Positions 1 through 63,260 of a DNA stretch of 63,260 nucleotides are shown here, one piece after another. How positions within the stretch are numbered: position 1 is the first letter of the stretch; every line of letters begins with the position of its first letter. The position numbers were made by a program, and so were the translations under genes. The stretch comes from Bacteroidota bacterium. GTDB lineage: Bacteria; Bacteroidota; Ignavibacteria; Ignavibacteriales; Ignavibacteriaceae. The stretch lies in the NCBI GenBank assembly GCA_023475265.1, contig JAMCWE010000227.1, positions 1 to 63,260 of the forward strand, written 5' to 3'. The notes beneath the pieces are model-generated. The model had not been told where the DNA came from. It saw only the letters and a list, made by a program, of their open reading frames with translations, and made no database searches.

Positions 1-144
1 ACGATTTGAACTGCCGTACTTCCAGATGAAGTTCTTGTTGTGCGAAGGTGAAACATAGTTGAAATTGCCTCTTAGTATGACAAAGCAATTTAAAAATAAC
101 TATTTCAAGCTATTTTCACACCTTTTTTCCCTCCCTTTTCCTAC

Positions 145-888
145 TTGCTCAAGTCAGGAAAAATTTCCATCAGTACTTTTTTCAGAACTTCTCATGATAA
201 TCTTATTGAATGGAAAAGTTCAACAATTACTACTACAGCATATGGAATAAATCTTGATTTGAATTTTCCTAAACTTCCTTTCCTGCAGGTTTCTTATTCA
301 CCATTTATTCAGAAAAATGACGATCAAATTGTTGAACAGAAAGTTGAAAATAAAACTATTATGTTTTCGGCTGTAACCGGTTATGCTTTACTAATAGAAC
401 AATTTAACTTTATGACAAACGTATCCTTTAAGAGCAATGTAGCAAAAATTTTAAGCGGATTATCTGATTATAAAACCAATTCATTTTCAGTAACGGAAGC
501 AGTTAGCTTTAATAATCCGATTTCATTTGCCGGTTCATGGGGATTGATTAAAACAACTTCTCCAAATCCCTTATCTCTATATGCGGGCTCATCGAGCGTC
601 GGTTCTCCAGTCTCAATTCCCTCAACTACAATTTCTACTATCAACAATTTTGATCTCAGCGTAAACGCGGCATACACGGAATTTTTATCAAACACTTTAG
701 GATTCAATTTAGCCTCTGAAAGCACCTTAAATAAAAAGACCGGGCTTTATTTGAATGCTACATATTCTATATGGAAAAATATTAATCTTAATGCAAGATT
801 AGAAACAACTGCTTATAAAGATCTTCTCGATAGTTCGCTTAATTATAATGAACTTCTATTTAATTTTACGTTGAATGTCGGCTGGTAA
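145..888 (+). CDS. C-terminal part of an outer-membrane beta-barrel-like protein (5' end broken)
   Basis: The 247-residue frame opens only at a TTG and has no signal peptide. Upstream, the same frame meets stops at 7, 49, 76 and 106, so the N-terminal part is missing or frameshifted. The visible part alternates short amphipathic strands rich in Ser, Thr, Asn and aromatics (for example YGINLDLNF, LGFNLASEST, LYLNATYSIW) and ends in an aromatic residue (FNFTLNVGW), the usual beta-signal of outer-membrane barrels. I infer a barrel protein tail; I do not recognise the family. A competing frame at 59-250 overlaps the start and may hold part of the original N-terminus, consistent with a frameshift near 140-180. 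Confidence 0.45.
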   Translation: MLKSGKISISTFFRTSHDNLIEWKSSTITTTAYGINLDLNFPKLPFLQVSYSPFIQKNDDQIVEQKVENKTIMFSAVTGYALLIEQFNFMTNVSFKSNVAKILSGLSDYKTNSFSVTEAVSFNNPISFAGSWGLIKTTSPNPLSLYAGSSSVGSPVSIPSTTISTINNFDLSVNAAYTEFLSNTLGFNLASESTLNKKTGLYLNATYSIWKNINLNARLETTAYKDLLDSSLNYNELLFNFTLNVGW

Positions 889-1649
889 AATAAAATTATC
901 AATTTTAGAGCAACTAAAAAATAAGATTTTTCATTATGATTATACTCAGAAATTTATATAACGAATGGAATGACCGCTATCCATTTGAGCATTTTTGGTA
1001 ACAACAAATTTCATGCATCTATTAAATTCTGTTTTTAGAGTGTGAATAAATTTGAGTGGCGCTTAAGTCTTCATGACCGAACAATTATTAAAAAAAATAA
1101 AGAGAAAAACTCCGCGTTGAACCTACCTAGAGGCAAATGAATTGCAAGTAGAATTTAAATGCAGAAACGATTCATACTTCAACCTTTTTTTTCTGATAAA
1201 CGGAAGGATAGTACAAAAATGCATTCATTGCGAAGAGTAGCATAAACGATTTTAATATTGTCAGGGAATTTAACTATGGTTCAGGATAACCAACTTTTTA
1301 CAAATATATTAGGCCAATATATTTTAATCGGTTCGGTTAATTAAAAAGATATTAAAAAATGAAAAACGACTAAGCAATTACTTAACCCAATTATCAAACT
1401 CCAGTCCTGGATAACTTTATAGCAATGGAAAAATATCATATAAAGATTATAACTGGAACCTTAATGAGCAGAAATAATCCGGTTTTTAAAATCTATAATA
1501 TTAGATAAAATTAAGTTTGAATTACTTTGTAATTTCACTTCCAAAAATAATCGTCAACTGTCAACTCCTTGACAGACATTTCCTCATCTAACTCATAGTT
1601 TAACACCTGACAATAAAATTAATTCTAATAAATTTAAGGAGTATATATC
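889..1649. other. Gene-free stretch with a recombinase relic
   Basis: No intact gene is seen here. The only recognisable content is the decayed tyrosine-recombinase tail at about 1006-1150 on the minus strand. The last 80 bases before 1650 hold the leader of the DUF302 gene with a purine-rich ribosome site (AAGGAG at about 1637). Confidence 0.5.
1006..1150 (-). pseudogene. Decayed C-terminus of a tyrosine recombinase (relic A)
   Basis: Read on the minus strand, this stretch contains YSH followed by a degraded KxxNLID-like tail (tattcacactctaaaaac, then agaatttaatagatgcatg), and further upstream a segment like AACGCGGAGTTTTTCTCTT. Both match relic B at 4110-4290 base for base over long stretches. 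In relic B the same segment reads YSHLQKQNLIDAVNLL and stop, which is the end of a tyrosine recombinase after the catalytic Tyr. The copy is full of stops and indels and cannot code. The family call rests on relics B and C. Confidence 0.5.
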
Positions 1650-2138
1650 ATGAAAAAGTTTAATATAATCCCAAAAGCTTTCGGGATTTTCTTATTTGCG
1701 GCAATACTTTTTGCCGGTTCGTTTACTCAGTCTAATCAATTATTAGCTCAGGATACTGGTTTAATTACAGTCCAATCCAAACAATCGTACGATCAAACAG
1801 TCGACCAACTTAAACAGGCGGTTGCTAAAGGTGGAATGATGGTCATGTCGGAAATTAATCAGGGTAAGATGCTTGCGATGACCGGAATTAAGTTGAATGC
1901 TGTTTCAATCTTTGTAGGGAATCCGACTGTTGGAAATAAACTTTTTACAGCAAACCGCGCCGTTGGTTTTGTAGTTCCAATCCGTGTAAACGTTTATGAA
2001 GGTACAGATCAAAAGACTTATATCAGCTATGTAAAACCGTCATCTCAACTTGCAAGTTTAAATAACAAACAGGTTGATATGATTGTTCAAATGCTCGATC
2101 AGAAATTAGCAATGCTGACAGGAATGCTTTCTAAGTAA
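1650..2138 (+). CDS. Exported DUF302 domain protein
   Basis: 162 residues. An N-terminal signal peptide (KAFGIFLFAAILFAGSF, cleavage probably after the LLAQ region near residue 34) is followed by one DUF302 domain: TVDQLKQAVAKGGMMVMSEI, then SIFVGNPTVGNKLF, then VPIRVNVYEG and the TYISYVKP strand. DUF302 domains are small alpha/beta folds of unknown role, often found in sulfur-oxidising and metal-stressed bacteria. A purine-rich ribosome site lies just upstream of the ATG. A strong hairpin follows the stop (2154-2200). Biochemical function is unknown. Confidence 0.8.
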   Translation: MKKFNIIPKAFGIFLFAAILFAGSFTQSNQLLAQDTGLITVQSKQSYDQTVDQLKQAVAKGGMMVMSEINQGKMLAMTGIKLNAVSIFVGNPTVGNKLFTANRAVGFVVPIRVNVYEGTDQKTYISYVKPSSQLASLNNKQVDMIVQMLDQKLAMLTGMLSK

Positions 2139-2153
2139 TTCAAAATATGAGAG

Positions 2154-2200
2154 GCGGTTGAGCAAGCCTGTCGGCATGCAGGCTTACACGGCTCAACCGC
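2154..2200 (+). terminator. Terminator-like hairpin with a nested palindromic element
   Basis: A perfect 10-bp outer stem (GCGGTTGAGC at 2154-2163 with GCTCAACCGC at 2191-2200) directly follows the DUF302 gene. In its loop sits a second perfect 7-bp stem (AAGCCTG at 2164-2170 with CAGGCTT at 2179-2185) that belongs to the GCCTGCC-type palindromic repeats of this window. There is no clean U-tract, only a TT-rich tail, so termination is likely but not certain. Confidence 0.6.
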
Positions 2201-2243
2201 TTCCAATATTCAAATTGTATTTTGATAAAATTGGAAAAAGAAA

Positions 2244-2918
2244 ATGAAGAATGGATATAAAAAAATCGTATTAAGCATTATTGCTTTATTAGCTGCTGGT
2301 GTTGGCCCCAATCTATTTGTTATTTCTCAAGCCGGTTATTCTGATTTAAGTGACCTGGCTGTTAATTTTCTCATTCCTTCAATCGCAGTTCTAATAATAG
2401 TTTTTGCATTAAGTTATTTTTTAGGATTGCAGGATTTTAACAGACAAATACGAAACGGATTTTTAGCCGGATTAATTGGAACAATAGGATTAGAAATAGT
2501 TCGTGAAACCGGCTTCCATCTGGGTGGAATGCCCGGTGACCTTCCCAAATTAATGGGAGTGTTACTGATGAATCAATTTGCTTCCGGGCCTGATACAATA
2601 TCTAACATTGCTGGCTGGTCTTATCATTTCTGGAACGGTGCAGCTTTCGGAATTATTTACAGCATAATCTTAGGTAAAGGTAGAAAATGGACGGGTGCGC
2701 TTTACGGAATATTAATAGGAATAGGTTTTATGATGAGCCCGGTAGTTGTTTCACTTGGTGTCGGGCATTTCGGAGTTGATTTCGGATGGGGATTCCCGGT
2801 TACTGTAACAATAGCACACATAGCATTTGGAACTATTGTTGGCTGGCTGGTATTTAAATGGAATGATATTGATTCGGGTTTTATAATTACACTAAAACAA
2901 TTATTCAATTCCAAATAG
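2244..2918 (+). CDS. Polytopic membrane protein of unknown function
   Basis: 224 residues with about six membrane-spanning segments: roughly residues 8-28, 40-62, 75-95 (GFLAGLIGTIGLEIV), 130-148, 152-175 and 185-208. A hydrophilic loop at about 96-118 carries HLGGMPGDLPKLMG. Gly-rich helices recall small integral membrane proteins related to YqhR/DUF-type families, but I do not recognise a named family. It lies 105 bases after the DUF302 gene, beyond the hairpin, and is convergent with the thioredoxin-like gene on the other strand. Confidence 0.7.
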   Translation: MKNGYKKIVLSIIALLAAGVGPNLFVISQAGYSDLSDLAVNFLIPSIAVLIIVFALSYFLGLQDFNRQIRNGFLAGLIGTIGLEIVRETGFHLGGMPGDLPKLMGVLLMNQFASGPDTISNIAGWSYHFWNGAAFGIIYSIILGKGRKWTGALYGILIGIGFMMSPVVVSLGVGHFGVDFGWGFPVTVTIAHIAFGTIVGWLVFKWNDIDSGFIITLKQLFNSK

Positions 2919-2971
2919 AGTAATGAAGGGGATTTAACAAAACAAATAATTTTTTGCTGATGAATAGAAAG

Positions 2972-3226
2972 TTACCCAGGCTTATGGCAAGCATTATAGT
3001 TGTTTGATAAAATGTTAAGAAGTTTTCTTTCGTCAACATCGCCATAAGAAAATAACTTATTGTTAATTAGAAGTGCTGGGACGATACTAATACTTTGCTC
3101 TTCGCAATCTTTTAGATTAATAATATTCAATGAAATTTCTGGATGTTTAAGAACTAAATTTTTCAACACCACTTCAGCGCGGTTACAAGCCGAACAATTT
3201 TGAGTTATGATTAAAGACAATTTCAT
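2972..3226 (-). CDS. Small thioredoxin/glutaredoxin-like protein
   Basis: 84 residues forming a minimal thioredoxin fold: beta strand MKLSLIITQ, the redox motif C-S-A-C at residues 11-14, a helix, then a strand with a cis-proline-like segment (SIVPALLINNKLFSYGD). Small proteins of this type act as glutaredoxin-like thiol reductants. It lies 59 bases downstream of the Crp/Fnr gene on the same strand and may be cotranscribed with it, so a redox-linked response is plausible but inferred. Confidence 0.7.
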   Translation of the reverse strand: MKLSLIITQNCSACNRAEVVLKNLVLKHPEISLNIINLKDCEEQSISIVPALLINNKLFSYGDVDERKLLNILSNNYNACHKPG

Positions 3227-3285
3227 TTTTTATTTAAAAGATAAAAAAAAGGTATTGAAAGTAATGTCACGTATTTGACATTACT

Positions 3286-3975
3286 TTAAAACAATAGCTT
3301 TTTTAATTCAGTTGGATTTAAAATTACAAGCTTATTTCGGTCAAAATTGATAATACCTTTGTCGCGTAAATCAGTTAAAAGATAATTAACTGTTTGCCGG
3401 GAACATGCTGTAATTTCCCCTATATCCTGGTGCTTAAGAAAAGGCTTAATAAAAATTTGTCCGCCTAATTCTTTACCGCTTTTTTGTGATAGTCTTAATA
3501 TAAAAGATATAATTCTTTGGTTAGCATCTTTAAAAACAAGATCTTCGATTCGTTCCGAATAACTTCTTAATTTCAATCCAATAAGTTTTGTCAATTTTAA
3601 GTTTAAAGATGGATTTTTATTTATAAATTCGGCAAGATCATTTTTGTTTATTGCACAGATAATAGATGGTTCTAACGTGACTGCAAAATCAGTTCTTTGT
3701 TCTTCTTCAAGATAAGCCATTTCTCCAAAAATTTCGCCAGGATTTATTAGAGTTAAAATGTTCTCTTTACCATCATTAGAATACTTAACTATTTTAACGC
3801 GCCCGGTTTTAAGAAAAAAAATTGCTTTAGAAGCTTCAGCCGCAAAATAAATCGGCTGATCTTTAGCAAGTTCTTTCAAAGATGAAATTTGATTTAATGT
3901 CATCATATTTTCTTCATTCAAATCTTTGAAAAGATTAAAATTTTCAAGATACCAAAGCTTAGTTTTTTCAGCCAT
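3286..3975 (-). CDS. Crp/Fnr family transcriptional regulator
   Basis: 229 residues. The N-terminal part (about 10-125) is a cyclic-nucleotide-binding-like beta roll with the GEIFGEMAYLEEEQRT segment. A dimerisation helix follows (LTKLIGLKLRSYSERIEDL), then a C-terminal winged helix with recognition helix ITACSRQTVNYLLTDLRDKG. No N-terminal Cys cluster like that of Fnr is present, so an Fe-S oxygen sensor of the classical kind is unlikely. The effector (nucleotide, NO haem or another) cannot be told. Probably regulates the adjacent thioredoxin-like gene or redox genes elsewhere. Confidence 0.85.
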   Translation of the reverse strand: MAEKTKLWYLENFNLFKDLNEENMMTLNQISSLKELAKDQPIYFAAEASKAIFFLKTGRVKIVKYSNDGKENILTLINPGEIFGEMAYLEEEQRTDFAVTLEPSIICAINKNDLAEFINKNPSLNLKLTKLIGLKLRSYSERIEDLVFKDANQRIISFILRLSQKSGKELGGQIFIKPFLKHQDIGEITACSRQTVNYLLTDLRDKGIINFDRNKLVILNPTELKKLLF

Positions 3976-4109
3976 TTTACTTATTGCTTAGTTGCAGAAG
4001 GTTAAAATAAAAATAAAATAATTTTAGAATATTATTGATCATAAAATAATAATTTAAGTAACCCATTGCTAAAATTAAATTTGAAAAAAGAATAATCAAT
4101 AATTAATTA

Positions 4110-4290
4110 CTATAGCAGGTTAACAGCATCTATCAAATTTTGTTTCTGCAAGTGAGAATAAACCCACATGAATTGGACAGGCTTGAGTAATTATAATATC
4201 TTCCTGCTGTGTGATTTTGCCGATACATAAAGAGAAACACTACGTTAAACCATCATTGAAGCGAATGAATATCGCGTAAGCTGTTAAAAC
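4110..4290 (-). pseudogene. Decayed C-terminus of a tyrosine recombinase (relic B)
   Basis: On the minus strand the last readable segment is YSHLQKQNLIDAVNLL followed by TAG (stop at 4112-4110), the typical end of a tyrosine recombinase/phage integrase. Upstream, frame changes separate further recognisable pieces: HSSLS (CTCAAGCCTGTCC) and a degraded version of the box II region around CACACAGCAGGAAGATATT. Several frameshifts and stops make it non-coding. It lies directly before the arsenic operon, which suggests an integrated element once ended here. Confidence 0.65.
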
Positions 4291-4431
4291 GGTATCAGAA
4301 TATTACGCTCAATCTTATAGCATCAGTTGAGTTTATTCTGATTTGGAAAAGCAAATATCTCAGTTTTAGCAAATAAAAAAGTTCAATATAATATGACTGC
4401 CGGTGATGACAATTAAATAATAATTATTCTA

Positions 4432-4467
4432 TTGACATGAAGGGAAGATTTATCGTATATTTACGAT
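4432..4467 (+). promoter_or_regulatory. ars promoter with putative ArsR operator
   Basis: TTGACA at 4432-4437 is followed by a 16-bp imperfect palindrome ATCGTATATTTACGAT at 4452-4467, 24 bases before the arsR start. The palindrome has perfect ATCGT/ACGAT arms and sits where a -10/-7 element would be, the expected place for an ArsR-type repressor to block RNA polymerase. Function is inferred from position and symmetry. Confidence 0.65.
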
Positions 4468-4490
4468 GAACGATTGAGGAATTAATAAAA

Positions 4491-4808
4491 ATGGCTTTTT
4501 CAAAAAAAGAAGAATTCACAAAAGAAGATATGTGGCTGGCGGATATTGCGAAAGCATTGGCTCATCCGGCTAGAATTAGGATACTAAAAATATTAACATC
4601 AATGAATGCCTGTATGGTGGGAAATATTGTAGAACAGCTTCCTTTGTCGCAATCAACAGTATCGCAGCATCTGAAAGAGTTAAAGCGGGTAGGTTTAATT
4701 GACGGCGAGATAGACGGTCCAAAAGTTTGTTATTGTATTAACAATAAAACACTATCCAAAGCGAAAAAAGAAATGGATAAACTATATTCAATAATTTGTA
4801 ATTGTTAA
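4491..4808 (+). CDS. arsR: ArsR/SmtB family repressor of the ars operon
   Basis: 105 residues with the family's winged-helix order: KALAHPARIRILKIL, NIVEQL, recognition helix LSQSTVSQHLKELKRVG, then wing and C-terminal helix. The usual ELCVCDL metal site is absent; Cys occurs instead at residue 41, at 80 and 82 (VCYC) and at 103 and 105 (CNC at the very end), so the arsenite site is of a non-classical arrangement. First gene of the ars operon, 22 bases before arsM, with its own palindromic operator upstream. Expected to release DNA when As(III) binds. Confidence 0.9.
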   Translation: MAFSKKEEFTKEDMWLADIAKALAHPARIRILKILTSMNACMVGNIVEQLPLSQSTVSQHLKELKRVGLIDGEIDGPKVCYCINNKTLSKAKKEMDKLYSIICNC

Positions 4809-4830
4809 AAATAAACGAAAGGAATAATAA

Positions 4831-5637
4831 ATGAACACACCGGAAGAAATTAAATTAGTAGTGAAGAACAAATATGCTGAGATTGCGAAAAACGCCAACA
4901 GCTCTGGGTGCTGCGGACCAACTAGTTGCTGTACGCCGGATAAAAATGATTACACAGTTTTCCAGGATGATTATTCTAATCTGAACGGATATGTTGCCGA
5001 TGCTGATCTTGGGCTTGGCTGCGGTTTACCAACTGAATATGCCGGAATTAAAAAAGGTGATACTGTGGTTGACCTCGGTTCAGGAGCGGGTAACGATGTG
5101 TTTGTTGCTCGTGCAATTGTCGGCGATGAGGGAAGAGTAACCGGATTAGACATGACTGAAGAAATGATTCGGAAGGCAAACCTGAACAAAGAAAAATTGG
5201 GTTATGCTAACGTGGAATTTAAGCTTGGAGATATTGAAAACATGCCATTGGAAAATGATTATGCAGATGTTGTAATAAGCAATTGTGTTTTAAATTTAGT
5301 GCCGGATAAGAAAAAAGCATTTTCAGAAATATTTAGGATATTAAAACCCGGCGCACATTTTTGCGTCTCCGATGTAGTAGTACAAGGAGAAATGACTGAG
5401 GAGCTAAAAAAATCAGCGGAACTATTTGTTGGTTGTGTTTCAGGCGCATTGCAGCAAAATAATTACCTTCAAATAATAGAAGATGGTGGATTCAAAAATA
5501 TAGAAATAAAGAAAACCAAGAAGATTGAATTACCTGAAGAATTAATAAAGGAATATCTTACAGAACAAGGGCTAAAAGAATATAAGGAAAATTTAAAAGG
5601 TATTTTCAGCATTACGGTGGTAGGATATAAAAAGTAA
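4831..5637 (+). CDS. arsM: Arsenite S-adenosylmethionine methyltransferase
   Basis: 268 residues. Class I SAM-dependent methyltransferase: SAM motif I is VVDLGSGAGNDVFVA (79-93), motif II includes GLDMTEEMI. The three cysteines known to bind As(III) in ArsM correspond to C64 (GLGCGLP), C152 (ISNCVLNL) and C202 (FVGCVSGAL). An N-terminal CC...CC stretch (residues 27-34) may also hold metalloid. The enzyme converts arsenite to methylated arsenicals. Second gene of the operon, with ribosome site GAAAGGAATAATAA upstream. Confidence 0.95.
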   Translation: MNTPEEIKLVVKNKYAEIAKNANSSGCCGPTSCCTPDKNDYTVFQDDYSNLNGYVADADLGLGCGLPTEYAGIKKGDTVVDLGSGAGNDVFVARAIVGDEGRVTGLDMTEEMIRKANLNKEKLGYANVEFKLGDIENMPLENDYADVVISNCVLNLVPDKKKAFSEIFRILKPGAHFCVSDVVVQGEMTEELKKSAELFVGCVSGALQQNNYLQIIEDGGFKNIEIKKTKKIELPEELIKEYLTEQGLKEYKENLKGIFSITVVGYKK

Positions 5638-5682
5638 TTTAACTTTGAAGCCGGGCATTATCCAGCTTCATTAACCAACGAA

Positions 5683-5948
5683 TTGAAAAAATTTATACAG
5701 GAAAATACAAAATTATATAAGGCTCTTTCCGATTCGAACAGGCTGCAAATACTAAAGATGCATCATACTAAATATTTATGTGTTTGTTAAATTTTGGATG
5801 CACTTAAATCGGCTGCTTCAACTGTTCCAAAGCATCTTACGTGATGCAGGCTTTCTTATTGAAGAAAAGGATGGCAAAATTCGGAAAAGTAAGTGATGAA
5901 ATTAAAAATGAGTTTTACAAATTCTATAAAAAAAATTTAAGGTGTTAA
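5683..5948 (+). pseudogene. Dead second ArsR-family regulator
   Basis: Frame 1 reads ELKKFIQENTKLYKALSDSN and RLQILKM, the first half of an ArsR winged helix. It is then stopped by TAA at 5788-5790 where the family has a Glu or similar, continues in the same frame as ILDALKSAASTVPKHLT (recognition helix), shifts frame to RDAGFLIEEKDGKIRK, and shifts again to SDEIKNEFYKFYKKNLRC and stop. One nonsense change and at least two indels: clearly inactive. It sits between arsM and the thioredoxin gene, so the operon once had two ArsR-type regulators. Confidence 0.85.
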
Positions 5949-5952
5949 AAAG

Positions 5953-6209
5953 ATGTTAAATGTTAAAGTTCTTGGTTCTGGATGCACGAACTGTTTAACC
6001 TTGAAAAACTTTGCAGAGAAGTTATTTCAGAAAATCAAATAGATGCAGAGATAGAAAAAGTTAAAGACATTAAAGATATTATGAGATACGGAATTATGAG
6101 CACACCCGGGCTTGTAATAAACGGAAAAGTAATTCATAGCGGAAAGCTGCCTACCAAATCTACTCCTGTACATTGGATGATGAATGCACTTGCTGAAGAA
6201 AATATTTAG
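5953..6209 (+). pseudogene. Frameshifted small thioredoxin of the ars operon
   Basis: The ATG at 5953 begins MLNVKVLGSGCTNCLTL with the CxxC motif of the MTH895-type small thioredoxins that accompany ars genes. The rest of the fold (EKLCREVISENQIDAEIEKV ... MSTPGLVINGKVIHSGKLPT) lies in another frame at 5982-6209. Loss of one base around 5998-6015 (TTGAAAAAC region) explains the switch. Either a real inactivating deletion or a sequencing error in an A-run. The intact protein would have about 86 residues and could reduce ArsC. A frame starting at 5982 alone would lack the redox cysteines. Confidence 0.85.
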
Positions 6210-6217
6210 GAGATTGT

Positions 6218-6676
6218 ATGAATAGACAAAGAGTTTTATTCGTTTGTGTTCATAACAGCGCACGCAGCCAGATGGCTGAAGCTTATCTTAATTTTTTCGG
6301 TAACGAGAAATTTGAAGCCGAAAGCGCCGGTCTTGAACCGGGAAGCTTGAATCCTTTTGTAGTTGAAGTAATGAAAGAAGATGAAATTGATATTTCGGGA
6401 AATAAAACGAAAAGTGTCTTTGACTTCTTCAAGCAAGGGAAAATGTACGGTTATGTAATTACCGTATGCGATGAAACTACAGCGGAGCGCTGTCCTATAT
6501 TTCCCGGAGTTTGTGAAAGACTGCATTGGAGCTTTGCGGATCCGGCTGCAATCGAAGGAACTTATGAAGAAAAGCTTGCCGGGACCAGAATGATCAGAGA
6601 TCAAATAAAATTTAAAATTAAAGATTGGATAAGAGAAGTTGAAAGTAAATTTATAGTTGAAGACGGAGGAAATTGA
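6218..6676 (+). CDS. arsC: Arsenate reductase, low-molecular-weight phosphatase type
   Basis: 152 residues. The P-loop [13 protein letters not shown] (catalytic C10) at the N-terminus is that of the thioredoxin-coupled ArsC family. C84 (TVCDET) and C92 (AERCP) are in place for the disulfide cascade; C99 is additional. It reduces As(V) to As(III), which Acr3 exports or ArsM methylates. Eight bases after the thioredoxin remnant and one base before the acr3 start, so translation is tightly linked. If the neighbouring thioredoxin is really dead, the reductant must come from elsewhere. Confidence 0.95.
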
Positions 6677-6677
6677 A

Positions 6678-7754
6678 ATGTCCAATGTCTCTAAAAAATT
6701 ATCTTTCCTTGACCGTTATCTGACGCTATGGATATTTATTGCAATGTTTGCCGGAGTATTTTCAGGCTATCTCTTTCCGGGTATTGTTAATTTTTGGAAT
6801 TCATTTCAAAGTGGTACGACAAACATTCCTATCGCAATTGGCTTGATATTGATGATGTATCCGCCGCTTGCAAAAGTTAAGTATGAAGAGCTCGGCGATG
6901 TTTTTAGAAATGTAAAGGTATTGTCTCTTTCATTAATTCAAAACTGGATAATCGGACCAATATTAATGTTCGCACTTGCCATAATTTTTTTGCAAGGTTA
7001 TCCGGAATACATGGCTGGACTGATTATGATTGGTCTTGCACGCTGCATTGCAATGGTAATTGTTTGGAATGAGCTTGCCAAAGGCGATAATGAATATGCT
7101 GCCGGATTAGTGGCATTCAATTCAATCTTTCAAGTTTTATTTTTCTCGATATACGCTTATGTGTTTTTAACGGTTCTTCCTTCCGCTTTAGGATTGAAAA
7201 CATTTAAAGTTGATATAACAATAGGTCAAATTGCAGAAAGCGTTTTTATTTATTTGGGAATACCATTCATTGCCGGAATCTTTACGCGGTTTACATTAAT
7301 TAAATTTAAAAGCAAAGAATGGTATCAATCTAAATTTATTCCAAAGATTAGTCCGATAACACTAATTGCTTTGCTATTTACAATCGTTGTAATGTTCTCA
7401 CTTAAAGGTGAATACATTGTAAAAATTCCTCTTGACGTTGTAAGGATTGCAATACCGCTGGTATTTTATTTCATCATAATGTTCTTCGTATCGTTCTATT
7501 TAGGAAGAAAAGTTGGTGCGGATTATTCCAAGACAGCTACGCTTTCCTTCACGGCGGCAAGCAACAATTTCGAATTGGCTATTGCCGTAGCAGTCGCCGT
7601 ATTCGGAATTAACAGCGGCGAGGCATTTGCGGCTGTAATTGGCCCGCTTGTAGAAGTCCCGGTATTAATCAGTTTGGTAAATGTGGCGCTGTGGTTTCAG
7701 AAAAAATATTTCAATGTAGTTGAAGAAGGAACTGTTAAAGCTCCTAATGTTTGA
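6678..7754 (+). CDS. acr3: Acr3 family arsenite efflux transporter
   Basis: 358 residues from the ATG at 6678, chosen over an in-frame TTG at 6657 because GACGGAGGAAATTGA forms a good ribosome site. About ten transmembrane helices starting with [18 protein letters not shown]. The essential Cys of Acr3 lies in the fourth helix ([14 protein letters not shown]), and the conserved [16 protein letters not shown] segment near residue 300 is present. Exports arsenite using the proton motive force. Last complete gene of the ars operon. Confidence 0.95.
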
Positions 7755-7772
7755 TCATAGTAAAAGTATAAA

Positions 7773-7892
7773 AATGAATTCGTTTGTAGAAAGTAAATCA
7801 ATAAATAAAGAAAATATGAAAATTTTAATTTCGTTTTTACTATTGCCTGTTTGGATTCTTCTTTACTTTAGCCCTCAGAATTTTACAGAATA
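7773..7892 (+). CDS. Short ORF with one membrane segment after acr3
   Basis: 39 codons: MNSFVESKSINKENMKIL then a single hydrophobic helix (ISFLLLPVWILLYF) and stop. It starts 18 bases after acr3. It could be a genuine small membrane peptide or, more likely, the truncated start of a permease (the LLPVWILLYF opening is like that of some membrane transporters); what follows to 7990 has no readable continuation. Weak evidence. Confidence 0.25.
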
Positions 7893-7987
7893 GATAGTCG
7901 TTACGGGAAAAATATTTAAAGCAATTAGACAAAGAAGTAAGTAAATGCAACTTAGACGCACATAAATGGTTTATTGAATTGTTTAAC

Positions 7988-8028
7988 TGTTAAATTGCTT
8001 AATTGTTTTTCCTTTCAGCAATTTAACA
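7988..8028. terminator. Hairpin between convergent genes
   Basis: A perfect 11-bp stem (TGTTAAATTGC at 7988-7998 with GCAATTTAACA at 8018-8028) separates the convergent acr3 and BNR-protein genes. T-rich stretches on both sides (TTGTTTTTCC inside the loop, TTCTTTCTTG after) suggest a bidirectional terminator. Confidence 0.6.
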
Positions 8029-8074
8029 ATTCTTTCTTGTTTAGAGCAAATACAAAGAACTTCCTAAAATGATC

Positions 8075-11000
8075 TTATTGGTTCAGTGTACCCTCAATCC
8101 TTTTCCAACGGTTCATCAAATCATTTTGCTGGTCTTTATACATTTTGTAAACATCAAGCTCGCCTTGTGTTGGGGCTGCGTCGGCTTCTTCAACAGTGTT
8201 GATCAATCCAGATAATCCGCCAATTTCAGATGCAAAATTTATTTCACCATTGTTTGCTAATGTTGTAAGTGAATCAACTTCCTCTGAAGAAGAATTCTTT
8301 TTTATAATGCTGTTTATCTTTTCATGTATCTTAAATGCATTAAGCAAATCTGAATAAATTGTTTGTGCAAAATCAAATTGCTTTTTCAAATCAGCGGCGC
8401 TTACATGAACACGCGGATCGAGCTTAATATCAAATTGCTGTATATAAGTTTTACCATCAACTTTTAACGTTGCAGTGTAACGACCCGGAAGAACAAGCAC
8501 GCCTTCGGGATTAAGCGGAGTTCCATCCGTCCATACCGCAGCAATTGAATATCCATATCTCAATGCCGGCGGACGATTATAGCGGAGATTCCAAACAAAT
8601 CTGTGCATGCCTGCATTGCCGGAAAGTGTTTGCGGCTCTTTGATCCATCCTTTTTCAAAATATCTATTCGATGGAAGCTTTACATTTTTTTCTTCACTTG
8701 AAAATTCTCTGACAATATTTCCTTTAGTATCTTTTATTGTAAGAGTCACCGGTCCGGTCGCATTATCTTTAAGCCAATAATCTATGATAGCGCCGTTCGG
8801 CGGATTTTGTCCAAGCGGAGTTTCAGGAGGCCACGGCGTGTCATGATTTTCATTTCCTCTAATTCTAATTGCTTCAGCCGGCTTAAACAAATGAACTGGC
8901 TCTGAAATTAATTCAGAACTTATTTCACGAAGCGGCTCGACATCATCTAATATCCAGATCCCGCGGCCTTGAGTTCCCGCAATCAAATCATTATCATGAA
9001 CAACAATATCATTTACACACGTTGTTGGAAAATTTAATGACAGCGGCTGCCAGTCAGCGCCATCATTAAACGAAACATAAACACTGCGGTTAGTAGCAGC
9101 ATAAAGCAAATTCTTTTGAACCGGATCAACACGGACTGCATTAATAAATTCATCATCCGGCAGGCCATTAATAATTTTCTGCCAGGTCATTCCATTGTCA
9201 TTTGTTTTAAAAATTAAAGGCGATGCATAACCTAATCGGTGAGTGTTTACAGCAGCATAAGCCGTATGCGGATCAGTGTATGAGGGATCAATTGCATCTA
9301 TGCGCGACCATAACGGTACTGATGGCGGCGTAACATTTTTCCAACTCTTACCGCCATTAGTTGTAAGCTGAATTAAACCGTCATCAGTGCCGATCCAAAT
9401 TATGTTATTGCTTATCGGCGAAGGGTTAATACTCCAGATAACTCCGTAACCGCATTTTTCAGCTTGAACAAGATCGGGATTCTTACAATCTTTTATTCCT
9501 TTATCAGCACCGGTAAGATCGGGACTTATTATCTTCCAATGGTTTCCATCATCTGTAGATTTAAAAAGATATTGAGAAGCAAAATACATTGGATGAGGTT
9601 TCACCGGCGAAATTACAAGCGGAGTAACCCATGAGTAACGATATTTTATTCCAAGAGGTAAAGCGCCGTAAGTTGAAATAGGCCAGGGTGAAACATCACC
9701 TGACTGATGAGTAATATCATCAAACTTAGAAATAGGTCCGCCAAGCCCGCTGCCGAAAACAATATTTGGGTTATCTGGTTTCGGAACATCATAATCACGT
9801 TCATCACCGCCAACCGGTTGCCAGTCGCGGTCTTCAATAACGCCGTTCGGGCCGCGGCTAGCAATATCAACTGTTCCATTGTCCTGCTGTCCGCTGTATA
9901 TGTGATAAGGAAATTGGTTATCAACCGCGATATGATAAAATTGTCCCGTCGGTTGATTGTACCAGCTTGACCAGCTTTTCCCTCTGTTCACAGTTACGAC
10001 CGCACCTTGATCTGAACCAGTAATCATATAATTTGAATTTGAAGGATTGATCCAAAGAAAATGATAATCGTCTCCACCGGGTGCGCCTTTGAAAAATGTA
10101 AAATGTTTTCCGCCGTCTGTTGATTTGCTGATCGATCTTCCCATTACATAAACTTTGTCAGGATTTTTTGGATCAACAGTTACTCGACTGAAATATGAAT
10201 TTGCAAGTGCGCCATCTTTATTTACAAATTGCCATGTTTGTCCGGCATCATCGGAGCGATACAATCCGCTCTTTCCATCAGAGGAAATAATTGTAGCATA
10301 GACTATTTTTCCTTCACTCCCACGAGCAACAGCAAGTCCGATTCTTCCTAATGAACTTTCTGGAATTCCGTTGCCTGTTAATTTTTTCCAATGTTCGCCG
10401 CCGTCTTCGCTTTTATAAATTCCCGAACCACTATTAGTTTGAGGATCAAAGTAATCAAGCCACGGATGAATATGAATCTGCCAAAGTGCAGCGTAAATAA
10501 TTGATGGATTAGTTGGGTCTGAAGCTAAGTCAACGCCGCCGGTGCTGTCATTAACAAAAAGAACTTGCTGCCATTTTTCCCCTCCATCGTTTGTAAGATA
10601 TATCCCGCGATCATTAGTCGGACTAAAAACATTTCCTAAAGCTGCGACTAAAACTCTATCGGGATTTTTCGGATCGACTAAAATTCTTCCAATATATTTT
10701 GTTGATTTCAATCCAATATTCTTCCAAGTATTTCCAGCGTCATCAGAACGGAAAACTCCATTGCCGGATAACATGTCATATCGCAATGCAACCTGGCCTG
10801 TGCCTGCATAAATTATATTTGAATTAGAAAGTGAAACTGCGAGAGCTCCGATTGATGAAGCAGATTCATGCTGCATAAACGGTTTCCATGTTCTGCCTGC
10901 ATCGCTGGTTTTCCAAATTCCTCCGCCGGCGCCGCCGAAATAAAATGTATTTAATGAATCGGGAATGCCTTCTGCCATTGTTGCCCAACCAGCGCGGTAT

Positions 11001-11182
11001 GGACCAACTAACCGCCAGTGCATATCTGAATATGCTTTCTCAGAAATTGATTGACCGGAAATAATCTGAGAAAATAATATTGAAATGACTGCAACGTTAA
11101 ATATCAATTTGAAAAATCTTGGTGAATAAAAATTGCACTCTAAATTCAAAGATGATAACGGGGTTTGCTTAAATTGTTTCAT
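8075..11182 (-). CDS. Large exported BNR/sortilin (VPS10)-type beta-propeller protein
   Basis: 1035 residues. A long N-terminus with a hydrophobic export segment (LIFNVAVISILFSQIISGQ, about 26-44) is followed by many BNR/Asp-box repeats, SxDxGxTW type: KTSDAGRTW, RSDDAGNTW, LTNDGGEKW, KSEDGGEHW, RSDDAGQTW, KSTDGGKHF, KSTDDGNHW, TTNGGKSW, KTNDNGMTW, VSFNDGADW. These build sortilin-like ten-bladed propellers. The last 250 residues resemble the C-terminal region of secreted 'VPS10/sortilin-related' proteins of Bacteroidota. Substrate unknown; no catalytic residues can be assigned. No type IX sorting domain is present. Monocistronic by position. Confidence 0.85.
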   Translation of the reverse strand: MKQFKQTPLSSLNLECNFYSPRFFKLIFNVAVISILFSQIISGQSISEKAYSDMHWRLVGPYRAGWATMAEGIPDSLNTFYFGGAGGGIWKTSDAGRTWKPFMQHESASSIGALAVSLSNSNIIYAGTGQVALRYDMLSGNGVFRSDDAGNTWKNIGLKSTKYIGRILVDPKNPDRVLVAALGNVFSPTNDRGIYLTNDGGEKWQQVLFVNDSTGGVDLASDPTNPSIIYAALWQIHIHPWLDYFDPQTNSGSGIYKSEDGGEHWKKLTGNGIPESSLGRIGLAVARGSEGKIVYATIISSDGKSGLYRSDDAGQTWQFVNKDGALANSYFSRVTVDPKNPDKVYVMGRSISKSTDGGKHFTFFKGAPGGDDYHFLWINPSNSNYMITGSDQGAVVTVNRGKSWSSWYNQPTGQFYHIAVDNQFPYHIYSGQQDNGTVDIASRGPNGVIEDRDWQPVGGDERDYDVPKPDNPNIVFGSGLGGPISKFDDITHQSGDVSPWPISTYGALPLGIKYRYSWVTPLVISPVKPHPMYFASQYLFKSTDDGNHWKIISPDLTGADKGIKDCKNPDLVQAEKCGYGVIWSINPSPISNNIIWIGTDDGLIQLTTNGGKSWKNVTPPSVPLWSRIDAIDPSYTDPHTAYAAVNTHRLGYASPLIFKTNDNGMTWQKIINGLPDDEFINAVRVDPVQKNLLYAATNRSVYVSFNDGADWQPLSLNFPTTCVNDIVVHDNDLIAGTQGRGIWILDDVEPLREISSELISEPVHLFKPAEAIRIRGNENHDTPWPPETPLGQNPPNGAIIDYWLKDNATGPVTLTIKDTKGNIVREFSSEEKNVKLPSNRYFEKGWIKEPQTLSGNAGMHRFVWNLRYNRPPALRYGYSIAAVWTDGTPLNPEGVLVLPGRYTATLKVDGKTYIQQFDIKLDPRVHVSAADLKKQFDFAQTIYSDLLNAFKIHEKINSIIKKNSSSEEVDSLTTLANNGEINFASEIGGLSGLINTVEEADAAPTQGELDVYKMYKDQQNDLMNRWKRIEGTLNQ

Positions 11183-11305
11183 ATGGGTTGAAATGATTTA
11201 TGATGTGAAAAAGTTAGTTTTGTTTCCGTAAGTTTTTAATAATTTATGTTAAACGAATTAAATATATCCCATTTCTGTAATACATCAATGAGATACAGAT
11301 CAAAT

Positions 11306-12625
11306 TTAAATTATATTTTTTTGAACAAGATCTTTATTCTTTAACCATTCGTAGGAAATTAAAAAAAGAACCGGTGTATATTCAAACAAAAGAACCAAAG
11401 TATATTCTTTCCAAACTCCGTTTAGCTGGTAATTAAGAACTGTAAAAGCAGTTAAGCTGATTAACGAAACAAATGCAATTCCGCTCCATCTTGGGATGAA
11501 CGGAATTAAAACAGCGAGCCAGCTTAAATACCATGGATGAACTACCGGAGAAAATATATAAACAAAAAATAACGATAAAAATAATTTAGTTAAAAAATCT
11601 TTCCGGCCTAATATTACCGACAAATAAACAATCATGAGAAGTATACCGCAAATCGCCCTGGTTAACTGATTATTTTTAATAAAAGAATCTAAGATATCAA
11701 ATACAATTCCGTTGAACATCCAGTTCTCTGTGAATTGCATTAAGGCTTGAAATGGGCTGCCGGTAAATATGTATGGCAGATATGCAATTGTGCAAATCAA
11801 AATTGGAATTGCAATTACTAAGAATTTGTCTTTCCAGTTTTTTTCTTGGAAGAAGAAAATAGGGATGAGAATTAATCCAAGCGGTTTTACACAAATTGAT
11901 GCTGAAAGAAAAATTAAGCTTAATAGTTTTTTCTTATCTATATAAAAGAATATTGCGAAGATTAAAAAAGTTAATCCAAAACCGTCAACATGAGCATCTA
12001 TAAAAAATTGAAAAAGGGGAAGAGTGCATAATGCATAAAGCAAGATATTCTTAGTTGGCAAATTCAATTTCTTTATAATTAGAGAAATTCCCAAAAGAGT
12101 AAAAAGATCGAAAACCAAAAGCAAAAATTTTAATCCTAAATAACTTTCCCCACCAATTAAATAAGAAAAGTAAAAAATCATTTGGCTAAGCGGAGGATAA
12201 ATAGTTTTCATCTCCGGAAAATTTACAAGCTTCGGTAATGAAGTAGAATGAAGGTTATTAAGAGCTGTGTCTGCGGGTGCATAACGATATGGATTTATTC
12301 CGTTTGCCTGAACTTTTCCATCCCATAAGTATCTGTAGTAATCGTCTGATCCGATTGGATGTAAGAACGAAAAAATTATTCTTAAACAAATACCTAAAGC
12401 AATTAATGCGGTGATATATTTCTTTGGAATATCTGACTTTAAGATTTGCCAGCAGAGAAATAAAAAGACAAGTGAAGAAGAAATGTATGCAGAAGTATAA
12501 GAAATTATCGGTTTTATTCTTAGTAATTCAAAAAGAATAAAAATCAGAATAAAGATAAAGATTGTTGAGAAAAAAATAATTTTTTGAATCGGCCGCATTT
12601 TTTCTAAGAATATTTTTATAATCAA
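11306..12625 (-). CDS. GT-C type membrane mannosyltransferase-like protein
   Basis: 439 residues, about eleven to thirteen transmembrane helices. The first large loop carries HPIGSDDYYRYLWDG and VQANGINPYRYAP: the paired Asp after a proline-containing helix is the catalytic motif of polyprenol-phosphate-dependent GT-C transferases (GT87 and alpha-1,6-mannosyltransferase relatives). Later loops have IYPPLSQMIFY and AHVDGFG, also typical. Likely transfers a sugar from a lipid-linked donor outside the membrane; acceptor unknown. Stands alone between the BNR protein and a dead GH5 fragment. Confidence 0.8.
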   Translation of the reverse strand: MIIKIFLEKMRPIQKIIFFSTIFIFILIFILFELLRIKPIISYTSAYISSSLVFLFLCWQILKSDIPKKYITALIALGICLRIIFSFLHPIGSDDYYRYLWDGKVQANGINPYRYAPADTALNNLHSTSLPKLVNFPEMKTIYPPLSQMIFYFSYLIGGESYLGLKFLLLVFDLFTLLGISLIIKKLNLPTKNILLYALCTLPLFQFFIDAHVDGFGLTFLIFAIFFYIDKKKLLSLIFLSASICVKPLGLILIPIFFFQEKNWKDKFLVIAIPILICTIAYLPYIFTGSPFQALMQFTENWMFNGIVFDILDSFIKNNQLTRAICGILLMIVYLSVILGRKDFLTKLFLSLFFVYIFSPVVHPWYLSWLAVLIPFIPRWSGIAFVSLISLTAFTVLNYQLNGVWKEYTLVLLFEYTPVLFLISYEWLKNKDLVQKNII

Positions 12626-12689
12626 AAGTTAACAAAGGAATAATTATTCTCAAATAAAATTATGATAATAAAATTATGATAATAAAATT

Positions 12690-13103
12690 TTTCTTAATCC
12701 TAAAAATATTTCTGAAACTTTCTCTACAGCAGTAGATAGTTCAATGAACTATTTTAACGAACACATGTCAATTGCACGGAAATTAAATAAGCCGGTTGTA
12801 ATGGAAGAATTTGGATTTCCGCGGGACAACGAATCTTATGATCCTGGAACACCAACATACGCTAGAGACAATTTCTATAATAAAATTTTAGAAACTGTTT
12901 ATGATAGTGCAGGTGCTAGATCTCCAATTGCCGGATCAAATTTCTGGGCATAGGGCGGGGAAGGGCGAAGTCAGCATAAAGAACATTTTTGGAAACCCGG
13001 TGATCCGTTTACCGGCGATCCACCCCATGAACCGCCGGGTTATAATTCCGTCTTTAACACTGATTCATCTACAATTTCAATTTTAAAAAAGTATGCTGAA
13101 TAG
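12690..13103 (+). pseudogene. 3' fragment of a GH5-type endo-beta-mannanase
   Basis: One frame reads NPKNISETFSTAVDSS, NYFNEHMSIARKL, NKPVVMEEFGFPRD (with the GH5 catalytic nucleophile Glu), a SPIAGSNFWA strand, then a TAG at 12951-12953 where the family has Trp, and continues in the same frame as GGEGRSQHKEHFWKPGDP, FTGDPPHEPPGYNSVF and ILKKYAE to a natural stop at 13101-13103. The 5' two-thirds of the enzyme is gone; upstream is only AT-rich DNA with a small ATGATAATAAAATT repeat. A single TGG-to-TAG change explains the internal stop. Confidence 0.85.
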
Positions 13104-13149
13104 ATGAATCGATTAAACATATTGATAATGTAGTTTGAATTTAAAAATT

Positions 13150-13177
13150 AAGAAGCCTCGAAATTTCGAGGCTTCTT
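13150..13177 (-). terminator. Perfect 28-bp palindromic terminator
   Basis: Arms of 14 bases (AAGAAGCCTCGAAA and its exact complement) with no loop bases to spare. On the minus strand it is followed by TTCTTAATTTTTAAA, giving a standard Rho-independent terminator for the tRNA-Ser gene just upstream. On the plus strand it may also end transcription from the GH5 relic. Confidence 0.8.
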
Positions 13178-13187
13178 TAAGTACAAG

Positions 13188-13274
13188 CGGAAAGGGAGAG
13201 ATTCGAACTCTCGGTACCCGTTAAGGCACACACGCTTTCCAGGCGTGCCAGTTAAGCCACTCCTGCACCTTTCC
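13188..13274 (-). tRNA. tRNA-Ser (anticodon GGA)
   Basis: Minus-strand sequence begins GGAAAGG and ends CCTTTCC plus discriminator G, forming a 7-bp acceptor stem. The anticodon arm is CGCCTGGAAAGCG with anticodon GGA, reading UCC/UCU. A long variable arm (class II) lies before the TTCGAAT T-loop. 87 bases, no encoded CCA. Its terminator is the palindrome at 13150-13177. Confidence 0.95.
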
Positions 13275-13430
13275 AAAAAATCGTTGCAAATATAAAACTT
13301 TCATTTCCTTTAACAAAATATTTGATCCCATTTAAGGAATTATGAATCTAAGCAGTAATGAATTCTATTAAATCAAAAGATAATGTTTATATTTGCAAGT
13401 TAATTTTTAATCCTATATAATTTTACTCTA

Positions 13431-14174
13431 ATGGATAGTAATATAATCAAAGGCGTATTAGCTTTAATTTCAGCTTTGTCGGGTGCTGGTTCAACATTTT
13501 TTATTAAACTAGATCATAAAAAATTATGCAGCTTAATATCTTTTTCAGCTGGTGCACTTTTAGGTGCTGCAGTATTTGTTTTAATTCCGGAATCAGCGGA
13601 AAATTTAAAGACAATTGAAATTATTATCAGTGCATTCTCGGGATATTTTTTATTCTGGTTTATAAGTAAATATTTTTCGCATGTTTGTCCGGCATGTTCA
13701 GCAAGTCATTTTGACGAAAAGACAACACATAAATTTTCTGAAATTGTTTTAACTTTAATTACAGCTCTTTCAATTCATTCGTTGTTAGATGGAATGGCAT
13801 TGAGCACGGGAAATAATATTCATGCTCAAAACGAATCTATATTAGCAGCAATTTTAACTCATAAATTTCCTGAAGGATTAGCACTTGCTGCATTGATGTT
13901 TAGCTCAAGTTATCCGAAACAAAAAATAATAATTTATGTAACATTAGTCGAATCAACTACAATAATTGGAACAATATTAGGTACATATTTATTTCAATCA
14001 GGTATTTCGCCAATAATCTCAAGTGCAATTATGGCGCATATTGCCGGAGGATTTGTATTTTTAGCTTTGCATGCTGTGCTTGGTGAGATGCTAAAAAATC
14101 ATACTAGACTTGTAATTTTTTCATTAAGTCTTGGATTAATATTAATTTTAGGTGTGCATTTAATTTTCAGTTAA
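13431..14174 (+). CDS. ZIP family divalent metal transporter
   Basis: 247 residues with eight predicted membrane helices. The two signature helices are present: HSLLDGMAL (helix 4) and HKFPEGLALAAL (helix 5), whose His and Glu form the binuclear metal site of ZIP proteins. A short loop CPACSASH near residues 85-92 offers a cytosolic or periplasmic metal ligand cluster in place of the usual His-rich loop. Imports Zn2+ or a related metal. Lies between two tRNA-Ser genes. Confidence 0.9.
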   Translation: MDSNIIKGVLALISALSGAGSTFFIKLDHKKLCSLISFSAGALLGAAVFVLIPESAENLKTIEIIISAFSGYFLFWFISKYFSHVCPACSASHFDEKTTHKFSEIVLTLITALSIHSLLDGMALSTGNNIHAQNESILAAILTHKFPEGLALAALMFSSSYPKQKIIIYVTLVESTTIIGTILGTYLFQSGISPIISSAIMAHIAGGFVFLALHAVLGEMLKNHTRLVIFSLSLGLILILGVHLIFS

Positions 14175-14178
14175 AATT

Positions 14179-14267
14179 GGAGAGATGCCAGAGTGGTTGA
14201 ATGGGACGGTCTCGAAAACCGTTATGCTGAGTGATCGGTATCCAGGGTTCGAATCCCTGTCTCTCCG
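14179..14267 (+). tRNA. tRNA-Ser (anticodon CGA)
   Basis: Starts GGAGAGA and ends TCTCTCC plus G, a perfect 7-bp acceptor stem. The anticodon loop CTCGAAA gives anticodon CGA, reading UCG. A long variable arm (GTGATCGGTATC region) marks it as class II. TTCGAATC T-loop. It starts four bases after the ZIP stop codon, so it may be cotranscribed or have its promoter inside the ZIP gene. Confidence 0.95.
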
Positions 14268-15120
14268 CACGCTTTTTTCAAACCTCTACTACTACAAAAT
14301 AATATGGTCTTCGAGGTTTTTGTTTTTTTTTAACTCGTTCAAAGAATAACATTTAAATCATAAAAAATAGTCAAGAGAACAAAATGAGCGATTTGCCTCT
14401 TACAAACCAAACTAATTCGAACTTAAAAATCTGTCGGACAGTGCCCTAACAGCCACCAAGGAAATTTCAGCTATTTTTATACAATTTTTTCCGAAATGAT
14501 TATTATAAGCTTGGCATTATTTTCACACCGTAATAACTTCACGTTATCAAACATGATGAGTTAGACAATTAGACTTTTTTGTGAAGACTTATTTGAAGTA
14601 GAATCATCTTCCTCGTATTTCTAAATTCTCTCTTATAATCCAAACTCTTTGCATCAATTATATAAAAATATACTTAGTCTTGTAATCTGAATATATTAAA
14701 GTTTACTTTGTAGTAACTGGCGTTTTTGCCTTTAATAATTCTATTATTTTTTACTGAGAAAATTATAAACTTCAATTTTACCCTTAATATTGAAATGTTT
14801 AGCGTAACTTATTTTCGAGCATTGTTTAAATGGATTAAAGTTGTTTTAATATAACTCTATATAACCAAATATATTCTTCATATTTATCCCAACAAATAAT
14901 AAAACTGCCATGAAATCTGATCACGACCCTATTCTAACTATATTCAATACGCTAGCTCAAATCTCTGTATCATAAGTAAATAGTTTTATTAGGTATTTGT
15001 TCTAACCAGATAAAGTTTTGGGAAATCATTTATAGTTAAAATATGTATAACGCTATTCAGTTTGAATTGAGTATGAGATCAAATAAAATAGATTTGATAA
15101 AAGTTAATAAACAACTAAAA
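14268..15120. other. Gene-free stretch
   Basis: About 850 bases without a supported gene. A weak hairpin (AACCTC ... GAGGTT, 14281-14320, followed by a T-run at about 14325) probably ends the tRNA-Ser transcript. The rest is AT-rich; I could not read any relic protein in either strand with confidence. Confidence 0.4.
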
Positions 15121-15882
15121 TTAGATATCTTTAACCCCAAGCTCTTCTGAAATTTTCTTACCGGTTGCGGTTAATTCCTTTTTTATCTTCTCAAGAATTA
15201 TTTTTTTTGCTCTAACTTTTGGCATAGAAATACTTATAGCCGCAAAAGCATAACGATCCTTATCAAAAATTGGTGCGCCTATACAAATTACTCCATCATG
15301 ACCTTCTTCATCATCAACGGCAAATCCTTGCTTTTTAACTTTTGCAATTTCCTTTTCCAATTCAGAAATATTAGTTATGGTTTTTTTAGTAAATCGACTA
15401 AATGAATATTTCTTCAATAGCTCTTTTAGTTTATTGGCAGGTAAAAAAGCAATAATTGCTTTTCCGATGGCAGTTGAATGAAAGGAAGCATGATCTCCGA
15501 TACTATCACTTATTCTAAAAGAGTGGCTTGATTCTAAAATATTAATGTATACCGGTGTGTTATCTACCATTTTTGCCAAATTTATTGTTTCCTTAAATTC
15601 ATTTCTTAATTTTTCCATATAAGGTTGTGCTAATACTAATAATTCGCTCCCTCTGTTCGCTCCATTAATGAAAGAAATAAATTTTGAGCTTAAAGTAAAA
15701 GTTTGAGCATCAGGATCTTGATCAACATATCCAAGTGTCTGTAAAGTATGAAGAAGGCGAAACACAGTTGGTTTGGGGAACGCTACTCTGTCTGTAATTT
15801 CTTTTAAAGATATTTTCGGTTCACGATTTAATGTTTCAAGTACTTCAAAAGTTTTTGCAACTACTTTAATATTTAGACTCAT
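15121..15882 (-). CDS. IclR family transcriptional regulator (KdgR-like)
   Basis: 253 residues. N-terminal winged helix (KTFEVLETLNREPKISLKEI, then ITDRVAFPKPTVFRLLHTLQ, about 6-70) and C-terminal IclR effector domain with the conserved SFHSTAIGKAIIAFLP segment, DDEEGHDGVICIGAPIFD and the AISISMP strand. Divergent from the aminotransferase operon, with a palindromic site between them (16049-16069). Position next to genes for uronate/sugar-acid use suggests a KdgR-like role, with a keto-deoxy sugar acid or similar as inducer; this is inference. Confidence 0.9.
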   Translation of the reverse strand: MSLNIKVVAKTFEVLETLNREPKISLKEITDRVAFPKPTVFRLLHTLQTLGYVDQDPDAQTFTLSSKFISFINGANRGSELLVLAQPYMEKLRNEFKETINLAKMVDNTPVYINILESSHSFRISDSIGDHASFHSTAIGKAIIAFLPANKLKELLKKYSFSRFTKKTITNISELEKEIAKVKKQGFAVDDEEGHDGVICIGAPIFDKDRYAFAAISISMPKVRAKKIILEKIKKELTATGKKISEELGVKDI

Positions 15883-16039
15883 AGGCTTTTCTATTTACTC
15901 TCTAATTTTAAATCACACTTAAAATTAAATTTATCCTCTTTAATTTACAACAAACGTATAATCCAAGTCATATTATTCCTAAATATTATTACATGTGCTT
16001 CTTTTTCCTTGACATAAATATAAAAACTGTTTATTTTAA

Positions 16040-16069
16040 AATGAAACGTTATTCCACAATGTGAAATAA
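16040..16069. promoter_or_regulatory. Putative IclR/KdgR operator
   Basis: A 21-bp palindrome at 16049-16069 (arms TTATTCCACA and TGTGAAATAA, one mismatch, centre A) overlaps AATGAAACGTTATTCCACA at 16040-16058, which agrees well with the known KdgR consensus half AATGAAAC and its TTTC partner. It lies 50 bases before the aminotransferase start and 160 bases from the IclR start, the usual place for control of both genes. Confidence 0.6.
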
Positions 16070-16118
16070 TGTAAATGACGGGGCGAAGCTATGTTAAACC
16101 TAGGATAAAATAATAAAT

Positions 16119-17438
16119 ATGATACTAAAAGAAAGAAAGGTCCCAGGACCAAATTCAAAAGCAATTATTAATCAGTCTAAGCAAAGTGAACCACAAAGTA
16201 TGGCAGATCAAGTGCCTGTTGTTTGGGATCATGCCGAAGGCGTTTGGATTACCGACGTAGATGGCAATCTCTTTCTCGATTTTACATCCGGAGTTCTTGT
16301 TACAAATATCGGTCATTCTCATCCAAAGCATGTTAAAGCTGTAGTTGATCAAACTAAGAGATTAATGAACTGTTACTCATTTCCAACGACGGAAAGAGTA
16401 GAGCTTTCAAAACGTATAGTGGAAGTTTTACCAGACAATATTGATAAAGTTTTTTTACTTACCACAGGCTCTGAAGCAACTGAAGCAGCTATTCGCATTG
16501 CCAAACGTTATTCCGGTAAGCATGAAGTATTATCCTTTTACGGAGCTTTTCACGGAAGAACTTATGGTCCGATGAGTATTGCAGGCAATATTAATACAAG
16601 GCGACAATTCGGTCCGGCATTGCCGGGAGGAATAATGGCACCATATGGAAATTGTTTTCGATGTGTTTATGATAAAAAATTTCCGGAGTGTGATTTTTAT
16701 TGTATAAAAATGTTAGATAAAATAATTGAATCAAGTTCATCAGGAGATTTGGGTGCAGTTATCGCAGAGCCATACCAAGGTTCCGCGGGTTTTATATTTC
16801 CGCCAAAAGGATGGTTGAAAGAATTGGAGAAATGGGCTAATGCTCGGGGATTAATTTTAATTATTGATGAAGTTCAGTCTTCTTTTGGCAGAACAGGAAA
16901 GTTGTTTGCAATTGAGTGGGAAGATATTAAACCGCAAATGATATGCCTTGGCAAAGGACTAGGGAGCGGCATTCCGACTTCTGCAGTTGCAGGAGAGAGT
17001 AAAATATTTGATTGTATGAGTCCCGGAGAAATGTCAAGTACGACAGGAGGAAATCCTCTTTCAAGTGCTGCTGCTCTTTCTGTTCTTGAGATTTTGAAAG
17101 AGGAAAATTTAACTGAGAATGCCCGTACCGTTGGTGAATACTTGCTTGAACGTCTTAGTAATCTTTGGAAGAAATACGATTTTGTAGGAGAAGTTAGAGG
17201 GCTTGGTTTAGTAATCGGAATTGAAATAGTAAAAAACAAAAAAGAGAATGTGCCTGAAGTTGATATATGTAAAAAAATTATTTCACGATGTGCTGAACTA
17301 GGATTGATGTTAGGTCGAGTGGGAATGTATGGAAACGTTATACGAGTTGCGCCACCATTGGTAATTAAAAAGGAAGAATGTGATATAGCAGTTGAAATTT
17401 TTGATCGAGTTATGAATGAAATAAACAAAACATTGTGA
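16119..17438 (+). CDS. Class III PLP-dependent aminotransferase
   Basis: 439 residues with the fold-type I landmarks: TTGSEATEAAIRIAKRYSGK, GAFHGRTYGPMSIAG, IIDEVQSSFGRTGKLFAIE (Asp of the PLP pyridine) and the lysine segment ICLGKGLGSGIPTSAVAG. An unusual insert with four cysteines (NCFRCVYDKKFPECDFYC, about residues 186-203) is shared with a subset of 4-aminobutyrate/dialkylglycine-type enzymes and could bind metal. Substrate not known; omega-amino acid or amino sugar acid are likely. First gene of a run with a hydroxyacid dehydrogenase and an M20 peptidase. Confidence 0.9.
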   Translation: MILKERKVPGPNSKAIINQSKQSEPQSMADQVPVVWDHAEGVWITDVDGNLFLDFTSGVLVTNIGHSHPKHVKAVVDQTKRLMNCYSFPTTERVELSKRIVEVLPDNIDKVFLLTTGSEATEAAIRIAKRYSGKHEVLSFYGAFHGRTYGPMSIAGNINTRRQFGPALPGGIMAPYGNCFRCVYDKKFPECDFYCIKMLDKIIESSSSGDLGAVIAEPYQGSAGFIFPPKGWLKELEKWANARGLILIIDEVQSSFGRTGKLFAIEWEDIKPQMICLGKGLGSGIPTSAVAGESKIFDCMSPGEMSSTTGGNPLSSAAALSVLEILKEENLTENARTVGEYLLERLSNLWKKYDFVGEVRGLGLVIGIEIVKNKKENVPEVDICKKIISRCAELGLMLGRVGMYGNVIRVAPPLVIKKEECDIAVEIFDRVMNEINKTL

Positions 17439-17464
17439 TGCAATCATAGAAAGAGAATTTAACC

Positions 17465-18433
17465 TTGAAAGTAGTTATAACAGATTACATTGAAGCTGAT
17501 CTAGAATGGGAGAAGGAAGAGTTTAAGAAGCTCGGATTGGAATATTCAATATTCCAAATGAAACATGCTTCCCCAAATCAGCTTGTTGAAAAATTAATTG
17601 ATGCTGATATTATAATAGTTAATATGGCAAAAATGAATAGGGAAGTTTTGTCAAAGTTAAATAAGTGTAAACTGATCATCCGTCACGGAGTCGGTTATGA
17701 TAATATAGATATAAAATCGGCAAATGAATTTAATATTACGGTATCGTATATCCCGGATTATTGTACAGAAGAAGTTGCCGAACAAGCTCTGATGCTGCTT
17801 CTTGTTGCTTATAGAAAATTTGTCCTTCAATCCGAAAGTATGAAATTATCAATCGGAAAAAGTGAATGGGACTTTTCACCAATTATACCTATCAGACGGT
17901 TTTCCGGGAAAACTGCAGGGCTAATCGGATGCGGCAGAATTGGACAAAAAATTTTAAAAATGCTGCGGGGCTTTGATATAAATGTTTTGGTTTACGATCC
18001 GTTACTGAGCGAAAAAAGGTTAAGTGAGCTTGGAGTATCGAATAATAGTTTGGAAGATGTCCTTTCTCAATCGGATATGATAAGTATTCATAGTTCGCTG
18101 AATTTAACGACGTACCACATGATCGGGGAAAAAGAATTGCGAATGATGAAACCCGAATCAATAATTGTAAATACTGCCAGAGGCGGGATTATTAATGCCG
18201 ATGCGCTCGCAAAAGCTTGCAAAGAAAAATGGATTGCCGGAGCCGGCATTGATGTTTACGAAAAAGAACCTCCGGCAAATAATTTCCCTCTTGTAGGATT
18301 GGAGAATGTTATTCTTACTCCACACATCAGCTGGTATTCTGAAGATGCTGGTTGGGATATTAGAAAGAAAATAATGGAAGATGTTTTAAGGTTTATCAAA
18401 GGTCAAAAACCGAGATATCCCGTAAGTTTATAA
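17465..18433 (+). CDS. D-isomer-specific 2-hydroxyacid dehydrogenase
   Basis: 322 residues from a TTG start, 26 bases after the aminotransferase. Domains: N-terminal catalytic part with LIIRHGVGYDNIDIKSANE, NAD-binding Rossmann motif GLIGCGRIGQKILK, and the active-site Arg (VNTARGGIINAD), Glu (YEKEPP) and His (TPHISWYS) in order. Closest in look to the C-terminal-binding-protein/phosphoglycerate dehydrogenase subfamily. Probably interconverts a 2-keto acid and its D-hydroxy acid from the product of the neighbouring aminotransferase. Confidence 0.9.
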   Translation: MKVVITDYIEADLEWEKEEFKKLGLEYSIFQMKHASPNQLVEKLIDADIIIVNMAKMNREVLSKLNKCKLIIRHGVGYDNIDIKSANEFNITVSYIPDYCTEEVAEQALMLLLVAYRKFVLQSESMKLSIGKSEWDFSPIIPIRRFSGKTAGLIGCGRIGQKILKMLRGFDINVLVYDPLLSEKRLSELGVSNNSLEDVLSQSDMISIHSSLNLTTYHMIGEKELRMMKPESIIVNTARGGIINADALAKACKEKWIAGAGIDVYEKEPPANNFPLVGLENVILTPHISWYSEDAGWDIRKKIMEDVLRFIKGQKPRYPVSL

Positions 18434-18450
18434 AAAGGTAAATATTTGAT

Positions 18451-19713
18451 ATGGATATGACAGAAAAAAAATTTGGTGTTGCTATTGATAATCAGATTGA
18501 GGATGCGGTAAATTTTCTTTGCGAGATAATTAAATTTCCATCAACCCGAGGGAAAGAAGGTGCGGTTAATAAGTTTATTTATAAAAAAATGGAATCGTTA
18601 TGCGATAAAGCAGAGCTAATTCAAATCCCGGAAACTTTTTCTTCACATCCTAATTATAGTTGGCAGTTAGATGGTTTAAGTTATACAGACACTCAAAATG
18701 TTAGACTTAAATTCAGCCCTGATGTTTCAACGGGGAAAAGTTTAATTATCAATGCACATAGTGATGTAGTTCCTCCATCCAAAAATCAAATTGACGCATT
18801 CAACCCCAAGATAGAAAACGGAAAAATATTTGGTCGAGGTGCTTGTGATGATAAAGGGCAGATAGCTGCGATATATCTTGCCCTTCGTTGTCTAAATGAA
18901 TTAAAACTAAAACCATCATCAAAAATATCGATTGATATAGTTATTGAAGAAGAGAATGGCGGCAATGGAACTTTATTTGCTGTTCAAAATCAAATAAAGG
19001 CTGATGCAGCTATCGTATTAGAACCGTCTGAATTTAAAATACTTTCTTCTGTAAGAGGAGCTGTTTGGTTTGAAGTTAAATGCATTGGCAAACCGACTCA
19101 TAGCGGCAGCCAGGAACCGGGAATAAGTGCAATAAAGATGGCGGTTCAGGCAATGAATATTCTTGAAGAATATCATGATGAGCTTTTAAGAAAGTCTCGT
19201 GGAAGCAATAAGTTATTTGATGGCTTTGAAAATCCAATGCCTATAACTTTCGGTATGCTGAATGCAGGGGATTGGCCGGCAACTGTGCCTGCTACGGCGT
19301 CGGTTAAAGGCATTTTTGGTTTTCTCCCGAATGTTTCAATACTTGAAGTGCAAAATGGAATGAGGGATGCATTAAAAAAACATGGAGATGATTGGCTAAG
19401 AAATAATTGCGAACTAGTTTTTGAGATGCTGAACAATGAAGGGAATCAAATTCCGGAGAATCATCCTTTGGTTGAAAGTCTAAAGAAAGCGGAATCCAAT
19501 GCTGGGATTACTCCTGTCGTTTCGGCAATGACAGCCGCTTGCGATGCATGGCAGTATGTTCATAGGTTAAATGTTCCGACTGTTGTTGTTGGTGCCGGAA
19601 GTTTATCCCATGCTCATTCTAATATAGAGCAGATTGAAATTGTGGATATTCGTAAAATGGCAAAAGCTTTACTCTATTTTATAGATGATTGGTGTGGTTT
19701 AGCTTCTTTATAA
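18451..19713 (+). CDS. M20 family metallopeptidase (ArgE/DapE type)
   Basis: 420 residues. Metal-site motifs are present: NAHSDVVPP (His and catalytic Asp), GRGACDDKGQIAAIYLAL (bridging Asp), IVIEEENGGNGT (catalytic Glu pair), EPSEFKILSSVRGAVWFEV, and the late His in SHAHSNIEQIEI. The dimerisation domain lies at about 215-325. Removes an acyl or aminoacyl group in acetylornithine deacetylase/succinyl-diaminopimelate desuccinylase fashion; the true substrate is unknown. Seventeen bases after the dehydrogenase, so cotranscribed. Confidence 0.9.
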   Translation: MDMTEKKFGVAIDNQIEDAVNFLCEIIKFPSTRGKEGAVNKFIYKKMESLCDKAELIQIPETFSSHPNYSWQLDGLSYTDTQNVRLKFSPDVSTGKSLIINAHSDVVPPSKNQIDAFNPKIENGKIFGRGACDDKGQIAAIYLALRCLNELKLKPSSKISIDIVIEEENGGNGTLFAVQNQIKADAAIVLEPSEFKILSSVRGAVWFEVKCIGKPTHSGSQEPGISAIKMAVQAMNILEEYHDELLRKSRGSNKLFDGFENPMPITFGMLNAGDWPATVPATASVKGIFGFLPNVSILEVQNGMRDALKKHGDDWLRNNCELVFEMLNNEGNQIPENHPLVESLKKAESNAGITPVVSAMTAACDAWQYVHRLNVPTVVVGAGSLSHAHSNIEQIEIVDIRKMAKALLYFIDDWCGLASL

Positions 19714-20035
19714 TTAATTTCTTTTTAAAATTTAATCATGAATAAATTTTTTTACATACTTTATAACTATACTTTTATTCGTACATATATTTTATTAAAA
19801 CATAAATCATTATACAAAATAAGAGTAAACAAAGAATCATGTAACTAATAAACATTCCAATCCAGAATATCGTCATCGCAATAAACTTTTCAATAATGAT
19901 TATTAGAGCTTAAATAATGAATTTGTTCACTAGGTCATGGGATTGTGAAAACATAATGGATTATTTGCAGTCGATGTACTGGCTAATCAATAATCGAAAA
20001 AAAATATGTAGAGCGTTTTTTTTAAGGGGAAAAAC
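19714..20035. other. Leader region of the GH3 gene
   Basis: About 320 AT-rich bases with no gene. It should hold the end of the aminotransferase operon and the promoter of the GH3 gene; a purine-rich ribosome site (AAGGGGAAAAAC) precedes 20036. I see no clear operator of the IclR kind here. Confidence 0.4.
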
Positions 20036-22453
20036 ATGACGGTAAGTAAAATTCATTTAAATATTTTGATGTTACTAACTGCCTTGTTGTTTAATTTGAA
20101 TCTTTATGCTCAAAAAAATGACAAAAATAATATATATCATAAAGGTTGGATCGACCTAAATAAAAATGGTAAAATGGATCCATATGAAAATCAAAATCTT
20201 GATATTGAAGACCGAATTAATGATTTATTATCGCGAATGACCCTTGATGAAAAAACTTGTCAAATGGTAACCTTGTATGGATATGGGAGAGTATTAAAGG
20301 ATGCTCTTCCAACTTCTGAATGGAAAAACGAATCATGGAAAGACGGTATTGGAAATATTGACGAACAGTTAAACGGATTTCAAGGCTTCAATAAACCTTT
20401 ATCGAATAACAAGTACGTATGGCCGGCATCAAAACACGCATGGGCAATAAACCAAATACAAAAATTTTTCATTGAAGATACGCGTCTCGGCATTCCGGCG
20501 GATATGACAGACGAAGGTATTCGCGGCGTTGAGGCTTATAAATCAACTGATTTCCCTTTCCCGATTGGAATCGGAAGCACATGGGATACAGAACTAGTAC
20601 ATGAAATTGGGGAGATAACTGGTAAAGAAGCGCGTGTTTTAGGATTTACTAATGTTTATGCGCCGATACTTGATGTTGAAAGAGATCCGAGATGGGGACG
20701 TACAGAAGAGTCTTATGGTGAGTCTCCATATTTAGTAACTCAGTTAGGTATATCATTGGTAAAAGGGATGCAAGACCATTATCAAATTGCAGCGACCGCT
20801 AAACATTTTGCGATATACAGCGGCAATAAAGGCGCAAGAGAAGGAATGGGAAGAGTAGATCCGCAAACATCTCCGCGGGAAACCCGCAATATTTTTTTAG
20901 CTCCATTCAGAACAGTTATTAAAGAAGCGGGGCTACTCGGAATAATGAGTTCTTATAATGATTATGATGGTGTCCCGATTACAGGAAGTAAATATTATTT
21001 AACTGAACTGCTACGCAAGCAATATGGCTTTAGGGGTTATATTGTTTCCGATAGCGATGCTTTAGAATATCTTTTCAGTAAACATCACGTTGCTGCAACT
21101 TATAAAGATGCTGTTAGACAGGCAATTAATGCTGGATTGGATGTACGCACTACATTCACATCTCCGGATGTATTTTTGAATCCACTTCGCGAGCTAGTTA
21201 AAGAAGGCAAGCTTTCTATGAATACGATTAATGAAAGAGTAAAAGATGTACTGAGAGTAAAGTTTCTTATCGGTTTATTTGATCATCCTTATGTGAAAGA
21301 TATAAAATTAGCAGATAAAATTGTAAATAACGAAGAACATCAAAAGGTTGCTTTAAGAGCCGCTTTAGAATCACTAGTATTATTGAAAAATCAAAATAAT
21401 CTTCTTCCATTAAAAAAGGATATTAAAGCAATAGCAATTTGCGGTCCTAATGCTACCGATACTTCTCTTGAATTGCAGCATTATGGTCCTCTGGCGACTC
21501 ATGTTATTACTGTGTTACAAGGAATTAAGAATGAAGTTTCATCTTCTACAAAAATCTATTATGCAGAAGGTTCTAAAGTAGTTGATGCAAACTGGCCTGA
21601 AAGTGAAATATTACCTGAACCAATAACTATAGAAGAGAAAGAAGAAATGGAAAAAGCCGTTGAGAATGCGAAAAAATCCGACGTTGCTATTGTAGTTGTT
21701 GGTGATTCACCAAATACCATTGGAGAAAATAAATCCAGAACCAGCCTTGATTTACCTGGAAGACAATTAGATTTAATTAAAGCTGTTTATAATACAGGTA
21801 CACCTACAATTGTTGTTTTAATTAACGGTCGAGCACTGAGTATTAACTGGATAAATAAATATGTCCCGTCAATCTTAGAAGCATGGATACCAGGTGAAAA
21901 ATGCGGGGAAGCAATAGCCAAAGTATTATTTGGTGACTACAATCCTGGCGGAAAATTAACAGTAACTTTTCCAAAAACTGTTGGCGAAGTCCCATTGAAT
22001 TTTCCAGCAAAACCCAATGCTAATGTTGATAGCGGAGACGCAGGTGTAGTTGGTGTTATTTACCCATTTGGTTTTGGATTAAGTTATACAACATTTCAAT
22101 ACAGTAATTTAACAATCACTCCAACAAAACAATTTCCCGCTGGAAATATTAATGTATCATTTGACGTTGAAAATACTGGCAGAAGAGAAGGGGATGAAGT
22201 TGTTCAGATGTACACAAGGCAACTTGTAAGCAGCGTAACAACTTATGTAAAAAATTTAAGAGGATTTGAAAGAGTTCACTTGCTTCCAGGCGAAAAGAAA
22301 CAAGTAAAATTTACAATTACACCGGATGACCTAAAACTGTGGAATAGGGAAATGAATTGGGTGGTTGAACCAGGTAAGTTTAAAGTAATGATAGGTGCTT
22401 CTTCTACTGATATCAGATTGCAGGGTGAATTCGATATTTTACCGTATAATTAG
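20036..22453 (+). CDS. Exported GH3 family glycoside hydrolase (beta-glucosidase/xylosidase type)
   Basis: 805 residues. Signal peptide LNILMLLTALLFNLNLYA (cleavage near 26). An EF-hand-like stretch DLNKNGKMDPYEN lies at about 41-53. Then the GH3 N-terminal barrel with DMTDEGIRGVE, the KHFAIYSG motif, and the nucleophile Asp339 in GYIVSDSDALEYL; the GH3 C-terminal domain (CGPNATDTSLELQHYGP, VVVGDSPNTIGENKS) and a terminal Fn3-like domain (about 700-800). Removes single sugars from the non-reducing end of oligosaccharides in the periplasm or outside. Part of the carbohydrate region; exact linkage not predictable. Confidence 0.93.
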   Translation: MTVSKIHLNILMLLTALLFNLNLYAQKNDKNNIYHKGWIDLNKNGKMDPYENQNLDIEDRINDLLSRMTLDEKTCQMVTLYGYGRVLKDALPTSEWKNESWKDGIGNIDEQLNGFQGFNKPLSNNKYVWPASKHAWAINQIQKFFIEDTRLGIPADMTDEGIRGVEAYKSTDFPFPIGIGSTWDTELVHEIGEITGKEARVLGFTNVYAPILDVERDPRWGRTEESYGESPYLVTQLGISLVKGMQDHYQIAATAKHFAIYSGNKGAREGMGRVDPQTSPRETRNIFLAPFRTVIKEAGLLGIMSSYNDYDGVPITGSKYYLTELLRKQYGFRGYIVSDSDALEYLFSKHHVAATYKDAVRQAINAGLDVRTTFTSPDVFLNPLRELVKEGKLSMNTINERVKDVLRVKFLIGLFDHPYVKDIKLADKIVNNEEHQKVALRAALESLVLLKNQNNLLPLKKDIKAIAICGPNATDTSLELQHYGPLATHVITVLQGIKNEVSSSTKIYYAEGSKVVDANWPESEILPEPITIEEKEEMEKAVENAKKSDVAIVVVGDSPNTIGENKSRTSLDLPGRQLDLIKAVYNTGTPTIVVLINGRALSINWINKYVPSILEAWIPGEKCGEAIAKVLFGDYNPGGKLTVTFPKTVGEVPLNFPAKPNANVDSGDAGVVGVIYPFGFGLSYTTFQYSNLTITPTKQFPAGNINVSFDVENTGRREGDEVVQMYTRQLVSSVTTYVKNLRGFERVHLLPGEKKQVKFTITPDDLKLWNREMNWVVEPGKFKVMIGASSTDIRLQGEFDILPYN

Positions 22454-22635
22454 AATTACTAAAAGATTATAACGGTTTTTATTATTCAAAAAGTCATAAG
22501 AAGAATAGAGGTTATTTAATCTACGAACTTAATACTCGGTACAATTAGTACTGAGTTACTTCAAGTTATTTTTGCACAAGAATAAAATAAATCTTTCAAC
22601 ACATAACAATAATTATTTTTTAAAAGAAGTAGGCT

Positions 22636-23304
22636 ATGAAATTTAATACTGAAACTGAACTATTAGATTATCTGGAAAAGAATGCATACTCAGCAGCATT
22701 TTCAGATATATTGGACGAAATGGGTTATCGTTTTCAAGTTTTATCTCCCCATTCAAGAATTTATCCACTGAAAGAAGATTTTGTTGTAATAGGAAGAGCC
22801 GTGACATTACTTAACGAAAATGACGGTAATACTGATGAGCCCTATGATACGGTAATAAAATGTATAGACTCAATAAAACCAGATTCTCTTCTAGTGACTA
22901 CTGGGGCTGATAAATTTATTACAGGTATAATGGGTGAGCTTACCGCAACCGCATTATATGCTCGTAAATGTCGAGGAGCTATTGTTAATGGCTATACCCG
23001 TGATGCTAGAAAAATTATTAAAATGGATTTTCCTACTTTCGCATGGGGTACATCACCAATTGATACTACCGGCAGAGTAAGAGTTGTGGATTATAATATT
23101 CCCATCACAATTGGAGGAGTAAAAATATCTCCCGATGATTTAATTTTTGCAGATCTGGATGGCATAGCTGTCATTCCAAAGGCTATAGAAGAAGAGGTAA
23201 TAAATGAAGTAATTAAAAGAATAAATACTGAAAATGTTGTTCGAAAAGAATTAGCCGAAGGGAAAACTATGGCTGAAGTATGGAGTAAACATCATGTACT
23301 TTAG
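22636..23304 (+). CDS. RraA-like protein / HMG-KDG-type aldolase family
   Basis: 222 residues of the RraA fold: AFSDILDEMGYR near the N-terminus, GRAVTLL strand, GIMGELTATALYARKCRGAIVNGYTRD (with the Arg and Asp that form the pyruvate/metal site in 4-hydroxy-4-methyl-2-oxoglutarate aldolases), FAWGTSPIDTTGRVRV, and ISPDDLIFADLDGIAVIP. RraA relatives in sugar regions act as class II aldolases or decarboxylases on keto acids. The RNase E inhibitor role of true RraA is unlikely here. Confidence 0.85.
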   Translation: MKFNTETELLDYLEKNAYSAAFSDILDEMGYRFQVLSPHSRIYPLKEDFVVIGRAVTLLNENDGNTDEPYDTVIKCIDSIKPDSLLVTTGADKFITGIMGELTATALYARKCRGAIVNGYTRDARKIIKMDFPTFAWGTSPIDTTGRVRVVDYNIPITIGGVKISPDDLIFADLDGIAVIPKAIEEEVINEVIKRINTENVVRKELAEGKTMAEVWSKHHVL

Positions 23305-23346
23305 CGCAAAAAAATAAGATTCAAATTAGAAGAAGTAAAAAATCTT

Positions 23347-23640
23347 ATGCAAAAACTAGCAATTAGAGGCAGAGAACCGGCTCGAACCAATCATTTACAA
23401 AGTGACCCATATTTGGTGATGAATAAATCTCTTGTGAAGGTAATATTTAATAGTTGGGTAAGGGGAATTGGCGGAACAAAAACGGAATTTTTCGAGATAC
23501 TTTTGTTCGTATTTTTACTAGCAAAGGAATATCCACCACAAGAGATTATGTCCTGCTCTTTAGTGATGTTTTTTTATAGAAGTAAAAAAATTACGATTAA
23601 ATCTAAGGATAATACAAAGATAAATTATGATATAGACTAA
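23347..23640 (+). pseudogene. N-terminal relic of a DegT/DnrJ/EryC1-type aminotransferase
   Basis: The 97-codon frame reads LAIRGREPARTNHLQSDPYL and WVRGIGGTKTEFFE, which matches the start of DegT/DnrJ/EryC1/StrS aminotransferases (typically LAINGGEPVRT ... then W-G-G-TEEFEKKFA). After FFE the similarity stops and the reading continues into unrelated Lys/Phe-rich sequence. The catalytic Lys region and two thirds of the enzyme are absent. It follows the RraA-like gene by 42 bases. I therefore call it a remnant and not a small gene. Confidence 0.55.
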
Positions 23641-23798
23641 TTTCCAGAAGCAGAAAAGAAAACAGAATTAGTATCTAGTTTTTTGCAGTATATCGTGAAT
23701 GTGTTCGGAAAATTTTATAATAGATATTTCTGAGGTTTTTATGAAAATTATAAATATTATTAACCAAATGAAATCGTAATTAGTCCTTTCTTTAATGT

Positions 23799-23837
23799 AA
23801 TGGAAATATTTCATTTTAAAATAATGAAATTTCCACC
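23799..23837. promoter_or_regulatory. Imperfect palindrome upstream of the TonB receptor (second IclR-like site)
   Basis: TGGAAATATTTCATT at 23801-23815 faces AATGAAATTTCC at 23823-23834 around an ATTTTAAAAT centre, forming a long imperfect inverted repeat. The half TGGAAAT/ATTTC resembles the known E. coli IclR consensus, and the arrangement ATTTTAAAAT-TGAAA-TTCCAC repeats what is seen at 16033-16058 before the aminotransferase gene. It lies 53 bases before the TonB receptor start. Probable shared operator, by inference. Confidence 0.45.
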
Positions 23838-23889
23838 TTTCAATTTTAGGCTTGAAATTTTTTCTAATTAATTACTATGATAGAGTAAA

Positions 23890-26802
23890 ATGTATAAAAT
23901 TTTTTCCCTCAAAAGTATAATATTATTAGTCGTTTTTTCTATAACTACTACTGCTCTTGCGGCTAATGGGAATATAGAAGGACATGTAAAGGATGCCCAG
24001 ACAGGCAAGACTCTGCCAGGCGCAAACGTATTCCTTAAAGGAACAAGTATGGGCGCCGCATCCGATGAAAATGGGAAATATATTATCCGCGATGTTCCGC
24101 TTGGCACATATACTATCCGGGCATCATATATTGGTTATAAATCTGAAGAGTTCACTATCAAGATCAAAAAAGATACAACTTTAAAACAAGATTTTAAATT
24201 GATTGCAGTTGGAGTAAAAGGAAAGACGGTGGTTGTTACTGCCCAAGCTAGCGGTCAAAATGCAGCAATTAACCAGCAGCTATCGTCCGATCAAATTAAA
24301 AACGTAGTTTCTGCCGCGCGTATACAAGAATTACCAGATGCAAACGCAGCTGAGTCTGTAGGAAGACTTCCCGGCGTTTCTCTTGTTAGGGAAGGGGGAG
24401 AAGCAACACAGGTTGTAATACGTGGACTTGCCCCGCAGTATAACCTGGTTACTATTGATGGAGTGCAGATTCCCGGGAACCAATCCTCAAGTCGTGCGGT
24501 TGATGTTAGTATGATCTCCTCAAATATGCTTGGAGGAATTGAGGTGACTAAGGCTATTACACCCGATATGGATGCAGCGGTACTTGGGGGGAGTGTTAAT
24601 TTTCAGATGAGAAAGGCTAAGGAATCCAAAGCAGGCACTGCAATCAATCTTACTGCACAAGGTGGGTATAATGATTTGACTAAAAAATACGGGAACTATA
24701 ATCTTGTTGGTAGTACCGAATCTCGTTTCTTTGATTCACACCTTGGGATTTTTGCTGAGATTAATATAGAAAAACGTAACTTGACATCCAATCGGTTGGG
24801 GGCAAGTTACTCCTTAAATGGGCCGGAGCTCGGTAAAGTTAATCCAGTATACATAAATGCCTTAAATCTTTATGGTGTACCAAGTAATAGACAGCGCTAT
24901 GGAGCAACAGTTGTAATGGATTATAAACTTTCTGACATGAAAATAGGCTTTATGAATTTTGTCAGCTCTAGTGATACAAAGTCTCAATCAAGAAGCGAAT
25001 CTTATAGCCTAATCAATAATACTCACGACTATTCAACTACAGATCAACGGAACAAACTAAATGTTGTCACAAATCTTCTTGACGTTGAAAAAGCATTCCC
25101 ATTTTTTACAGTTGATGCAAAATTGTCTCATTCATATTCAGAGAATTTTACACCGAATGCTCTAACGTTTGGGTTTGAACAAAATTTGGTCGGTCTTGCT
25201 AACGCTAACTATCAGCGCTTAAGCCCTCAAGCTATACCATCCCTTGCAAAAAACGATCTATCCCAAACCTTTTTACAAAATGTTAATGAGTCAAGTAATT
25301 TTTATAGAAACCGGCAGCTTTCTGCTTCATTGGATTTTCAATCCAATATCAATTTTTCTCAAAATATAACCAGTGTGCTGAAATTTGGGGGCACTTATAA
25401 ATTTACAATTAGATCCTATAATTATGATGTTGATAACAAACCACTTTATTTAAGTGGCGGCAATATTTTCGTACAGGCTATTTTGAATGCTTTTCCGTGG
25501 ATGGGAAAAACTGTTCCGAATGCTAATTTTTTATTACCGATCACGTTATTTGTAGATCCAAATTTTAATTATGGTAATTTTCTGGGCGGCGATTATCCCA
25601 TGGGTGTGGCTACAAACGTTAGTCTTATGCATCAAGTATCGGATGTTATTAAGAATGTTAATCTTGATACTGTACAATCAATTCCTTATACCTGGCAAAG
25701 TCAAGAAGCGTATAATGGTCATTCATCGATTACAAATGACTATTCAGGAAATGAATATGAAAGCGCAGCATATATAATGTCAACTATAAAATTTGGTCAA
25801 GGCATTACATTGCTGCCGGGTGCAAGGTACCAGCAGCTTATAACCTCCTATACTGCCCCCCGGGGTATTCAAACATCTCTTTCATACGAATACGACGATA
25901 CTACAATTGAAGAAACACATGGTTTCTGGCTGCCTATGGTTCATTTAATATTCAAACCGCTTTCCTGGATGCAACTGCATTTGGCTTATACAAATACTTT
26001 AAATTATCCCCCGGTTAATGCAATCGTACCAAGAATTGATGTTGGATTTAGTAGTGTTTCATGGAATAACTACGCTTTGAAACCGGCGCATTCAACAAAT
26101 TACGATGCTATACTTTCGATCTATAACAACACTATAGGGCTATTCACAATTGATGGCTTCTTAAAACATATTAATGATTTAATATTTCCGACAACTACCT
26201 ATATAATTAATCCCGCAAACTACCCGGGAATTCCTAATACCACAAAGGGGGAACCTCTAAGTACGTATATAAATAACCCAAATATAGTTGATGTGTGGGG
26301 TATTGAACTTGATTGGCAGACGCACTTTTGGTATTTGCCTGGTCCGTTATCGGGTTTGGTGTTGAGCGTTAACTATACTCATATCTTTTCTCAAGCTAAG
26401 TATCCCCTTACTACAGTTACAACTGTCTATTTGCCGAAATACAAGCAGATTGTAAATAATACTTTTTATACAGACCGGTTAATATATCAACCAAATAATA
26501 TTGCAAACCTTGCGGTTGGGTATGACTACAAAGGCTTCTCAGTACGTGTTTCTATGCTGCAGCAGGCAAATGTTTTTCAAAGAGATAATTTCTGGCAGGA
26601 ACTTAGAGTAAATACTGCAAAATATGTAAGATGGGATCTTTCCGTTAAACAGGCTTTACCCTGGTTCGGTCTTCAAACATTCTTTGATCTAAACAACATT
26701 AACAATGCAAAAGATGTTAACACAAATCAAGGATCAGGTTTTCCTAATTCCGAACAATTTTATGGCTTAACAGCTGACCTGGGATTTCGATGGAACTTAT
26801 AG
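23890..26802 (+). CDS. TonB-dependent receptor with N-terminal carboxypeptidase-like domain
   Basis: 970 residues. Signal peptide (SIILLVVFSITTTALA), CarboxypepD_reg-like domain (NIEGHVKDAQTGKTLPGANV to about residue 110), plug domain with ELPDANAAESVGRLPGVSLV and QVVIRGLAPQYNLVTIDGV, and a 22-strand barrel ending in an aromatic-rich strand with terminal LGFRWNL. Similar to the oligosaccharide TonB receptors of the Caulobacter/Xanthomonas type, which import substrates through the outer membrane. No SusD partner follows, so it is not a classical SusC/D pair. Confidence 0.93.
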   Translation: MYKIFSLKSIILLVVFSITTTALAANGNIEGHVKDAQTGKTLPGANVFLKGTSMGAASDENGKYIIRDVPLGTYTIRASYIGYKSEEFTIKIKKDTTLKQDFKLIAVGVKGKTVVVTAQASGQNAAINQQLSSDQIKNVVSAARIQELPDANAAESVGRLPGVSLVREGGEATQVVIRGLAPQYNLVTIDGVQIPGNQSSSRAVDVSMISSNMLGGIEVTKAITPDMDAAVLGGSVNFQMRKAKESKAGTAINLTAQGGYNDLTKKYGNYNLVGSTESRFFDSHLGIFAEINIEKRNLTSNRLGASYSLNGPELGKVNPVYINALNLYGVPSNRQRYGATVVMDYKLSDMKIGFMNFVSSSDTKSQSRSESYSLINNTHDYSTTDQRNKLNVVTNLLDVEKAFPFFTVDAKLSHSYSENFTPNALTFGFEQNLVGLANANYQRLSPQAIPSLAKNDLSQTFLQNVNESSNFYRNRQLSASLDFQSNINFSQNITSVLKFGGTYKFTIRSYNYDVDNKPLYLSGGNIFVQAILNAFPWMGKTVPNANFLLPITLFVDPNFNYGNFLGGDYPMGVATNVSLMHQVSDVIKNVNLDTVQSIPYTWQSQEAYNGHSSITNDYSGNEYESAAYIMSTIKFGQGITLLPGARYQQLITSYTAPRGIQTSLSYEYDDTTIEETHGFWLPMVHLIFKPLSWMQLHLAYTNTLNYPPVNAIVPRIDVGFSSVSWNNYALKPAHSTNYDAILSIYNNTIGLFTIDGFLKHINDLIFPTTTYIINPANYPGIPNTTKGEPLSTYINNPNIVDVWGIELDWQTHFWYLPGPLSGLVLSVNYTHIFSQAKYPLTTVTTVYLPKYKQIVNNTFYTDRLIYQPNNIANLAVGYDYKGFSVRVSMLQQANVFQRDNFWQELRVNTAKYVRWDLSVKQALPWFGLQTFFDLNNINNAKDVNTNQGSGFPNSEQFYGLTADLGFRWNL

Positions 26803-27036
26803 TTCTTAATAAATTAATTGAAAATTGAATAATGTATTAAAAATAAATTTCGTGAATAAGAAATTCTATTCAAAATAAAATATGTTTAACCTTATTATTT
26901 TAAGAGGTGAAAGGAGATAATAGTAATTCCTCTACCAACATGTCAAAGCAGAACCATACCTTAAAAAGGAGTTCTTTTAGATTTGACAGTTGCTTAAGCT
27001 GCATTTTTATAAACTCTAACAGAAAGGAAAATTCTC

Positions 27037-28878
27037 ATGAAATCAATATTTACGGCAATATTAGTTTTCGCCATAGTGATTCTCTTTGCAGTGCTGTCTA
27101 AAACGTTTGCCCAAACACCGGATACAGTCTGGGTTGCCGCCACTCCGGTAGGCAACATAAATAATTTTATAAAGGGTGATACTACCGCTACCGGCGCAAG
27201 AGTAAATGTGAACCGCGTGTACAAATTGTATAGGGATTCAATTTATTTTTTTACGGGCACAATGAATGTGAACTTTCCCCTAACACTTATTTCTGGTAGC
27301 GGAACAGGAGCGCTCCCGGTTATCGAACCAGCAATTCTTTCCGATAACTCGAGACCAAAAACTTTTATCAATCTCATAAGCGGAAATCTTACACTTAAGC
27401 AGCTATATATTTTTGGTTTAGCCCCAGATGAGATTCCACCGAGACCAGGAAAAGCCATAATAGTTTCAGGAGACAGTATGAAAATCAAGGCAGATAGCTG
27501 CATATTTGACGGCTGGAGCTTTGGTGCATTTTCGGCAGGCGGTAAAATGAATGGTTACTGGATTACGAATAATATTTTTAGAAATATGCAGGACTATACT
27601 TCTTGGGCTTATGGAGACGGCTGGATTAGTGCAAGTAATATCCCAACCGATACAGTTTACATGGTAAACAACACTATGTTTTGCGACGAAGGATATGCAT
27701 TAGCTGCTGTTTACTATAATAAATATTTAGTCTTTAATCACAACACCGTTTTTCTGAGTGGAAAACAACCACTCTCTATTTCAGTATTAACAAATGGAGT
27801 TTTGACGAACAATATCTTTTACGGTGTGGGATCTGAAGGGGAGGGTATTACTATAATTGGTTTAGGATCCCTCGGGAAAGTAGGAACAGATTATGGCATA
27901 ACACCAGCACAGAGGCAGATCAAAGTTGATAACAATGCATATTTCACGCCTCAAGCTATTACGAACCTATGGCAGACAATTAACGATACATCAACCTCGC
28001 ATAAAGATTCAGTGTTTGCCCCACAATGGATGAGTAGTGGCGTCACAGGTATGTTTCATGATACAACGTTTCTTGCTGTTACAACAAGGTTTGTTGCTGA
28101 TACAACAATTCATGGAACTGATACAACGGTAGCCTTTAATACAACGGTCGATACAACATTTATTCATACTGCTGATACCACGTTTGCGGCCGCTGATACG
28201 ATGTTTTTTGCTCATACAACGTTTTCCAGCGATACTACTTTTATTGCTGATACAACCGTTATTGCAGATACGATCAAAACGACAAAATGGTATCCTGACC
28301 TCGAAGAATCAGCTAATGTTAACGCTGATCCTGGATTTTCTGCATCTATATTAAGTGGCGCTGACAACTTAGCGCATTACGTTTATCTAACTAAGTCCGG
28401 CGGTCTGGGAACATATTTGTGGCATTTCAATCCAACTGGTTCATTGTATCCTCCAACCCAACCGGTTCCTGAGAATCTAGCATACTCGAATGCAACCTTG
28501 CAACATGCTGGAAGCGATGGGTTTGCAATAGGCGATTTGAACTGGTTCCCTGATCAGCATAAACAGTGGCTGTCATTAATAACAGATGTTAAGAATGAAA
28601 AAAACACTACACCAACAGCTTACGTTCTAAACCAGAATTACCCTAATCCGTTCAATCCCTCAACAATTATATCTTATGCTATTCCAAAGCAAGGAAATGT
28701 TGAATTGAAGATTTATAATATTTTGGGACAAGTAGTAAGTACTCTTGTTAATCAGATGCAGACTGCGGGAAGTCATGAGGTAACTTTTAATGCCAATTCG
28801 TTGTCCTCCGGAGTTTACTTCTATACCTTGAAGTCTGGCGACTTTATGCAGGTTAAAAAGATGATATTGCTGAAGTAA
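27037..28878 (+). CDS. T9SS-exported right-handed beta-helix-like protein with DTT repeats
   Basis: 613 residues. Signal peptide (TAILVFAIVILFAVLSKTFA). Residues 60-300 have short Asn-rich strands (YWITNNIFRNM, VYMVNNTMFC, VLTNNIFYGVG) typical of a parallel beta-helix of the pectate lyase/chondroitinase B kind. Residues about 340-420 are a low-complexity run of ADTT/DTTF units. The last 85 residues are a type IX sorting domain: LNQNYPNPFNPST, VELKIYNILGQVV, SSGVYFYTLKSG, KKMILLK. No catalytic residues can be assigned; probably binds or cleaves a polysaccharide at the surface. It follows the TonB receptor by 234 bases. Confidence 0.8.
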   Translation: MKSIFTAILVFAIVILFAVLSKTFAQTPDTVWVAATPVGNINNFIKGDTTATGARVNVNRVYKLYRDSIYFFTGTMNVNFPLTLISGSGTGALPVIEPAILSDNSRPKTFINLISGNLTLKQLYIFGLAPDEIPPRPGKAIIVSGDSMKIKADSCIFDGWSFGAFSAGGKMNGYWITNNIFRNMQDYTSWAYGDGWISASNIPTDTVYMVNNTMFCDEGYALAAVYYNKYLVFNHNTVFLSGKQPLSISVLTNGVLTNNIFYGVGSEGEGITIIGLGSLGKVGTDYGITPAQRQIKVDNNAYFTPQAITNLWQTINDTSTSHKDSVFAPQWMSSGVTGMFHDTTFLAVTTRFVADTTIHGTDTTVAFNTTVDTTFIHTADTTFAAADTMFFAHTTFSSDTTFIADTTVIADTIKTTKWYPDLEESANVNADPGFSASILSGADNLAHYVYLTKSGGLGTYLWHFNPTGSLYPPTQPVPENLAYSNATLQHAGSDGFAIGDLNWFPDQHKQWLSLITDVKNEKNTTPTAYVLNQNYPNPFNPSTIISYAIPKQGNVELKIYNILGQVVSTLVNQMQTAGSHEVTFNANSLSSGVYFYTLKSGDFMQVKKMILLK

Positions 28879-28921
28879 TTTAATCTATTTATTTCATTAC
28901 ATAAAAAACTTATTTACTTGA

Positions 28922-28951
28922 CAGTCACGGTCCACACCGTGACTGGATTTT
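28922..28951 (+). terminator. Rho-independent terminator
   Basis: A perfect 10-bp GC-rich stem (CAGTCACGGT at 28922-28931 with ACCGTGACTG at 28936-28945) and a 4-base loop, followed by GATTTTCTTG. It sits 44 bases after the beta-helix protein and ends that transcript. Confidence 0.85.
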
Positions 28952-28992
28952 CTTGTTCTTGTACAATACGCAGGTAATTTAATTTTAAATTG

Positions 28993-30621
28993 ATGAGCCG
29001 GGTAATTGATAGTATTAAGAAATGCGCTAATAGAAAAAACAATTTGCGGCTGGTTATGGTAAGAAATACAGTCATTACTTTAGCATTTTTTTTCGTGTTT
29101 TTTAATCGATGTTTACTTTCTCAAGAAACTAACGAAATAGTTACGGACACTGTCAATCCGGGCATAAAAAAGATACCGGGGTTTATCGGATTATATCATA
29201 ACTCCACTGGAACTATTTACGGCGGTTGGGGATGGACTGACGGCGAATTAATTCAAAGTGCATTTAATTTTGGTGAAAATGCAATCATCTCCCAAGCTAC
29301 ATATTATGGTTATACTTTTGAAAATAATTTAGATAGTAATTGTACAAGCTGGGATATAAATAAAATATATGGTATGCTACGGCCACCAAGTGAAAGTGGA
29401 CAAGTCAATCAACCTGCTGATACTTCTTTGTTACTTCCTTTTGCATCTTTGCCTGGAATGATTCAAGGTGCGCATCGTTATTCCGAATTATCCAAACAAT
29501 ACCCAAGAATTCAAGGTTTAATAATTGATGATTTTTTCCAGAACTACACTGGCAATAAAATTACAATTAATGATTTACAAAATATTAAAGATGCTCTATT
29601 AGGCAAGACGGTAGATAATAATGGAAATGTTGACCATAATTCCAAAGCCACCACTCCTAATTTAAAACTTTATATTGTGCTTTATGCCAGGCAGCTAAAT
29701 ATCAATGATCAAAATGTGAATAACCTAATTGACGGAGTAAATTTTTGGATGTCATATCAAAATGAGGATTATAAGCAATTTGATAATTACATAAATACGA
29801 TAAAACAAATTTATCCGGGGAAAAAAATTATTGCCGGAGTGTATATTAATAATAGCCACGAGTTGATGACACCTCAAGGTATTCATTATGTCATACAAAG
29901 ATCGATTGATTTATATGATAATGGAAGCATAAATGGAGTACTTATTTTTTCAGCGCCCTGGTTAACCCAGCAATACATTACAAGAGCAAGATGGGATTCC
30001 CTGGCAATTCCTCCCCTTCTAGATAGCGTATATTACCCATACCTGGGTGAGGCAGCCGGTAAAGTAATAGATGCTAAAAGCGGGCAGCCAATACAACATG
30101 CGCTTGTAACTATACAAAGGTTATATAGTGAAAATCCTATAATTGTTTCAAAAAAGTTTACACAAAACACCGGCGAATATAATTTTGGCGCATGGGCAGG
30201 AAAAGACAGTTCGATAGCTTACGAGATCAGAGTTGAAGATTCTACATACGAGTCAAAAACTATTGATGTTGAATTGCTACCTGGAAAGAAAATTACCCTG
30301 CCTGAAATACAATTGCAATCAGTAACAGATGTATTAAATGAAAAAGATAATTTACCACTAACGTACGAGCTTAAACAGAATTATCCAGATCCATTTAATC
30401 CTTCCACTGTTATATCTTATTCAATACAAAAGGAAGATAATGTTACATTGAAGGTTTTCAATTTCCTGGGACAAGAAGTTTCTTCGCTCGTTAACAAAAT
30501 TCAAACTGCAGGAAGTTACAAAATAATTTTTAATGCCAGATCAATATCTTCCGGCGTTTATTTCTATTCTTTAAGAAGCGGTAATTTTATTCAAGTAAAA
30601 AAAATGGTCCTCTTAAAATAA
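28993..30621 (+). CDS. T9SS-exported TIM-barrel-like protein with IDDF motif
   Basis: 542 residues from the ATG at 28993; a later ATG at 29056 would place the export helix (VITLAFFFVFFNRCLLS) right at the N-terminus and is an equally good start. Residues 60-330 look like an alpha/beta barrel: RIQGLIIDDFFQNYTG, LKLYIVLYARQL, DGVNFWMSYQNED, KIIAGVYINNS, GVLIFSAPWL. Then a carboxypeptidase-like domain (AAGKVIDAKSGQPIQHALV) and a type IX sorting domain (KQNYPDPFNPST ... KKMVLLK). The IIDDF motif is shared with the protein at 31964. Function unknown, probably a surface glycan-acting enzyme. Confidence 0.75.
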   Translation: MSRVIDSIKKCANRKNNLRLVMVRNTVITLAFFFVFFNRCLLSQETNEIVTDTVNPGIKKIPGFIGLYHNSTGTIYGGWGWTDGELIQSAFNFGENAIISQATYYGYTFENNLDSNCTSWDINKIYGMLRPPSESGQVNQPADTSLLLPFASLPGMIQGAHRYSELSKQYPRIQGLIIDDFFQNYTGNKITINDLQNIKDALLGKTVDNNGNVDHNSKATTPNLKLYIVLYARQLNINDQNVNNLIDGVNFWMSYQNEDYKQFDNYINTIKQIYPGKKIIAGVYINNSHELMTPQGIHYVIQRSIDLYDNGSINGVLIFSAPWLTQQYITRARWDSLAIPPLLDSVYYPYLGEAAGKVIDAKSGQPIQHALVTIQRLYSENPIIVSKKFTQNTGEYNFGAWAGKDSSIAYEIRVEDSTYESKTIDVELLPGKKITLPEIQLQSVTDVLNEKDNLPLTYELKQNYPDPFNPSTVISYSIQKEDNVTLKVFNFLGQEVSSLVNKIQTAGSYKIIFNARSISSGVYFYSLRSGNFIQVKKMVLLK

Positions 30622-30647
30622 CTACATTTGAATCTTAGAAAGGTAAT

Positions 30648-31919
30648 ATGGATTTAAAACTTATTCTAAAAAAAATAGCAAAACCTTTTCTTGTTATAAT
30701 CGGTCCAGCAGCAATAATGACAGCAGGTGTAATGGGGTCCGGTTCTACAACTTCTTTACTTCTTGCTGGCTCTTATTTCGGTTATAATTTACTCTGGGTA
30801 GCGGTGTACACTATTCCAATTATTATTATAGTTCAAGATTCCGCTTCTCGAATTGGTGTTATGTCTGGAAATAAGGGAATGTTTACTATAATGGATGAAC
30901 AGATTCATCCATTATTAAAATGGTTTTTTTTAATACCAATTTTAATTCTTGCATTTGTCGCTAATATGGGACAAACAAAAGTAATGGTATTTTCAATTCT
31001 TACAATTTTTGGACAATACAATCCGGGTTCGGCGTTAGTTTTATTAACTACGGTTCTAGTTGTGTTTGGTGTGTTACTAACAGTTATTTTCGGAGGCTAT
31101 AAGGGAATTGAAAAGATTATGACGGGTGTTCTTTTTTTTATGGCTTTAGCATTTTTGCTGGTCAGTATTAAAGGATTCACAGAGCCGTTAGAAGTTGTAA
31201 AAGGTCTAATACCAAATATTCCTCCAAATGCCGGCGGACGAAGTTCACTTCAATTTATTTCTGCAATAACCGGTGCATCAATTGCAATAACTGCGATACT
31301 TGCTTTTCCATATTTTACCGCAGAAGGTGGATATAAAAAACAAGACGTTTCTTCCAATTTTAAAAAAGCAGTTCTAACATTCGGAGGAATTCGCGGCGTT
31401 TGGTGCATAGCAGCTTTGGTTGCCGGCGCATCAGTTTTATTTAAGTTACCAAATCATTTGTCGATTGAAAATGTTAACCAAGCAGGTCAGGTTTTAGGAC
31501 CGATATTAGGTAAGTGGGGTATTATTATTTTTTCACTTGGATTGTTTTCTTCCGCGTATGCTACGTTTATTGTTGTTGCGCAGCTTCTAACATATTTTAC
31601 ATTAGATGCATATGGCTTTGATTGGAAATTTAATATAAAGAATAAAAGATTTCTTATTCTATTTTCATTTTTTTTATTGTTACCAGGTTTAACATCATTT
31701 CTTTGGAATCTTCCGGCTTTACTTTCGATAGTGGCAGCAATGGTTTTGAGTATCGTTGGTTCTCCCATTACTTTTATAATTGTTATTTATCTCATGAATA
31801 AGAAAAGTTTTATTGGTGAAAATCGAGCAAGTTTTTCGCGTAATTCTATTTTAGTTATTGGTTTTGTTTTGACCTTTTTACTAGCATATTATCAGATAAT
31901 AGAATTTATAAAGAAATAA
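30648..31919 (+). CDS. Nramp-family-like transporter lacking the metal motif
   Basis: 423 residues, about eleven membrane helices, recognisable as Nramp by overall layout (GPAAIMTAG ... LLLAGSYFGYNLLWV, QDSASRIGVMSGNKG). However the first helix has GVMGSGSTTS where metal-transporting Nramp proteins have DPGN, and helix 6 has AFPYFTAEGGYK instead of the MPH motif. Those residues coordinate Mn2+/Fe2+, so this carrier probably moves something else or a different cation. It sits inside the carbohydrate region between two IDDF-type proteins, 27 bases after the first, which suggests a role in uptake of a breakdown product. Confidence 0.8.
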   Translation: MDLKLILKKIAKPFLVIIGPAAIMTAGVMGSGSTTSLLLAGSYFGYNLLWVAVYTIPIIIIVQDSASRIGVMSGNKGMFTIMDEQIHPLLKWFFLIPILILAFVANMGQTKVMVFSILTIFGQYNPGSALVLLTTVLVVFGVLLTVIFGGYKGIEKIMTGVLFFMALAFLLVSIKGFTEPLEVVKGLIPNIPPNAGGRSSLQFISAITGASIAITAILAFPYFTAEGGYKKQDVSSNFKKAVLTFGGIRGVWCIAALVAGASVLFKLPNHLSIENVNQAGQVLGPILGKWGIIIFSLGLFSSAYATFIVVAQLLTYFTLDAYGFDWKFNIKNKRFLILFSFFLLLPGLTSFLWNLPALLSIVAAMVLSIVGSPITFIIVIYLMNKKSFIGENRASFSRNSILVIGFVLTFLLAYYQIIEFIKK

Positions 31920-31963
31920 AAGTTTAAAGCAGTACGTATACTCTAACAAAAAGGAAAATAATC

Positions 31964-33052
31964 ATGAAATTAATGTCCTTCTTCAAATTAGCTATTGTAA
32001 TTTTAGTTCTCTTTTTAGCCCAGCCTATGATGTTTGCAAAAGTGCTAAATACTGATTGTAATGCCGTATCTTCATTAATTTATAATAATAATTTTATATC
32101 GGGTGACACTGCCACAACACTAAAGGGAACTGCTAAAGAAAAATTTAAAAACAAGAGTCTGGACTTAATTCGGAAACAGAACGAAAAGAACATTGTTAAA
32201 ATGTTGCATAACAGAAAATATTTTTATTCCGGAAGGAGGAGAGTTGTTGCATATGCCGGCATGCCATATGATTCACATGGAAAACCTAAGGTTGGGGAAA
32301 TAATTTCTAAATTGAATGACCTCGGAGTAAATTGTTATAGTTACCTAATAGACTCTCATTCTAAAGAGGAACTATCATCTCTTCCAAGTTTTTGTGCCCT
32401 TGCTTTAAAGTCCGGAATTGAAGTTTGGGTAGTATTAGTCCCTCCAAGCGAAGAACCTGGACACCCTGGACTTCCTGATACATTACGATATCCACCTTAC
32501 GGACTTAATTATGTTAAATGGGCAAGAGATGTCTCATCGATTTCTAAAGATTACAAAAACTTGACTTTATTAATGATAGATGATTTTGCCTATAACATGA
32601 ACTACTTAACCCCTAAATATATGAAAGAGATTTCGGCATCAATGAAAACTGTGAGTCACAATTTACTTTTAGGTGTGACAATATATGAGGATCAATTGAA
32701 AATGAAAAAATTCAATTTCAAACCTTATAAGAAGTTTATAAATGCAGTGGAATGGGGATACCAGCACAATGCGGTTTTGTCACCTCAATACGGTATTACT
32801 GCCGCTAGTCTTCCTGTTAACATAAATAATTTTCGGAAGGCTTTCCCGAATACTTTATTAATTCCTTGTTTATATTTCACTCCGCACTCTTCGTGGAAAA
32901 GGAAAGCAACAGAAGCTTATCTCAATGAAGCCATGACAATTGCTTATCAAGATGCGGGTGTTGTACTAATATTTCGTACACCAGTGCCCGGATCAGTCAA
33001 TTATAATCTTGTAAAGGACTTTTGTATTGAACACCGCATAACTCAAAAGTGA
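31964..33052 (+). CDS. Exported TIM-barrel-like protein with IDDF motif
   Basis: 362 residues with signal peptide (LAIVILVLFLAQPMMFA). Barrel strands: RRVVAYAGMPYD, VNCYSYLIDSH, IEVWVVLVPPSEE, LTLLMIDDFAYNMNYLTP, LLLGVTIYED, INAVEWGYQHN, TLLIPCLYFTPHS, GVVLIFRTPVPG. It shares LxxLxIDDF and the following order of strands with the T9SS protein at 28993, so the two are distant paralogues; this one has no sorting domain and should stay periplasmic. No known family recognised. Its leader (ACTCTAACAAAAAGGAAAAT) closely matches that of the protein at 27037. Confidence 0.7.
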   Translation: MKLMSFFKLAIVILVLFLAQPMMFAKVLNTDCNAVSSLIYNNNFISGDTATTLKGTAKEKFKNKSLDLIRKQNEKNIVKMLHNRKYFYSGRRRVVAYAGMPYDSHGKPKVGEIISKLNDLGVNCYSYLIDSHSKEELSSLPSFCALALKSGIEVWVVLVPPSEEPGHPGLPDTLRYPPYGLNYVKWARDVSSISKDYKNLTLLMIDDFAYNMNYLTPKYMKEISASMKTVSHNLLLGVTIYEDQLKMKKFNFKPYKKFINAVEWGYQHNAVLSPQYGITAASLPVNINNFRKAFPNTLLIPCLYFTPHSSWKRKATEAYLNEAMTIAYQDAGVVLIFRTPVPGSVNYNLVKDFCIEHRITQK

Positions 33053-33219
33053 AAAAAAATCGTACTTATTTGCCATACTTATCATAATGAATATAAAAGC
33101 ACTTATTAACTGAGATTTCTAACGTGCTAAACCACAAGAATAAATGGCGGAATAAAAACATAAAATTATTTTAATATTTAAAACATAAATATCGCTCATA
33201 TTACTATTGGTAAATTATT

Positions 33220-36200
33220 ATGTATGTTGTAAAAAATTTTGTTGCTGTTATTATAATTATTCTTTCCCAACAATGTTTTATTTATAGCTCCTCAAAAAAC
33301 AATTCAAAATTATTAGGCAGATCAATTGTTACGGAGAAGGTTAATTATAAACAAAATTTTGAAGAAGGTTCTATAAACGGATGGGAACCATATCCTCCAT
33401 TTCAAGATACCGGCTTTGATCCAAATTTTTATTGCAAAAGAATTGACGGACCAAATGGCAGTCAATACTCATTAATGTTTGAATATCATCCTACATTCAA
33501 AACCGAACATGAGATGGGTTTTATTAAAAAGTTATTGCTTATTGCCGCCGATAATTCAAAAATATCTTTTTATTATAAAGCAGATGGCTATGGTGATTTT
33601 AAGGATTTAAAAATAGTATTATATGGAACGAATGGACAACAGTATTCTCGTATCACTTCTATTCGAGACAATGGTAAATGGAATTTGGAGGAGGCACGGA
33701 TTCAAAATTTCAAAAATTCAGGAAAATCAATAAAACCCGGGACAGGAATAAGCGGTTTCTCTGTCGTTACTCATATCCCCAAAACTAATCCCGATATAAC
33801 ATACAGATTATATTTTGATGATTTAAAAATTGCAGCACTGCAGCCTATAAAATTTCAAATAATAAATCCAGCTTCTGATTATTTAAAAAACCTCGATATG
33901 ATAGTTCCATTACATCATTATCATGCTGGTGAAAATTTTAGTTTTTCGGGAAAACTTCCAAGGGGGACAAAATTAAAATCCGTAAACTTAAATCTTATTA
34001 ATCCCGAAGGAAAAATAATATTGAAAAGTGTGCTGTTGGAATTTAATCCATCAAGTAATCTTTGGAGCAAAAATAATATTTACACTTTTTCCACTAATGA
34101 TGCTCTAGGTCAATGGGGAGTTAAAATTAATGGGGAAGACGGCAGCGGGAAGAAGATTGAAACTAAATTTAAAATCTGGTTGACACAAACGGATCTAACA
34201 CATCCAAGATTATTCCTCACTAATAAAGAGATTAATTATTGCAAAGAAAAAATCAAAAGTAAGCATTGGAAGAATTGGTGGAAATCATTAGTTAAAGAAG
34301 CTGCTAATGTTAGAAACACATCCAATCTTGGTTCGATAGAATTTGGAGCCGAGACATCGAGTTTAAGAAATGTTCCGCCCACAAATTTAAGCCTGGAATC
34401 GCTGTCAAAGGTTGATATAACCGATTTGGATTCAGTCTATTTGTTACCTACGATTCAACATTATTTTGATATAATGGTGCCGACTGAAAAAATCCTTGAT
34501 GAGAATGCGTTAATTTATGCTCTGACCGGAGACACTGCTGCAGGAGATTTTGCAAGACAAGCATTGTTAATAATTTCAGGATGGAAAACCTGGACTCACC
34601 CGTGGTTTACTGCAAGACATAGAGAGACTTATTATCCTATCGGAGAACTCGGTGTCCGGGCGGCGTTTTGTTATGATATAGTTTATCCTTTAATGACTAA
34701 AGAAGAAAGAGATAAAGTAAGCGAAGGATTGCTTAAAAACTGTATCATACCTGCTTTCGATGAATATGTTTTGCAGGATAGAGTTCCATCGGCAACAAGC
34801 AATTGGGTAAGCAATACGGTTAGCGGAGGTATTTGCTGTGCTCTTTCGATATACGGAGACAATCCCAAATTAGGCAACCTTGAGCCTTATCTGTCCGGCT
34901 TAATTAGAAAACTTGAAATGAATATCCACAACACTTTAGATACTGCCGGAGCTTGGGGTGAAGGAATAGGTTATCAAGGTTTTGCTTTTTCAAATACGCT
35001 TCCTACACTTTCAGCTATTAAAAATGTTTTAAACCTGGATTTGTCAAGTAAAAGTTTGTTTAACTCTTACAAATATTTTCTTTATAATTTTTCTAATCCA
35101 GGAATTCTTGATGTTGGTGATAGTCATCCTGAATTATCTACTTTATCCGAATTTGCCTGGCTTTCCTCGCATTCAAATGATCCGGTATTTAAATGGCTAT
35201 ATAAGCAAAGTCCTCGGAATAACATTTTTGATTTTATGTTCGGGAGCGATAAAGGTGAAGAAACTTCTCCGATCTCTCTGCCGAAATCAAAGGAGTTTCC
35301 TGAAATAGGTGCAGTAGTTTTTAGATCGGGCTGGTCGCCTGATGATATAGTCTTGAATTTTCGATCCGGTCATTTCTATAATCATCAGCATTTTGATCAA
35401 GGCAGTTTTCAGCTTAACGCTTTTGGTGAAACTTTGGTTCCCGAAGCCGGCTATGCTAATTATTATAATGATCCTAGGTATCGCAGTTATTACATTCAGC
35501 CTGTCGGGCATAATACACTTCTTCTTGATGAAGATGCAGGATCACAAAGAAGCGGCGACTATCTACATTTTATAAAAGCTGCAAATCGATCAGCCAAACT
35601 TAAAGATTTTATTACAACTGATTTCTTTTCTGAAGCGACAGGTGAATTATCAGATGTTTACCGGGGAAAACTTTTTTTGTTTGAAAGAAACATAATTTTT
35701 ATGGATCAAAAGTATTTTGTTATTTATGATAGATTAAAATCTTCTAAAGTTCCGCATGAATATGATTTGCTTTTTCATTTTGAAGACTCAAAAGATGTTA
35801 ATCTAAAACAAAATAATATTTTCACATTTACAACGGATAAAGCTTCGCTTTATTCACAAGTTTTATTTCCTGAAAATATTAAAATGACAACTATAGAGGG
35901 ACCAATCAATTTTGGCGTCCCTATAAGGAAACCGGGATATGTTCAGGTTAGTAATTCTAATAAAAGTTTGGGGGAGAATTTTCTAACGATTCTTTATCCT
36001 GAAAAAGGGAATAAGAATATTTTAAATGTATCTAAGGATATAACAAAACTAAAAGGCGATAATTACATTGGTATTGAAGTAAAAATCAATAATCAAACAG
36101 ACAAACTATTTTTTAGCACGGCTGCAGGTAAAACCGGGAAGGCAAATATAAAAACCAAAGAAATAGCTACCGATGCTGAAATTGCAGAAGTTACTTTAAA

Positions 36201-36495
36201 CGATAATAAAATATTAAATTTTGCCGTTAATGATGCATCTAATTTCGTTTACGATGGAAATAAATTATTTGAAACAAATGTGCCGGTAACAACTGCTGTA
36301 AAATTAAATCCCAAAACCGGCGAATGGAAGATTATCTCAAATAAAACCGGTGAAGCAAATATTTATTTATCGTCCGAGCCAAAAGAAATTATTTTAAATG
36401 GGAATAAACTTAAAAACTCAGATTATAAGCTTGAAGGGAAAGAATTAACTATCCCATTTTCAATAGGAAATAATTCAATTCAAATAGAGTATTAA
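33220..36495 (+). CDS. Heparinase II/III family polysaccharide lyase, multidomain
   Basis: 1091 residues with signal peptide (NFVAVIIIILSQQCFIYSSS). Residues 45-205 form a carbohydrate-binding-like beta sandwich (NFEEGSINGWEPYPP ... YRLYFDDLKI), 225-325 an Ig-like domain, 330-640 an alpha/alpha toroid (LGVRAAFCYDIVYPLMTKEE, GAWGEGIGYQGFAF), 690-900 the heparinase II/III beta-sheet domain with FYNHQHFDQGSFQLNAFGE and QPVGHNTLLLDEDAG, whose His and Tyr residues serve lyase catalysis. A C-terminal beta domain follows. Substrate is probably a uronic-acid polysaccharide; the loss or presence of KDG genes nearby supports that. Confidence 0.88.
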   Translation: MYVVKNFVAVIIIILSQQCFIYSSSKNNSKLLGRSIVTEKVNYKQNFEEGSINGWEPYPPFQDTGFDPNFYCKRIDGPNGSQYSLMFEYHPTFKTEHEMGFIKKLLLIAADNSKISFYYKADGYGDFKDLKIVLYGTNGQQYSRITSIRDNGKWNLEEARIQNFKNSGKSIKPGTGISGFSVVTHIPKTNPDITYRLYFDDLKIAALQPIKFQIINPASDYLKNLDMIVPLHHYHAGENFSFSGKLPRGTKLKSVNLNLINPEGKIILKSVLLEFNPSSNLWSKNNIYTFSTNDALGQWGVKINGEDGSGKKIETKFKIWLTQTDLTHPRLFLTNKEINYCKEKIKSKHWKNWWKSLVKEAANVRNTSNLGSIEFGAETSSLRNVPPTNLSLESLSKVDITDLDSVYLLPTIQHYFDIMVPTEKILDENALIYALTGDTAAGDFARQALLIISGWKTWTHPWFTARHRETYYPIGELGVRAAFCYDIVYPLMTKEERDKVSEGLLKNCIIPAFDEYVLQDRVPSATSNWVSNTVSGGICCALSIYGDNPKLGNLEPYLSGLIRKLEMNIHNTLDTAGAWGEGIGYQGFAFSNTLPTLSAIKNVLNLDLSSKSLFNSYKYFLYNFSNPGILDVGDSHPELSTLSEFAWLSSHSNDPVFKWLYKQSPRNNIFDFMFGSDKGEETSPISLPKSKEFPEIGAVVFRSGWSPDDIVLNFRSGHFYNHQHFDQGSFQLNAFGETLVPEAGYANYYNDPRYRSYYIQPVGHNTLLLDEDAGSQRSGDYLHFIKAANRSAKLKDFITTDFFSEATGELSDVYRGKLFLFERNIIFMDQKYFVIYDRLKSSKVPHEYDLLFHFEDSKDVNLKQNNIFTFTTDKASLYSQVLFPENIKMTTIEGPINFGVPIRKPGYVQVSNSNKSLGENFLTILYPEKGNKNILNVSKDITKLKGDNYIGIEVKINNQTDKLFFSTAAGKTGKANIKTKEIATDAEIAEVTLNDNKILNFAVNDASNFVYDGNKLFETNVPVTTAVKLNPKTGEWKIISNKTGEANIYLSSEPKEIILNGNKLKNSDYKLEGKELTIPFSIGNNSIQIEY

Positions 36496-36542
36496 AATAT
36501 TTCAAAAAATTAACATTGGATAAAATAATAACGGAGGTATAA

Positions 36543-37574
36543 ATGGATAAAATCAGATTTGGAATAATTGGACTTGGAATAATGGGACAGAATTATCTTG
36601 ATATCTATAAGACTCAAAACCCTTATACAGAAGTAGCTGCCGTATCAAATCGCTCTACGGATAGATTAAATAGTGTTGCCGAAAAATTTGGGATACCAGA
36701 AAGAGATAGATACGCTGATTATAAAAAAATTCTTGATAGGAAAGATATCGATGCAGTAGTAATTGCAACGCCGGATTTTGCTCATACACAAATGGTACTT
36801 GATGCACTCTCTGCTGGCAAGCATGTTCTTGTTGAGAAGCCTTTAACTATATCAACCAAAGAAGCTGACCAGATTGTGGAAGCTGTTAATAAAACAAAGC
36901 TCAAGTTACAGGTTTCATATAATCATAGATGGCTTTCTTCTTATTATGAAGCAAAGATGCAAATTCAAAGTGGCGAAATAGGAAAACCTTTATTAGCGTA
37001 TGCTAGAAAAAATGATACAATTTTTGTTTCAACTGAAATGATAAATTGGGCTTCAAAAACAAATTCTACTTACTTTTTAAGCGCTCATGATGTTGATCTT
37101 GTCAGATGGTATTTTGATAGCGAGCCGGTTGAAGCAAGAGGCTATGGTATTAAAGAAGTTCTCGTAAAAAAGGGAATTGATACTTATGACCTTATCCAGG
37201 GACAAGTAAAATTTCAAAATGGAAGTATTGCTACTTTTGAATCCGGTTGGATTTATCCTAATACATTTCCAACTATAGTTGATTCTTTTGTAGAAGTGAT
37301 TGGTTCAAGCGGACATATTCACCTTGACCGAAAATACGAATCTATTGAAGTAAGCAGTCAAAAAGGATTTTCTTATCCCAAAACATTTACAAACAAAAAA
37401 ATGTTTGGTAAAATACATGGCTCGCTTAAAGGCTGTCTTGATGCTTTTGCAGATTGCATAATAAATAATACCGATCCGATTGTCAGCGCTTATGATGGAA
37501 GACAGGTTACAGCGATTCTTGAAGCGATTGTAAAATCTGCGGACAACAATGGAGAAACAATTAAAATAAAATGA
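36543..37574 (+). CDS. Gfo/Idh/MocA family oxidoreductase
   Basis: 343 residues. Rossmann motif GIIGLGIMGQNYLDIY, then VIATPDFAHTQMVLDAL, the signature EKPLTISTKEAD with catalytic Lys, the YNHRW segment, and the C-terminal alpha/beta domain. Uses NAD(P) to oxidise or reduce a sugar, inositol or sugar acid. Ribosome site AACGGAGGTATAA. It overlaps the next gene by four bases (ATGA), so both are co-translated. Downstream of the lyase gene by 48 bases. Confidence 0.92.
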   Translation: MDKIRFGIIGLGIMGQNYLDIYKTQNPYTEVAAVSNRSTDRLNSVAEKFGIPERDRYADYKKILDRKDIDAVVIATPDFAHTQMVLDALSAGKHVLVEKPLTISTKEADQIVEAVNKTKLKLQVSYNHRWLSSYYEAKMQIQSGEIGKPLLAYARKNDTIFVSTEMINWASKTNSTYFLSAHDVDLVRWYFDSEPVEARGYGIKEVLVKKGIDTYDLIQGQVKFQNGSIATFESGWIYPNTFPTIVDSFVEVIGSSGHIHLDRKYESIEVSSQKGFSYPKTFTNKKMFGKIHGSLKGCLDAFADCIINNTDPIVSAYDGRQVTAILEAIVKSADNNGETIKIK

Positions 37575-38329
37575 GTATTATTAATAATGAATTGTTATTC
37601 TATGATTGTAACGCTTTTATCGGGAATCATCAAAATCCATATGTTGATTCTCCCTTTGAATTAAATATGCTTGAAGATACAATTAAAGCATCCGGTTTGA
37701 ATGGAAGCCTTGTTTACCATTCAGCATCTGTTTTGTATGATGCTTCTTATGGGAATAAAAAATTAATTGAAGAGACAAAAAATAAATCTGGTTTACATCT
37801 GATTTGGATTGCTATTCCCGAACTATGTAATCCTGAAAAAGAAGCAGAGTTGTTTTTTTCACAAATCATTGAGAACAAAATTTCTGCAATAAAAATTTTT
37901 CCTAGGTACCATAATTATAATGTATCTACCGGCGCAATTGATAAGCTGCTTTCATTTTTAGATGAAGAAAAAATTCCTTTATTAGTAAATCAAGAGGAAA
38001 TATCGTGGGATGAAATAACTTATATTCTTGCAAAATATAAAAATGTTCCGTTTCTTTTGCAGAGCACCGGCTATCGTATGGAACGTTATATAATTTCTTT
38101 TTTCGAGAAGTATAAAAATTTTTATCTCGATATTTCGCGTTATCAAGCGCATGGGGGAATTGAATATCTTTGCAGGCAATTTGGTTCCGAACATATTTTC
38201 TTCGGAAGCGGAATGCCGGTATTTTCTCCTGAACCAATAATGATGATGATTGATAATGCCAAAATTTCATTAGAAGAAAAACAAAATATTTCAAGTAAAA
38301 ATTTATTAAGGCTGATAGATCGTGGTTAA
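37571..38329 (+). CDS. Amidohydrolase-like (family 2) TIM-barrel protein, degenerate metal site
   Basis: 252 residues of the amidohydrolase-2 fold (DCNAFIGNHQNPYVDSP at the start, AIKIFPRYHNYN in mid barrel, LYLDISRYQAHGG, HIFFGSGMPVFSPEPIMMMI near the end). The N-terminal HxH and the late Asp of metal-dependent members are replaced (DCNAFIG, GSGMPV), while the paralogue next door keeps them. It may be structural, or a partner subunit of that paralogue. Overlaps both neighbours. Confidence 0.75.
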   Translation: MSIINNELLFYDCNAFIGNHQNPYVDSPFELNMLEDTIKASGLNGSLVYHSASVLYDASYGNKKLIEETKNKSGLHLIWIAIPELCNPEKEAELFFSQIIENKISAIKIFPRYHNYNVSTGAIDKLLSFLDEEKIPLLVNQEEISWDEITYILAKYKNVPFLLQSTGYRMERYIISFFEKYKNFYLDISRYQAHGGIEYLCRQFGSEHIFFGSGMPVFSPEPIMMMIDNAKISLEEKQNISSKNLLRLIDRG

Positions 38330-39089
38330 AAGTGATATTGATATTATTGATATACATGCTCATCTTGGAAGTTATTTCCAATTTCCAATTAGACAAAATG
38401 AAATTAAAGAAATTATTGAAATAGCTGAATCCTATGGAATTAAAAAAATGTGTGTCAGCCATTTGATTGCTTTTTTATATGATGCAAAAGAAGGTAACTC
38501 ACTAACTCTTAGCGGAATCAATGATTTTAAAAAATTGTTTTTATTTGGCGGCGTTATCGACCCACGATGGAGTGAAACTAAAATTGAAACCGAGTATTTG
38601 AATATTAATCCTAAAGTTTCAATGTGGAATGAACTTCATCCTGCGCTGCATCAATATCCGATTTCTGGAATCGGTTATAAAGTTATACTCGACCTAATTA
38701 AGAAAAATCCTAAACCGGTTCTTTTTCACACAGATGAAAGCGATCAGTATTCTAAGCCCGGACAGATAGAAGAATTGGCAAAATTATATCCGGAAATTCC
38801 ATTTATTATTGGGCACAGCGGCAATGTTATCGGAGGTTTTGAGATTGCGGTAGAAATTGTAAAAAAATATGATAATGCTTTTCTTGACAGCACATTCTCA
38901 CGGAATTATTTTGGCTTGATGAAATGGATGATAGAGGAAGTCGGAGCTGAAAAAATTCTTTTTGGAAGTGATATGCCTTTCTTAAATGGTGCAGCTCAAA
39001 TAGGAAAATTGTATGAAGCCGGTGTAACCGATAATGATAGACAAAAAATATTTCATGATAACGCTGCAAAGCTTTTACAAATCAATTGA
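38322..39089 (+). CDS. Amidohydrolase family 2 metal-dependent hydrolase
   Basis: 255 residues, GTG start overlapping the upstream gene by eight bases. Metal ligands of the family are visible: IIDIHAHLGS (HxH), VLFHTDESD (His), FIIGHSGNV (His), and the late Asp in ILFGSDMPFLNGA. Family 2 members hydrolyse lactones or decarboxylate; here a sugar lactone is plausible because of the neighbouring oxidoreductase. Paralogue of the upstream gene with the active site intact. Confidence 0.88.
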   Translation: MVKSDIDIIDIHAHLGSYFQFPIRQNEIKEIIEIAESYGIKKMCVSHLIAFLYDAKEGNSLTLSGINDFKKLFLFGGVIDPRWSETKIETEYLNINPKVSMWNELHPALHQYPISGIGYKVILDLIKKNPKPVLFHTDESDQYSKPGQIEELAKLYPEIPFIIGHSGNVIGGFEIAVEIVKKYDNAFLDSTFSRNYFGLMKWMIEEVGAEKILFGSDMPFLNGAAQIGKLYEAGVTDNDRQKIFHDNAAKLLQIN

Positions 39090-39159
39090 AATTTTTCAAT
39101 TAGTGTTTTATGCATGTTCTCAAGTTATTTGTTTATAAATAGAGTTTCTACAAAATAGT

Positions 39160-39343
39160 TCATTTGTCCTTTCAGAAATTCAATTAGCTTATGAAAAAGG
39201 AGCAGATCTTATAAAAGTCTTTCCAGCGGATGTTGTTGGTATGACATTCTTTAAAGCAAACAATTCCCGGAGATTTTAATTTGGTTTCTGTTGAAGAAGT
39301 TGAAAAGCTCGTAAAAGGCAGCGGCTCAGGAAGAGTCAAGTGA
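39160..39343 (+). pseudogene. Fused relic: KDPG aldolase fragment joined to a KDG kinase tail
   Basis: At 39172 one frame reads SEIQLAYEKGADLIKVFPAD and VVGMTFFKA, the strand with the KVFPAD motif of 2-keto-3-deoxy-6-phosphogluconate aldolase (Eda). From 39266 a different frame reads PGDFNLVSVEEVEKLVKG and SGSGRVK then stop, which looks like the extreme C-terminus of a KDG kinase of the PfkB family (DFNLV ... GRV). The two pieces are about 20 bases apart, so an internal deletion fused the remains of two adjacent genes. The kinase call is less certain than the aldolase call. Confidence 0.65.
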
Positions 39344-39398
39344 TAAAGCATTATGAATTATAAAATTTATTATTCAAAAAAATAATTAAAAAGGAAAA

Positions 39399-40166
39399 AT
39401 GATTTTAGATAAATTCAAATTAGACGGAAAGACAGCTTTAGTAACCGGCTGCAAAAGAGGAATAGGCAGGGCTATGGCAGTAGGTTTGGCTGAAGCCGGA
39501 GCGGATATTATTGGCGTAAGTGCCTCATTAGAACTTGCTGGAAGCGAAGTTGAAAAAGAAATTCTGAATCTCGGAAGAAAATTTAAAGCGTATCAATGTG
39601 ATTTTTCGAAGCGAGAAATGCTGTATGAGTTTATTAAAAAAGTGAAATCAGAAAATGAAAAAATTGACATTCTGATAAATAATGCCGGAACACAACTTCG
39701 CAAACCTGTTGCAGAATTTCCGGATGAATACTGGGATAAGATTATCGAAGTTAATTTGAATTCTCAATTTATTCTTGCGAGAGAATTCGGTAAAGAGATG
39801 ATTAAATGCGGGTACGGTAAAATAGTTTTTACTGCGTCGCTCTTATCCTTTCAAGGAGGAATTACCATCCCTGCATACGCTGCCAGTAAAGGCGGACTTA
39901 AATCATTAACTATGGCATTTGCAAACGAATGGGCAAGTAAGGGTGTAAATGTTAATGCAATTGTGCCCGGTTATATTGCTACAGATAATACCGAAGCGCT
40001 AATAAACGATCCGGTGAGAAACAAACAAATTACCGAAAGGATACCTGCCGGTAGGTGGGGAGAACCAGAAGATTTTAAAGGCGCTATTGTTTATTTATGT
40101 TCGGATGCATCTAAATATGTTAACGGTACAACATTACTTGTTGATGGTGGATGGATGGGAAGATAG
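39399..40166 (+). CDS. kduD: KduD-like short-chain dehydrogenase
   Basis: 255 residues. SDR landmarks: LDGKTALVTGCKRGIGRAMA (TGxxxGxG cofactor site), NNAG (INNAGTQLRKPVAEFPDE), catalytic Ser in TASLLSFQGG, YAASK (Tyr and Lys), and the GGW end. The TGC after the first strand and overall pattern match 2-dehydro-3-deoxy-D-gluconate 5-dehydrogenases (KduD), which interconvert 2,5-diketo-3-deoxygluconate and KDG in uronate breakdown. This fits the heparinase-like lyase upstream and the Eda/KDG kinase remnants. A generic gluconate 5-dehydrogenase cannot be excluded. Confidence 0.8.
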   Translation: MILDKFKLDGKTALVTGCKRGIGRAMAVGLAEAGADIIGVSASLELAGSEVEKEILNLGRKFKAYQCDFSKREMLYEFIKKVKSENEKIDILINNAGTQLRKPVAEFPDEYWDKIIEVNLNSQFILAREFGKEMIKCGYGKIVFTASLLSFQGGITIPAYAASKGGLKSLTMAFANEWASKGVNVNAIVPGYIATDNTEALINDPVRNKQITERIPAGRWGEPEDFKGAIVYLCSDASKYVNGTTLLVDGGWMGR

Positions 40167-40324
40167 TTTAAAATCCTGTCAGAAGAAAAATTATTGATAA
40201 ACTAATATATACTTAACATTTTGTGTCTTATCATGCACTTCATCGCCGTCCAAGGTGGAAATTAATATCGGGGTAAGAGGAAATAAAGGTGGACAAGTTG
40301 GACAAATAAGAAATATCTAATTAA

Positions 40325-40430
40325 TTAAAGCAGATTTACAGCAGCCATTAAATCTGCATTGGGCAGACAGTTTTTGAATTTGTAGATGTGAATAAACCTA
40401 CCTAAGGTAACCAAGTTTGAGTGATGAATA
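40325..40430 (-). pseudogene. Decayed C-terminus of a tyrosine recombinase (relic C)
   Basis: The minus strand ends with NADLMAAVNLL and a stop (TAA at 40327-40325). It is preceded by LVTLGRFIHIYKFKNC, where FIHIYKF occupies the place of the catalytic Y segment. The final AVNLL-stop is identical to relic B. Upstream of about 40430 the reading is lost. The three relics lie on the same strand and share the same end, so they come from one recombinase family. Confidence 0.55.
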
Positions 40431-40507
40431 AAAAAATAGAATAGGAAAAAATGTTTAGGTAGTGCAAGTCGAGATGGAGGATTTGAGGGGAAAAAGAGAA
40501 TTAGAGC

Positions 40508-40539
40508 CTACTCTTCCCGATTATAATCGAGAAGAGTAG
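40508..40539. repeat. 32-bp near-perfect palindrome
   Basis: Arms CTACTCTTC (40508-40516) and GAAGAGTAG (40531-40539) enclose the perfect palindrome CGATTATAATCG (40518-40529), with only one mismatched pair in 32 bases. It lies between the convergent kduD-like and T9SS genes. No U-tract follows on either strand, so a simple terminator is not certain; a protein-binding or recombination site is equally possible. Confidence 0.7.
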
Positions 40540-40590
40540 AATGAAATGATCACAATTCAATTTATGAGACCAAATAATAATAACTGAATT

Positions 40591-42138
40591 TTACTTCAGC
40601 AATTCCATCTTCATTACTTTACTATTATTTCCTTCCGTCAATCTATAAAAATAAATTCCGGATGATAAACCTTGCCTACCGGCAGGCAGGTTGGAAGCGT
40701 TAAATTGAACACTATGAACACCAGCGCTCATTGGTTGATTAATTAAAGTCGATACTTTTTGCCCAAGGAGATTATAAATAGATAAATTTACATTTGAATT
40801 TTCTTTTATTGAAAACACTATTGTAGTACTTGGGTTGAAAGGATTTGGATAATTTTGACGGAGACTGAAATTATCCGGTGCAGAATTTTTATTATTCGTT
40901 ATACCGGTTGTTACTTTATCAGCGGTAACAATATAAAAATTACTTACTTCGCTTTGAGAAATTGATACAGTATTATTTGAAGAGTTAACAACAGTATTAG
41001 AAGCATCAACCCATTGGCTGCTTTGGTCATCCCAATATTTAACTTTCATATTACCCGCGTTAATATTAAATCCGTTAGTTTGAAGACTATCATAATGAAA
41101 TTGAAATTTTACCATCGAATTGAAATTCATGTGCCCACCCATTTTACCGGATTGACTCATTGCGTTCATGCCGTTTGGTAAAAACGTTGCAACTTCAAAA
41201 GCAGCCATCGCGTTTTGAGCAGAATCGTTAGGTACATCATGCGGAAAGACTTCAAGTATCTGACAGTATAATGAATCGGGCATCATTCCACCGCCCATCA
41301 TACCGCCGTTGTTCCATCCGGGATTAACTTCCATCCAATCTGTTGAATCAAATGGATTGAAGAAGCGTTGAGCCTGGCTCATATTTTTATGAATCCATCC
41401 GCCGCCCATATTGCTGTCCATTTGAGTTGAGTCGCGCCAAACTTGTCCGTTTAGCTTATAGACTACAATCATATTCATATAATTAGTTCCCATTTTCCAG
41501 CCGGAGATTGAAATATTAGCGCCGCTGACCGGAAGCTTTGCACCCGATGGAGAAACGTACCAGGGCGGACCGAAGTTAAGGAAATAGTCAGGTGTACCGT
41601 CGTTGTTCGTATCGAGATAATAATGATTGTATATAAAAGTTGAATCGACATGAACGATTCCGTTAAGAGTTATACTTTGAAGTGAATCATGATTCCAGCC
41701 GAAAGCATATCCCATTCCCATGTGTCCGCTTCCTCCCATCATTGAATTATGGCCCATATTATTCCAGAACGAATCGAAGGGCGAGCGCCAAAAATTTCCG
41801 TTAATAGAATATACAACAACCATAGGCAAAAAGTTTAACATACCATTATAAAGCCCGCCGGTAATTGTAATAGTGTCGCCTACTTTAGGTCTAACTGCGG
41901 AACTGCTATCCGGTTTGTACCAGTAAGGACCAAAGTTCAACATGTAATCGGGTTTGTTGTCATTGTTTATATCGAGGTAATACATTCCATTCATCATTGA
42001 TGAGTCGGCGGTAACTTTTCCGGAAACAGTAATTGACTTTAGAGAATCGGGATTAAAGTTGCCGCTGTGCATCCAGCCCTGGCTAAAGCCAAAGGCTGTG
42101 GATAAAAGTATTATTGTAAATAATAATTTAATTTTCAT
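40591..42138 (-). CDS. T9SS-exported Met/His-rich protein with two OB-like repeats
   Basis: 515 residues with signal peptide (LLFTIILLSTAFGFSQG). Two repeats (about 30-120 and 150-235) share SITVSGKV/SITLNGIV, YYLDxNNDxxPDYxLNFGP and a VVYxxNGxxWR strand; the YYLDINNDNKPDY loop looks like a calcium-binding loop. Between and after them are Met/His-rich runs (MGGSGHMGMGYAFGWNH, GGMMGGGMMPD) that could bind copper or another soft metal. C-terminal type IX sorting domain (RQNYPNPFNPST ... KMELLK) is interrupted by an in-frame palindromic insert, LPAGRQG, at 40670-40690. Neighbour of the metal efflux genes, probably a surface metal-binding protein. Confidence 0.75.
   Translation of the reverse strand: MKIKLLFTIILLSTAFGFSQGWMHSGNFNPDSLKSITVSGKVTADSSMMNGMYYLDINNDNKPDYMLNFGPYWYKPDSSSAVRPKVGDTITITGGLYNGMLNFLPMVVVYSINGNFWRSPFDSFWNNMGHNSMMGGSGHMGMGYAFGWNHDSLQSITLNGIVHVDSTFIYNHYYLDTNNDGTPDYFLNFGPPWYVSPSGAKLPVSGANISISGWKMGTNYMNMIVVYKLNGQVWRDSTQMDSNMGGGWIHKNMSQAQRFFNPFDSTDWMEVNPGWNNGGMMGGGMMPDSLYCQILEVFPHDVPNDSAQNAMAAFEVATFLPNGMNAMSQSGKMGGHMNFNSMVKFQFHYDSLQTNGFNINAGNMKVKYWDDQSSQWVDASNTVVNSSNNTVSISQSEVSNFYIVTADKVTTGITNNKNSAPDNFSLRQNYPNPFNPSTTIVFSIKENSNVNLSIYNLLGQKVSTLINQPMSAGVHSVQFNASNLPAGRQGLSSGIYFYRLTEGNNSKVMKMELLK
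40667..40693. repeat. GCCTGCC-type palindromic element inside the T9SS sorting domain
   Basis: AACC-TTGCCT pairs with AGGCA-GGTT around ACCGGC. On the coding (minus) strand it adds LPAGRQG between FNASN and LSSGIYFY, where other sorting domains in this window (for example FNANSLSSGVYFY) have no such residues. Reading frame is kept. Confidence 0.8.
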
Positions 42139-42222
42139 ATAAATATCCTTTGAGATTAAAAATTTTTTAACCGTATTTATTAGTACAATTATTTTAAATA
42201 ATCCAAAACAATAGGGATGTTC

Positions 42223-42645
42223 TCAAATACGAATAACAGTAGAGGTTTCCGCTTTAAATGAGTTATAATATTCTTTAGAGGAATTTAGGTTTGATAGATA
42301 TAAATGTTTCAAAATAGATTCTGTGGGAAAATCTATATTAGCATGAAAGAAATAATAATCAGTAAGCTTAAAACTTTCTGGAAGCGATGATGGCCTGTCG
42401 TCCGCATCTTTAGAAACCTGGCAGCCGCAGTTATCAGAATCGCCGGTATCATTCTTCTTATGATTATCGCAGCAGTTACAGTTTTCATCACCGCAATTTT
42501 TACAGCACGAATCTGTATGGTGATGAATTTTTAATTGATTATGCGAATTGTTAATATTTTTCGATGCACCGAATAGCAAAACCGCCATAGGGATCGTTAA
42601 TATTATTACTTTAAAAATGAAACTATTTCGTTTTATTGAGATCAA
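42223..42645 (-). CDS. Exported Cys/His-rich small protein
   Basis: 140 residues. After an N-terminal hydrophobic helix (FKVIILTIPMAVLLFGAS) comes a dense metal-ligand stretch: HNQLKIHHHTDSCCKNCGDE then NCNCCDNHKK, with further Cys at NCGCQVSKD. Seven or more Cys and five His within fifty residues suggest Cu, Zn or Cd binding in the periplasm. The C-terminal part (YYFFHANIDFPTESILKHLY) lacks ligands. It lies between the RND pump and the T9SS Met-rich protein, on the same strand, so all may be one metal-resistance unit. No family recognised. Confidence 0.7.
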   Translation of the reverse strand: MISIKRNSFIFKVIILTIPMAVLLFGASKNINNSHNQLKIHHHTDSCCKNCGDENCNCCDNHKKNDTGDSDNCGCQVSKDADDRPSSLPESFKLTDYYFFHANIDFPTESILKHLYLSNLNSSKEYYNSFKAETSTVIRI

Positions 42646-43029
42646 TTGGAATTATCACGTTAATTGGCATTAAGCAAACATTTTTTATGCCATAATAAGA
42701 TTCTAAAATGCCTGATTAGAATTACCAATTTTCATTATTTAATTGATTGATAATATTTATCAATTGCAAATATTAAAAATGCCTTCTTAAACATGGAAAA
42801 ATTAAGACAAAACTTGCGCAACTATTGAAGGGGGAAAGAAGAACTTATTCACGAAAAATTTACTTTAATATTACTGAAGACTATAGCGCGGCAAGCAGCA
42901 ATCCATCCCAATTTTTATCTTGATTGATCTCAGAACAAGGATTAGCGATTTACGATTTTTGATTTTTAACTTCTTAAATCGAAAATCAATGCTCCTTGCC
43001 TGCCGCTCCAATATTAAAATGTTAGAAAA
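42646..43029. other. Intergenic region with AT-rich inverted repeat
   Basis: 384 bases between the RND gene and the Cys-rich gene. An imperfect hairpin lies at 42947-42987 (GATTTACGATTT facing AAATCGAAAATC), and CTTGCCTGCCGC at 42995-43006 resembles half of the GCCTGCC palindrome family. The promoter of the Cys-rich gene should lie here. Confidence 0.4.
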
Positions 43030-46000
43030 TTATTTTTCTTCCTCAAAATTATACTTTGTAAATCTCCCAAAGCGTAACGATAAAGCCGGCAGTACAAGAA
43101 GATTTAATAACGTTGATGTTGCAAGTCCGCCAAGTATAACAATTGCCAATGGTCCTTCAATTTCTTTGCCTGCCGAGCCGCTTCCGATTGCTAACGGTAG
43201 TAATCCCAAACCGGTTACCAAAGCTGTCATTAAAATCGGGACGAGCCTTTCCGATGCGCCTAATATTGCTGTTTCGAAATTCCATTCCCTGCCTTCAAAT
43301 TTTACTAAGTGTTCGTAGTGCGAAATTAACATAAGCGAGTTTCTCATTGTTATTCCGAACAAAGTAATGAAGCCTACCATCGAACCAAGACTCATTTGTC
43401 CGCCGGATAAAAGAACAGAAATAATTCCTCCGACAAATGCAAAGGGTAAATTTGACAAAACAAGAAAAAGATTTCTTAAATTTTTCAGAGCAATAAAAAG
43501 CAGTAAAATAATTCCGGCGCCGGCAATTGCGGAATAGATAAACAATTCTCTTCTTGATTTCGCTTGAGCCGCAGCAGTGCCGCCAAATTCAACATAAGTT
43601 CCTTCCGGAAATTTAATAGACGATTCTATTTTTCCCTTTGCATCTTTAACAAATGAAACGACATCTGTTCCTTTAAAATTACAAGTAATAGTCTGCACGC
43701 GCCGGGCTCCGTTATGAAGGATAATATATCTTCCCGAAGTTTCATAAACATCCGCAAGCTGACTTAACTTAACATAAACTCCGTCTGAATTTTTCAATAA
43801 AAGATTTGAAACATTGTTTACGGACTCACGGTCTTTAGAATCCAAAATTGTAGAGACGGTAAATACTTGATTGCCATCGTAGACTTGCCCAACATCTGTC
43901 CCTTGATACGCAGTCTGCACCGCATCGAGAACATCTTTTGAATCAAATCCCCATCGCTGCAAATCATCCTTTCGCAAGTGTACGGTTAGCTGCGGCATTC
44001 CGGGAGGAGATTGTATTTGCACATCAACCGCGCCCGGAACTTTAGAAAGTATCTGCGAAGTTTCTTGCGCAAGATTATCCAAAGAGTTAAGGTCATTTCC
44101 ATAAATATTCAAAACAACAGAAGAAGTATAACCTGAAAGAGTTTCTTCCATTCGCTCGGTTAAGAAAGTATTTACCCCAACATTAACACCAACAAACGAA
44201 GCGAGTGTTTTTCTAATTTCATCTTGAGCCTTTACCATCTGCTCGCTGTTTAACGGCTTTAATTGAATTTCAAACTCGCTATAATTTGTTCCCCATGTAT
44301 CATCGCCTTTCTCCGCTCGGCCTGTACGTTCTCCAATTGTTTGAATAAACGGCAGCTTCATAAGAGCCGCTGATATTTTTTTACTGAGCTCTAATGATTC
44401 ATTTATAGAAGTTCCGGGAACTGCAGAAACATGCGCAATAAAATGTCCTTCCTTTAGTGCAGGTATAAAGCTTTCTCCAAAGAAGGGCAAAGCAGTAAAT
44501 CCGGCAAGAGTAATAATTATAACTGCAGTAATTACTTTCCCGGAATTCACTTCCACTTTGTTTAGAATAATTTTGTATTTATTCTTTAACCAAACTACAA
44601 AAGGAGATTCTTTCCTCCCTGCCTGTCCGGCAGGCAAGTCAACAATTTTTTGATTTCCAAGAAGAACAAGGCTTAGCGCCGGTGTTACTGTAAGAGCAAC
44701 AAGAAGCGAGGCTAGAACAGAAAATATGTAGGCTATTCCAAGAGGAGAAAAAAGTTTTCCCGCTATACCGGAAAGTGTAAGTATGGGAATGAAAACGAGC
44801 ACTACTGCAAACGTAGCATAAATTACCGCGGTCCGGACTTCAAGCGAAGCATTGAGCACTACCCAGAAATTAGGCTTTGGATTTTTCAGAGAACGATTTT
44901 CTTTAAGTCTTCTTAGAATATTTTCAACATCAATTACAGCATCGTCGACGACTTCTCCAATGGCAATAGCAAGACCGCCGAGCGTCATTGTGTTTATTGT
45001 TAATCCGAATGATTGCAAAGCAACAATGCCGGCAAGCAGCGAAAGCGGAATTGCGGTGCATGAAATTGCCGCCGTTCTAAAATTAAAGAGGAAGAGAAGT
45101 AAAACTAATACAACTAAAACAGCGCCCAGTATCAGCGAGCCTTCGATATTGCCAAGCGCGGTATGAATGAAATCTGCAGGACGAAATAATGTTATCAAAT
45201 TAATATTTTCAGAATTAACCGCAGGCCGCATGTCTCTTAATGCTGCTTCAACATTTTTAGTAACTTCAAGAGTGTTGGTTCCATACTGACCGTAAATCAT
45301 CATCATTACGCCGGGTGAACCTTCAATTGTTGCGCTGCCTATCGGCGGTTCCGGTGCAATTAGAACGTCTGCTACATCGCCGAGAGTTATGTTCAGATTA
45401 TTTTTGTGAAGAATAACTGTCTTAGCGAGATCAGCCTCAGTTAAGGATTGCCCTTCTGTTTGAAGTACGATCCGCTGATTATTATTTTCAATAAAGCCGG
45501 AGCCTTCTACAGCAGTTGCGCGCTTTGCAGCAGTGAGTACATCTTCAATTGATAAATTATATTTTATAAGTTCATCCGGATGAACTTGAATTTGAAATTG
45601 TTTAACATCGCCGCCAAACACAGTAACGTTTGCAACGCCGGTTACCGAAAGCAGCCTTCGCCGTAAAACCCAATCTGCAAAAGTTCTCAGTTGCATCGGA
45701 GTTTTTTCTGAAGAGGTTAATCCGATAACAAGCGTAAGCCCGGTGGAAGGAACAAGCGGCGTCATCTCCGGCTGCTTAACGCCAACAGGCAGTTGACCGG
45801 CTAAAGTTGAAAGACGTTCCGTTACAAACTGGCGGTCAATATAAATGTTGCTGCCTTCCTTAAAAGTTGCAGTAACAACAGAAATACCTTGAATTGATTT
45901 TGACCGAAGCGAAGAGATGCCGACAATACCGTTTACGGCATTCTCAATCGGCTGCGTAACCAACACTTCAACTTGTTCCGGTGAAAGCCCGGGCGCTTCT

Positions 46001-46170
46001 GTTTGAATAACCGCTTGCGGCGGTGCAAACTCAGGGAATACTCCGAACTTCGCCTGCGTCAATGTGTATATTCCATATCCAATAAACAAAATGCTTAGAG
46101 CTATTATTATTCCGCGAAAGCGAAGCGAGAAGCGGACAACAGAATTTAATAAGCCATGTTCTTCAATCAT
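43030..46170 (-). CDS. Heavy-metal efflux RND pump (CusA/CzcA family)
   Basis: 1046 residues from the ATG at 46170; a GTG at 46182 is also in frame. Twelve membrane helices and two large periplasmic domains in the usual order: SLRFRGIIIALSILFIGYG (TM1), PGLSPEQVEVLVTQPIENAV, GGLAIAIGEVVDDAVIDVEN (proton relay Asp and Glu in TM4), a second half starting at FTALPFFGESFIPALKEGH. The TM4 motif differs from the CzcA DGAVVMVEN and CusA AAIVMIEN forms, so metal identity is open. An in-frame palindromic insert (LPAGQAG, 44618-44638) lies in a cytoplasmic loop after NQKIVD. Translation start overlaps the adaptor stop. Confidence 0.93.
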   Translation of the reverse strand: MIEEHGLLNSVVRFSLRFRGIIIALSILFIGYGIYTLTQAKFGVFPEFAPPQAVIQTEAPGLSPEQVEVLVTQPIENAVNGIVGISSLRSKSIQGISVVTATFKEGSNIYIDRQFVTERLSTLAGQLPVGVKQPEMTPLVPSTGLTLVIGLTSSEKTPMQLRTFADWVLRRRLLSVTGVANVTVFGGDVKQFQIQVHPDELIKYNLSIEDVLTAAKRATAVEGSGFIENNNQRIVLQTEGQSLTEADLAKTVILHKNNLNITLGDVADVLIAPEPPIGSATIEGSPGVMMMIYGQYGTNTLEVTKNVEAALRDMRPAVNSENINLITLFRPADFIHTALGNIEGSLILGAVLVVLVLLLFLFNFRTAAISCTAIPLSLLAGIVALQSFGLTINTMTLGGLAIAIGEVVDDAVIDVENILRRLKENRSLKNPKPNFWVVLNASLEVRTAVIYATFAVVLVFIPILTLSGIAGKLFSPLGIAYIFSVLASLLVALTVTPALSLVLLGNQKIVDLPAGQAGRKESPFVVWLKNKYKIILNKVEVNSGKVITAVIIITLAGFTALPFFGESFIPALKEGHFIAHVSAVPGTSINESLELSKKISAALMKLPFIQTIGERTGRAEKGDDTWGTNYSEFEIQLKPLNSEQMVKAQDEIRKTLASFVGVNVGVNTFLTERMEETLSGYTSSVVLNIYGNDLNSLDNLAQETSQILSKVPGAVDVQIQSPPGMPQLTVHLRKDDLQRWGFDSKDVLDAVQTAYQGTDVGQVYDGNQVFTVSTILDSKDRESVNNVSNLLLKNSDGVYVKLSQLADVYETSGRYIILHNGARRVQTITCNFKGTDVVSFVKDAKGKIESSIKFPEGTYVEFGGTAAAQAKSRRELFIYSAIAGAGIILLLFIALKNLRNLFLVLSNLPFAFVGGIISVLLSGGQMSLGSMVGFITLFGITMRNSLMLISHYEHLVKFEGREWNFETAILGASERLVPILMTALVTGLGLLPLAIGSGSAGKEIEGPLAIVILGGLATSTLLNLLVLPALSLRFGRFTKYNFEEEK
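44618..44638. repeat. GCCTGCC-type palindromic element inside the RND pump gene
   Basis: TGCCTG at 44620-44625 and CAGGCA at 44631-44636 form the palindrome around TCCGG. On the coding strand it inserts LPAGQAG after QKIVD and before RKESPF, in the loop before the second half of the pump. Frame kept. Confidence 0.8.
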
Positions 46171-47236
46171 TGTCGCCCCCACTGCTTTGGCTGCCCTGGG
46201 CTGGAGCCAATTCTTCAGACAGCAAAAGCTGAGCGCCGTTTTTTACAACAATTACTCCCGGATTTACTATGCCTTTATTATTTGGAATAAAAAATCCATC
46301 GTCAACCGGGTTATCAACATCAATTTCAACACGGATAAATTTATTGGGGAACTGCTCTGCGTAAATCCAAGCTTTACCTTGATACCAAACAATTGATTCA
46401 GAAGGAACAATTACGCCATTTAAATTTTTTCCAACCGGCAGAAATGCTTTTACATTCATGCCGCCGCTTAATGAAGCGCCATGCGCAATGTAATATGAAG
46501 TCTTTGTTTGGAATTGTGCGTTCGCAAGATGACCAGCGGAAATATATCTGCAAGAAATTTTTGAATTCTTGTCTGAAGGAGACTGAATAAAAATATTTAA
46601 TGGTGTTATGATATTCGTTTCCTCCGGAGAAAGGGATATTTGAATCAATTCCTCTTTTAGCTCAAGAAGATTCTGTAATGAAGAAGAACCAGTAAATATC
46701 CATTTTGAAAGTTCGTTCCCCCATTGTTCAAGGATTGAACTTTTTTGACTACTTAAATTTGACGAGGCGGAATTCATATCGGCTTGATCGGATAAAAATG
46801 AAGCCTGTGCAGTTTGAAAATCCTGTTCGCTCGAAAGCTTTTTTTGGTAAAGACTTTTTATTCGCTCAAAGTTTTGCTGCGAGATTAAAAGATTTTCTTT
46901 TGACTTTGCCAATTGCGCTTTATCTGTCTCAAAGCTTTGAACATCCTTCGCTAAATCCTGAATGGAAACAACGGTACCGTAAGCAGTCGATTGAGCTTGA
47001 TGTAACGTTTGAATTAATTTTATAGTTGTTATCCCGGAGTTAGCTTGTTCAGAAGGACTTAAATCAATAGTCGTAACTCCATTTTCAACTTGAATGCGTG
47101 AAGATATTTTAGATGAATCTTTGTCTTTATTCTGCTCATCGTTTTTGCTTTGAATGAAAAACCAGCTAACGGCTGCAACCAAAATTATGAACATAAAAGA
47201 TGACAAAATGATGATAGATTTTTTCTTAATTTTCAT
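46163..47236 (-). CDS. RND efflux periplasmic adaptor (CusB-like membrane fusion protein)
   Basis: 357 residues from the ATG at 47236, chosen over an upstream TTG because it starts just before the membrane anchor (KSIIILSSFMFIILVAAVSWFF). Then the GVTTIDLSPSEQANSGITTI strand of the barrel domain, a coiled-coil hairpin (about 105-180, FERIKSLYQKKLSSEQDF) and beta-barrel/membrane-proximal domains (GGMNVKAFLPVGKNLNGVIVPSESIVW). The hairpin is short. It overlaps the pump gene by eight bases. No outer-membrane TolC-like factor is encoded in this cluster, so one must be supplied from elsewhere. Confidence 0.88.
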   Translation of the reverse strand: MKIKKKSIIILSSFMFIILVAAVSWFFIQSKNDEQNKDKDSSKISSRIQVENGVTTIDLSPSEQANSGITTIKLIQTLHQAQSTAYGTVVSIQDLAKDVQSFETDKAQLAKSKENLLISQQNFERIKSLYQKKLSSEQDFQTAQASFLSDQADMNSASSNLSSQKSSILEQWGNELSKWIFTGSSSLQNLLELKEELIQISLSPEETNIITPLNIFIQSPSDKNSKISCRYISAGHLANAQFQTKTSYYIAHGASLSGGMNVKAFLPVGKNLNGVIVPSESIVWYQGKAWIYAEQFPNKFIRVEIDVDNPVDDGFFIPNNKGIVNPGVIVVKNGAQLLLSEELAPAQGSQSSGGDND

Positions 47237-47327
47237 TTTAAAACTCGCTCTGATTAAATACGACAAAAAATGTTCTTAACAAATTATGATAATCAATTTA
47301 TAAAGGAATAAAATCAAAAAGGAATTT

Positions 47328-47651
47328 TCAAATGCGGAGTATCGAAAGGTCTAAATATAAATCCTTATAAATGAATGAAGACAAGAATTTTTGCGGGTGA
47401 GCAGAAAGAAGGTTAAAGTAATTATTAGAATAATCCGGATGATTTATCAAAAGAAAATTAGTGAAAGCTTTTATTGAGTTCTTCTGCTGTTCGCCGTAAG
47501 AAACACTCAAAACATAATTACCGGTTTCGAGAAAGGCATGACTTTCAATATTATAATTTTGCTCGACTTCTTTAGCGCTCAATTCGTTTGTAGAAGCGAA
47601 GAAGATTGCTATTAGTATAAGGATTAAATATTTAGTTTTATTCAATTTCAT
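47328..47651 (-). CDS. Small exported protein at the head of the efflux operon
   Basis: 107 residues: signal peptide (KYLILILIAIFFASTNELSA) and a short mature part with VEQNYNIESHAFLETGNYVL and an aromatic-rich end. No Cys; two to three His. It ends in LSILRI, and the Cys-rich protein downstream of the pump also ends in VIRI, with similar Tyr/Ser-rich tails, so the two may be distant relatives. First gene of the adaptor-pump unit, 91 bases before the adaptor. No known family. Confidence 0.6.
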   Translation of the reverse strand: MKLNKTKYLILILIAIFFASTNELSAKEVEQNYNIESHAFLETGNYVLSVSYGEQQKNSIKAFTNFLLINHPDYSNNYFNLLSAHPQKFLSSFIYKDLYLDLSILRI

Positions 47652-47737
47652 AAATAAACATAATAAATTTTATAAAATAAAATTGTTACGTTCGTCAACT
47701 TTTTTCTTTGGATGCGTGGATTTATCTAAAAAAATAA

Positions 47738-47831
47738 ATCTGCTGCTCAATCAGGCTGACAAGATTTCAGTGTTCCGGTATCGGGGTCTCCGAATTTTAC
47801 CTCAAATCAGTGATTGCTAACTGCAGCAGAT
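47738..47831 (-). ncRNA. Structured-RNA or terminator candidate between cytochrome and efflux operon
   Basis: On the minus strand a 94-base stretch is bounded by ATCTGCTGC and its complement GCAGCAGAT (9 bp, perfect), and inside it CAATCA/TGATTG and GATTT/AAATC pair in nested order. A T-run (TTATTTTTTT) follows the closing arm, as in a terminator or a terminator-type riboswitch. It lies downstream of the nine-haem cytochrome gene and upstream of the efflux operon. I do not recognise a known riboswitch motif. Confidence 0.4.
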
Positions 47832-47875
47832 AGAATATTTTTATTTTAACATTTCAAAATTATTTGAACAACACC

Positions 47876-47910
47876 CCCGGTTAAACCTACCTGACGGCAG
47901 GCAGGCCGGG
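47876..47910. terminator. Hairpin with nested GCCTGCC-type palindrome after the cytochrome gene
   Basis: Outer stem CCCGG (47876-47880) with CCGGG (47906-47910); inside, CCTACCTG and CAGGCAGG pair (47886-47905) as in the palindromic repeats. It follows the cytochrome stop by 23 bases. As at 2154-2200, the mobile palindrome appears to sit within the loop of an older hairpin. Confidence 0.5.
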
Positions 47911-47932
47911 ATTATGATTAAATTCGCATTGC

Positions 47933-49615
47933 TCATTTAATCATTAACATCTTTCTTGTTTGAATAAATTTATCTTCCTTTAACTGATAAATATAAACAC
48001 CGCTCGATAATCCTTTAGTGGTAATATTCTCATTAAAATCTACAGAGTAATTACCTTCGCTCTTATATCCGTTTATCAACGTAGCAACTTCTCTTCCTAA
48101 CATATCATAAACTTTTAAGGTTACATTTCCACTATGAGGAATAGTGAAATTAATTTTTGTGCTTGGATTAAATGGATTGGGATAATTTTGTGATAGATTA
48201 AAAGCAACCGGATGGTTCAAATCTTTTGTCGGAATTCCGGTTACGATCAAATCAGCCTTGCTGATTGCATCATTAAGCAAAGCAGCGCTGTAAAGGTGAT
48301 TATGAACGCCGCCGCTTTCATCCGATTCTGCATAAGTCATATTAAATTGAGCTTCTTCAAAATAACTTGAGTCGCTGCTGGTCTTTAAATGATTAGCAGC
48401 GGCAGTAACTTTTGCATTTGCAATTGAATCCAAAGTTTGGAAATTATTTTTCCATTGCTGCACTAAAGCCATTGAAGAATCAGCCGACATTGCGGAATGG
48501 CATTTAGTGCATGAAGCATCAACGCTTCCGTCCGGTTCTTTAACGAATACAGACCATGTATGTCCTCTATACATTGCCGAATTTGAACCATCTACGCTGG
48601 TGTTGTACATGTGGCAATCGATGCACTTTGTTCCAGACATTGAAGTGATATCCGGAACTCCTTTTCCACCGGTACCGGAATTAATATTATAGCTTAAATG
48701 GTCTGTATCAGGAAAGCGCAAATTGCCATGGCACTGCCCGCAGAGTTGATCGGAAGAACTCATTACCTGGTAAGATTTAGTTGATGAGTTAAAGTATGAA
48801 AGCGTGTCTGGGTCGTGCGGATTATGGCAAGCAATGCAGCTTACATTCGGATAATCTACGGTATCGGCTGGCGAAGTAGATGATGTGAAAGTGCCGTTCG
48901 AGGTTGAGAAGAAATTTCCCAAAGCTTGAGCTTCTGTCATTCCTCCGTTAAGCGTAACAGAAGTCGGTGCGTGGCAAGCAATGCAATCTTCACCTGCTAT
49001 AACATTACTGGGTGTTTCACCGCTATGGCTGCCAGCTAATTCACCGGCAACATCATCTTGTCCTTTATGGCCGTGTTTACTTGAAAGCCATGCATCATAA
49101 ATGCGGTGGTCTGTATCGGGATGTCTCACAGTTCCATGGCAGTTCCCGCATAAATCATTTGCAGTTTTAACTGCATCGTAAGAACCGGTTTTAGAATTGA
49201 AAGCGCCAAAAGTTTTCATATCACTTTCATGGCAAGTTTCGCAGGCAACGTTGGGCCAATCGGAAGTGTTAATTGCCTTTGTTGTATCAGTATATTTACC
49301 ATTGGTTGTTGAGAAGAAATAACCCATCGCTTGTGTTTCTGTCATTCCGCCTTTGACAGTAACGGCTCTTGGTGAATGACATGAAATGCAATCTTCGGCT
49401 TGAGAGCCAACAATAACCGAATCCGGCGTTTGACCAATCCAATTAGTAGAAAGTTCGGATGCAACATCGTTTTGGGAGTTTGCATGTTTGCTACTTGACC
49501 AGAGAGATGCTTCGGTTGAATGGCATGATTGGCATGTTTGCGCATAACTGTAATTTTGTAAAAACAGTAAGCAAAGCACACTTGGGATAATTAAAAAGTA
49601 ATTTCTTGTTTTCAT
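47933..49615 (-). CDS. Nine-haem c-type cytochrome with type IX sorting domain
   Basis: 560 residues. Signal peptide (LIIPSVLCLLFLQNYSYA). Nine CxxCH motifs: CQSCH, CISCH, CETCH, CGNCH, CIACH, CIACH, CGQCH, CIDCH, CTKCH. Residues 28-150 and 168-290 are a tandem duplication (CHS.EASLWSSSKHA / YDAWLSSKHG; GGMTETQAMGYFFST / GGMTEAQALGNFFST; LCGNCHGTVRHPDTDH / LCGQCHGNLRFPDTDH). A type IX sorting domain ends the protein (SQNYPNPFNPST, SSGVYIYQLKED), so it should be surface-attached and could pass electrons outside the cell. Divergent from a two-component system at 49777. Confidence 0.9.
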   Translation of the reverse strand: MKTRNYFLIIPSVLCLLFLQNYSYAQTCQSCHSTEASLWSSSKHANSQNDVASELSTNWIGQTPDSVIVGSQAEDCISCHSPRAVTVKGGMTETQAMGYFFSTTNGKYTDTTKAINTSDWPNVACETCHESDMKTFGAFNSKTGSYDAVKTANDLCGNCHGTVRHPDTDHRIYDAWLSSKHGHKGQDDVAGELAGSHSGETPSNVIAGEDCIACHAPTSVTLNGGMTEAQALGNFFSTSNGTFTSSTSPADTVDYPNVSCIACHNPHDPDTLSYFNSSTKSYQVMSSSDQLCGQCHGNLRFPDTDHLSYNINSGTGGKGVPDITSMSGTKCIDCHMYNTSVDGSNSAMYRGHTWSVFVKEPDGSVDASCTKCHSAMSADSSMALVQQWKNNFQTLDSIANAKVTAAANHLKTSSDSSYFEEAQFNMTYAESDESGGVHNHLYSAALLNDAISKADLIVTGIPTKDLNHPVAFNLSQNYPNPFNPSTKINFTIPHSGNVTLKVYDMLGREVATLINGYKSEGNYSVDFNENITTKGLSSGVYIYQLKEDKFIQTRKMLMIK

Positions 49616-49776
49616 GATGATACCTAATTCTTAATTCAATATTTTTGCACAATCAAATCTATGTAAGGATATTTTCAGAGAATAATTAACAATAATGAAA
49701 ATTCATTCACTTTCTATTTGAATCTTGTTAAGACGAAAATATTTCATTATTTATCAGGGAATAAAATTGTAAGACA

Positions 49777-50445
49777 ATGGAAATTTTAATAGCGGAAGAT
49801 GACGAGCAGATTGCAAATTCGCTGAAGAAGAATTTTACCGAGGAAGGGAATCATGTAATGGTTGCTAAAGACGGCGAAGAGGCAATACATTTTTCAAATT
49901 CAATTTTTTTTGATGTGATACTTCTTGATTGGCGGATGCCCAAAGTAAGCGGTATTGAAGTATGCCGACGGATTAGAGAAAACGGCAGTAAAGTACCGAT
50001 AATATTATTAACTGCCTTAAGTCATGTTAAAAATAAAGTTGAGGCTTTGAATCTTGGCGCCGATGATTACGTAACAAAACCATTTTCATTTGATGAGTTG
50101 AATGCAAGAATAACCGCAGTGGTAAGAAGATATCAATCAAATACAAATGAACTAATCTTTAATGATATAACACTTGAACTTATCGGAAGAAAAGTGAATA
50201 CGCCGCGCGGAGAAATTTATCTTACTGCAAAGGAGTTTGATCTCCTTAGATATTTTATATTGCATAAAGGTTCGATAATGAGCAAAGAGGAAATATGCAA
50301 GGATGTGTGGGGTTTAGATTTCGTTCCGTCAACAAATATAATTGAAGCTACAGTAAAAAATCTTAGAAGAAAGATAGAAGACAATAACGGGAAAAATTTG
50401 ATTAAATCAATTTATGGCGAAGGATACCTTTTCATTGCTGAATAA
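49777..50445 (+). CDS. OmpR/PhoB family response regulator
   Basis: 222 residues. Receiver domain with acidic pocket EDDE, phosphoacceptor D51 (VILLDWRMPK), Thr of TALSH and Lys of VTKPFS; then a winged-helix DNA-binding domain (LTAKEFDLLRYFILHKGSIM ... VKNLRRKIED ... YGEGYLFIAE). Overlaps the histidine kinase gene by 32 bases. Divergent from the cytochrome gene, which it may control. Confidence 0.95.
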   Translation: MEILIAEDDEQIANSLKKNFTEEGNHVMVAKDGEEAIHFSNSIFFDVILLDWRMPKVSGIEVCRRIRENGSKVPIILLTALSHVKNKVEALNLGADDYVTKPFSFDELNARITAVVRRYQSNTNELIFNDITLELIGRKVNTPRGEIYLTAKEFDLLRYFILHKGSIMSKEEICKDVWGLDFVPSTNIIEATVKNLRRKIEDNNGKNLIKSIYGEGYLFIAE

Positions 50446-51847
50446 AATTAAAAAACCTCTTTTTACCGATACAGTAAAACGGATTGTACTTTGGGATATT
50501 GCAATTTTTTTTCTTCTATTCGTTACTTCAAATGTTTTTACAATTGTGATAACAAATAAAATCTTGACAGACAATCTTGATGAGAGATTGAAGAACGAAG
50601 TTGAAACATTACTCGGTTCATTTGTAATACGGCAGGATTCAATAAAGTTTACCGGCTACAGCGAAATAAAAGAACCGAATTTTACCACAATAAATTCCGG
50701 TGCATTTTTTCTTCAGGTTTACAGCATAAAAGATAAATTGCTTTTAAGCAGCGACAATTTAAAATCATTTGGAACGATTACATTTAATATCCCGGATATA
50801 AAATCAAAATATGAGTTTGCAAATCTGACTGCCGGCAATCATCAGCTTAGAGTTATTTACACTCCGCTTATGAATGAGCAAAATAAACTTGCCGCTTACC
50901 TCCAGCTCTCAGTATTCAGAACAGAATACAGTTCAATAATGAAAAAGATAATTTTATTTAATCTACTTAATCTTCCTTTTATACTTCTTATTATTGTTCT
51001 TGTCAGTATTTTCCTGGCAAAAAAAAGTTATTCGCCGTTGAATAAGATCATCAGCATCGCCGAAAATATTTCCGCTAATAATCTGAATGCGCGCATTAAA
51101 TATGATGCCCATCCTCAAGATGAATTGGGAAGATTAAGAGACACTTTAAATAATTTGTTCACAAGACTTGAAGCTCAGATAAATCAAATCTCGCAATTCA
51201 CAGATAACGCATCACATCAATTAATGACTCCGCTTACTGCCGTTAAGACAGAACTGGAATACATTCTTAAGCGGGATAGAGCACCGGAAGAATATAAAGA
51301 AACATTAACAATGCTGAATGTACAGACAGATAAAATGATCAGCATAATTAAATCGCTTTTGGTAATTGCTAAATACAGCAGCAACACTGAAGAGTATAAA
51401 AGCGTGTTCAAAATATCGCAAGTAATTAACGAGCTGATTAAACCGGTCTTCAAGAATCAAAATATTGATTATGAAATAGGCGGCGATCTTTATCTGCGCG
51501 GAAGTTATGAGGGCTTTCAAATAGTTTTGGAAAATCTAATTGACAACGCTATCAAATATTCACCGGATAAAAGCCGAGTAATTGTCAGAGCAGAAAGGGT
51601 AGATGATAATGTAAAAATTAGCGTTGAAGATTTTGGGACTGGAATTATTGACGAAGAGAAAGAAAAAATATTTGAAAAGTTTTACCGTACAGCTTCTTCA
51701 ATAAAAGGAAGCGTTCAAGGTTATGGGTTAGGATTATGTTTGGTAAAAACAATTGTACTTTCAATGGAAGGGACAATAAAGGTTGAGGATAATTTGCAAA
51801 TCGGTACAAAGTTTATTGTCAGCTTTCCTTTGATCAATATAATTTAG
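50414..51847 (+). CDS. Sensor histidine kinase
   Basis: 477 residues. Two membrane helices (about 20-44 and 178-205) frame a periplasmic sensor of about 130 residues without recognisable cofactor motif. HAMP domain (SYSPLNKIISIAENISANNL), dimerisation domain with phospho-His268 (TDNASHQLMTPLTAV), and HATPase with N box (LENLIDNAIKYSP), G1 (VEDFGTGI) and G2 (GYGLGLCLVKTIV). The ATG lies inside the regulator gene. Partner of the OmpR-type regulator; signal unknown. Confidence 0.93.
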   Translation: MAKDTFSLLNKIKKPLFTDTVKRIVLWDIAIFFLLFVTSNVFTIVITNKILTDNLDERLKNEVETLLGSFVIRQDSIKFTGYSEIKEPNFTTINSGAFFLQVYSIKDKLLLSSDNLKSFGTITFNIPDIKSKYEFANLTAGNHQLRVIYTPLMNEQNKLAAYLQLSVFRTEYSSIMKKIILFNLLNLPFILLIIVLVSIFLAKKSYSPLNKIISIAENISANNLNARIKYDAHPQDELGRLRDTLNNLFTRLEAQINQISQFTDNASHQLMTPLTAVKTELEYILKRDRAPEEYKETLTMLNVQTDKMISIIKSLLVIAKYSSNTEEYKSVFKISQVINELIKPVFKNQNIDYEIGGDLYLRGSYEGFQIVLENLIDNAIKYSPDKSRVIVRAERVDDNVKISVEDFGTGIIDEEKEKIFEKFYRTASSIKGSVQGYGLGLCLVKTIVLSMEGTIKVEDNLQIGTKFIVSFPLINII

Positions 51848-52016
51848 TTTACAAAACTATAAAAACTAAAAAGTTATAACCTTATCAAAATTCTGCCTGT
51901 GCATTTTCTATCAACCGTTATTGATTACTTATTACTGAAGACTTAATTTTGCCATTCAGAAAGCAGATATAAGTTATTTCAACTTAAAATTTTTATTTAT
52001 CAGCAAAGGCGTAAAT

Positions 52017-54734
52017 ATGAAATTCGATTTTTCAGTACCGGACATTCTTGAAATCAAAGAAAAGTATGTTAAATCCGAAACGGTTTTTCGCAGAGGACAA
52101 AGTTTAATCGACAACGAAATGTGTACTCTTGTCAGCGAGTCGGATAATAGATTTAATTTTATTGTTGAAGACCGGTTTGATGATTTTCATGTAACAATTT
52201 TGCCGTCTGAAAAGAAGTCTTCTTCGCAAAGCGAGCTGTCAATTCAATGTAATTGCGATTCACATTTTGATTGCTGCCCGCACTCTGCTGCTGCGCTTAT
52301 CATGCTTAGAATTAAATTTGATGAAGCAAAAAATAAAGCATCCTCTATAAGCAGTAAGTACACAAAAAAAGAAATGATAAAACGGGTATTGAAAGAAAGA
52401 CAGGAAAAAGCCGCCAAGGAAAAATTTGAAATTCGTTTGGCAGAAAATATTCACGGCTTTCATAAAATCAAAACAGAGGAAGGAAGAACTTATGAAATTA
52501 CCATCAGAGATTTCGCAGCAGGCAGCGGATATTGCTCGTGCCCCGATTTTAAGACCAACAAGCTTGGAACTTGCAAGCATTTGATTTTTGCTTCGGACTA
52601 CCTGAACAAGAAATTTAAGAATTCAAAATCATTAACCAATCAAGATTATCCTTTCGTCGAAATCTATTGCGATCCTCATTACGATTATAATATCACTTAT
52701 TTTTACGAACGAAATCTTCAGCCGGAAGTAGACACTTTAATTCACAAATATTTTCCCCGACAAAGTCGGGATGGATTCCCAAACGGCAGCCAGTACATCA
52801 TGCCTGAAAGATATTCCGAATTCTTAAAGTTCATTGAAGAAGCTGAAGAATATAAATCGATTTTAATCCGTCCGGAAGTAAATGAAAAAATAGATAAATA
52901 TTTTGATACGCAATCGCTCAAACAACTTAGCGAAAAGATAACACCGGACTTTTCAAAAATAAAAGCTAAGCTGTTCGATTACCAGAAGGAGAGCATTTTG
53001 TTTTCTTTATTTAAGAAAGGAAACATTATTGCAGATGAAATGGGCTTAGGAAAAACGCTGCAAGCAATTGCTGTTGCGATTTTGAAAAAAGATATTTATG
53101 GTCTAAACAAGGCGTTAATAATTTGTCCGGCATCTCTAAAGTATCAATGGAAAAAGGAAATCGAACGCTTTACCGGCGATAAGGCGCTCATCATTGAGGG
53201 AGTGCGAAGCGATAGACATTCTATCTACAAAAGCGCCGGTGAATTTTTTCTCATCGCAAACTACGAAGCCGTAATGCGGGATATTACTATTATTCATCAG
53301 TATCCGCCAGACATGATAATACTTGATGAAGCACAGAAAATAAAGAACTACGATACGAAAACTTCACACGCTGTAAAATCAATTCCCAAAAAGCATTCTT
53401 TAGTAATTACCGGAACTCCGCTTGAAAACAATTTGCTGGACTTATATTCGATAATGAATTTTGTTGATCCCGAAGTGTTAGCGCCGCAGTGGGAGTTTTC
53501 AATGAACCATTGTTATTTCGATAAGGACAAGAGGAACATGGTAACCGGCTATTTTAATTTACAAGAACTAAAAAATAAATTAGCCGATTATGTTATCAGG
53601 CGTGAGAAGGCGGATGTTTTGAAAGAGCTGCCGGCAGTTCAAGAAGTAACGGTGCCGGTTGTGCTTCACGAAGCTCAGGCGGAAATTCATGCCGGGTTCG
53701 CAAGATCGCTGGCTCCGATTCTGCATAAAAAACATAAAACTTTTTACGACATGCAGCGCATCCAGCAAATACTTACCAGCATGAGGATGGTATGCGATTC
53801 AACTTTTCTTATTGATAAGGAAACAAATTACTCTCCCAAATTAGATGAATTGGAAATTATACTTTTAGAAAAGCTGAGCATCAAAAACCGGAAAAGGAAA
53901 GTTATAATCTTTTCCGAATGGAAAACGATGCTTCATTTAATCGGTAAGATGCTGAAGACAAACGGCATTCAATACGTTACTCTATCGGGAGACGTGCCGG
54001 TAAATAAAAGAAGCTTTTTGATAGACGAATTTGCAAATAACCCGGACACGCTTGTATTTCTTTCAACCGAAGCAGGCGGCACGGGATTAAACTTGCAGTT
54101 TGCAGATACTGTAATCAATTTTGATTTGCCCTGGAATCCCGCAAAAAAAAATCAGAGGATCGGACGTATAAACCGCATCGGGCAGGTAAGTCCAAAATTA
54201 ACCGCTATAAATATGGTCGCACAGAACAGCATAGAACATAATATCGCAAACGGGATTGTTGTTAAAGAAGCTTTGTTCAATGCAGTATTAAATAACGCCA
54301 ACTTAACGGAGGAAGTAGATTTTGCAGCTAAGGGAAGATCAACATTTATTGAGCAGGTTAATAAGATGATTCAGCCTGTCGAAGCTCCCGAGATTGTGCA
54401 TGATGAATCCTTTGAAGAAACAAAAGTAGAAATTGTAAATGAGGCTGAGAGTGCCGGTGAATTGATTGAAGAGACTGTACTGCTTGATGAAAAAATTAAA
54501 TCAGGCAATGCAGGCACAACTATTTCAAAAATAATTTCTACTAAAGATGATTTAACAGAACAGCATACACCCGAACCGCAGGAAATAGAAACCACTTTAA
54601 ATCAAGGAATGCAATTCTTAAACGGCATATTTAAAATGGCTACAGGCAAAGAATTAATTACAGAAGGAAAAGGAATAACAGTAAACCGCGAAACCGGCGA
54701 AGTTACTATGAAATTTAAGCTGCCGGGATTTTGA
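52017..54734 (+). CDS. SNF2-family helicase with two SWIM zinc fingers
   Basis: 905 residues. Two SWIM-type CxC...CxH fingers: residues 78-89 (CNCDSHFDCCPH) and 173-188 (CSCPDF ... CKH). SNF2 ATPase from about 318: EMGLGKT (341-347, Walker A), DEAQ (437-440), TGTPLENNLLDLYSIM, helicase C with STEAGGTGLNLQFADTVINF and QRIGRINRIGQ. A C-terminal tail of 150 residues is acidic. An in-frame CCCGAC/GTCGGG palindrome adds PRQSRDG near residue 247. SWIM-SNF2 proteins remodel nucleoprotein and are common next to defence genes. Left end of the conflict-like island. Confidence 0.92.
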   Translation: MKFDFSVPDILEIKEKYVKSETVFRRGQSLIDNEMCTLVSESDNRFNFIVEDRFDDFHVTILPSEKKSSSQSELSIQCNCDSHFDCCPHSAAALIMLRIKFDEAKNKASSISSKYTKKEMIKRVLKERQEKAAKEKFEIRLAENIHGFHKIKTEEGRTYEITIRDFAAGSGYCSCPDFKTNKLGTCKHLIFASDYLNKKFKNSKSLTNQDYPFVEIYCDPHYDYNITYFYERNLQPEVDTLIHKYFPRQSRDGFPNGSQYIMPERYSEFLKFIEEAEEYKSILIRPEVNEKIDKYFDTQSLKQLSEKITPDFSKIKAKLFDYQKESILFSLFKKGNIIADEMGLGKTLQAIAVAILKKDIYGLNKALIICPASLKYQWKKEIERFTGDKALIIEGVRSDRHSIYKSAGEFFLIANYEAVMRDITIIHQYPPDMIILDEAQKIKNYDTKTSHAVKSIPKKHSLVITGTPLENNLLDLYSIMNFVDPEVLAPQWEFSMNHCYFDKDKRNMVTGYFNLQELKNKLADYVIRREKADVLKELPAVQEVTVPVVLHEAQAEIHAGFARSLAPILHKKHKTFYDMQRIQQILTSMRMVCDSTFLIDKETNYSPKLDELEIILLEKLSIKNRKRKVIIFSEWKTMLHLIGKMLKTNGIQYVTLSGDVPVNKRSFLIDEFANNPDTLVFLSTEAGGTGLNLQFADTVINFDLPWNPAKKNQRIGRINRIGQVSPKLTAINMVAQNSIEHNIANGIVVKEALFNAVLNNANLTEEVDFAAKGRSTFIEQVNKMIQPVEAPEIVHDESFEETKVEIVNEAESAGELIEETVLLDEKIKSGNAGTTISKIISTKDDLTEQHTPEPQEIETTLNQGMQFLNGIFKMATGKELITEGKGITVNRETGEVTMKFKLPGF
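52755..52771. repeat. CCCGAC/GTCGGG palindromic element inside the SNF2 gene
   Basis: CCCGAC (52756-52761) and GTCGGG (52765-52770) around AAA form a perfect 6-bp stem. It encodes PRQSRDG between HKYF and FPNGSQ, in the linker between SWIM finger and ATPase. A second class of palindrome, distinct from the GCCTGCC family. Confidence 0.6.
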
Positions 54735-54819
54735 AGGCACTATAATTTATTCTATTATTATAAGTAATTCAGTTTTATTCTTATAATATTTTAATTATCT
54801 TTATAAAAAAGAAAAAGCA

Positions 54820-55041
54820 ATGCAAAAAGTGATGAAAAAAGATTTCCTAAAAGTAGATAGAAACTCATTCTCTGTAATTTCTTTGGATAAAAACGATGAT
54901 GATATAAAGTACTGGCTTTCAAAATCTCCTGTGGAACGTATACATGCTGTAGAATTTTTAAGACAATTAATGTATAACTATGATCCGTCTACCGAAAGAC
55001 TTCAGCGAGTTTTTGAAACTGCTGAATTCAAAACAAATTGA
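54820..55041 (+). CDS. Small partner protein of the nucleotidyltransferase module
   Basis: 73 residues: KDFLKVDRNSFSVISLDK, DDIKYWLSKSPVERIHAVEF, LRQLMYNYDPSTERLQRVFE. The YWLSKxPxERxxAxExLR ... RLQRV pattern is that of the short gene that normally precedes and overlaps a MNT-type nucleotidyltransferase gene in two-gene, toxin-antitoxin-like modules. It overlaps the next gene, whose start lies at 54980. Role as antidote or partner is inferred from the arrangement. Confidence 0.65.
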   Translation: MQKVMKKDFLKVDRNSFSVISLDKNDDDIKYWLSKSPVERIHAVEFLRQLMYNYDPSTERLQRVFETAEFKTN

Positions 55042-55412
55042 ATATTTAGTAATCGGAGGCTGGGCGGTTGGTTATTATGGCTATCCGAGAGCTACAGGAG
55101 ATATGGATATCCAGAAAAAAAGAAAATGCCGTTAATATTGTAGAGGTATTTAAAGAATTTGGATTTGATGTTCCAACCCTCTCAATTGAATTATTTACAA
55201 AGAAAAATCAAGTAACCAGAATTGGAATCCCGCCAATGCGAATTGAAATACTAACGACAATTTCAGGCGTATCTTTTGAGGAATGCTTCAACAATCGTCA
55301 GACTGTTACACTTGATAATGTAAATATCAATTTTATCAACCTTCAAGATTTGAAAAAAAATAAGGCTGCTTCCGGGCGCTATAAAGACTTAGATGACCTT
55401 GAAAAATTATAA
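54980..55412 (+). pseudogene. Frameshifted MNT-type nucleotidyltransferase
   Basis: From ATG 54980 one frame reads MIRLPKDFSEFLKLLNSKQI, then EYLVIGGWAVGYYGYPRATG and DMDI; from 55104 the next frame continues WISRKKENAVNIVEVFKEFG and on to DLDDLEKL. The family's active-site core (GGWAVGYYGYPRATGDMDIW) is complete apart from the shift. The junction ATGGATAT (55103-55110) would be one copy of a tandem 8-base repeat in the intact gene: GAT-ATGGATAT-ATGGATAT-CC reads DMDIWIS in frame. Loss of one 8-base copy by slippage explains everything. The protein is dead unless frameshifting occurs. Confidence 0.85.
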
Positions 55413-55419
55413 CGCAAAT

Positions 55420-55626
55420 TCAATACCCCTGTTCATTTAATACATCATAATCTCCATTTTGTAAAAGCGTAATCGGGTCGGCGTTTTGAAGGTAGAATTC
55501 TTTTACTGGAATTCCGTCGATTACATATATCTTTTCCTTTTTCATTTTCCCTCTTACAAAATATATCCGGAGAATATATTCTCCTTTATGATCCTTCCGG
55601 ATTTTGGGTTTTCGTTTTTGTTTCAT
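55420..55626 (-). CDS. Small basic protein of unknown function
   Basis: 68 residues. Basic N-terminus (MKQKRKPKIRKDHKGEY), a beta-hairpin-like middle (ILRIYFVRGKMKKEKIYVID) and GIPVKEFYLQNADPITLLQN. No recognised domain. Twenty-four bases downstream of the DUF5615 toxin gene on the same strand, so possibly a third member of that unit. Ribosome site TAGGAAAACC upstream supports translation. Confidence 0.55.
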   Translation of the reverse strand: MKQKRKPKIRKDHKGEYILRIYFVRGKMKKEKIYVIDGIPVKEFYLQNADPITLLQNGDYDVLNEQGY

Positions 55627-55650
55627 TGGTTTTCCTAATACAAACTTATT

Positions 55651-56004
55651 TTAATCTCGCTCAGCAATGTCTCTTCTATTGATTTCAATTAAATTACTTT
55701 TGGCTAACATTGCTGTAATCCTATCAAGATTATTTTCAAAGATTTTTAGTAGTTCTTTATTGGAGATATTACCCGTCCTTACCATTATTAGTTTAGGTGG
55801 CTCAGACTTTATCAGAAAAGAATCTAAAAAATCATTGTCCTTACTAATGACAACTCGGTTTTCTTTTATTGCTTCTTGGATAATTTGAATATCTTTAGTT
55901 CTATTTTTCCCGGGAAGTTCTAAAGTGTGGATTGAATTGAAGCCTTTGTGCTTCAAAAACTCTGATAATGATTTTGGTAGTTGCGCATCAATTAAAAATT
56001 TCAC
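55651..56004 (-). CDS. DUF5615 PIN-like toxin
   Basis: 117 residues. MKFLIDAQLPKSLSEFLKHK contains the first PIN acid (Asp6), VISKDNDFLDSF carries the central acids, and LIMVRTGNISNKELLKIF follows, as in DUF5615 PIN-like proteins, which pair with DUF433. Likely a small RNase toxin. Start overlaps the stop of the DUF433 gene by four bases (ATGA-type), so the pair is co-translated. Fits a toxin-antitoxin module in the island. Confidence 0.85.
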   Translation of the reverse strand: MKFLIDAQLPKSLSEFLKHKGFNSIHTLELPGKNRTKDIQIIQEAIKENRVVISKDNDFLDSFLIKSEPPKLIMVRTGNISNKELLKIFENNLDRITAMLAKSNLIEINRRDIAERD

Positions 56005-56234
56005 GAGGCTGTTTTATAAATGCTTTTTACATGTGAAAGTTTAGCTGCGTATTCTAAACAAGCTAAAAAATCTTCCTTTTCCAAATCCGGGTAGTCTTTA
56101 AGCAGTTCATCCACACTCATTCCCGATGCCATTAATTCAAGCATGTTTTCAACTGGATATCTTAGTCCCCGGATAGTAGGCTTACCATGACATATTTCGG
56201 GGTCAATGGTTATTCGGCTTAACAAATTTTTCAT
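56001..56234 (-). CDS. DUF433 antitoxin
   Basis: 77 residues from the ATG at 56234, which fits the family better than an upstream TTG at 56276. DUF433 signature: RITIDPEICHGKPTIRGLRY, PVENMLELMASGMSVDELLK, then DYPDLEKEDFLACLEYAA. These small HTH-like proteins neutralise PIN-type partners and repress their own promoter. Overlaps the toxin gene by four bases. Confidence 0.88.
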   Translation of the reverse strand: MKNLLSRITIDPEICHGKPTIRGLRYPVENMLELMASGMSVDELLKDYPDLEKEDFLACLEYAAKLSHVKSIYKTAS

Positions 56235-56459
56235 TTTACCACTTACTTTCCTAATTACTATCACTTTCTCTAACAATCAATTCCGTGATTAAGTGACACC
56301 TTAATAGTAATATTCTTTTACAATAACTTAGAACTTTCTATATTTAACTTACCGAAAAGAGTTGAAAGGCACAATAACTTAAAATACAAAATCCTTACCC
56401 CTAATATTTCTTCTTACCCTATTTCTTTCTATTTTCATATTGAATTGAAAAGCACAACA

Positions 56460-59400
56460 ATGACTGACGACAAAAATAATAATATGTCTCTGCTTGATAC
56501 GATTCAGTCTCTGCTTATCGAAAACGAAAGACTAGAAGCGGAAAATAAAAAGCTGAAAGAGCAGCTTGACAGCTTCCTGCTGGATAGGCAAATGCCCTCT
56601 CATCTTGATGAAACAATAATTGCAACTGAGACACCAACTGCTTCGTATCGATTTATAAATTCATCAGAGGCAGAAACACATCATGAAAATATTTCTTCAA
56701 TTAATCAAAACAGCAGTCCCGATTCTAAGATAAGATTATTTATGTCTCTCTTTAAAGGAAGAAAAGATGTCTTCGCTAAAAGATGGCAAAATAGAAACGG
56801 CGCTTCAGGTTATTCGCCTGTTTGTCTTAACGAATGGAAACTCGGGATATGCAGCAAGCCGAAAATAAAATGCTCGGAATGCGCTAATAAATCATTTCAG
56901 ATTCTAAATGAAAAAGTTATTGACGAACATTTAAGGGGAAACATAGTTGCAGGCATTTATCCCATGCAGCTTGATGAAACTTGTTATTTCTTAGCTATTG
57001 ATTTTGATGATGAAGGCTTGCCTGCTGATAGAATCATGCGGCAAGCAGGCTGGGAAAAAGATATTTCGCTATTGAGAAATATATGCAATGAGCTTGATAT
57101 TCCATTTGCGGTTGAACGCTCCCGTTCGGGGAACGGCGCTCATGCTTGGTTCTTCTTTGATGAGCCAATATCTGCCGCTTTAGCAAGGAAATTTGGAACC
57201 TCTTTACTTACCTATTCAATGAACAAAAGACATGAAATCAAATTCAAATCTTACGACAGATTTTTCCCTAATCAAGATACAATGCCCAAAGGCGGATTCG
57301 GAAATTTGATTGCCCTTCCGCTTCAAATGACGGCAAGAAAAAAAGGCAACAGCGTTTTTATCGATGAGAATTTTAAACCGTATGATGACCAGTGGGAGTT
57401 TTTGAGTTCAATAAAAAAAATACCGGGAGATTCAATTGTAACATTAACAACAAGACTTTCCTCAGACTGTTATGGAAACGAATTAGGAGTGTTGAGAAAA
57501 GACGATGAAGAAACACCTAAGCCGTGGGAGAAATCTCAGACAGTTCATTTGACAAAAAATGACTTACCGGATAAAATAAATCTTGTAAAAGCAAATATGA
57601 TTTATGTACTGAAGAATGGCGTTTCTCAAAAGGCATTAAATGTATTGAAACGGTTAGCGGCATTTAAGAATCCGGAGTTTTACAAAGCTCAAGCGTTGCG
57701 AATGACTACTTATAACAAGCCGAGAATTATTTCTTGCTCTGATGAAACAGAAGAATATCTTTGTCTGCCGAGGGGCTGTGAAGAAGATGTAAAAAATTTA
57801 TTAAATGAATTTGATGTCGATATAGAAATTGCGGATAAAACTAATCATGGTAGAAATATTAATGTTGAGTTTAACGGGAAGTTAAGGAACGATCAGCTTA
57901 CAGCAATAAATGAGCTTATAAAATATGATAACGGAGTATTAGCCGCAGCCACAGCGTTCGGGAAAACGGTAGTAGCAGCTAAACTGATTGCAGAAAGAAA
58001 AACCAATGCACTTGTGCTGGTCCACAGGCAGCAGCTGCTTTCGCAATGGATAACGAAGCTATCGGAGTTTCTAAATATTAAGGAAGAATTGCCTGTACTT
58101 GAGAAAAAGCGGGGAAGACAGAAGCGGCAGCCTTTAATCGGGCAACTCGGCGGCGGTAAAGAAAATTTAACCGGTATTATTGATGTTGCTATAATACAGT
58201 CATTATACAGAGAAAATGAAATAAAAGATTTTATTAAAAATTACGGAATGGTGATTGTCGATGAATGCCACCATGTTCCGGCGTTTAGCTTTGAACAGAT
58301 ACTAAAAAACGTTCACGCAAAATTTGTTTATGGGTTAACTGCAACGCCGGTAAGATTGGATGGACATCATCCGATTATTTTTATGCATTGCGGACCTGTA
58401 AGATTCAAAGTTGAGGCAAAAGCGCAAGCCGGACAAAGACCCTTTGAATACTTCGTTATTCCAAGATTTACAAGCTACAGAGTGCCGGTAGATAAAGATG
58501 AGAAAACACCAACAATACAAGATCTGTATTCCGAATTAACGGTGAATGAAATGCGCAACCAGCTTATTGCCGGTGATGTAATAAAAAATTATAATAGCGG
58601 CAGAAGCTCTCTTGTCTTAACAGAAAGAACCGCTCATGTTGAACTTCTTTCAAAAATGCTGAATGAGAAAATTCCGGATGTAAAAACTCTGACAGGAAAA
58701 ACCGGTGTAAAAGAAATAAGAGAAACATTAAAAAGAATTTCCGAGACACCGCCGGGGAAGCCGTTAACGTTGGTTGCAACCGGTAAATACATTGGTGAAG
58801 GTTTTGACGAGCCGCGGCTTGATACTTTATTTTTGACGATGCCCATTTCGTGGAGAGGCACTTTGCAGCAATATGCCGGAAGGCTTAATAGATTATATGA
58901 AAATAAAAATGAAGTTCAAGTTTATGATTATGTCGATATTCATGTTAGAATGCTTGAGAAGATGTACAACAAACGACTCAACGGTTATGCTTCGTTTGGT
59001 TATAAAGCGAAAGGAGAAATCCTGCAAGGCGGGACAGCGGAATCGATTAATTTTATTTTTAACAAGGATAGTTTCTTGCCGGTTTATAGCAGCGATATTG
59101 TGAACGCACAGAAAGAAATTTTCATTGTCAGCCCTTTTGTTTCAAAAAGACGGTCTGAACAATTACTTCAACATTTAAGAGTAGCAGTAAGTAATAATGT
59201 TAAGGTAATTATTTTAACGAGACCGCCGGAAGATTACAGGGAAAAGGATAGATTATTTTTAAAGCACGCTCTTGATACATTAAAGAAGGAAGGTATCAAC
59301 TTATTATTCAAATCAAATATTCACCAGAAATTTGCAGTGATTGATCAAAAGATTGTTTGGTATGGTAGCATAAATCTTCTAAGCTTCGGAAGCGCTGAAG

Positions 59401-59465
59401 AAAGCATAATGCGGCTTGAAAGTTCTAATATTGCGATTGAGCTTTTGAAAAGTATTGATATGTGA
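56460..59465 (+). CDS. TOTE-type primase-helicase-phospholipase D protein
   Basis: 1001 residues from ATG 56460. Order: coiled coil (10-45), zinc-finger Cys (CLNEW ... CSKPKIKCSECANK, about 122-144), archaeo-eukaryotic primase (DFDD at 181-184, ERSRSGNGAHAWFFF, FPNQDTMPKGGFGNL), SF2 helicase (ATAFGKTVVAAKL, DECHH, GLTATPVR, QYAGRLNRLYE), and one C-terminal HKD phospholipase D motif (HQKFAVIDQKIVWYGSIN). This is the TOTE conflict system architecture, thought to act against foreign nucleic acid. Eleven residues (LPADRIMRQAG, 187-197), coded by a palindromic element, are inserted directly after the catalytic DFDDEG. Confidence 0.92.
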   Translation: MTDDKNNNMSLLDTIQSLLIENERLEAENKKLKEQLDSFLLDRQMPSHLDETIIATETPTASYRFINSSEAETHHENISSINQNSSPDSKIRLFMSLFKGRKDVFAKRWQNRNGASGYSPVCLNEWKLGICSKPKIKCSECANKSFQILNEKVIDEHLRGNIVAGIYPMQLDETCYFLAIDFDDEGLPADRIMRQAGWEKDISLLRNICNELDIPFAVERSRSGNGAHAWFFFDEPISAALARKFGTSLLTYSMNKRHEIKFKSYDRFFPNQDTMPKGGFGNLIALPLQMTARKKGNSVFIDENFKPYDDQWEFLSSIKKIPGDSIVTLTTRLSSDCYGNELGVLRKDDEETPKPWEKSQTVHLTKNDLPDKINLVKANMIYVLKNGVSQKALNVLKRLAAFKNPEFYKAQALRMTTYNKPRIISCSDETEEYLCLPRGCEEDVKNLLNEFDVDIEIADKTNHGRNINVEFNGKLRNDQLTAINELIKYDNGVLAAATAFGKTVVAAKLIAERKTNALVLVHRQQLLSQWITKLSEFLNIKEELPVLEKKRGRQKRQPLIGQLGGGKENLTGIIDVAIIQSLYRENEIKDFIKNYGMVIVDECHHVPAFSFEQILKNVHAKFVYGLTATPVRLDGHHPIIFMHCGPVRFKVEAKAQAGQRPFEYFVIPRFTSYRVPVDKDEKTPTIQDLYSELTVNEMRNQLIAGDVIKNYNSGRSSLVLTERTAHVELLSKMLNEKIPDVKTLTGKTGVKEIRETLKRISETPPGKPLTLVATGKYIGEGFDEPRLDTLFLTMPISWRGTLQQYAGRLNRLYENKNEVQVYDYVDIHVRMLEKMYNKRLNGYASFGYKAKGEILQGGTAESINFIFNKDSFLPVYSSDIVNAQKEIFIVSPFVSKRRSEQLLQHLRVAVSNNVKVIILTRPPEDYREKDRLFLKHALDTLKKEGINLLFKSNIHQKFAVIDQKIVWYGSINLLSFGSAEESIMRLESSNIAIELLKSIDM
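57016..57050. repeat. Palindromic element inserted in the TOTE primase active site region
   Basis: GCTTGCC (57016-57022) and GGCAAGC (57040-57046) form a perfect 7-bp stem, with TGAT/ATCA pairing inside (57026-57029 and 57033-57036). The 33-base insert 57018-57050 codes for LPADRIMRQAG. Removing it restores DFDDEG-WEKDI, the usual family sequence, in frame. Confidence 0.85.
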
Positions 59466-59542
59466 ACAATAAGTAAATGGATTTCCTATAATGCTGTTTT
59501 CATTTGTTTTATAAATTTATTTCCAATCCACATTGAAATTCT

Positions 59543-59908
59543 TCAAAAGGTTATAACCTTATCCGAATCCACCGTCCACGCAGCTAACTCAGCCATAGTA
59601 CTGATTTGTGCGCCTTCAATCAAGGGAAGATTTTTAATTCCTCGCGCATCTGCACACGTACCGCAAATTCTTACGTGTCCGCCTTTGTTTAATATTGACT
59701 TCAACATTCGTTCGATATTATAGTATCCAGCGGGAGTATTTTGATTTGGCAAAGCACAAGTTGCGGCATCAGCCATTAAGAAAATTCTAACTTCCTTTGT
59801 TTCTCCATCTGAGGTGGATTCCTTTTGAAGCTGCATTGCAAGTCTTAATGCATTGTATGCTTTTTCTGTTCCGTAAGGTGCGTCATTAATGATGATAAGA
59901 TATTTCAT
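59543..59908 (-). CDS. DsrE-family sulfur-relay-like protein
   Basis: 121 residues of the DsrE/F fold: MKYLIIINDAPYGTEKAYNA, strand VRIFLMADAATCA (Cys51), and HVRICGTCADARG (Cys82, Cys85). DsrE-like proteins carry persulfide on a conserved Cys in sulfur-relay chains. Last gene of the operon led by the ArsR-rhodanese gene, 41 bases after the methyltransferase. A sulfur-handling role fits the operon; partner unknown. Confidence 0.88.
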   Translation of the reverse strand: MKYLIIINDAPYGTEKAYNALRLAMQLQKESTSDGETKEVRIFLMADAATCALPNQNTPAGYYNIERMLKSILNKGGHVRICGTCADARGIKNLPLIEGAQISTMAELAAWTVDSDKVITF

Positions 59909-59949
59909 AAATGTTCTCTATTTCTGATTTATTATTTTTGTTTAAGTAT

Positions 59950-60519
59950 TTATTTTTTAATTCCAATAATGCCGTAATGATACGGCGGTAAAGATATAAC
60001 ACCGCTTCCCAAAGCGAAGCCCGCTTCATTGAGCCAAGAAATACATTGTTCCGGTTTTGGTCTAATATCCAGAGAGGGACCTCTTGGAGTTGATGAAGAA
60101 TGAATCCAATGAATCACACCAACTTTGCCGTTATGTTTTAGAATTCGATAAGCTTCCTTTAATAATGAAATGGGATCTTCTGCATGAAGAATGTTGAAGA
60201 GCATTGTGTAATCAACCGACTCATCATTAAGCTTTGTTCCTTCTTTTACAAAATCAATTTGATGTATTTTTATATTGGATATTTTTTCTTCACGAACTTT
60301 TTGTTTAAGACTATTTATCATCTCAGTTTCAATATCAAGAGTATAAAGATTTCCTTTAATGATTTTAGCGGCTGGGATAGTGAAGGTTCCATAACCAGAG
60401 CCGAATTCAACTGCATCTTTAATTGTCTCATCAAATTGAAGCTGTGAAAGGATGTACTGTGGATTAAAAAAAGTTTCCCAGTAAGATTCTTCCGGCATTC
60501 CGCTGTCTCTTATCTTCAT
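59950..60519 (-). CDS. Class I SAM-dependent methyltransferase
   Basis: 189 residues. SAM motif I EFGSGYGTFTIPAAK (about 38-52), acidic motif II LYTLDIETEMI, YTMLFNILHAEDP and EAYRILKHNGKVGVIHW. No metal-binding Cys beyond one near the end (KPEQCISW), so not an ArsM. It lies six bases after the OsmC-like gene and belongs to the sulfur-type operon. Substrate could be a thiol, sulfide or hydroperoxide-related metabolite; not provable here. Confidence 0.85.
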   Translation of the reverse strand: MKIRDSGMPEESYWETFFNPQYILSQLQFDETIKDAVEFGSGYGTFTIPAAKIIKGNLYTLDIETEMINSLKQKVREEKISNIKIHQIDFVKEGTKLNDESVDYTMLFNILHAEDPISLLKEAYRILKHNGKVGVIHWIHSSSTPRGPSLDIRPKPEQCISWLNEAGFALGSGVISLPPYHYGIIGIKK

Positions 60520-60525
60520 ATCAAA

Positions 60526-61059
60526 TTATTCATTTGATATTTCTAAAGACGGGACTAATTTAACAGGATTCTTAAGAGTAAAAACCACCGGGCATCTCTG
60601 CAAAGCTAATTCTTCGGCTTGTTTTAATTTTTCTACCGGATCATCGCTAACTACTGTTAATATTACACGAACTTCTTCCATAATTGGCTCTTCACTAATG
60701 CCGAATACTTTTGAAAAATTCAGATCGGCTTCAACCTTTGTGGTTAGCTTTTTTAATTTTATACCGAGCATAGCAGCCATAGTTGCAAATGTTCCGGTGT
60801 AGCAAGAAGCTAATCCGTAAAAGCAGTAGTGCATTGGTCCCGGATGTGAACCGCTTCCTCCCATAAATTTCGGGTTGTCAACAATGAATTCTGTTTCTCC
60901 ATTTTCAAATTTTATTTTTGAAACAAATTGCGCGCTGCCTTCTTGAAGAATCCACTCGCCCTCGATTCCTTGAGTTCTTCTTGCCTCAGAAGGATTGTTC
61001 TTAAGTTGTGTTTCGAATGCTTGAACGCCTTCTATGTTCACGTTATTAATTTTACTCAT
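60526..61059 (-). CDS. OsmC family protein
   Basis: 177 residues with the OsmC fold: PMHYCFYGLASCYTGTFATM carries the two family cysteines (Cys79 and Cys86), later Cys156 in LQRCPVVF. OsmC/Ohr proteins reduce organic hydroperoxides or handle persulfides with these cysteines. Operon third gene, between a small wHTH protein and a methyltransferase. The YcfA/YhfA-like branch (SIEEP ... LTVVSDDP) is closer than true Ohr. Confidence 0.88.
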   Translation of the reverse strand: MSKINNVNIEGVQAFETQLKNNPSEARRTQGIEGEWILQEGSAQFVSKIKFENGETEFIVDNPKFMGGSGSHPGPMHYCFYGLASCYTGTFATMAAMLGIKLKKLTTKVEADLNFSKVFGISEEPIMEEVRVILTVVSDDPVEKLKQAEELALQRCPVVFTLKNPVKLVPSLEISNE

Positions 61060-61089
61060 GTTTACCTTTCAATTTGTTTTATAAATTTT

Positions 61090-61386
61090 TTATTCACTTG
61101 CAGATATTTCCTTCCCATATTCAATAGAATCTTTCAACGATAAAATATAATCACAAACTTTTGGGTTGACTAAGCTGTAGACAATACTATTTTCTTTTTG
61201 TCTGCGCTTAACGAGAGATTTATTATAGAGTAATTCCAATTTCTTTGTCACTTCATCTTCATTTAAATTTAAAAGATTAGCTATCGTATCCGCCGATACT
61301 TCATTTTCATAGATTGAACATAATATTTGTATGTTTTCAGAATCGGAAAAAAGCCCGGCAATTAATTCATTTGATTTAGAACTCAT
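61090..61386 (-). CDS. Small winged-helix regulator-like protein
   Basis: 98 residues predicted as a compact wHTH: SENIQILCSIYENEVSADTI, recognition-like helix NLNEDEVTKKLELLYNKSLV, wing RRQKENSIVYSLVNPKVCDY. Looks like a degenerate ArsR/MarR-type fold, with two Cys (about 28 and 78). Could be a second regulator or a DNA-free partner. Second gene of the ArsR-rhodanese operon, 22 bases after it. Confidence 0.65.
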   Translation of the reverse strand: MSSKSNELIAGLFSDSENIQILCSIYENEVSADTIANLLNLNEDEVTKKLELLYNKSLVKRRQKENSIVYSLVNPKVCDYILSLKDSIEYGKEISASE

Positions 61387-61408
61387 AATAAATATCCTAA
61401 GTTAATGA

Positions 61409-62071
61409 TTAATTAGTTTCAATTTTTAATCCTGCAAAGCGCCATGAATTTACATCTTCTTGTAGGATTGTTGTTTTAAATCCTTTTCCGGCTAAAATTT
61501 TTGCCGCTTCGGGAGCCATTACGCAATATTTACCACGGCAGTAAGCAATAATCTCTTTACCGGCTGGCAAGTTTTTTATTTTACTTTTTAGCTCGGACAT
61601 TGGCACAGAAACTGCACCGGGCAAATGACCATTGATGTATTCTTCTTTTGGTCTAACATCAATTATTGTAACATCATTGCTTTTTATTTTTGACTGCAGC
61701 TCTTTAATAGATACCGGTTCAAATACGTTTCTTTCTTCAAGAAATGACTTTATAACTTCTCTTAATTCGGCAATATTTTGTTCTGCAAGAGTTTGAATAT
61801 TTTTCCAGCATTTAATTACCTCATCATTTGAAAGGAAATAGATAACCCTTACGCCGTCTTTTCTGCTTTGGACAATCTTAGCATTCTTTAGAATCTGTAA
61901 ATGACGCGATGTGTTGGCAAAATTCATATTTGTCTCTTTTGTAAGAGTATCTACATCTTTTTCGCCTTGTGAAAGAAGGTCTATAATTTCCAGCCGCTTT
62001 GGACTGGCAAATGCATTCATAACAATTGATAGATGCTGAAATGTTAAGTCCTTAAATTCTCTGCCGGTCAT
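61409..62071 (-). CDS. ArsR winged helix fused to rhodanese domain
   Basis: 220 residues. Residues 8-98 are an ArsR-type HTH (FASPKRLEIIDLLSQGEKDV, recognition helix ANTSRHLQILKNAKI); residues 118-217 are a rhodanese domain (TIIDVRPKEEYINGHLPGAV ... AYCRGKYCVMAPEA). Catalytic persulfide Cys178 and a second Cys183 lie in the CRGKYC loop. The HTH has a single Cys (Cys88), not the Cys pair of BigR/SqrR persulfide sensors, so sensing may lie in the rhodanese loop. First gene of a five-gene operon behind a 26-bp palindrome. Confidence 0.9.
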   Translation of the reverse strand: MTGREFKDLTFQHLSIVMNAFASPKRLEIIDLLSQGEKDVDTLTKETNMNFANTSRHLQILKNAKIVQSRKDGVRVIYFLSNDEVIKCWKNIQTLAEQNIAELREVIKSFLEERNVFEPVSIKELQSKIKSNDVTIIDVRPKEEYINGHLPGAVSVPMSELKSKIKNLPAGKEIIAYCRGKYCVMAPEAAKILAGKGFKTTILQEDVNSWRFAGLKIETN

Positions 62072-62087
62072 AAAATCATCTTAATAA

Positions 62088-62113
62088 ATTATTCAATTGA
62101 TCAATTGAATAAT
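62088..62113. promoter_or_regulatory. 26-bp perfect palindrome, putative ArsR-rhodanese operator
   Basis: ATTCAATTGA (62091-62100) is followed at once by its exact reverse complement TCAATTGAAT (62101-62110), and ATT/AAT extend it on both sides to 26 bases with no mismatch. It lies 17 bases upstream of the ArsR-rhodanese start codon (62071), where ArsR-type proteins normally bind. The two TCAATTGA cores suggest paired half-sites. Confidence 0.75.
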
Positions 62114-62395
62114 AACAATTTGATTTGATAAAAACAAATATGAAGTAAAAAATAAATACCGGAATTATAGCACAGAACCAAGTGGTAAAATAAAAGTGCT
62201 ATTTTAGTCGCTATTAAATTTTACGAAAATTTATAATGAATTTTTTATAATTAGGCACATTAGTTGTATAAGATTCTTTTTCTTTTTAGTTTACACTAAG
62301 AAAAAAGTTGAAGGATTATTTAGCAGCAAAATTTTGAATTAAAAATATTAACGTAGCGTTTGCTATGTTCTTATCAGAAAACTGGCAATTTTCAG

Positions 62396-62458
62396 CACAC
62401 AAGAGCAAGCAAGAAGGCTGCGCCCAGAAATGGACGCGCTTTCTTATGTCTTTGTGTG
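62396..62458. repeat. Nested imperfect inverted repeat
   Basis: CACACAA (62396-62402) pairs with TTGTGTG (62452-62458), and AAGAA/TTCTT plus GCGCC/GG-CGC pair inside in nested order. It could be a structured leader or a small mobile palindrome. No continuation as a terminator is seen, and the distance to the CheY-like start is about 100 bases. Confidence 0.4.
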
Positions 62459-62554
62459 TGGGCATGCCAGTGCCTCTGATAAGGATGTAATGGAAGTTGC
62501 GTCCTTTTTATTTTATATAATATGAAGGGGAGGTGAGGGATTTGATAATATTTT

Positions 62555-62941
62555 ATGATGGAAGAAAAATGTTTCAAGATTCTGATAGTTGAAGATGAAG
62601 AAATCAGCCGGAATTTATACCGGTTGTGGTTAAAGAACTATGACCTTTCTTTCTGTGATTCAGAAAAATCAATGTACGATACATTATCGGATAAAATTTT
62701 TGAATTAATAATTATGGATATTGGGCTGCCCGGCTCAAAAGACGGTTTATCTTTAATTAAAGAGCTAAAGTCTAATAAGGATTTTTTAAAGATACCCATT
62801 GCTTGTGTTACCTCTTACGACTCTCCCGAACAAAAGGGCAATGTTCTAAATGCGGGAGCTGATGCCTATTTAGCCAAACCAATACCGAAGAATATTTTAA
62901 TAAACGTCATCTCTAAATTCCAACCTTTACTGCCAAAATAA
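62555..62941 (+). CDS. CheY-like single-domain response regulator
   Basis: 128 residues, receiver domain only: KILIVEDEEISRNL (acidic pocket), phosphoacceptor D55 (ELIIMDIGLPGSKDG), CVTSYDSPEQ and ADAYLAKPIPKN (Lys). No output domain, so it must act through a partner. Not next to a histidine kinase in this window. Good ribosome site not obvious; the alternative is a start at the second Met. Confidence 0.88.
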   Translation: MMEEKCFKILIVEDEEISRNLYRLWLKNYDLSFCDSEKSMYDTLSDKIFELIIMDIGLPGSKDGLSLIKELKSNKDFLKIPIACVTSYDSPEQKGNVLNAGADAYLAKPIPKNILINVISKFQPLLPK

Positions 62942-63147
62942 ATACCGGAGTATATGTATAGTACGGAGTCAAGGAGAAAAATACAATCTCTATTTGTACC
63001 ACAAAAAATACTGATAGAAAGGTTTGTAATCTTTGAGTTAAAAAATAAAATAAAAATAAGAGTTGAAAATTAATACTATGATGACTATATTTTCTCGGAC
63101 AAATTAGTCCGCTTATATCAAATTACATATTTCTAAGAGGAATTACA

Positions 63148-63260
63148 ATGAAACACATTTCTATAATTCTAATGATACTTATTATCCCTATCTCTACTTT
63201 TGCGAAAGAAGATAACTGTATTAGTTGTCATAAAAAAATTACGCCAAATATCGTAACTGA
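63148..63260 (+). CDS. Start of an exported multihaem cytochrome (HAO/octahaem-like), cut by the window end
   Basis: The visible 37 codons give a signal peptide (MKHISIILMILIIPISTFA) and a first haem motif CISCHKKITPNIVT. This opening, with the Lys-Lys-Thr-Pro after the first CxxCH, is that of hydroxylamine-oxidoreductase-like octahaem cytochromes. Ribosome site AAGAGGAATTAC precedes. The rest is beyond the window, so haem number and function are unknown. Confidence 0.7.
   Translation, partial: MKHISIILMILIIPISTFAKEDNCISCHKKITPNIVT

Follow-up and report, generated by a model that had tools for sequence, protein, structure and literature searches.

Short palindromes inside protein genes have been described before. 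The closest described elements are the GTAG/CGTC REPs, palindromes of 20–40 bp which are mostly intergenic, with some located inside ORFs; many of these intragenic REPs lie in DNA synthesis and repair genes, helicases included (PMC3733652). They carry the tag at one end of the palindrome and flank the gene of a RAYT tyrosine transposase. Rickettsia palindromic elements, cited in the same paper, are inserted in frame in likely functional proteins, and RPE-1 is longer than the element described here. In the open-access literature, nothing closer than PMC3733652 was found for in-frame palindromes. On the protein side, TOTE conflict systems take their name from TPR, OB, TBP and Effector (PMC12458937), and the paper on CRISPR-associated Prim-Pols (CAPP; PDB 7nqd–7nqf) contains a Prim-Pol-helicase type and describes MpCAPP as an active polymerase and primase for which D177 and D179 are needed (PMC8211822).

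The window, that is the whole stretch of 63,260 nucleotides analysed here, comes from a genome called G000 and contains a full-length gene for a protein of 1006 residues (Table 1). Its Pfam domains are AEP-TOTE (PF22548; residues 95–331, E 2.5e-103), ResIII (479–637) and PLDc_2 (884–1002), and its top PADLOC match is PrimPol (E 4.5e-90). The two-Asp Prim-Pol catalytic domain gives a profile match to 7nqd (E 1.6e-23), and among solved structures it comes closest to the CAPP Prim-Pol of Marinitoga sp. 1137 (Z 25.8 to 7nqf, rmsd 2.7, 215 residues). The catalytic fold is shared with CAPP, for which a Prim-Pol-helicase type has been described; the window protein differs in its C-terminal PLD domain, and no Cas family was matched by Pfam among the twelve neighbouring ORFs. 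The original prediction had called the protein a TOTE primase. It does have the AEP-TOTE effector domain; however, TPR, OB and TBP families have no Pfam match in the twelve neighbouring ORFs (49777–62941), and TBP (PF00352) was not found in the genome at E 0.001, while a control search detects TBP in 4 archaea. The best PADLOC match is PrimPol, and the label TOTE agrees with nothing beyond the name of the Pfam domain. A toxin-antitoxin-like pair of DUF5615 (PIN-like) and DUF433 genes (55651–56237) separates the two helicase genes of the window; at this place the relative L066, introduced below, has ORFs which by eye resemble a HEPN/nucleotidyltransferase pair instead.

Table 1. Features of the window, with positions counted from its first base
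Feature	Position	Strand	Remark
Prim-Pol (AEP)-superfamily 2 helicase-PLD-domain protein	56445..59465	+	1006 aa from TTG; alternative ATG at 56460
DFD motif, D186 and D188	57000..57008	+	aligned with DID of Marinitoga CAPP (7nqd)
In-frame insert LPADRIMRQAG, residues 192–202, 33 bases	57018..57050	+	missing in 73 of the 74 homologues that cover the site, and in the 93%-identical allele L003/G021
Inverted repeat/hairpin GCTTGCC...GGCAAGC	57016..57046	+	
Direct repeat AGGCT, left copy	57014..57018	+	
Direct repeat AGGCT, right copy	57047..57051	+	exactly 33 bases from left copy
Different palindrome CCCGACAAAGTCGGG, in frame (PRQSRDG), in SNF2 helicase	52756..52770	+	not in L066
Family copy, in frame (NLPAGRQG), in 532-residue open frame	40671..40690	-	
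Related palindrome, in frame (LPAGQAG), in open frame resembling RND transporter (by eye)	44618..44637	-	
Family copy, no open frame of at least 80 residues across it	47886..47905	+	

The insert separates DFDDEG (GAT TTT GAT GAT GAA GGC, 57000–57017) from WEKDI (TGG GAA AAA GAT at its start), and the reading frame is kept with 11 residues added. As originally claimed, it is a palindromic 33-base element, with outer arms GCTTGCC/GGCAAGC of 7 bp (perfect) and an inner repeat TGAT/ATCA of 4 bp; the ungapped arms (57016–57029 and 57033–57046) pair at 11 of 14 positions (79%). With bulges allowed, the hairpin has a stability of -16.6 kcal/mol versus a shuffle mean of -10.5 (z -2.5; equalled by 6 of 200 shuffles). 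Palindromy alone is weak evidence, because 59 of 300 shuffled versions of the gene contain an equally good inverted repeat at some position, and 20 rows of such quality occur in the window versus a shuffle mean of 7.65 (overlapping rows tallied separately). What is not chance is the coincidence of the palindrome with a stretch that nearly all homologues are without, and the likeness of its left half to a repeat family of the genome. The breakpoint is ambiguous by a few bases, because the direct repeat AGGCT occurs at both sides with a spacing of 33 bases.

A scan of the genome collection gave 112 stretches encoding relatives, from which the best 80 were kept. In a tblastn comparison using the AEP domain as query, the site is covered by 74 of these best 80 of 112 and partially by 4, and 2 have no match; 73 of the 74 are insert-free (the gap being placed 1–3 residues off in 29 of them), and L066 alone has a diverged copy. 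Motif reading gives 41 residues as the spacing for 71 readable rows. The other 5 rows, which have 52, are three fetches of the window's own genome and two of L066's. At E 1e-20, the AEP domain is present in 14 of 164 genomes of the order: the own genome and G104 have the insert, 11 are without it, and in G102 the contig stops right after an insert-free DFDDEGWQK. G104 is the genome of L066 (3699 bases, no difference), which is in the same order as the window's genome and in another family, and G021 is that of the nearest relative L003 (3678 bases, no difference). L003 has 93% identity in the best segment over the gene and is empty at the insertion site, where it reads GATGATGGTTGGGAAAAA. Because this nearest relative is a natural insert-free allele, the insert is a real gain or loss, and it is lineage-restricted. 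The complete insert form was found neither in IMG/VR nor, in 160 genomes of the order, outside the Prim-Pol gene of G000 and G104, and both of two viral homologues are without the insert.

These alignments with related genomes, which the original prediction had proposed, agree with its statement that removal of 33 bases restores the usual family order. It had also named what would speak against it, namely the same residues in an unrelated genome without a palindrome. This was found in half: L066 has the insert and its hairpin is no better than shuffled sequence (73 of 200 fold as well), but L066 belongs to the same order and is not unrelated.

AEP primases need the acidic residues of the motif for metal binding. 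In 56 aligned sequences, D102 and F103 (fragment numbering) are invariant and D104 is nearly invariant. Following the proposed structural check, the natural AEP domains of G000 and L003 were modelled with AlphaFold, and the two models have the same fold (mean pLDDT 88.6 vs 88.2; pTM 0.88 vs 0.87). The modelled strand 95–104 has the catalytic aspartates at its end, and the helix after it starts from residue 118 in G000 and from 108 in L003, while residues 108–114 of the G000 model have pLDDT below 50. On these models, the insert is probably a disordered loop between the aspartate strand and the next helix. The position was said to be the most sensitive site of the gene, which is not supported: three residues lie between the insert and the second catalytic Asp, the insert is in the loop before the helix, and the nearest solved relative, the CAPP chain from Marinitoga sp. 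1137, exceeds the profile by 14 inserted residues at the same position. The PDB titles of this Marinitoga CAPP name a dsDNA complex and a primer initiation complex, and enzyme activity is documented for its relatives MpCAPP and DbCAPP (PMC8211822); by analogy, the chain with 14 extra residues would be active too.

Between G000 and L003, dN/dS is 0.143 (dS 0.18, 990 codons). Replacements number 22 on the G000 branch and 23 on the L003 branch (9 unassigned), and silent changes 21 and 15, respectively (58 unassigned). In the AEP fragment there are 8 replacements in G000 vs 5 in L003 by our count (3 unassigned; p 0.58), and the tree branch of the fragment is 0.049 vs 0.019, so a mild relaxation in the G000 fragment is possible. 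Judged from selection and modelling, the loop appears to be tolerated and the enzyme most likely still works.

The left half of the insert leads to a family of 20-bp palindromes, named here CCTGCCTGCCGGTAGGCAGG, which occurs in 79 of 160 genomes of the order at no more than 1 mismatch; the reversed-pattern control gave 0 among the rows listed. In the own genome there are 25 strand matches to CCTGCCTGCCGRYAGGCAGG at no more than 3 mismatches (reversed control 0), which by our count are 13 distinct places; two of these, at two contig ends, may represent a single tRNA-like piece. The left half agrees with one family variant in 14 of 15 bases and with the consensus in 12 of 15. Against seven family spellings, which were picked after the insert was known, an equal score is reached by only 4 of 20,000 shuffles and by 4 of 20,000 random palindromes; the L066 copy is equalled by 0 of 20,000 shuffles and 1 of 20,000 random palindromes. 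Only the left half is clearly similar, and the middle nine bases have no counterpart in the family. On sequence likeness, membership of the insert in the CCTGCCTGCCGGTAGGCAGG family is likely.

Besides the copies in Table 1, an apparent in-frame family copy (LPAMPNGRQAG) is located on contig C122 of the own genome. Judged by motifs of their protein families, the in-frame copies at 40671–40690, at 44618–44637 and on C122 would be insertions in their proteins; the end of the 532-residue frame presumably resembles a secretion-type C-terminal domain. Of 20 family copies taken from relatives, one from each genome, 18 are not covered by any open frame of at least 120 residues. A palindrome-like stretch near 40042 was set aside as what we assume to be a natural RIPAGRW motif. 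Several other contexts were seen. For example, a tRNA-Leu-like 5' part bears the family palindrome on contigs C86 and C100 of G000 (L131 1–110, L132 1–100), for which ARAGORN makes no call, while a complete tRNA-Leu (CAG) is called at L131 366–450. Nested repeats occur in L128 and L137, where a different hairpin repeat, with GTAGAGACG-type arms, has family palindromes in its loop, and in L004 (1–2997) about 35 residues of an ORF that by eye is FAD/FeS oxidoreductase-like run over palindromes (HSPEGILRRSPFG), apparently an in-frame insert. Neither the CCTGCCTGCCGGTAGGCAGG family nor LPAGRQ peptides were found in print in the open-access literature (subscription papers lie outside this search).

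Like the GTAG/CGTC REPs of PMC3733652, the window element is a short palindrome in a helicase-bearing gene; it differs from them in its missing end tag, and no association with a RAYT gene was found. The insert starts with CTTG or TTGC and finishes with CAGG or AGGC, and the family core has GTAG only in its middle. No family core copy lies within the fetched flanks of the 9 Y1_Tnp loci in G000. In six relatives, where 30 of 39 Y1_Tnp matches had loci, a core copy lies within the fetched flanks of 3 of the 30. Mobilisation by a RAYT is not supported, with a core copy at 3 of 39 Y1_Tnp loci scanned and none in G000. For want of the end tag and of such an association, we do not class the insert with the GTAG/CGTC REPs. 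The original prediction spoke of a mobile palindrome; resemblance to a repeat family points in this direction, and no mobiliser was found. Its precedent, the Rickettsia palindromic elements, is comparable, being in-frame palindromes in protein genes with insert-free homologues, but they belong to another lineage. In-frame intragenic palindromes are thus already known, and the window insert works like those.

A tree of the AEP domain, built from 18 of the 56 aligned rows, places G000 next to L003 as its sister (100/99), and the six-row clade to which both belong also includes L066. The inserts of G000 and L066, at the same site, differ in 5 of 33 bases, while 30-codon blocks at 150–329, two of which contain the insert, differ at 7–18 per 90, so the insert seems to have diverged alongside its gene. 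All five differences are in the loop, the right arm or just beyond (two-sided 0.06 if the halves are equally likely), and hairpin stability is -17.2 in G000 vs -10.2 in L066. The simplest history has the insert gained once and then precisely lost in L003. A REP-like palindrome, its left arm related to the CCTGCCTGCCGGTAGGCAGG family, would have entered the Prim-Pol-helicase-PLD gene in a single event in the common ancestor of G000 and L066. By chance it would have had 33 bases and no stop in frame, and would thus have become a disordered 11-residue loop between the strand of the metal-binding aspartates and the next helix, where Prim-Pols differ in length, leaving an enzyme that most likely still works. 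Later, L003/G021 would have lost the insert precisely, plausibly by slippage between the AGGCT repeats across the hairpin. To this reading as a whole, with a REP-like palindrome tolerated as a loop, one ancestral entry and a precise loss in L003/G021, we give a probability of about 0.68.

Other histories were weighed against it. Under the sister relationship of G000 and L003, a single gain requires the precise loss in L003 or an exchange, and the three alleles are at roughly equal distances from one another in the block that contains the insert (3/60, 7/90, 3/60); hence L003 may never have had the insert, which either entered twice at one site, in G000 and in L066, or passed between lineages by a short exchange. 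The two copies, however, have 28 of 33 bases in common, much of the middle included, with a divergence like that of the flanking blocks, and G000 is closer to L003 than to L066 in every 30-codon block compared, so we regard these routes as rather improbable. Exchange from an L066-like donor into G000 in particular is disfavoured by the latter comparison, a very short tract being possible. It is also doubtful, to a slightly lesser degree, that the insert arose without any repeat family, through a local replication error, in which the template would switch by fold-back to neighbouring sequence, with quasi-palindrome correction afterwards. Such an origin would suit a complete form unique to the Prim-Pol gene in 160 genomes of the order, the 7-bp inverted match between GCAGGCA at 56949–56955 and TGCCTGC within the insert, and the confinement of the five differences together with the stabler G000 hairpin; it fits poorly with 14 of 15 bases agreeing with a family variant, which is rare by chance, and with the other in-frame palindromes in the same genome.

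The effect on the enzyme is a separate matter, for which the original prediction had left two outcomes. That the loop inactivates or dampens the primase, with the helicase and PLD parts kept, seems unlikely: D186 and D188 are intact and conserved, replacement counts over the gene are equal on both branches, the modelled fold is unaltered and the solved Marinitoga relative has a longer loop at the same place, against which stand the closeness to the metal site, the longer AEP branch of G000 and the interrupted gene of the other carrier. In L066 (4001–7144) the match to the Prim-Pol gene ends at about residue 565 and is followed by reverse-strand ORFs that by eye resemble transposase, so the sole other carrier probably has no working enzyme. 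The homologue L073 ends at a contig end at nearly the same residue. Tolerance as a loop, the other outcome, is favoured by a full-length gene under a low dN/dS, with balanced replacements and the same predicted fold.

A second gene of the locus, for an SNF2 helicase (52017–54734), also holds a palindrome: CCCGACAAAGTCGGG is in frame in both G000 and G021, where L066 reads HKYFNGNQY. Only in G021 does this gene contain a second addition, of 21 bases around AAGGACTCCTTCGGAG, which likewise keeps the frame (L192 13294–13308). CCCGAC-N(0-5)-GTCGGG occurs at 0–3 places per genome in six genomes (reversed control 1 in one) and AAGGACTCCTTCGGAG at 0–3 places in the genomes tested, and because of these low copy numbers we do not call them families. 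The alignment pieces of the window and G021 contain four gaps of at least 12 bases. Two are the Prim-Pol and SNF2 palindromes. Neither of the remaining two is evidently palindromic: one, of 20 bases, precedes the SNF2 gene, and the other, at 52232 within this gene, is of 18 bases with a 6-base gap adjacent to it. In G021, the SNF2 gene is closely preceded by the remnant of a Y1_Tnp-type transposase, which is spread over two overlapping frames (L192; G021:C53:42277-42601). A general habit of in-frame palindromes is suggested at most, given the low copy numbers of the SNF2 palindromes in the genomes tested and the two long gaps without an evident palindrome. A still wider view is highly improbable, in which palindromes would repeatedly enter and precisely leave coding genes of the order in frame, defence helicase and primase genes would carry reversible loops, with Prim-Pol and SNF2 as two cases at one locus, and the active-site loop would tune the enzyme until slippage removes it.

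In summary, G000 and L003 provide a natural pair of alleles with and without the insert, 93% identical, on which it can be asked how an enzyme tolerates a palindrome that has been inserted next to its catalytic centre. The insert also points to a palindrome family in about half of the sampled genomes of the order, whose copies sometimes become protein as LPAGRQ-type peptides, and such peptides can mislead the annotation and the alignments of metagenome-assembled genomes.
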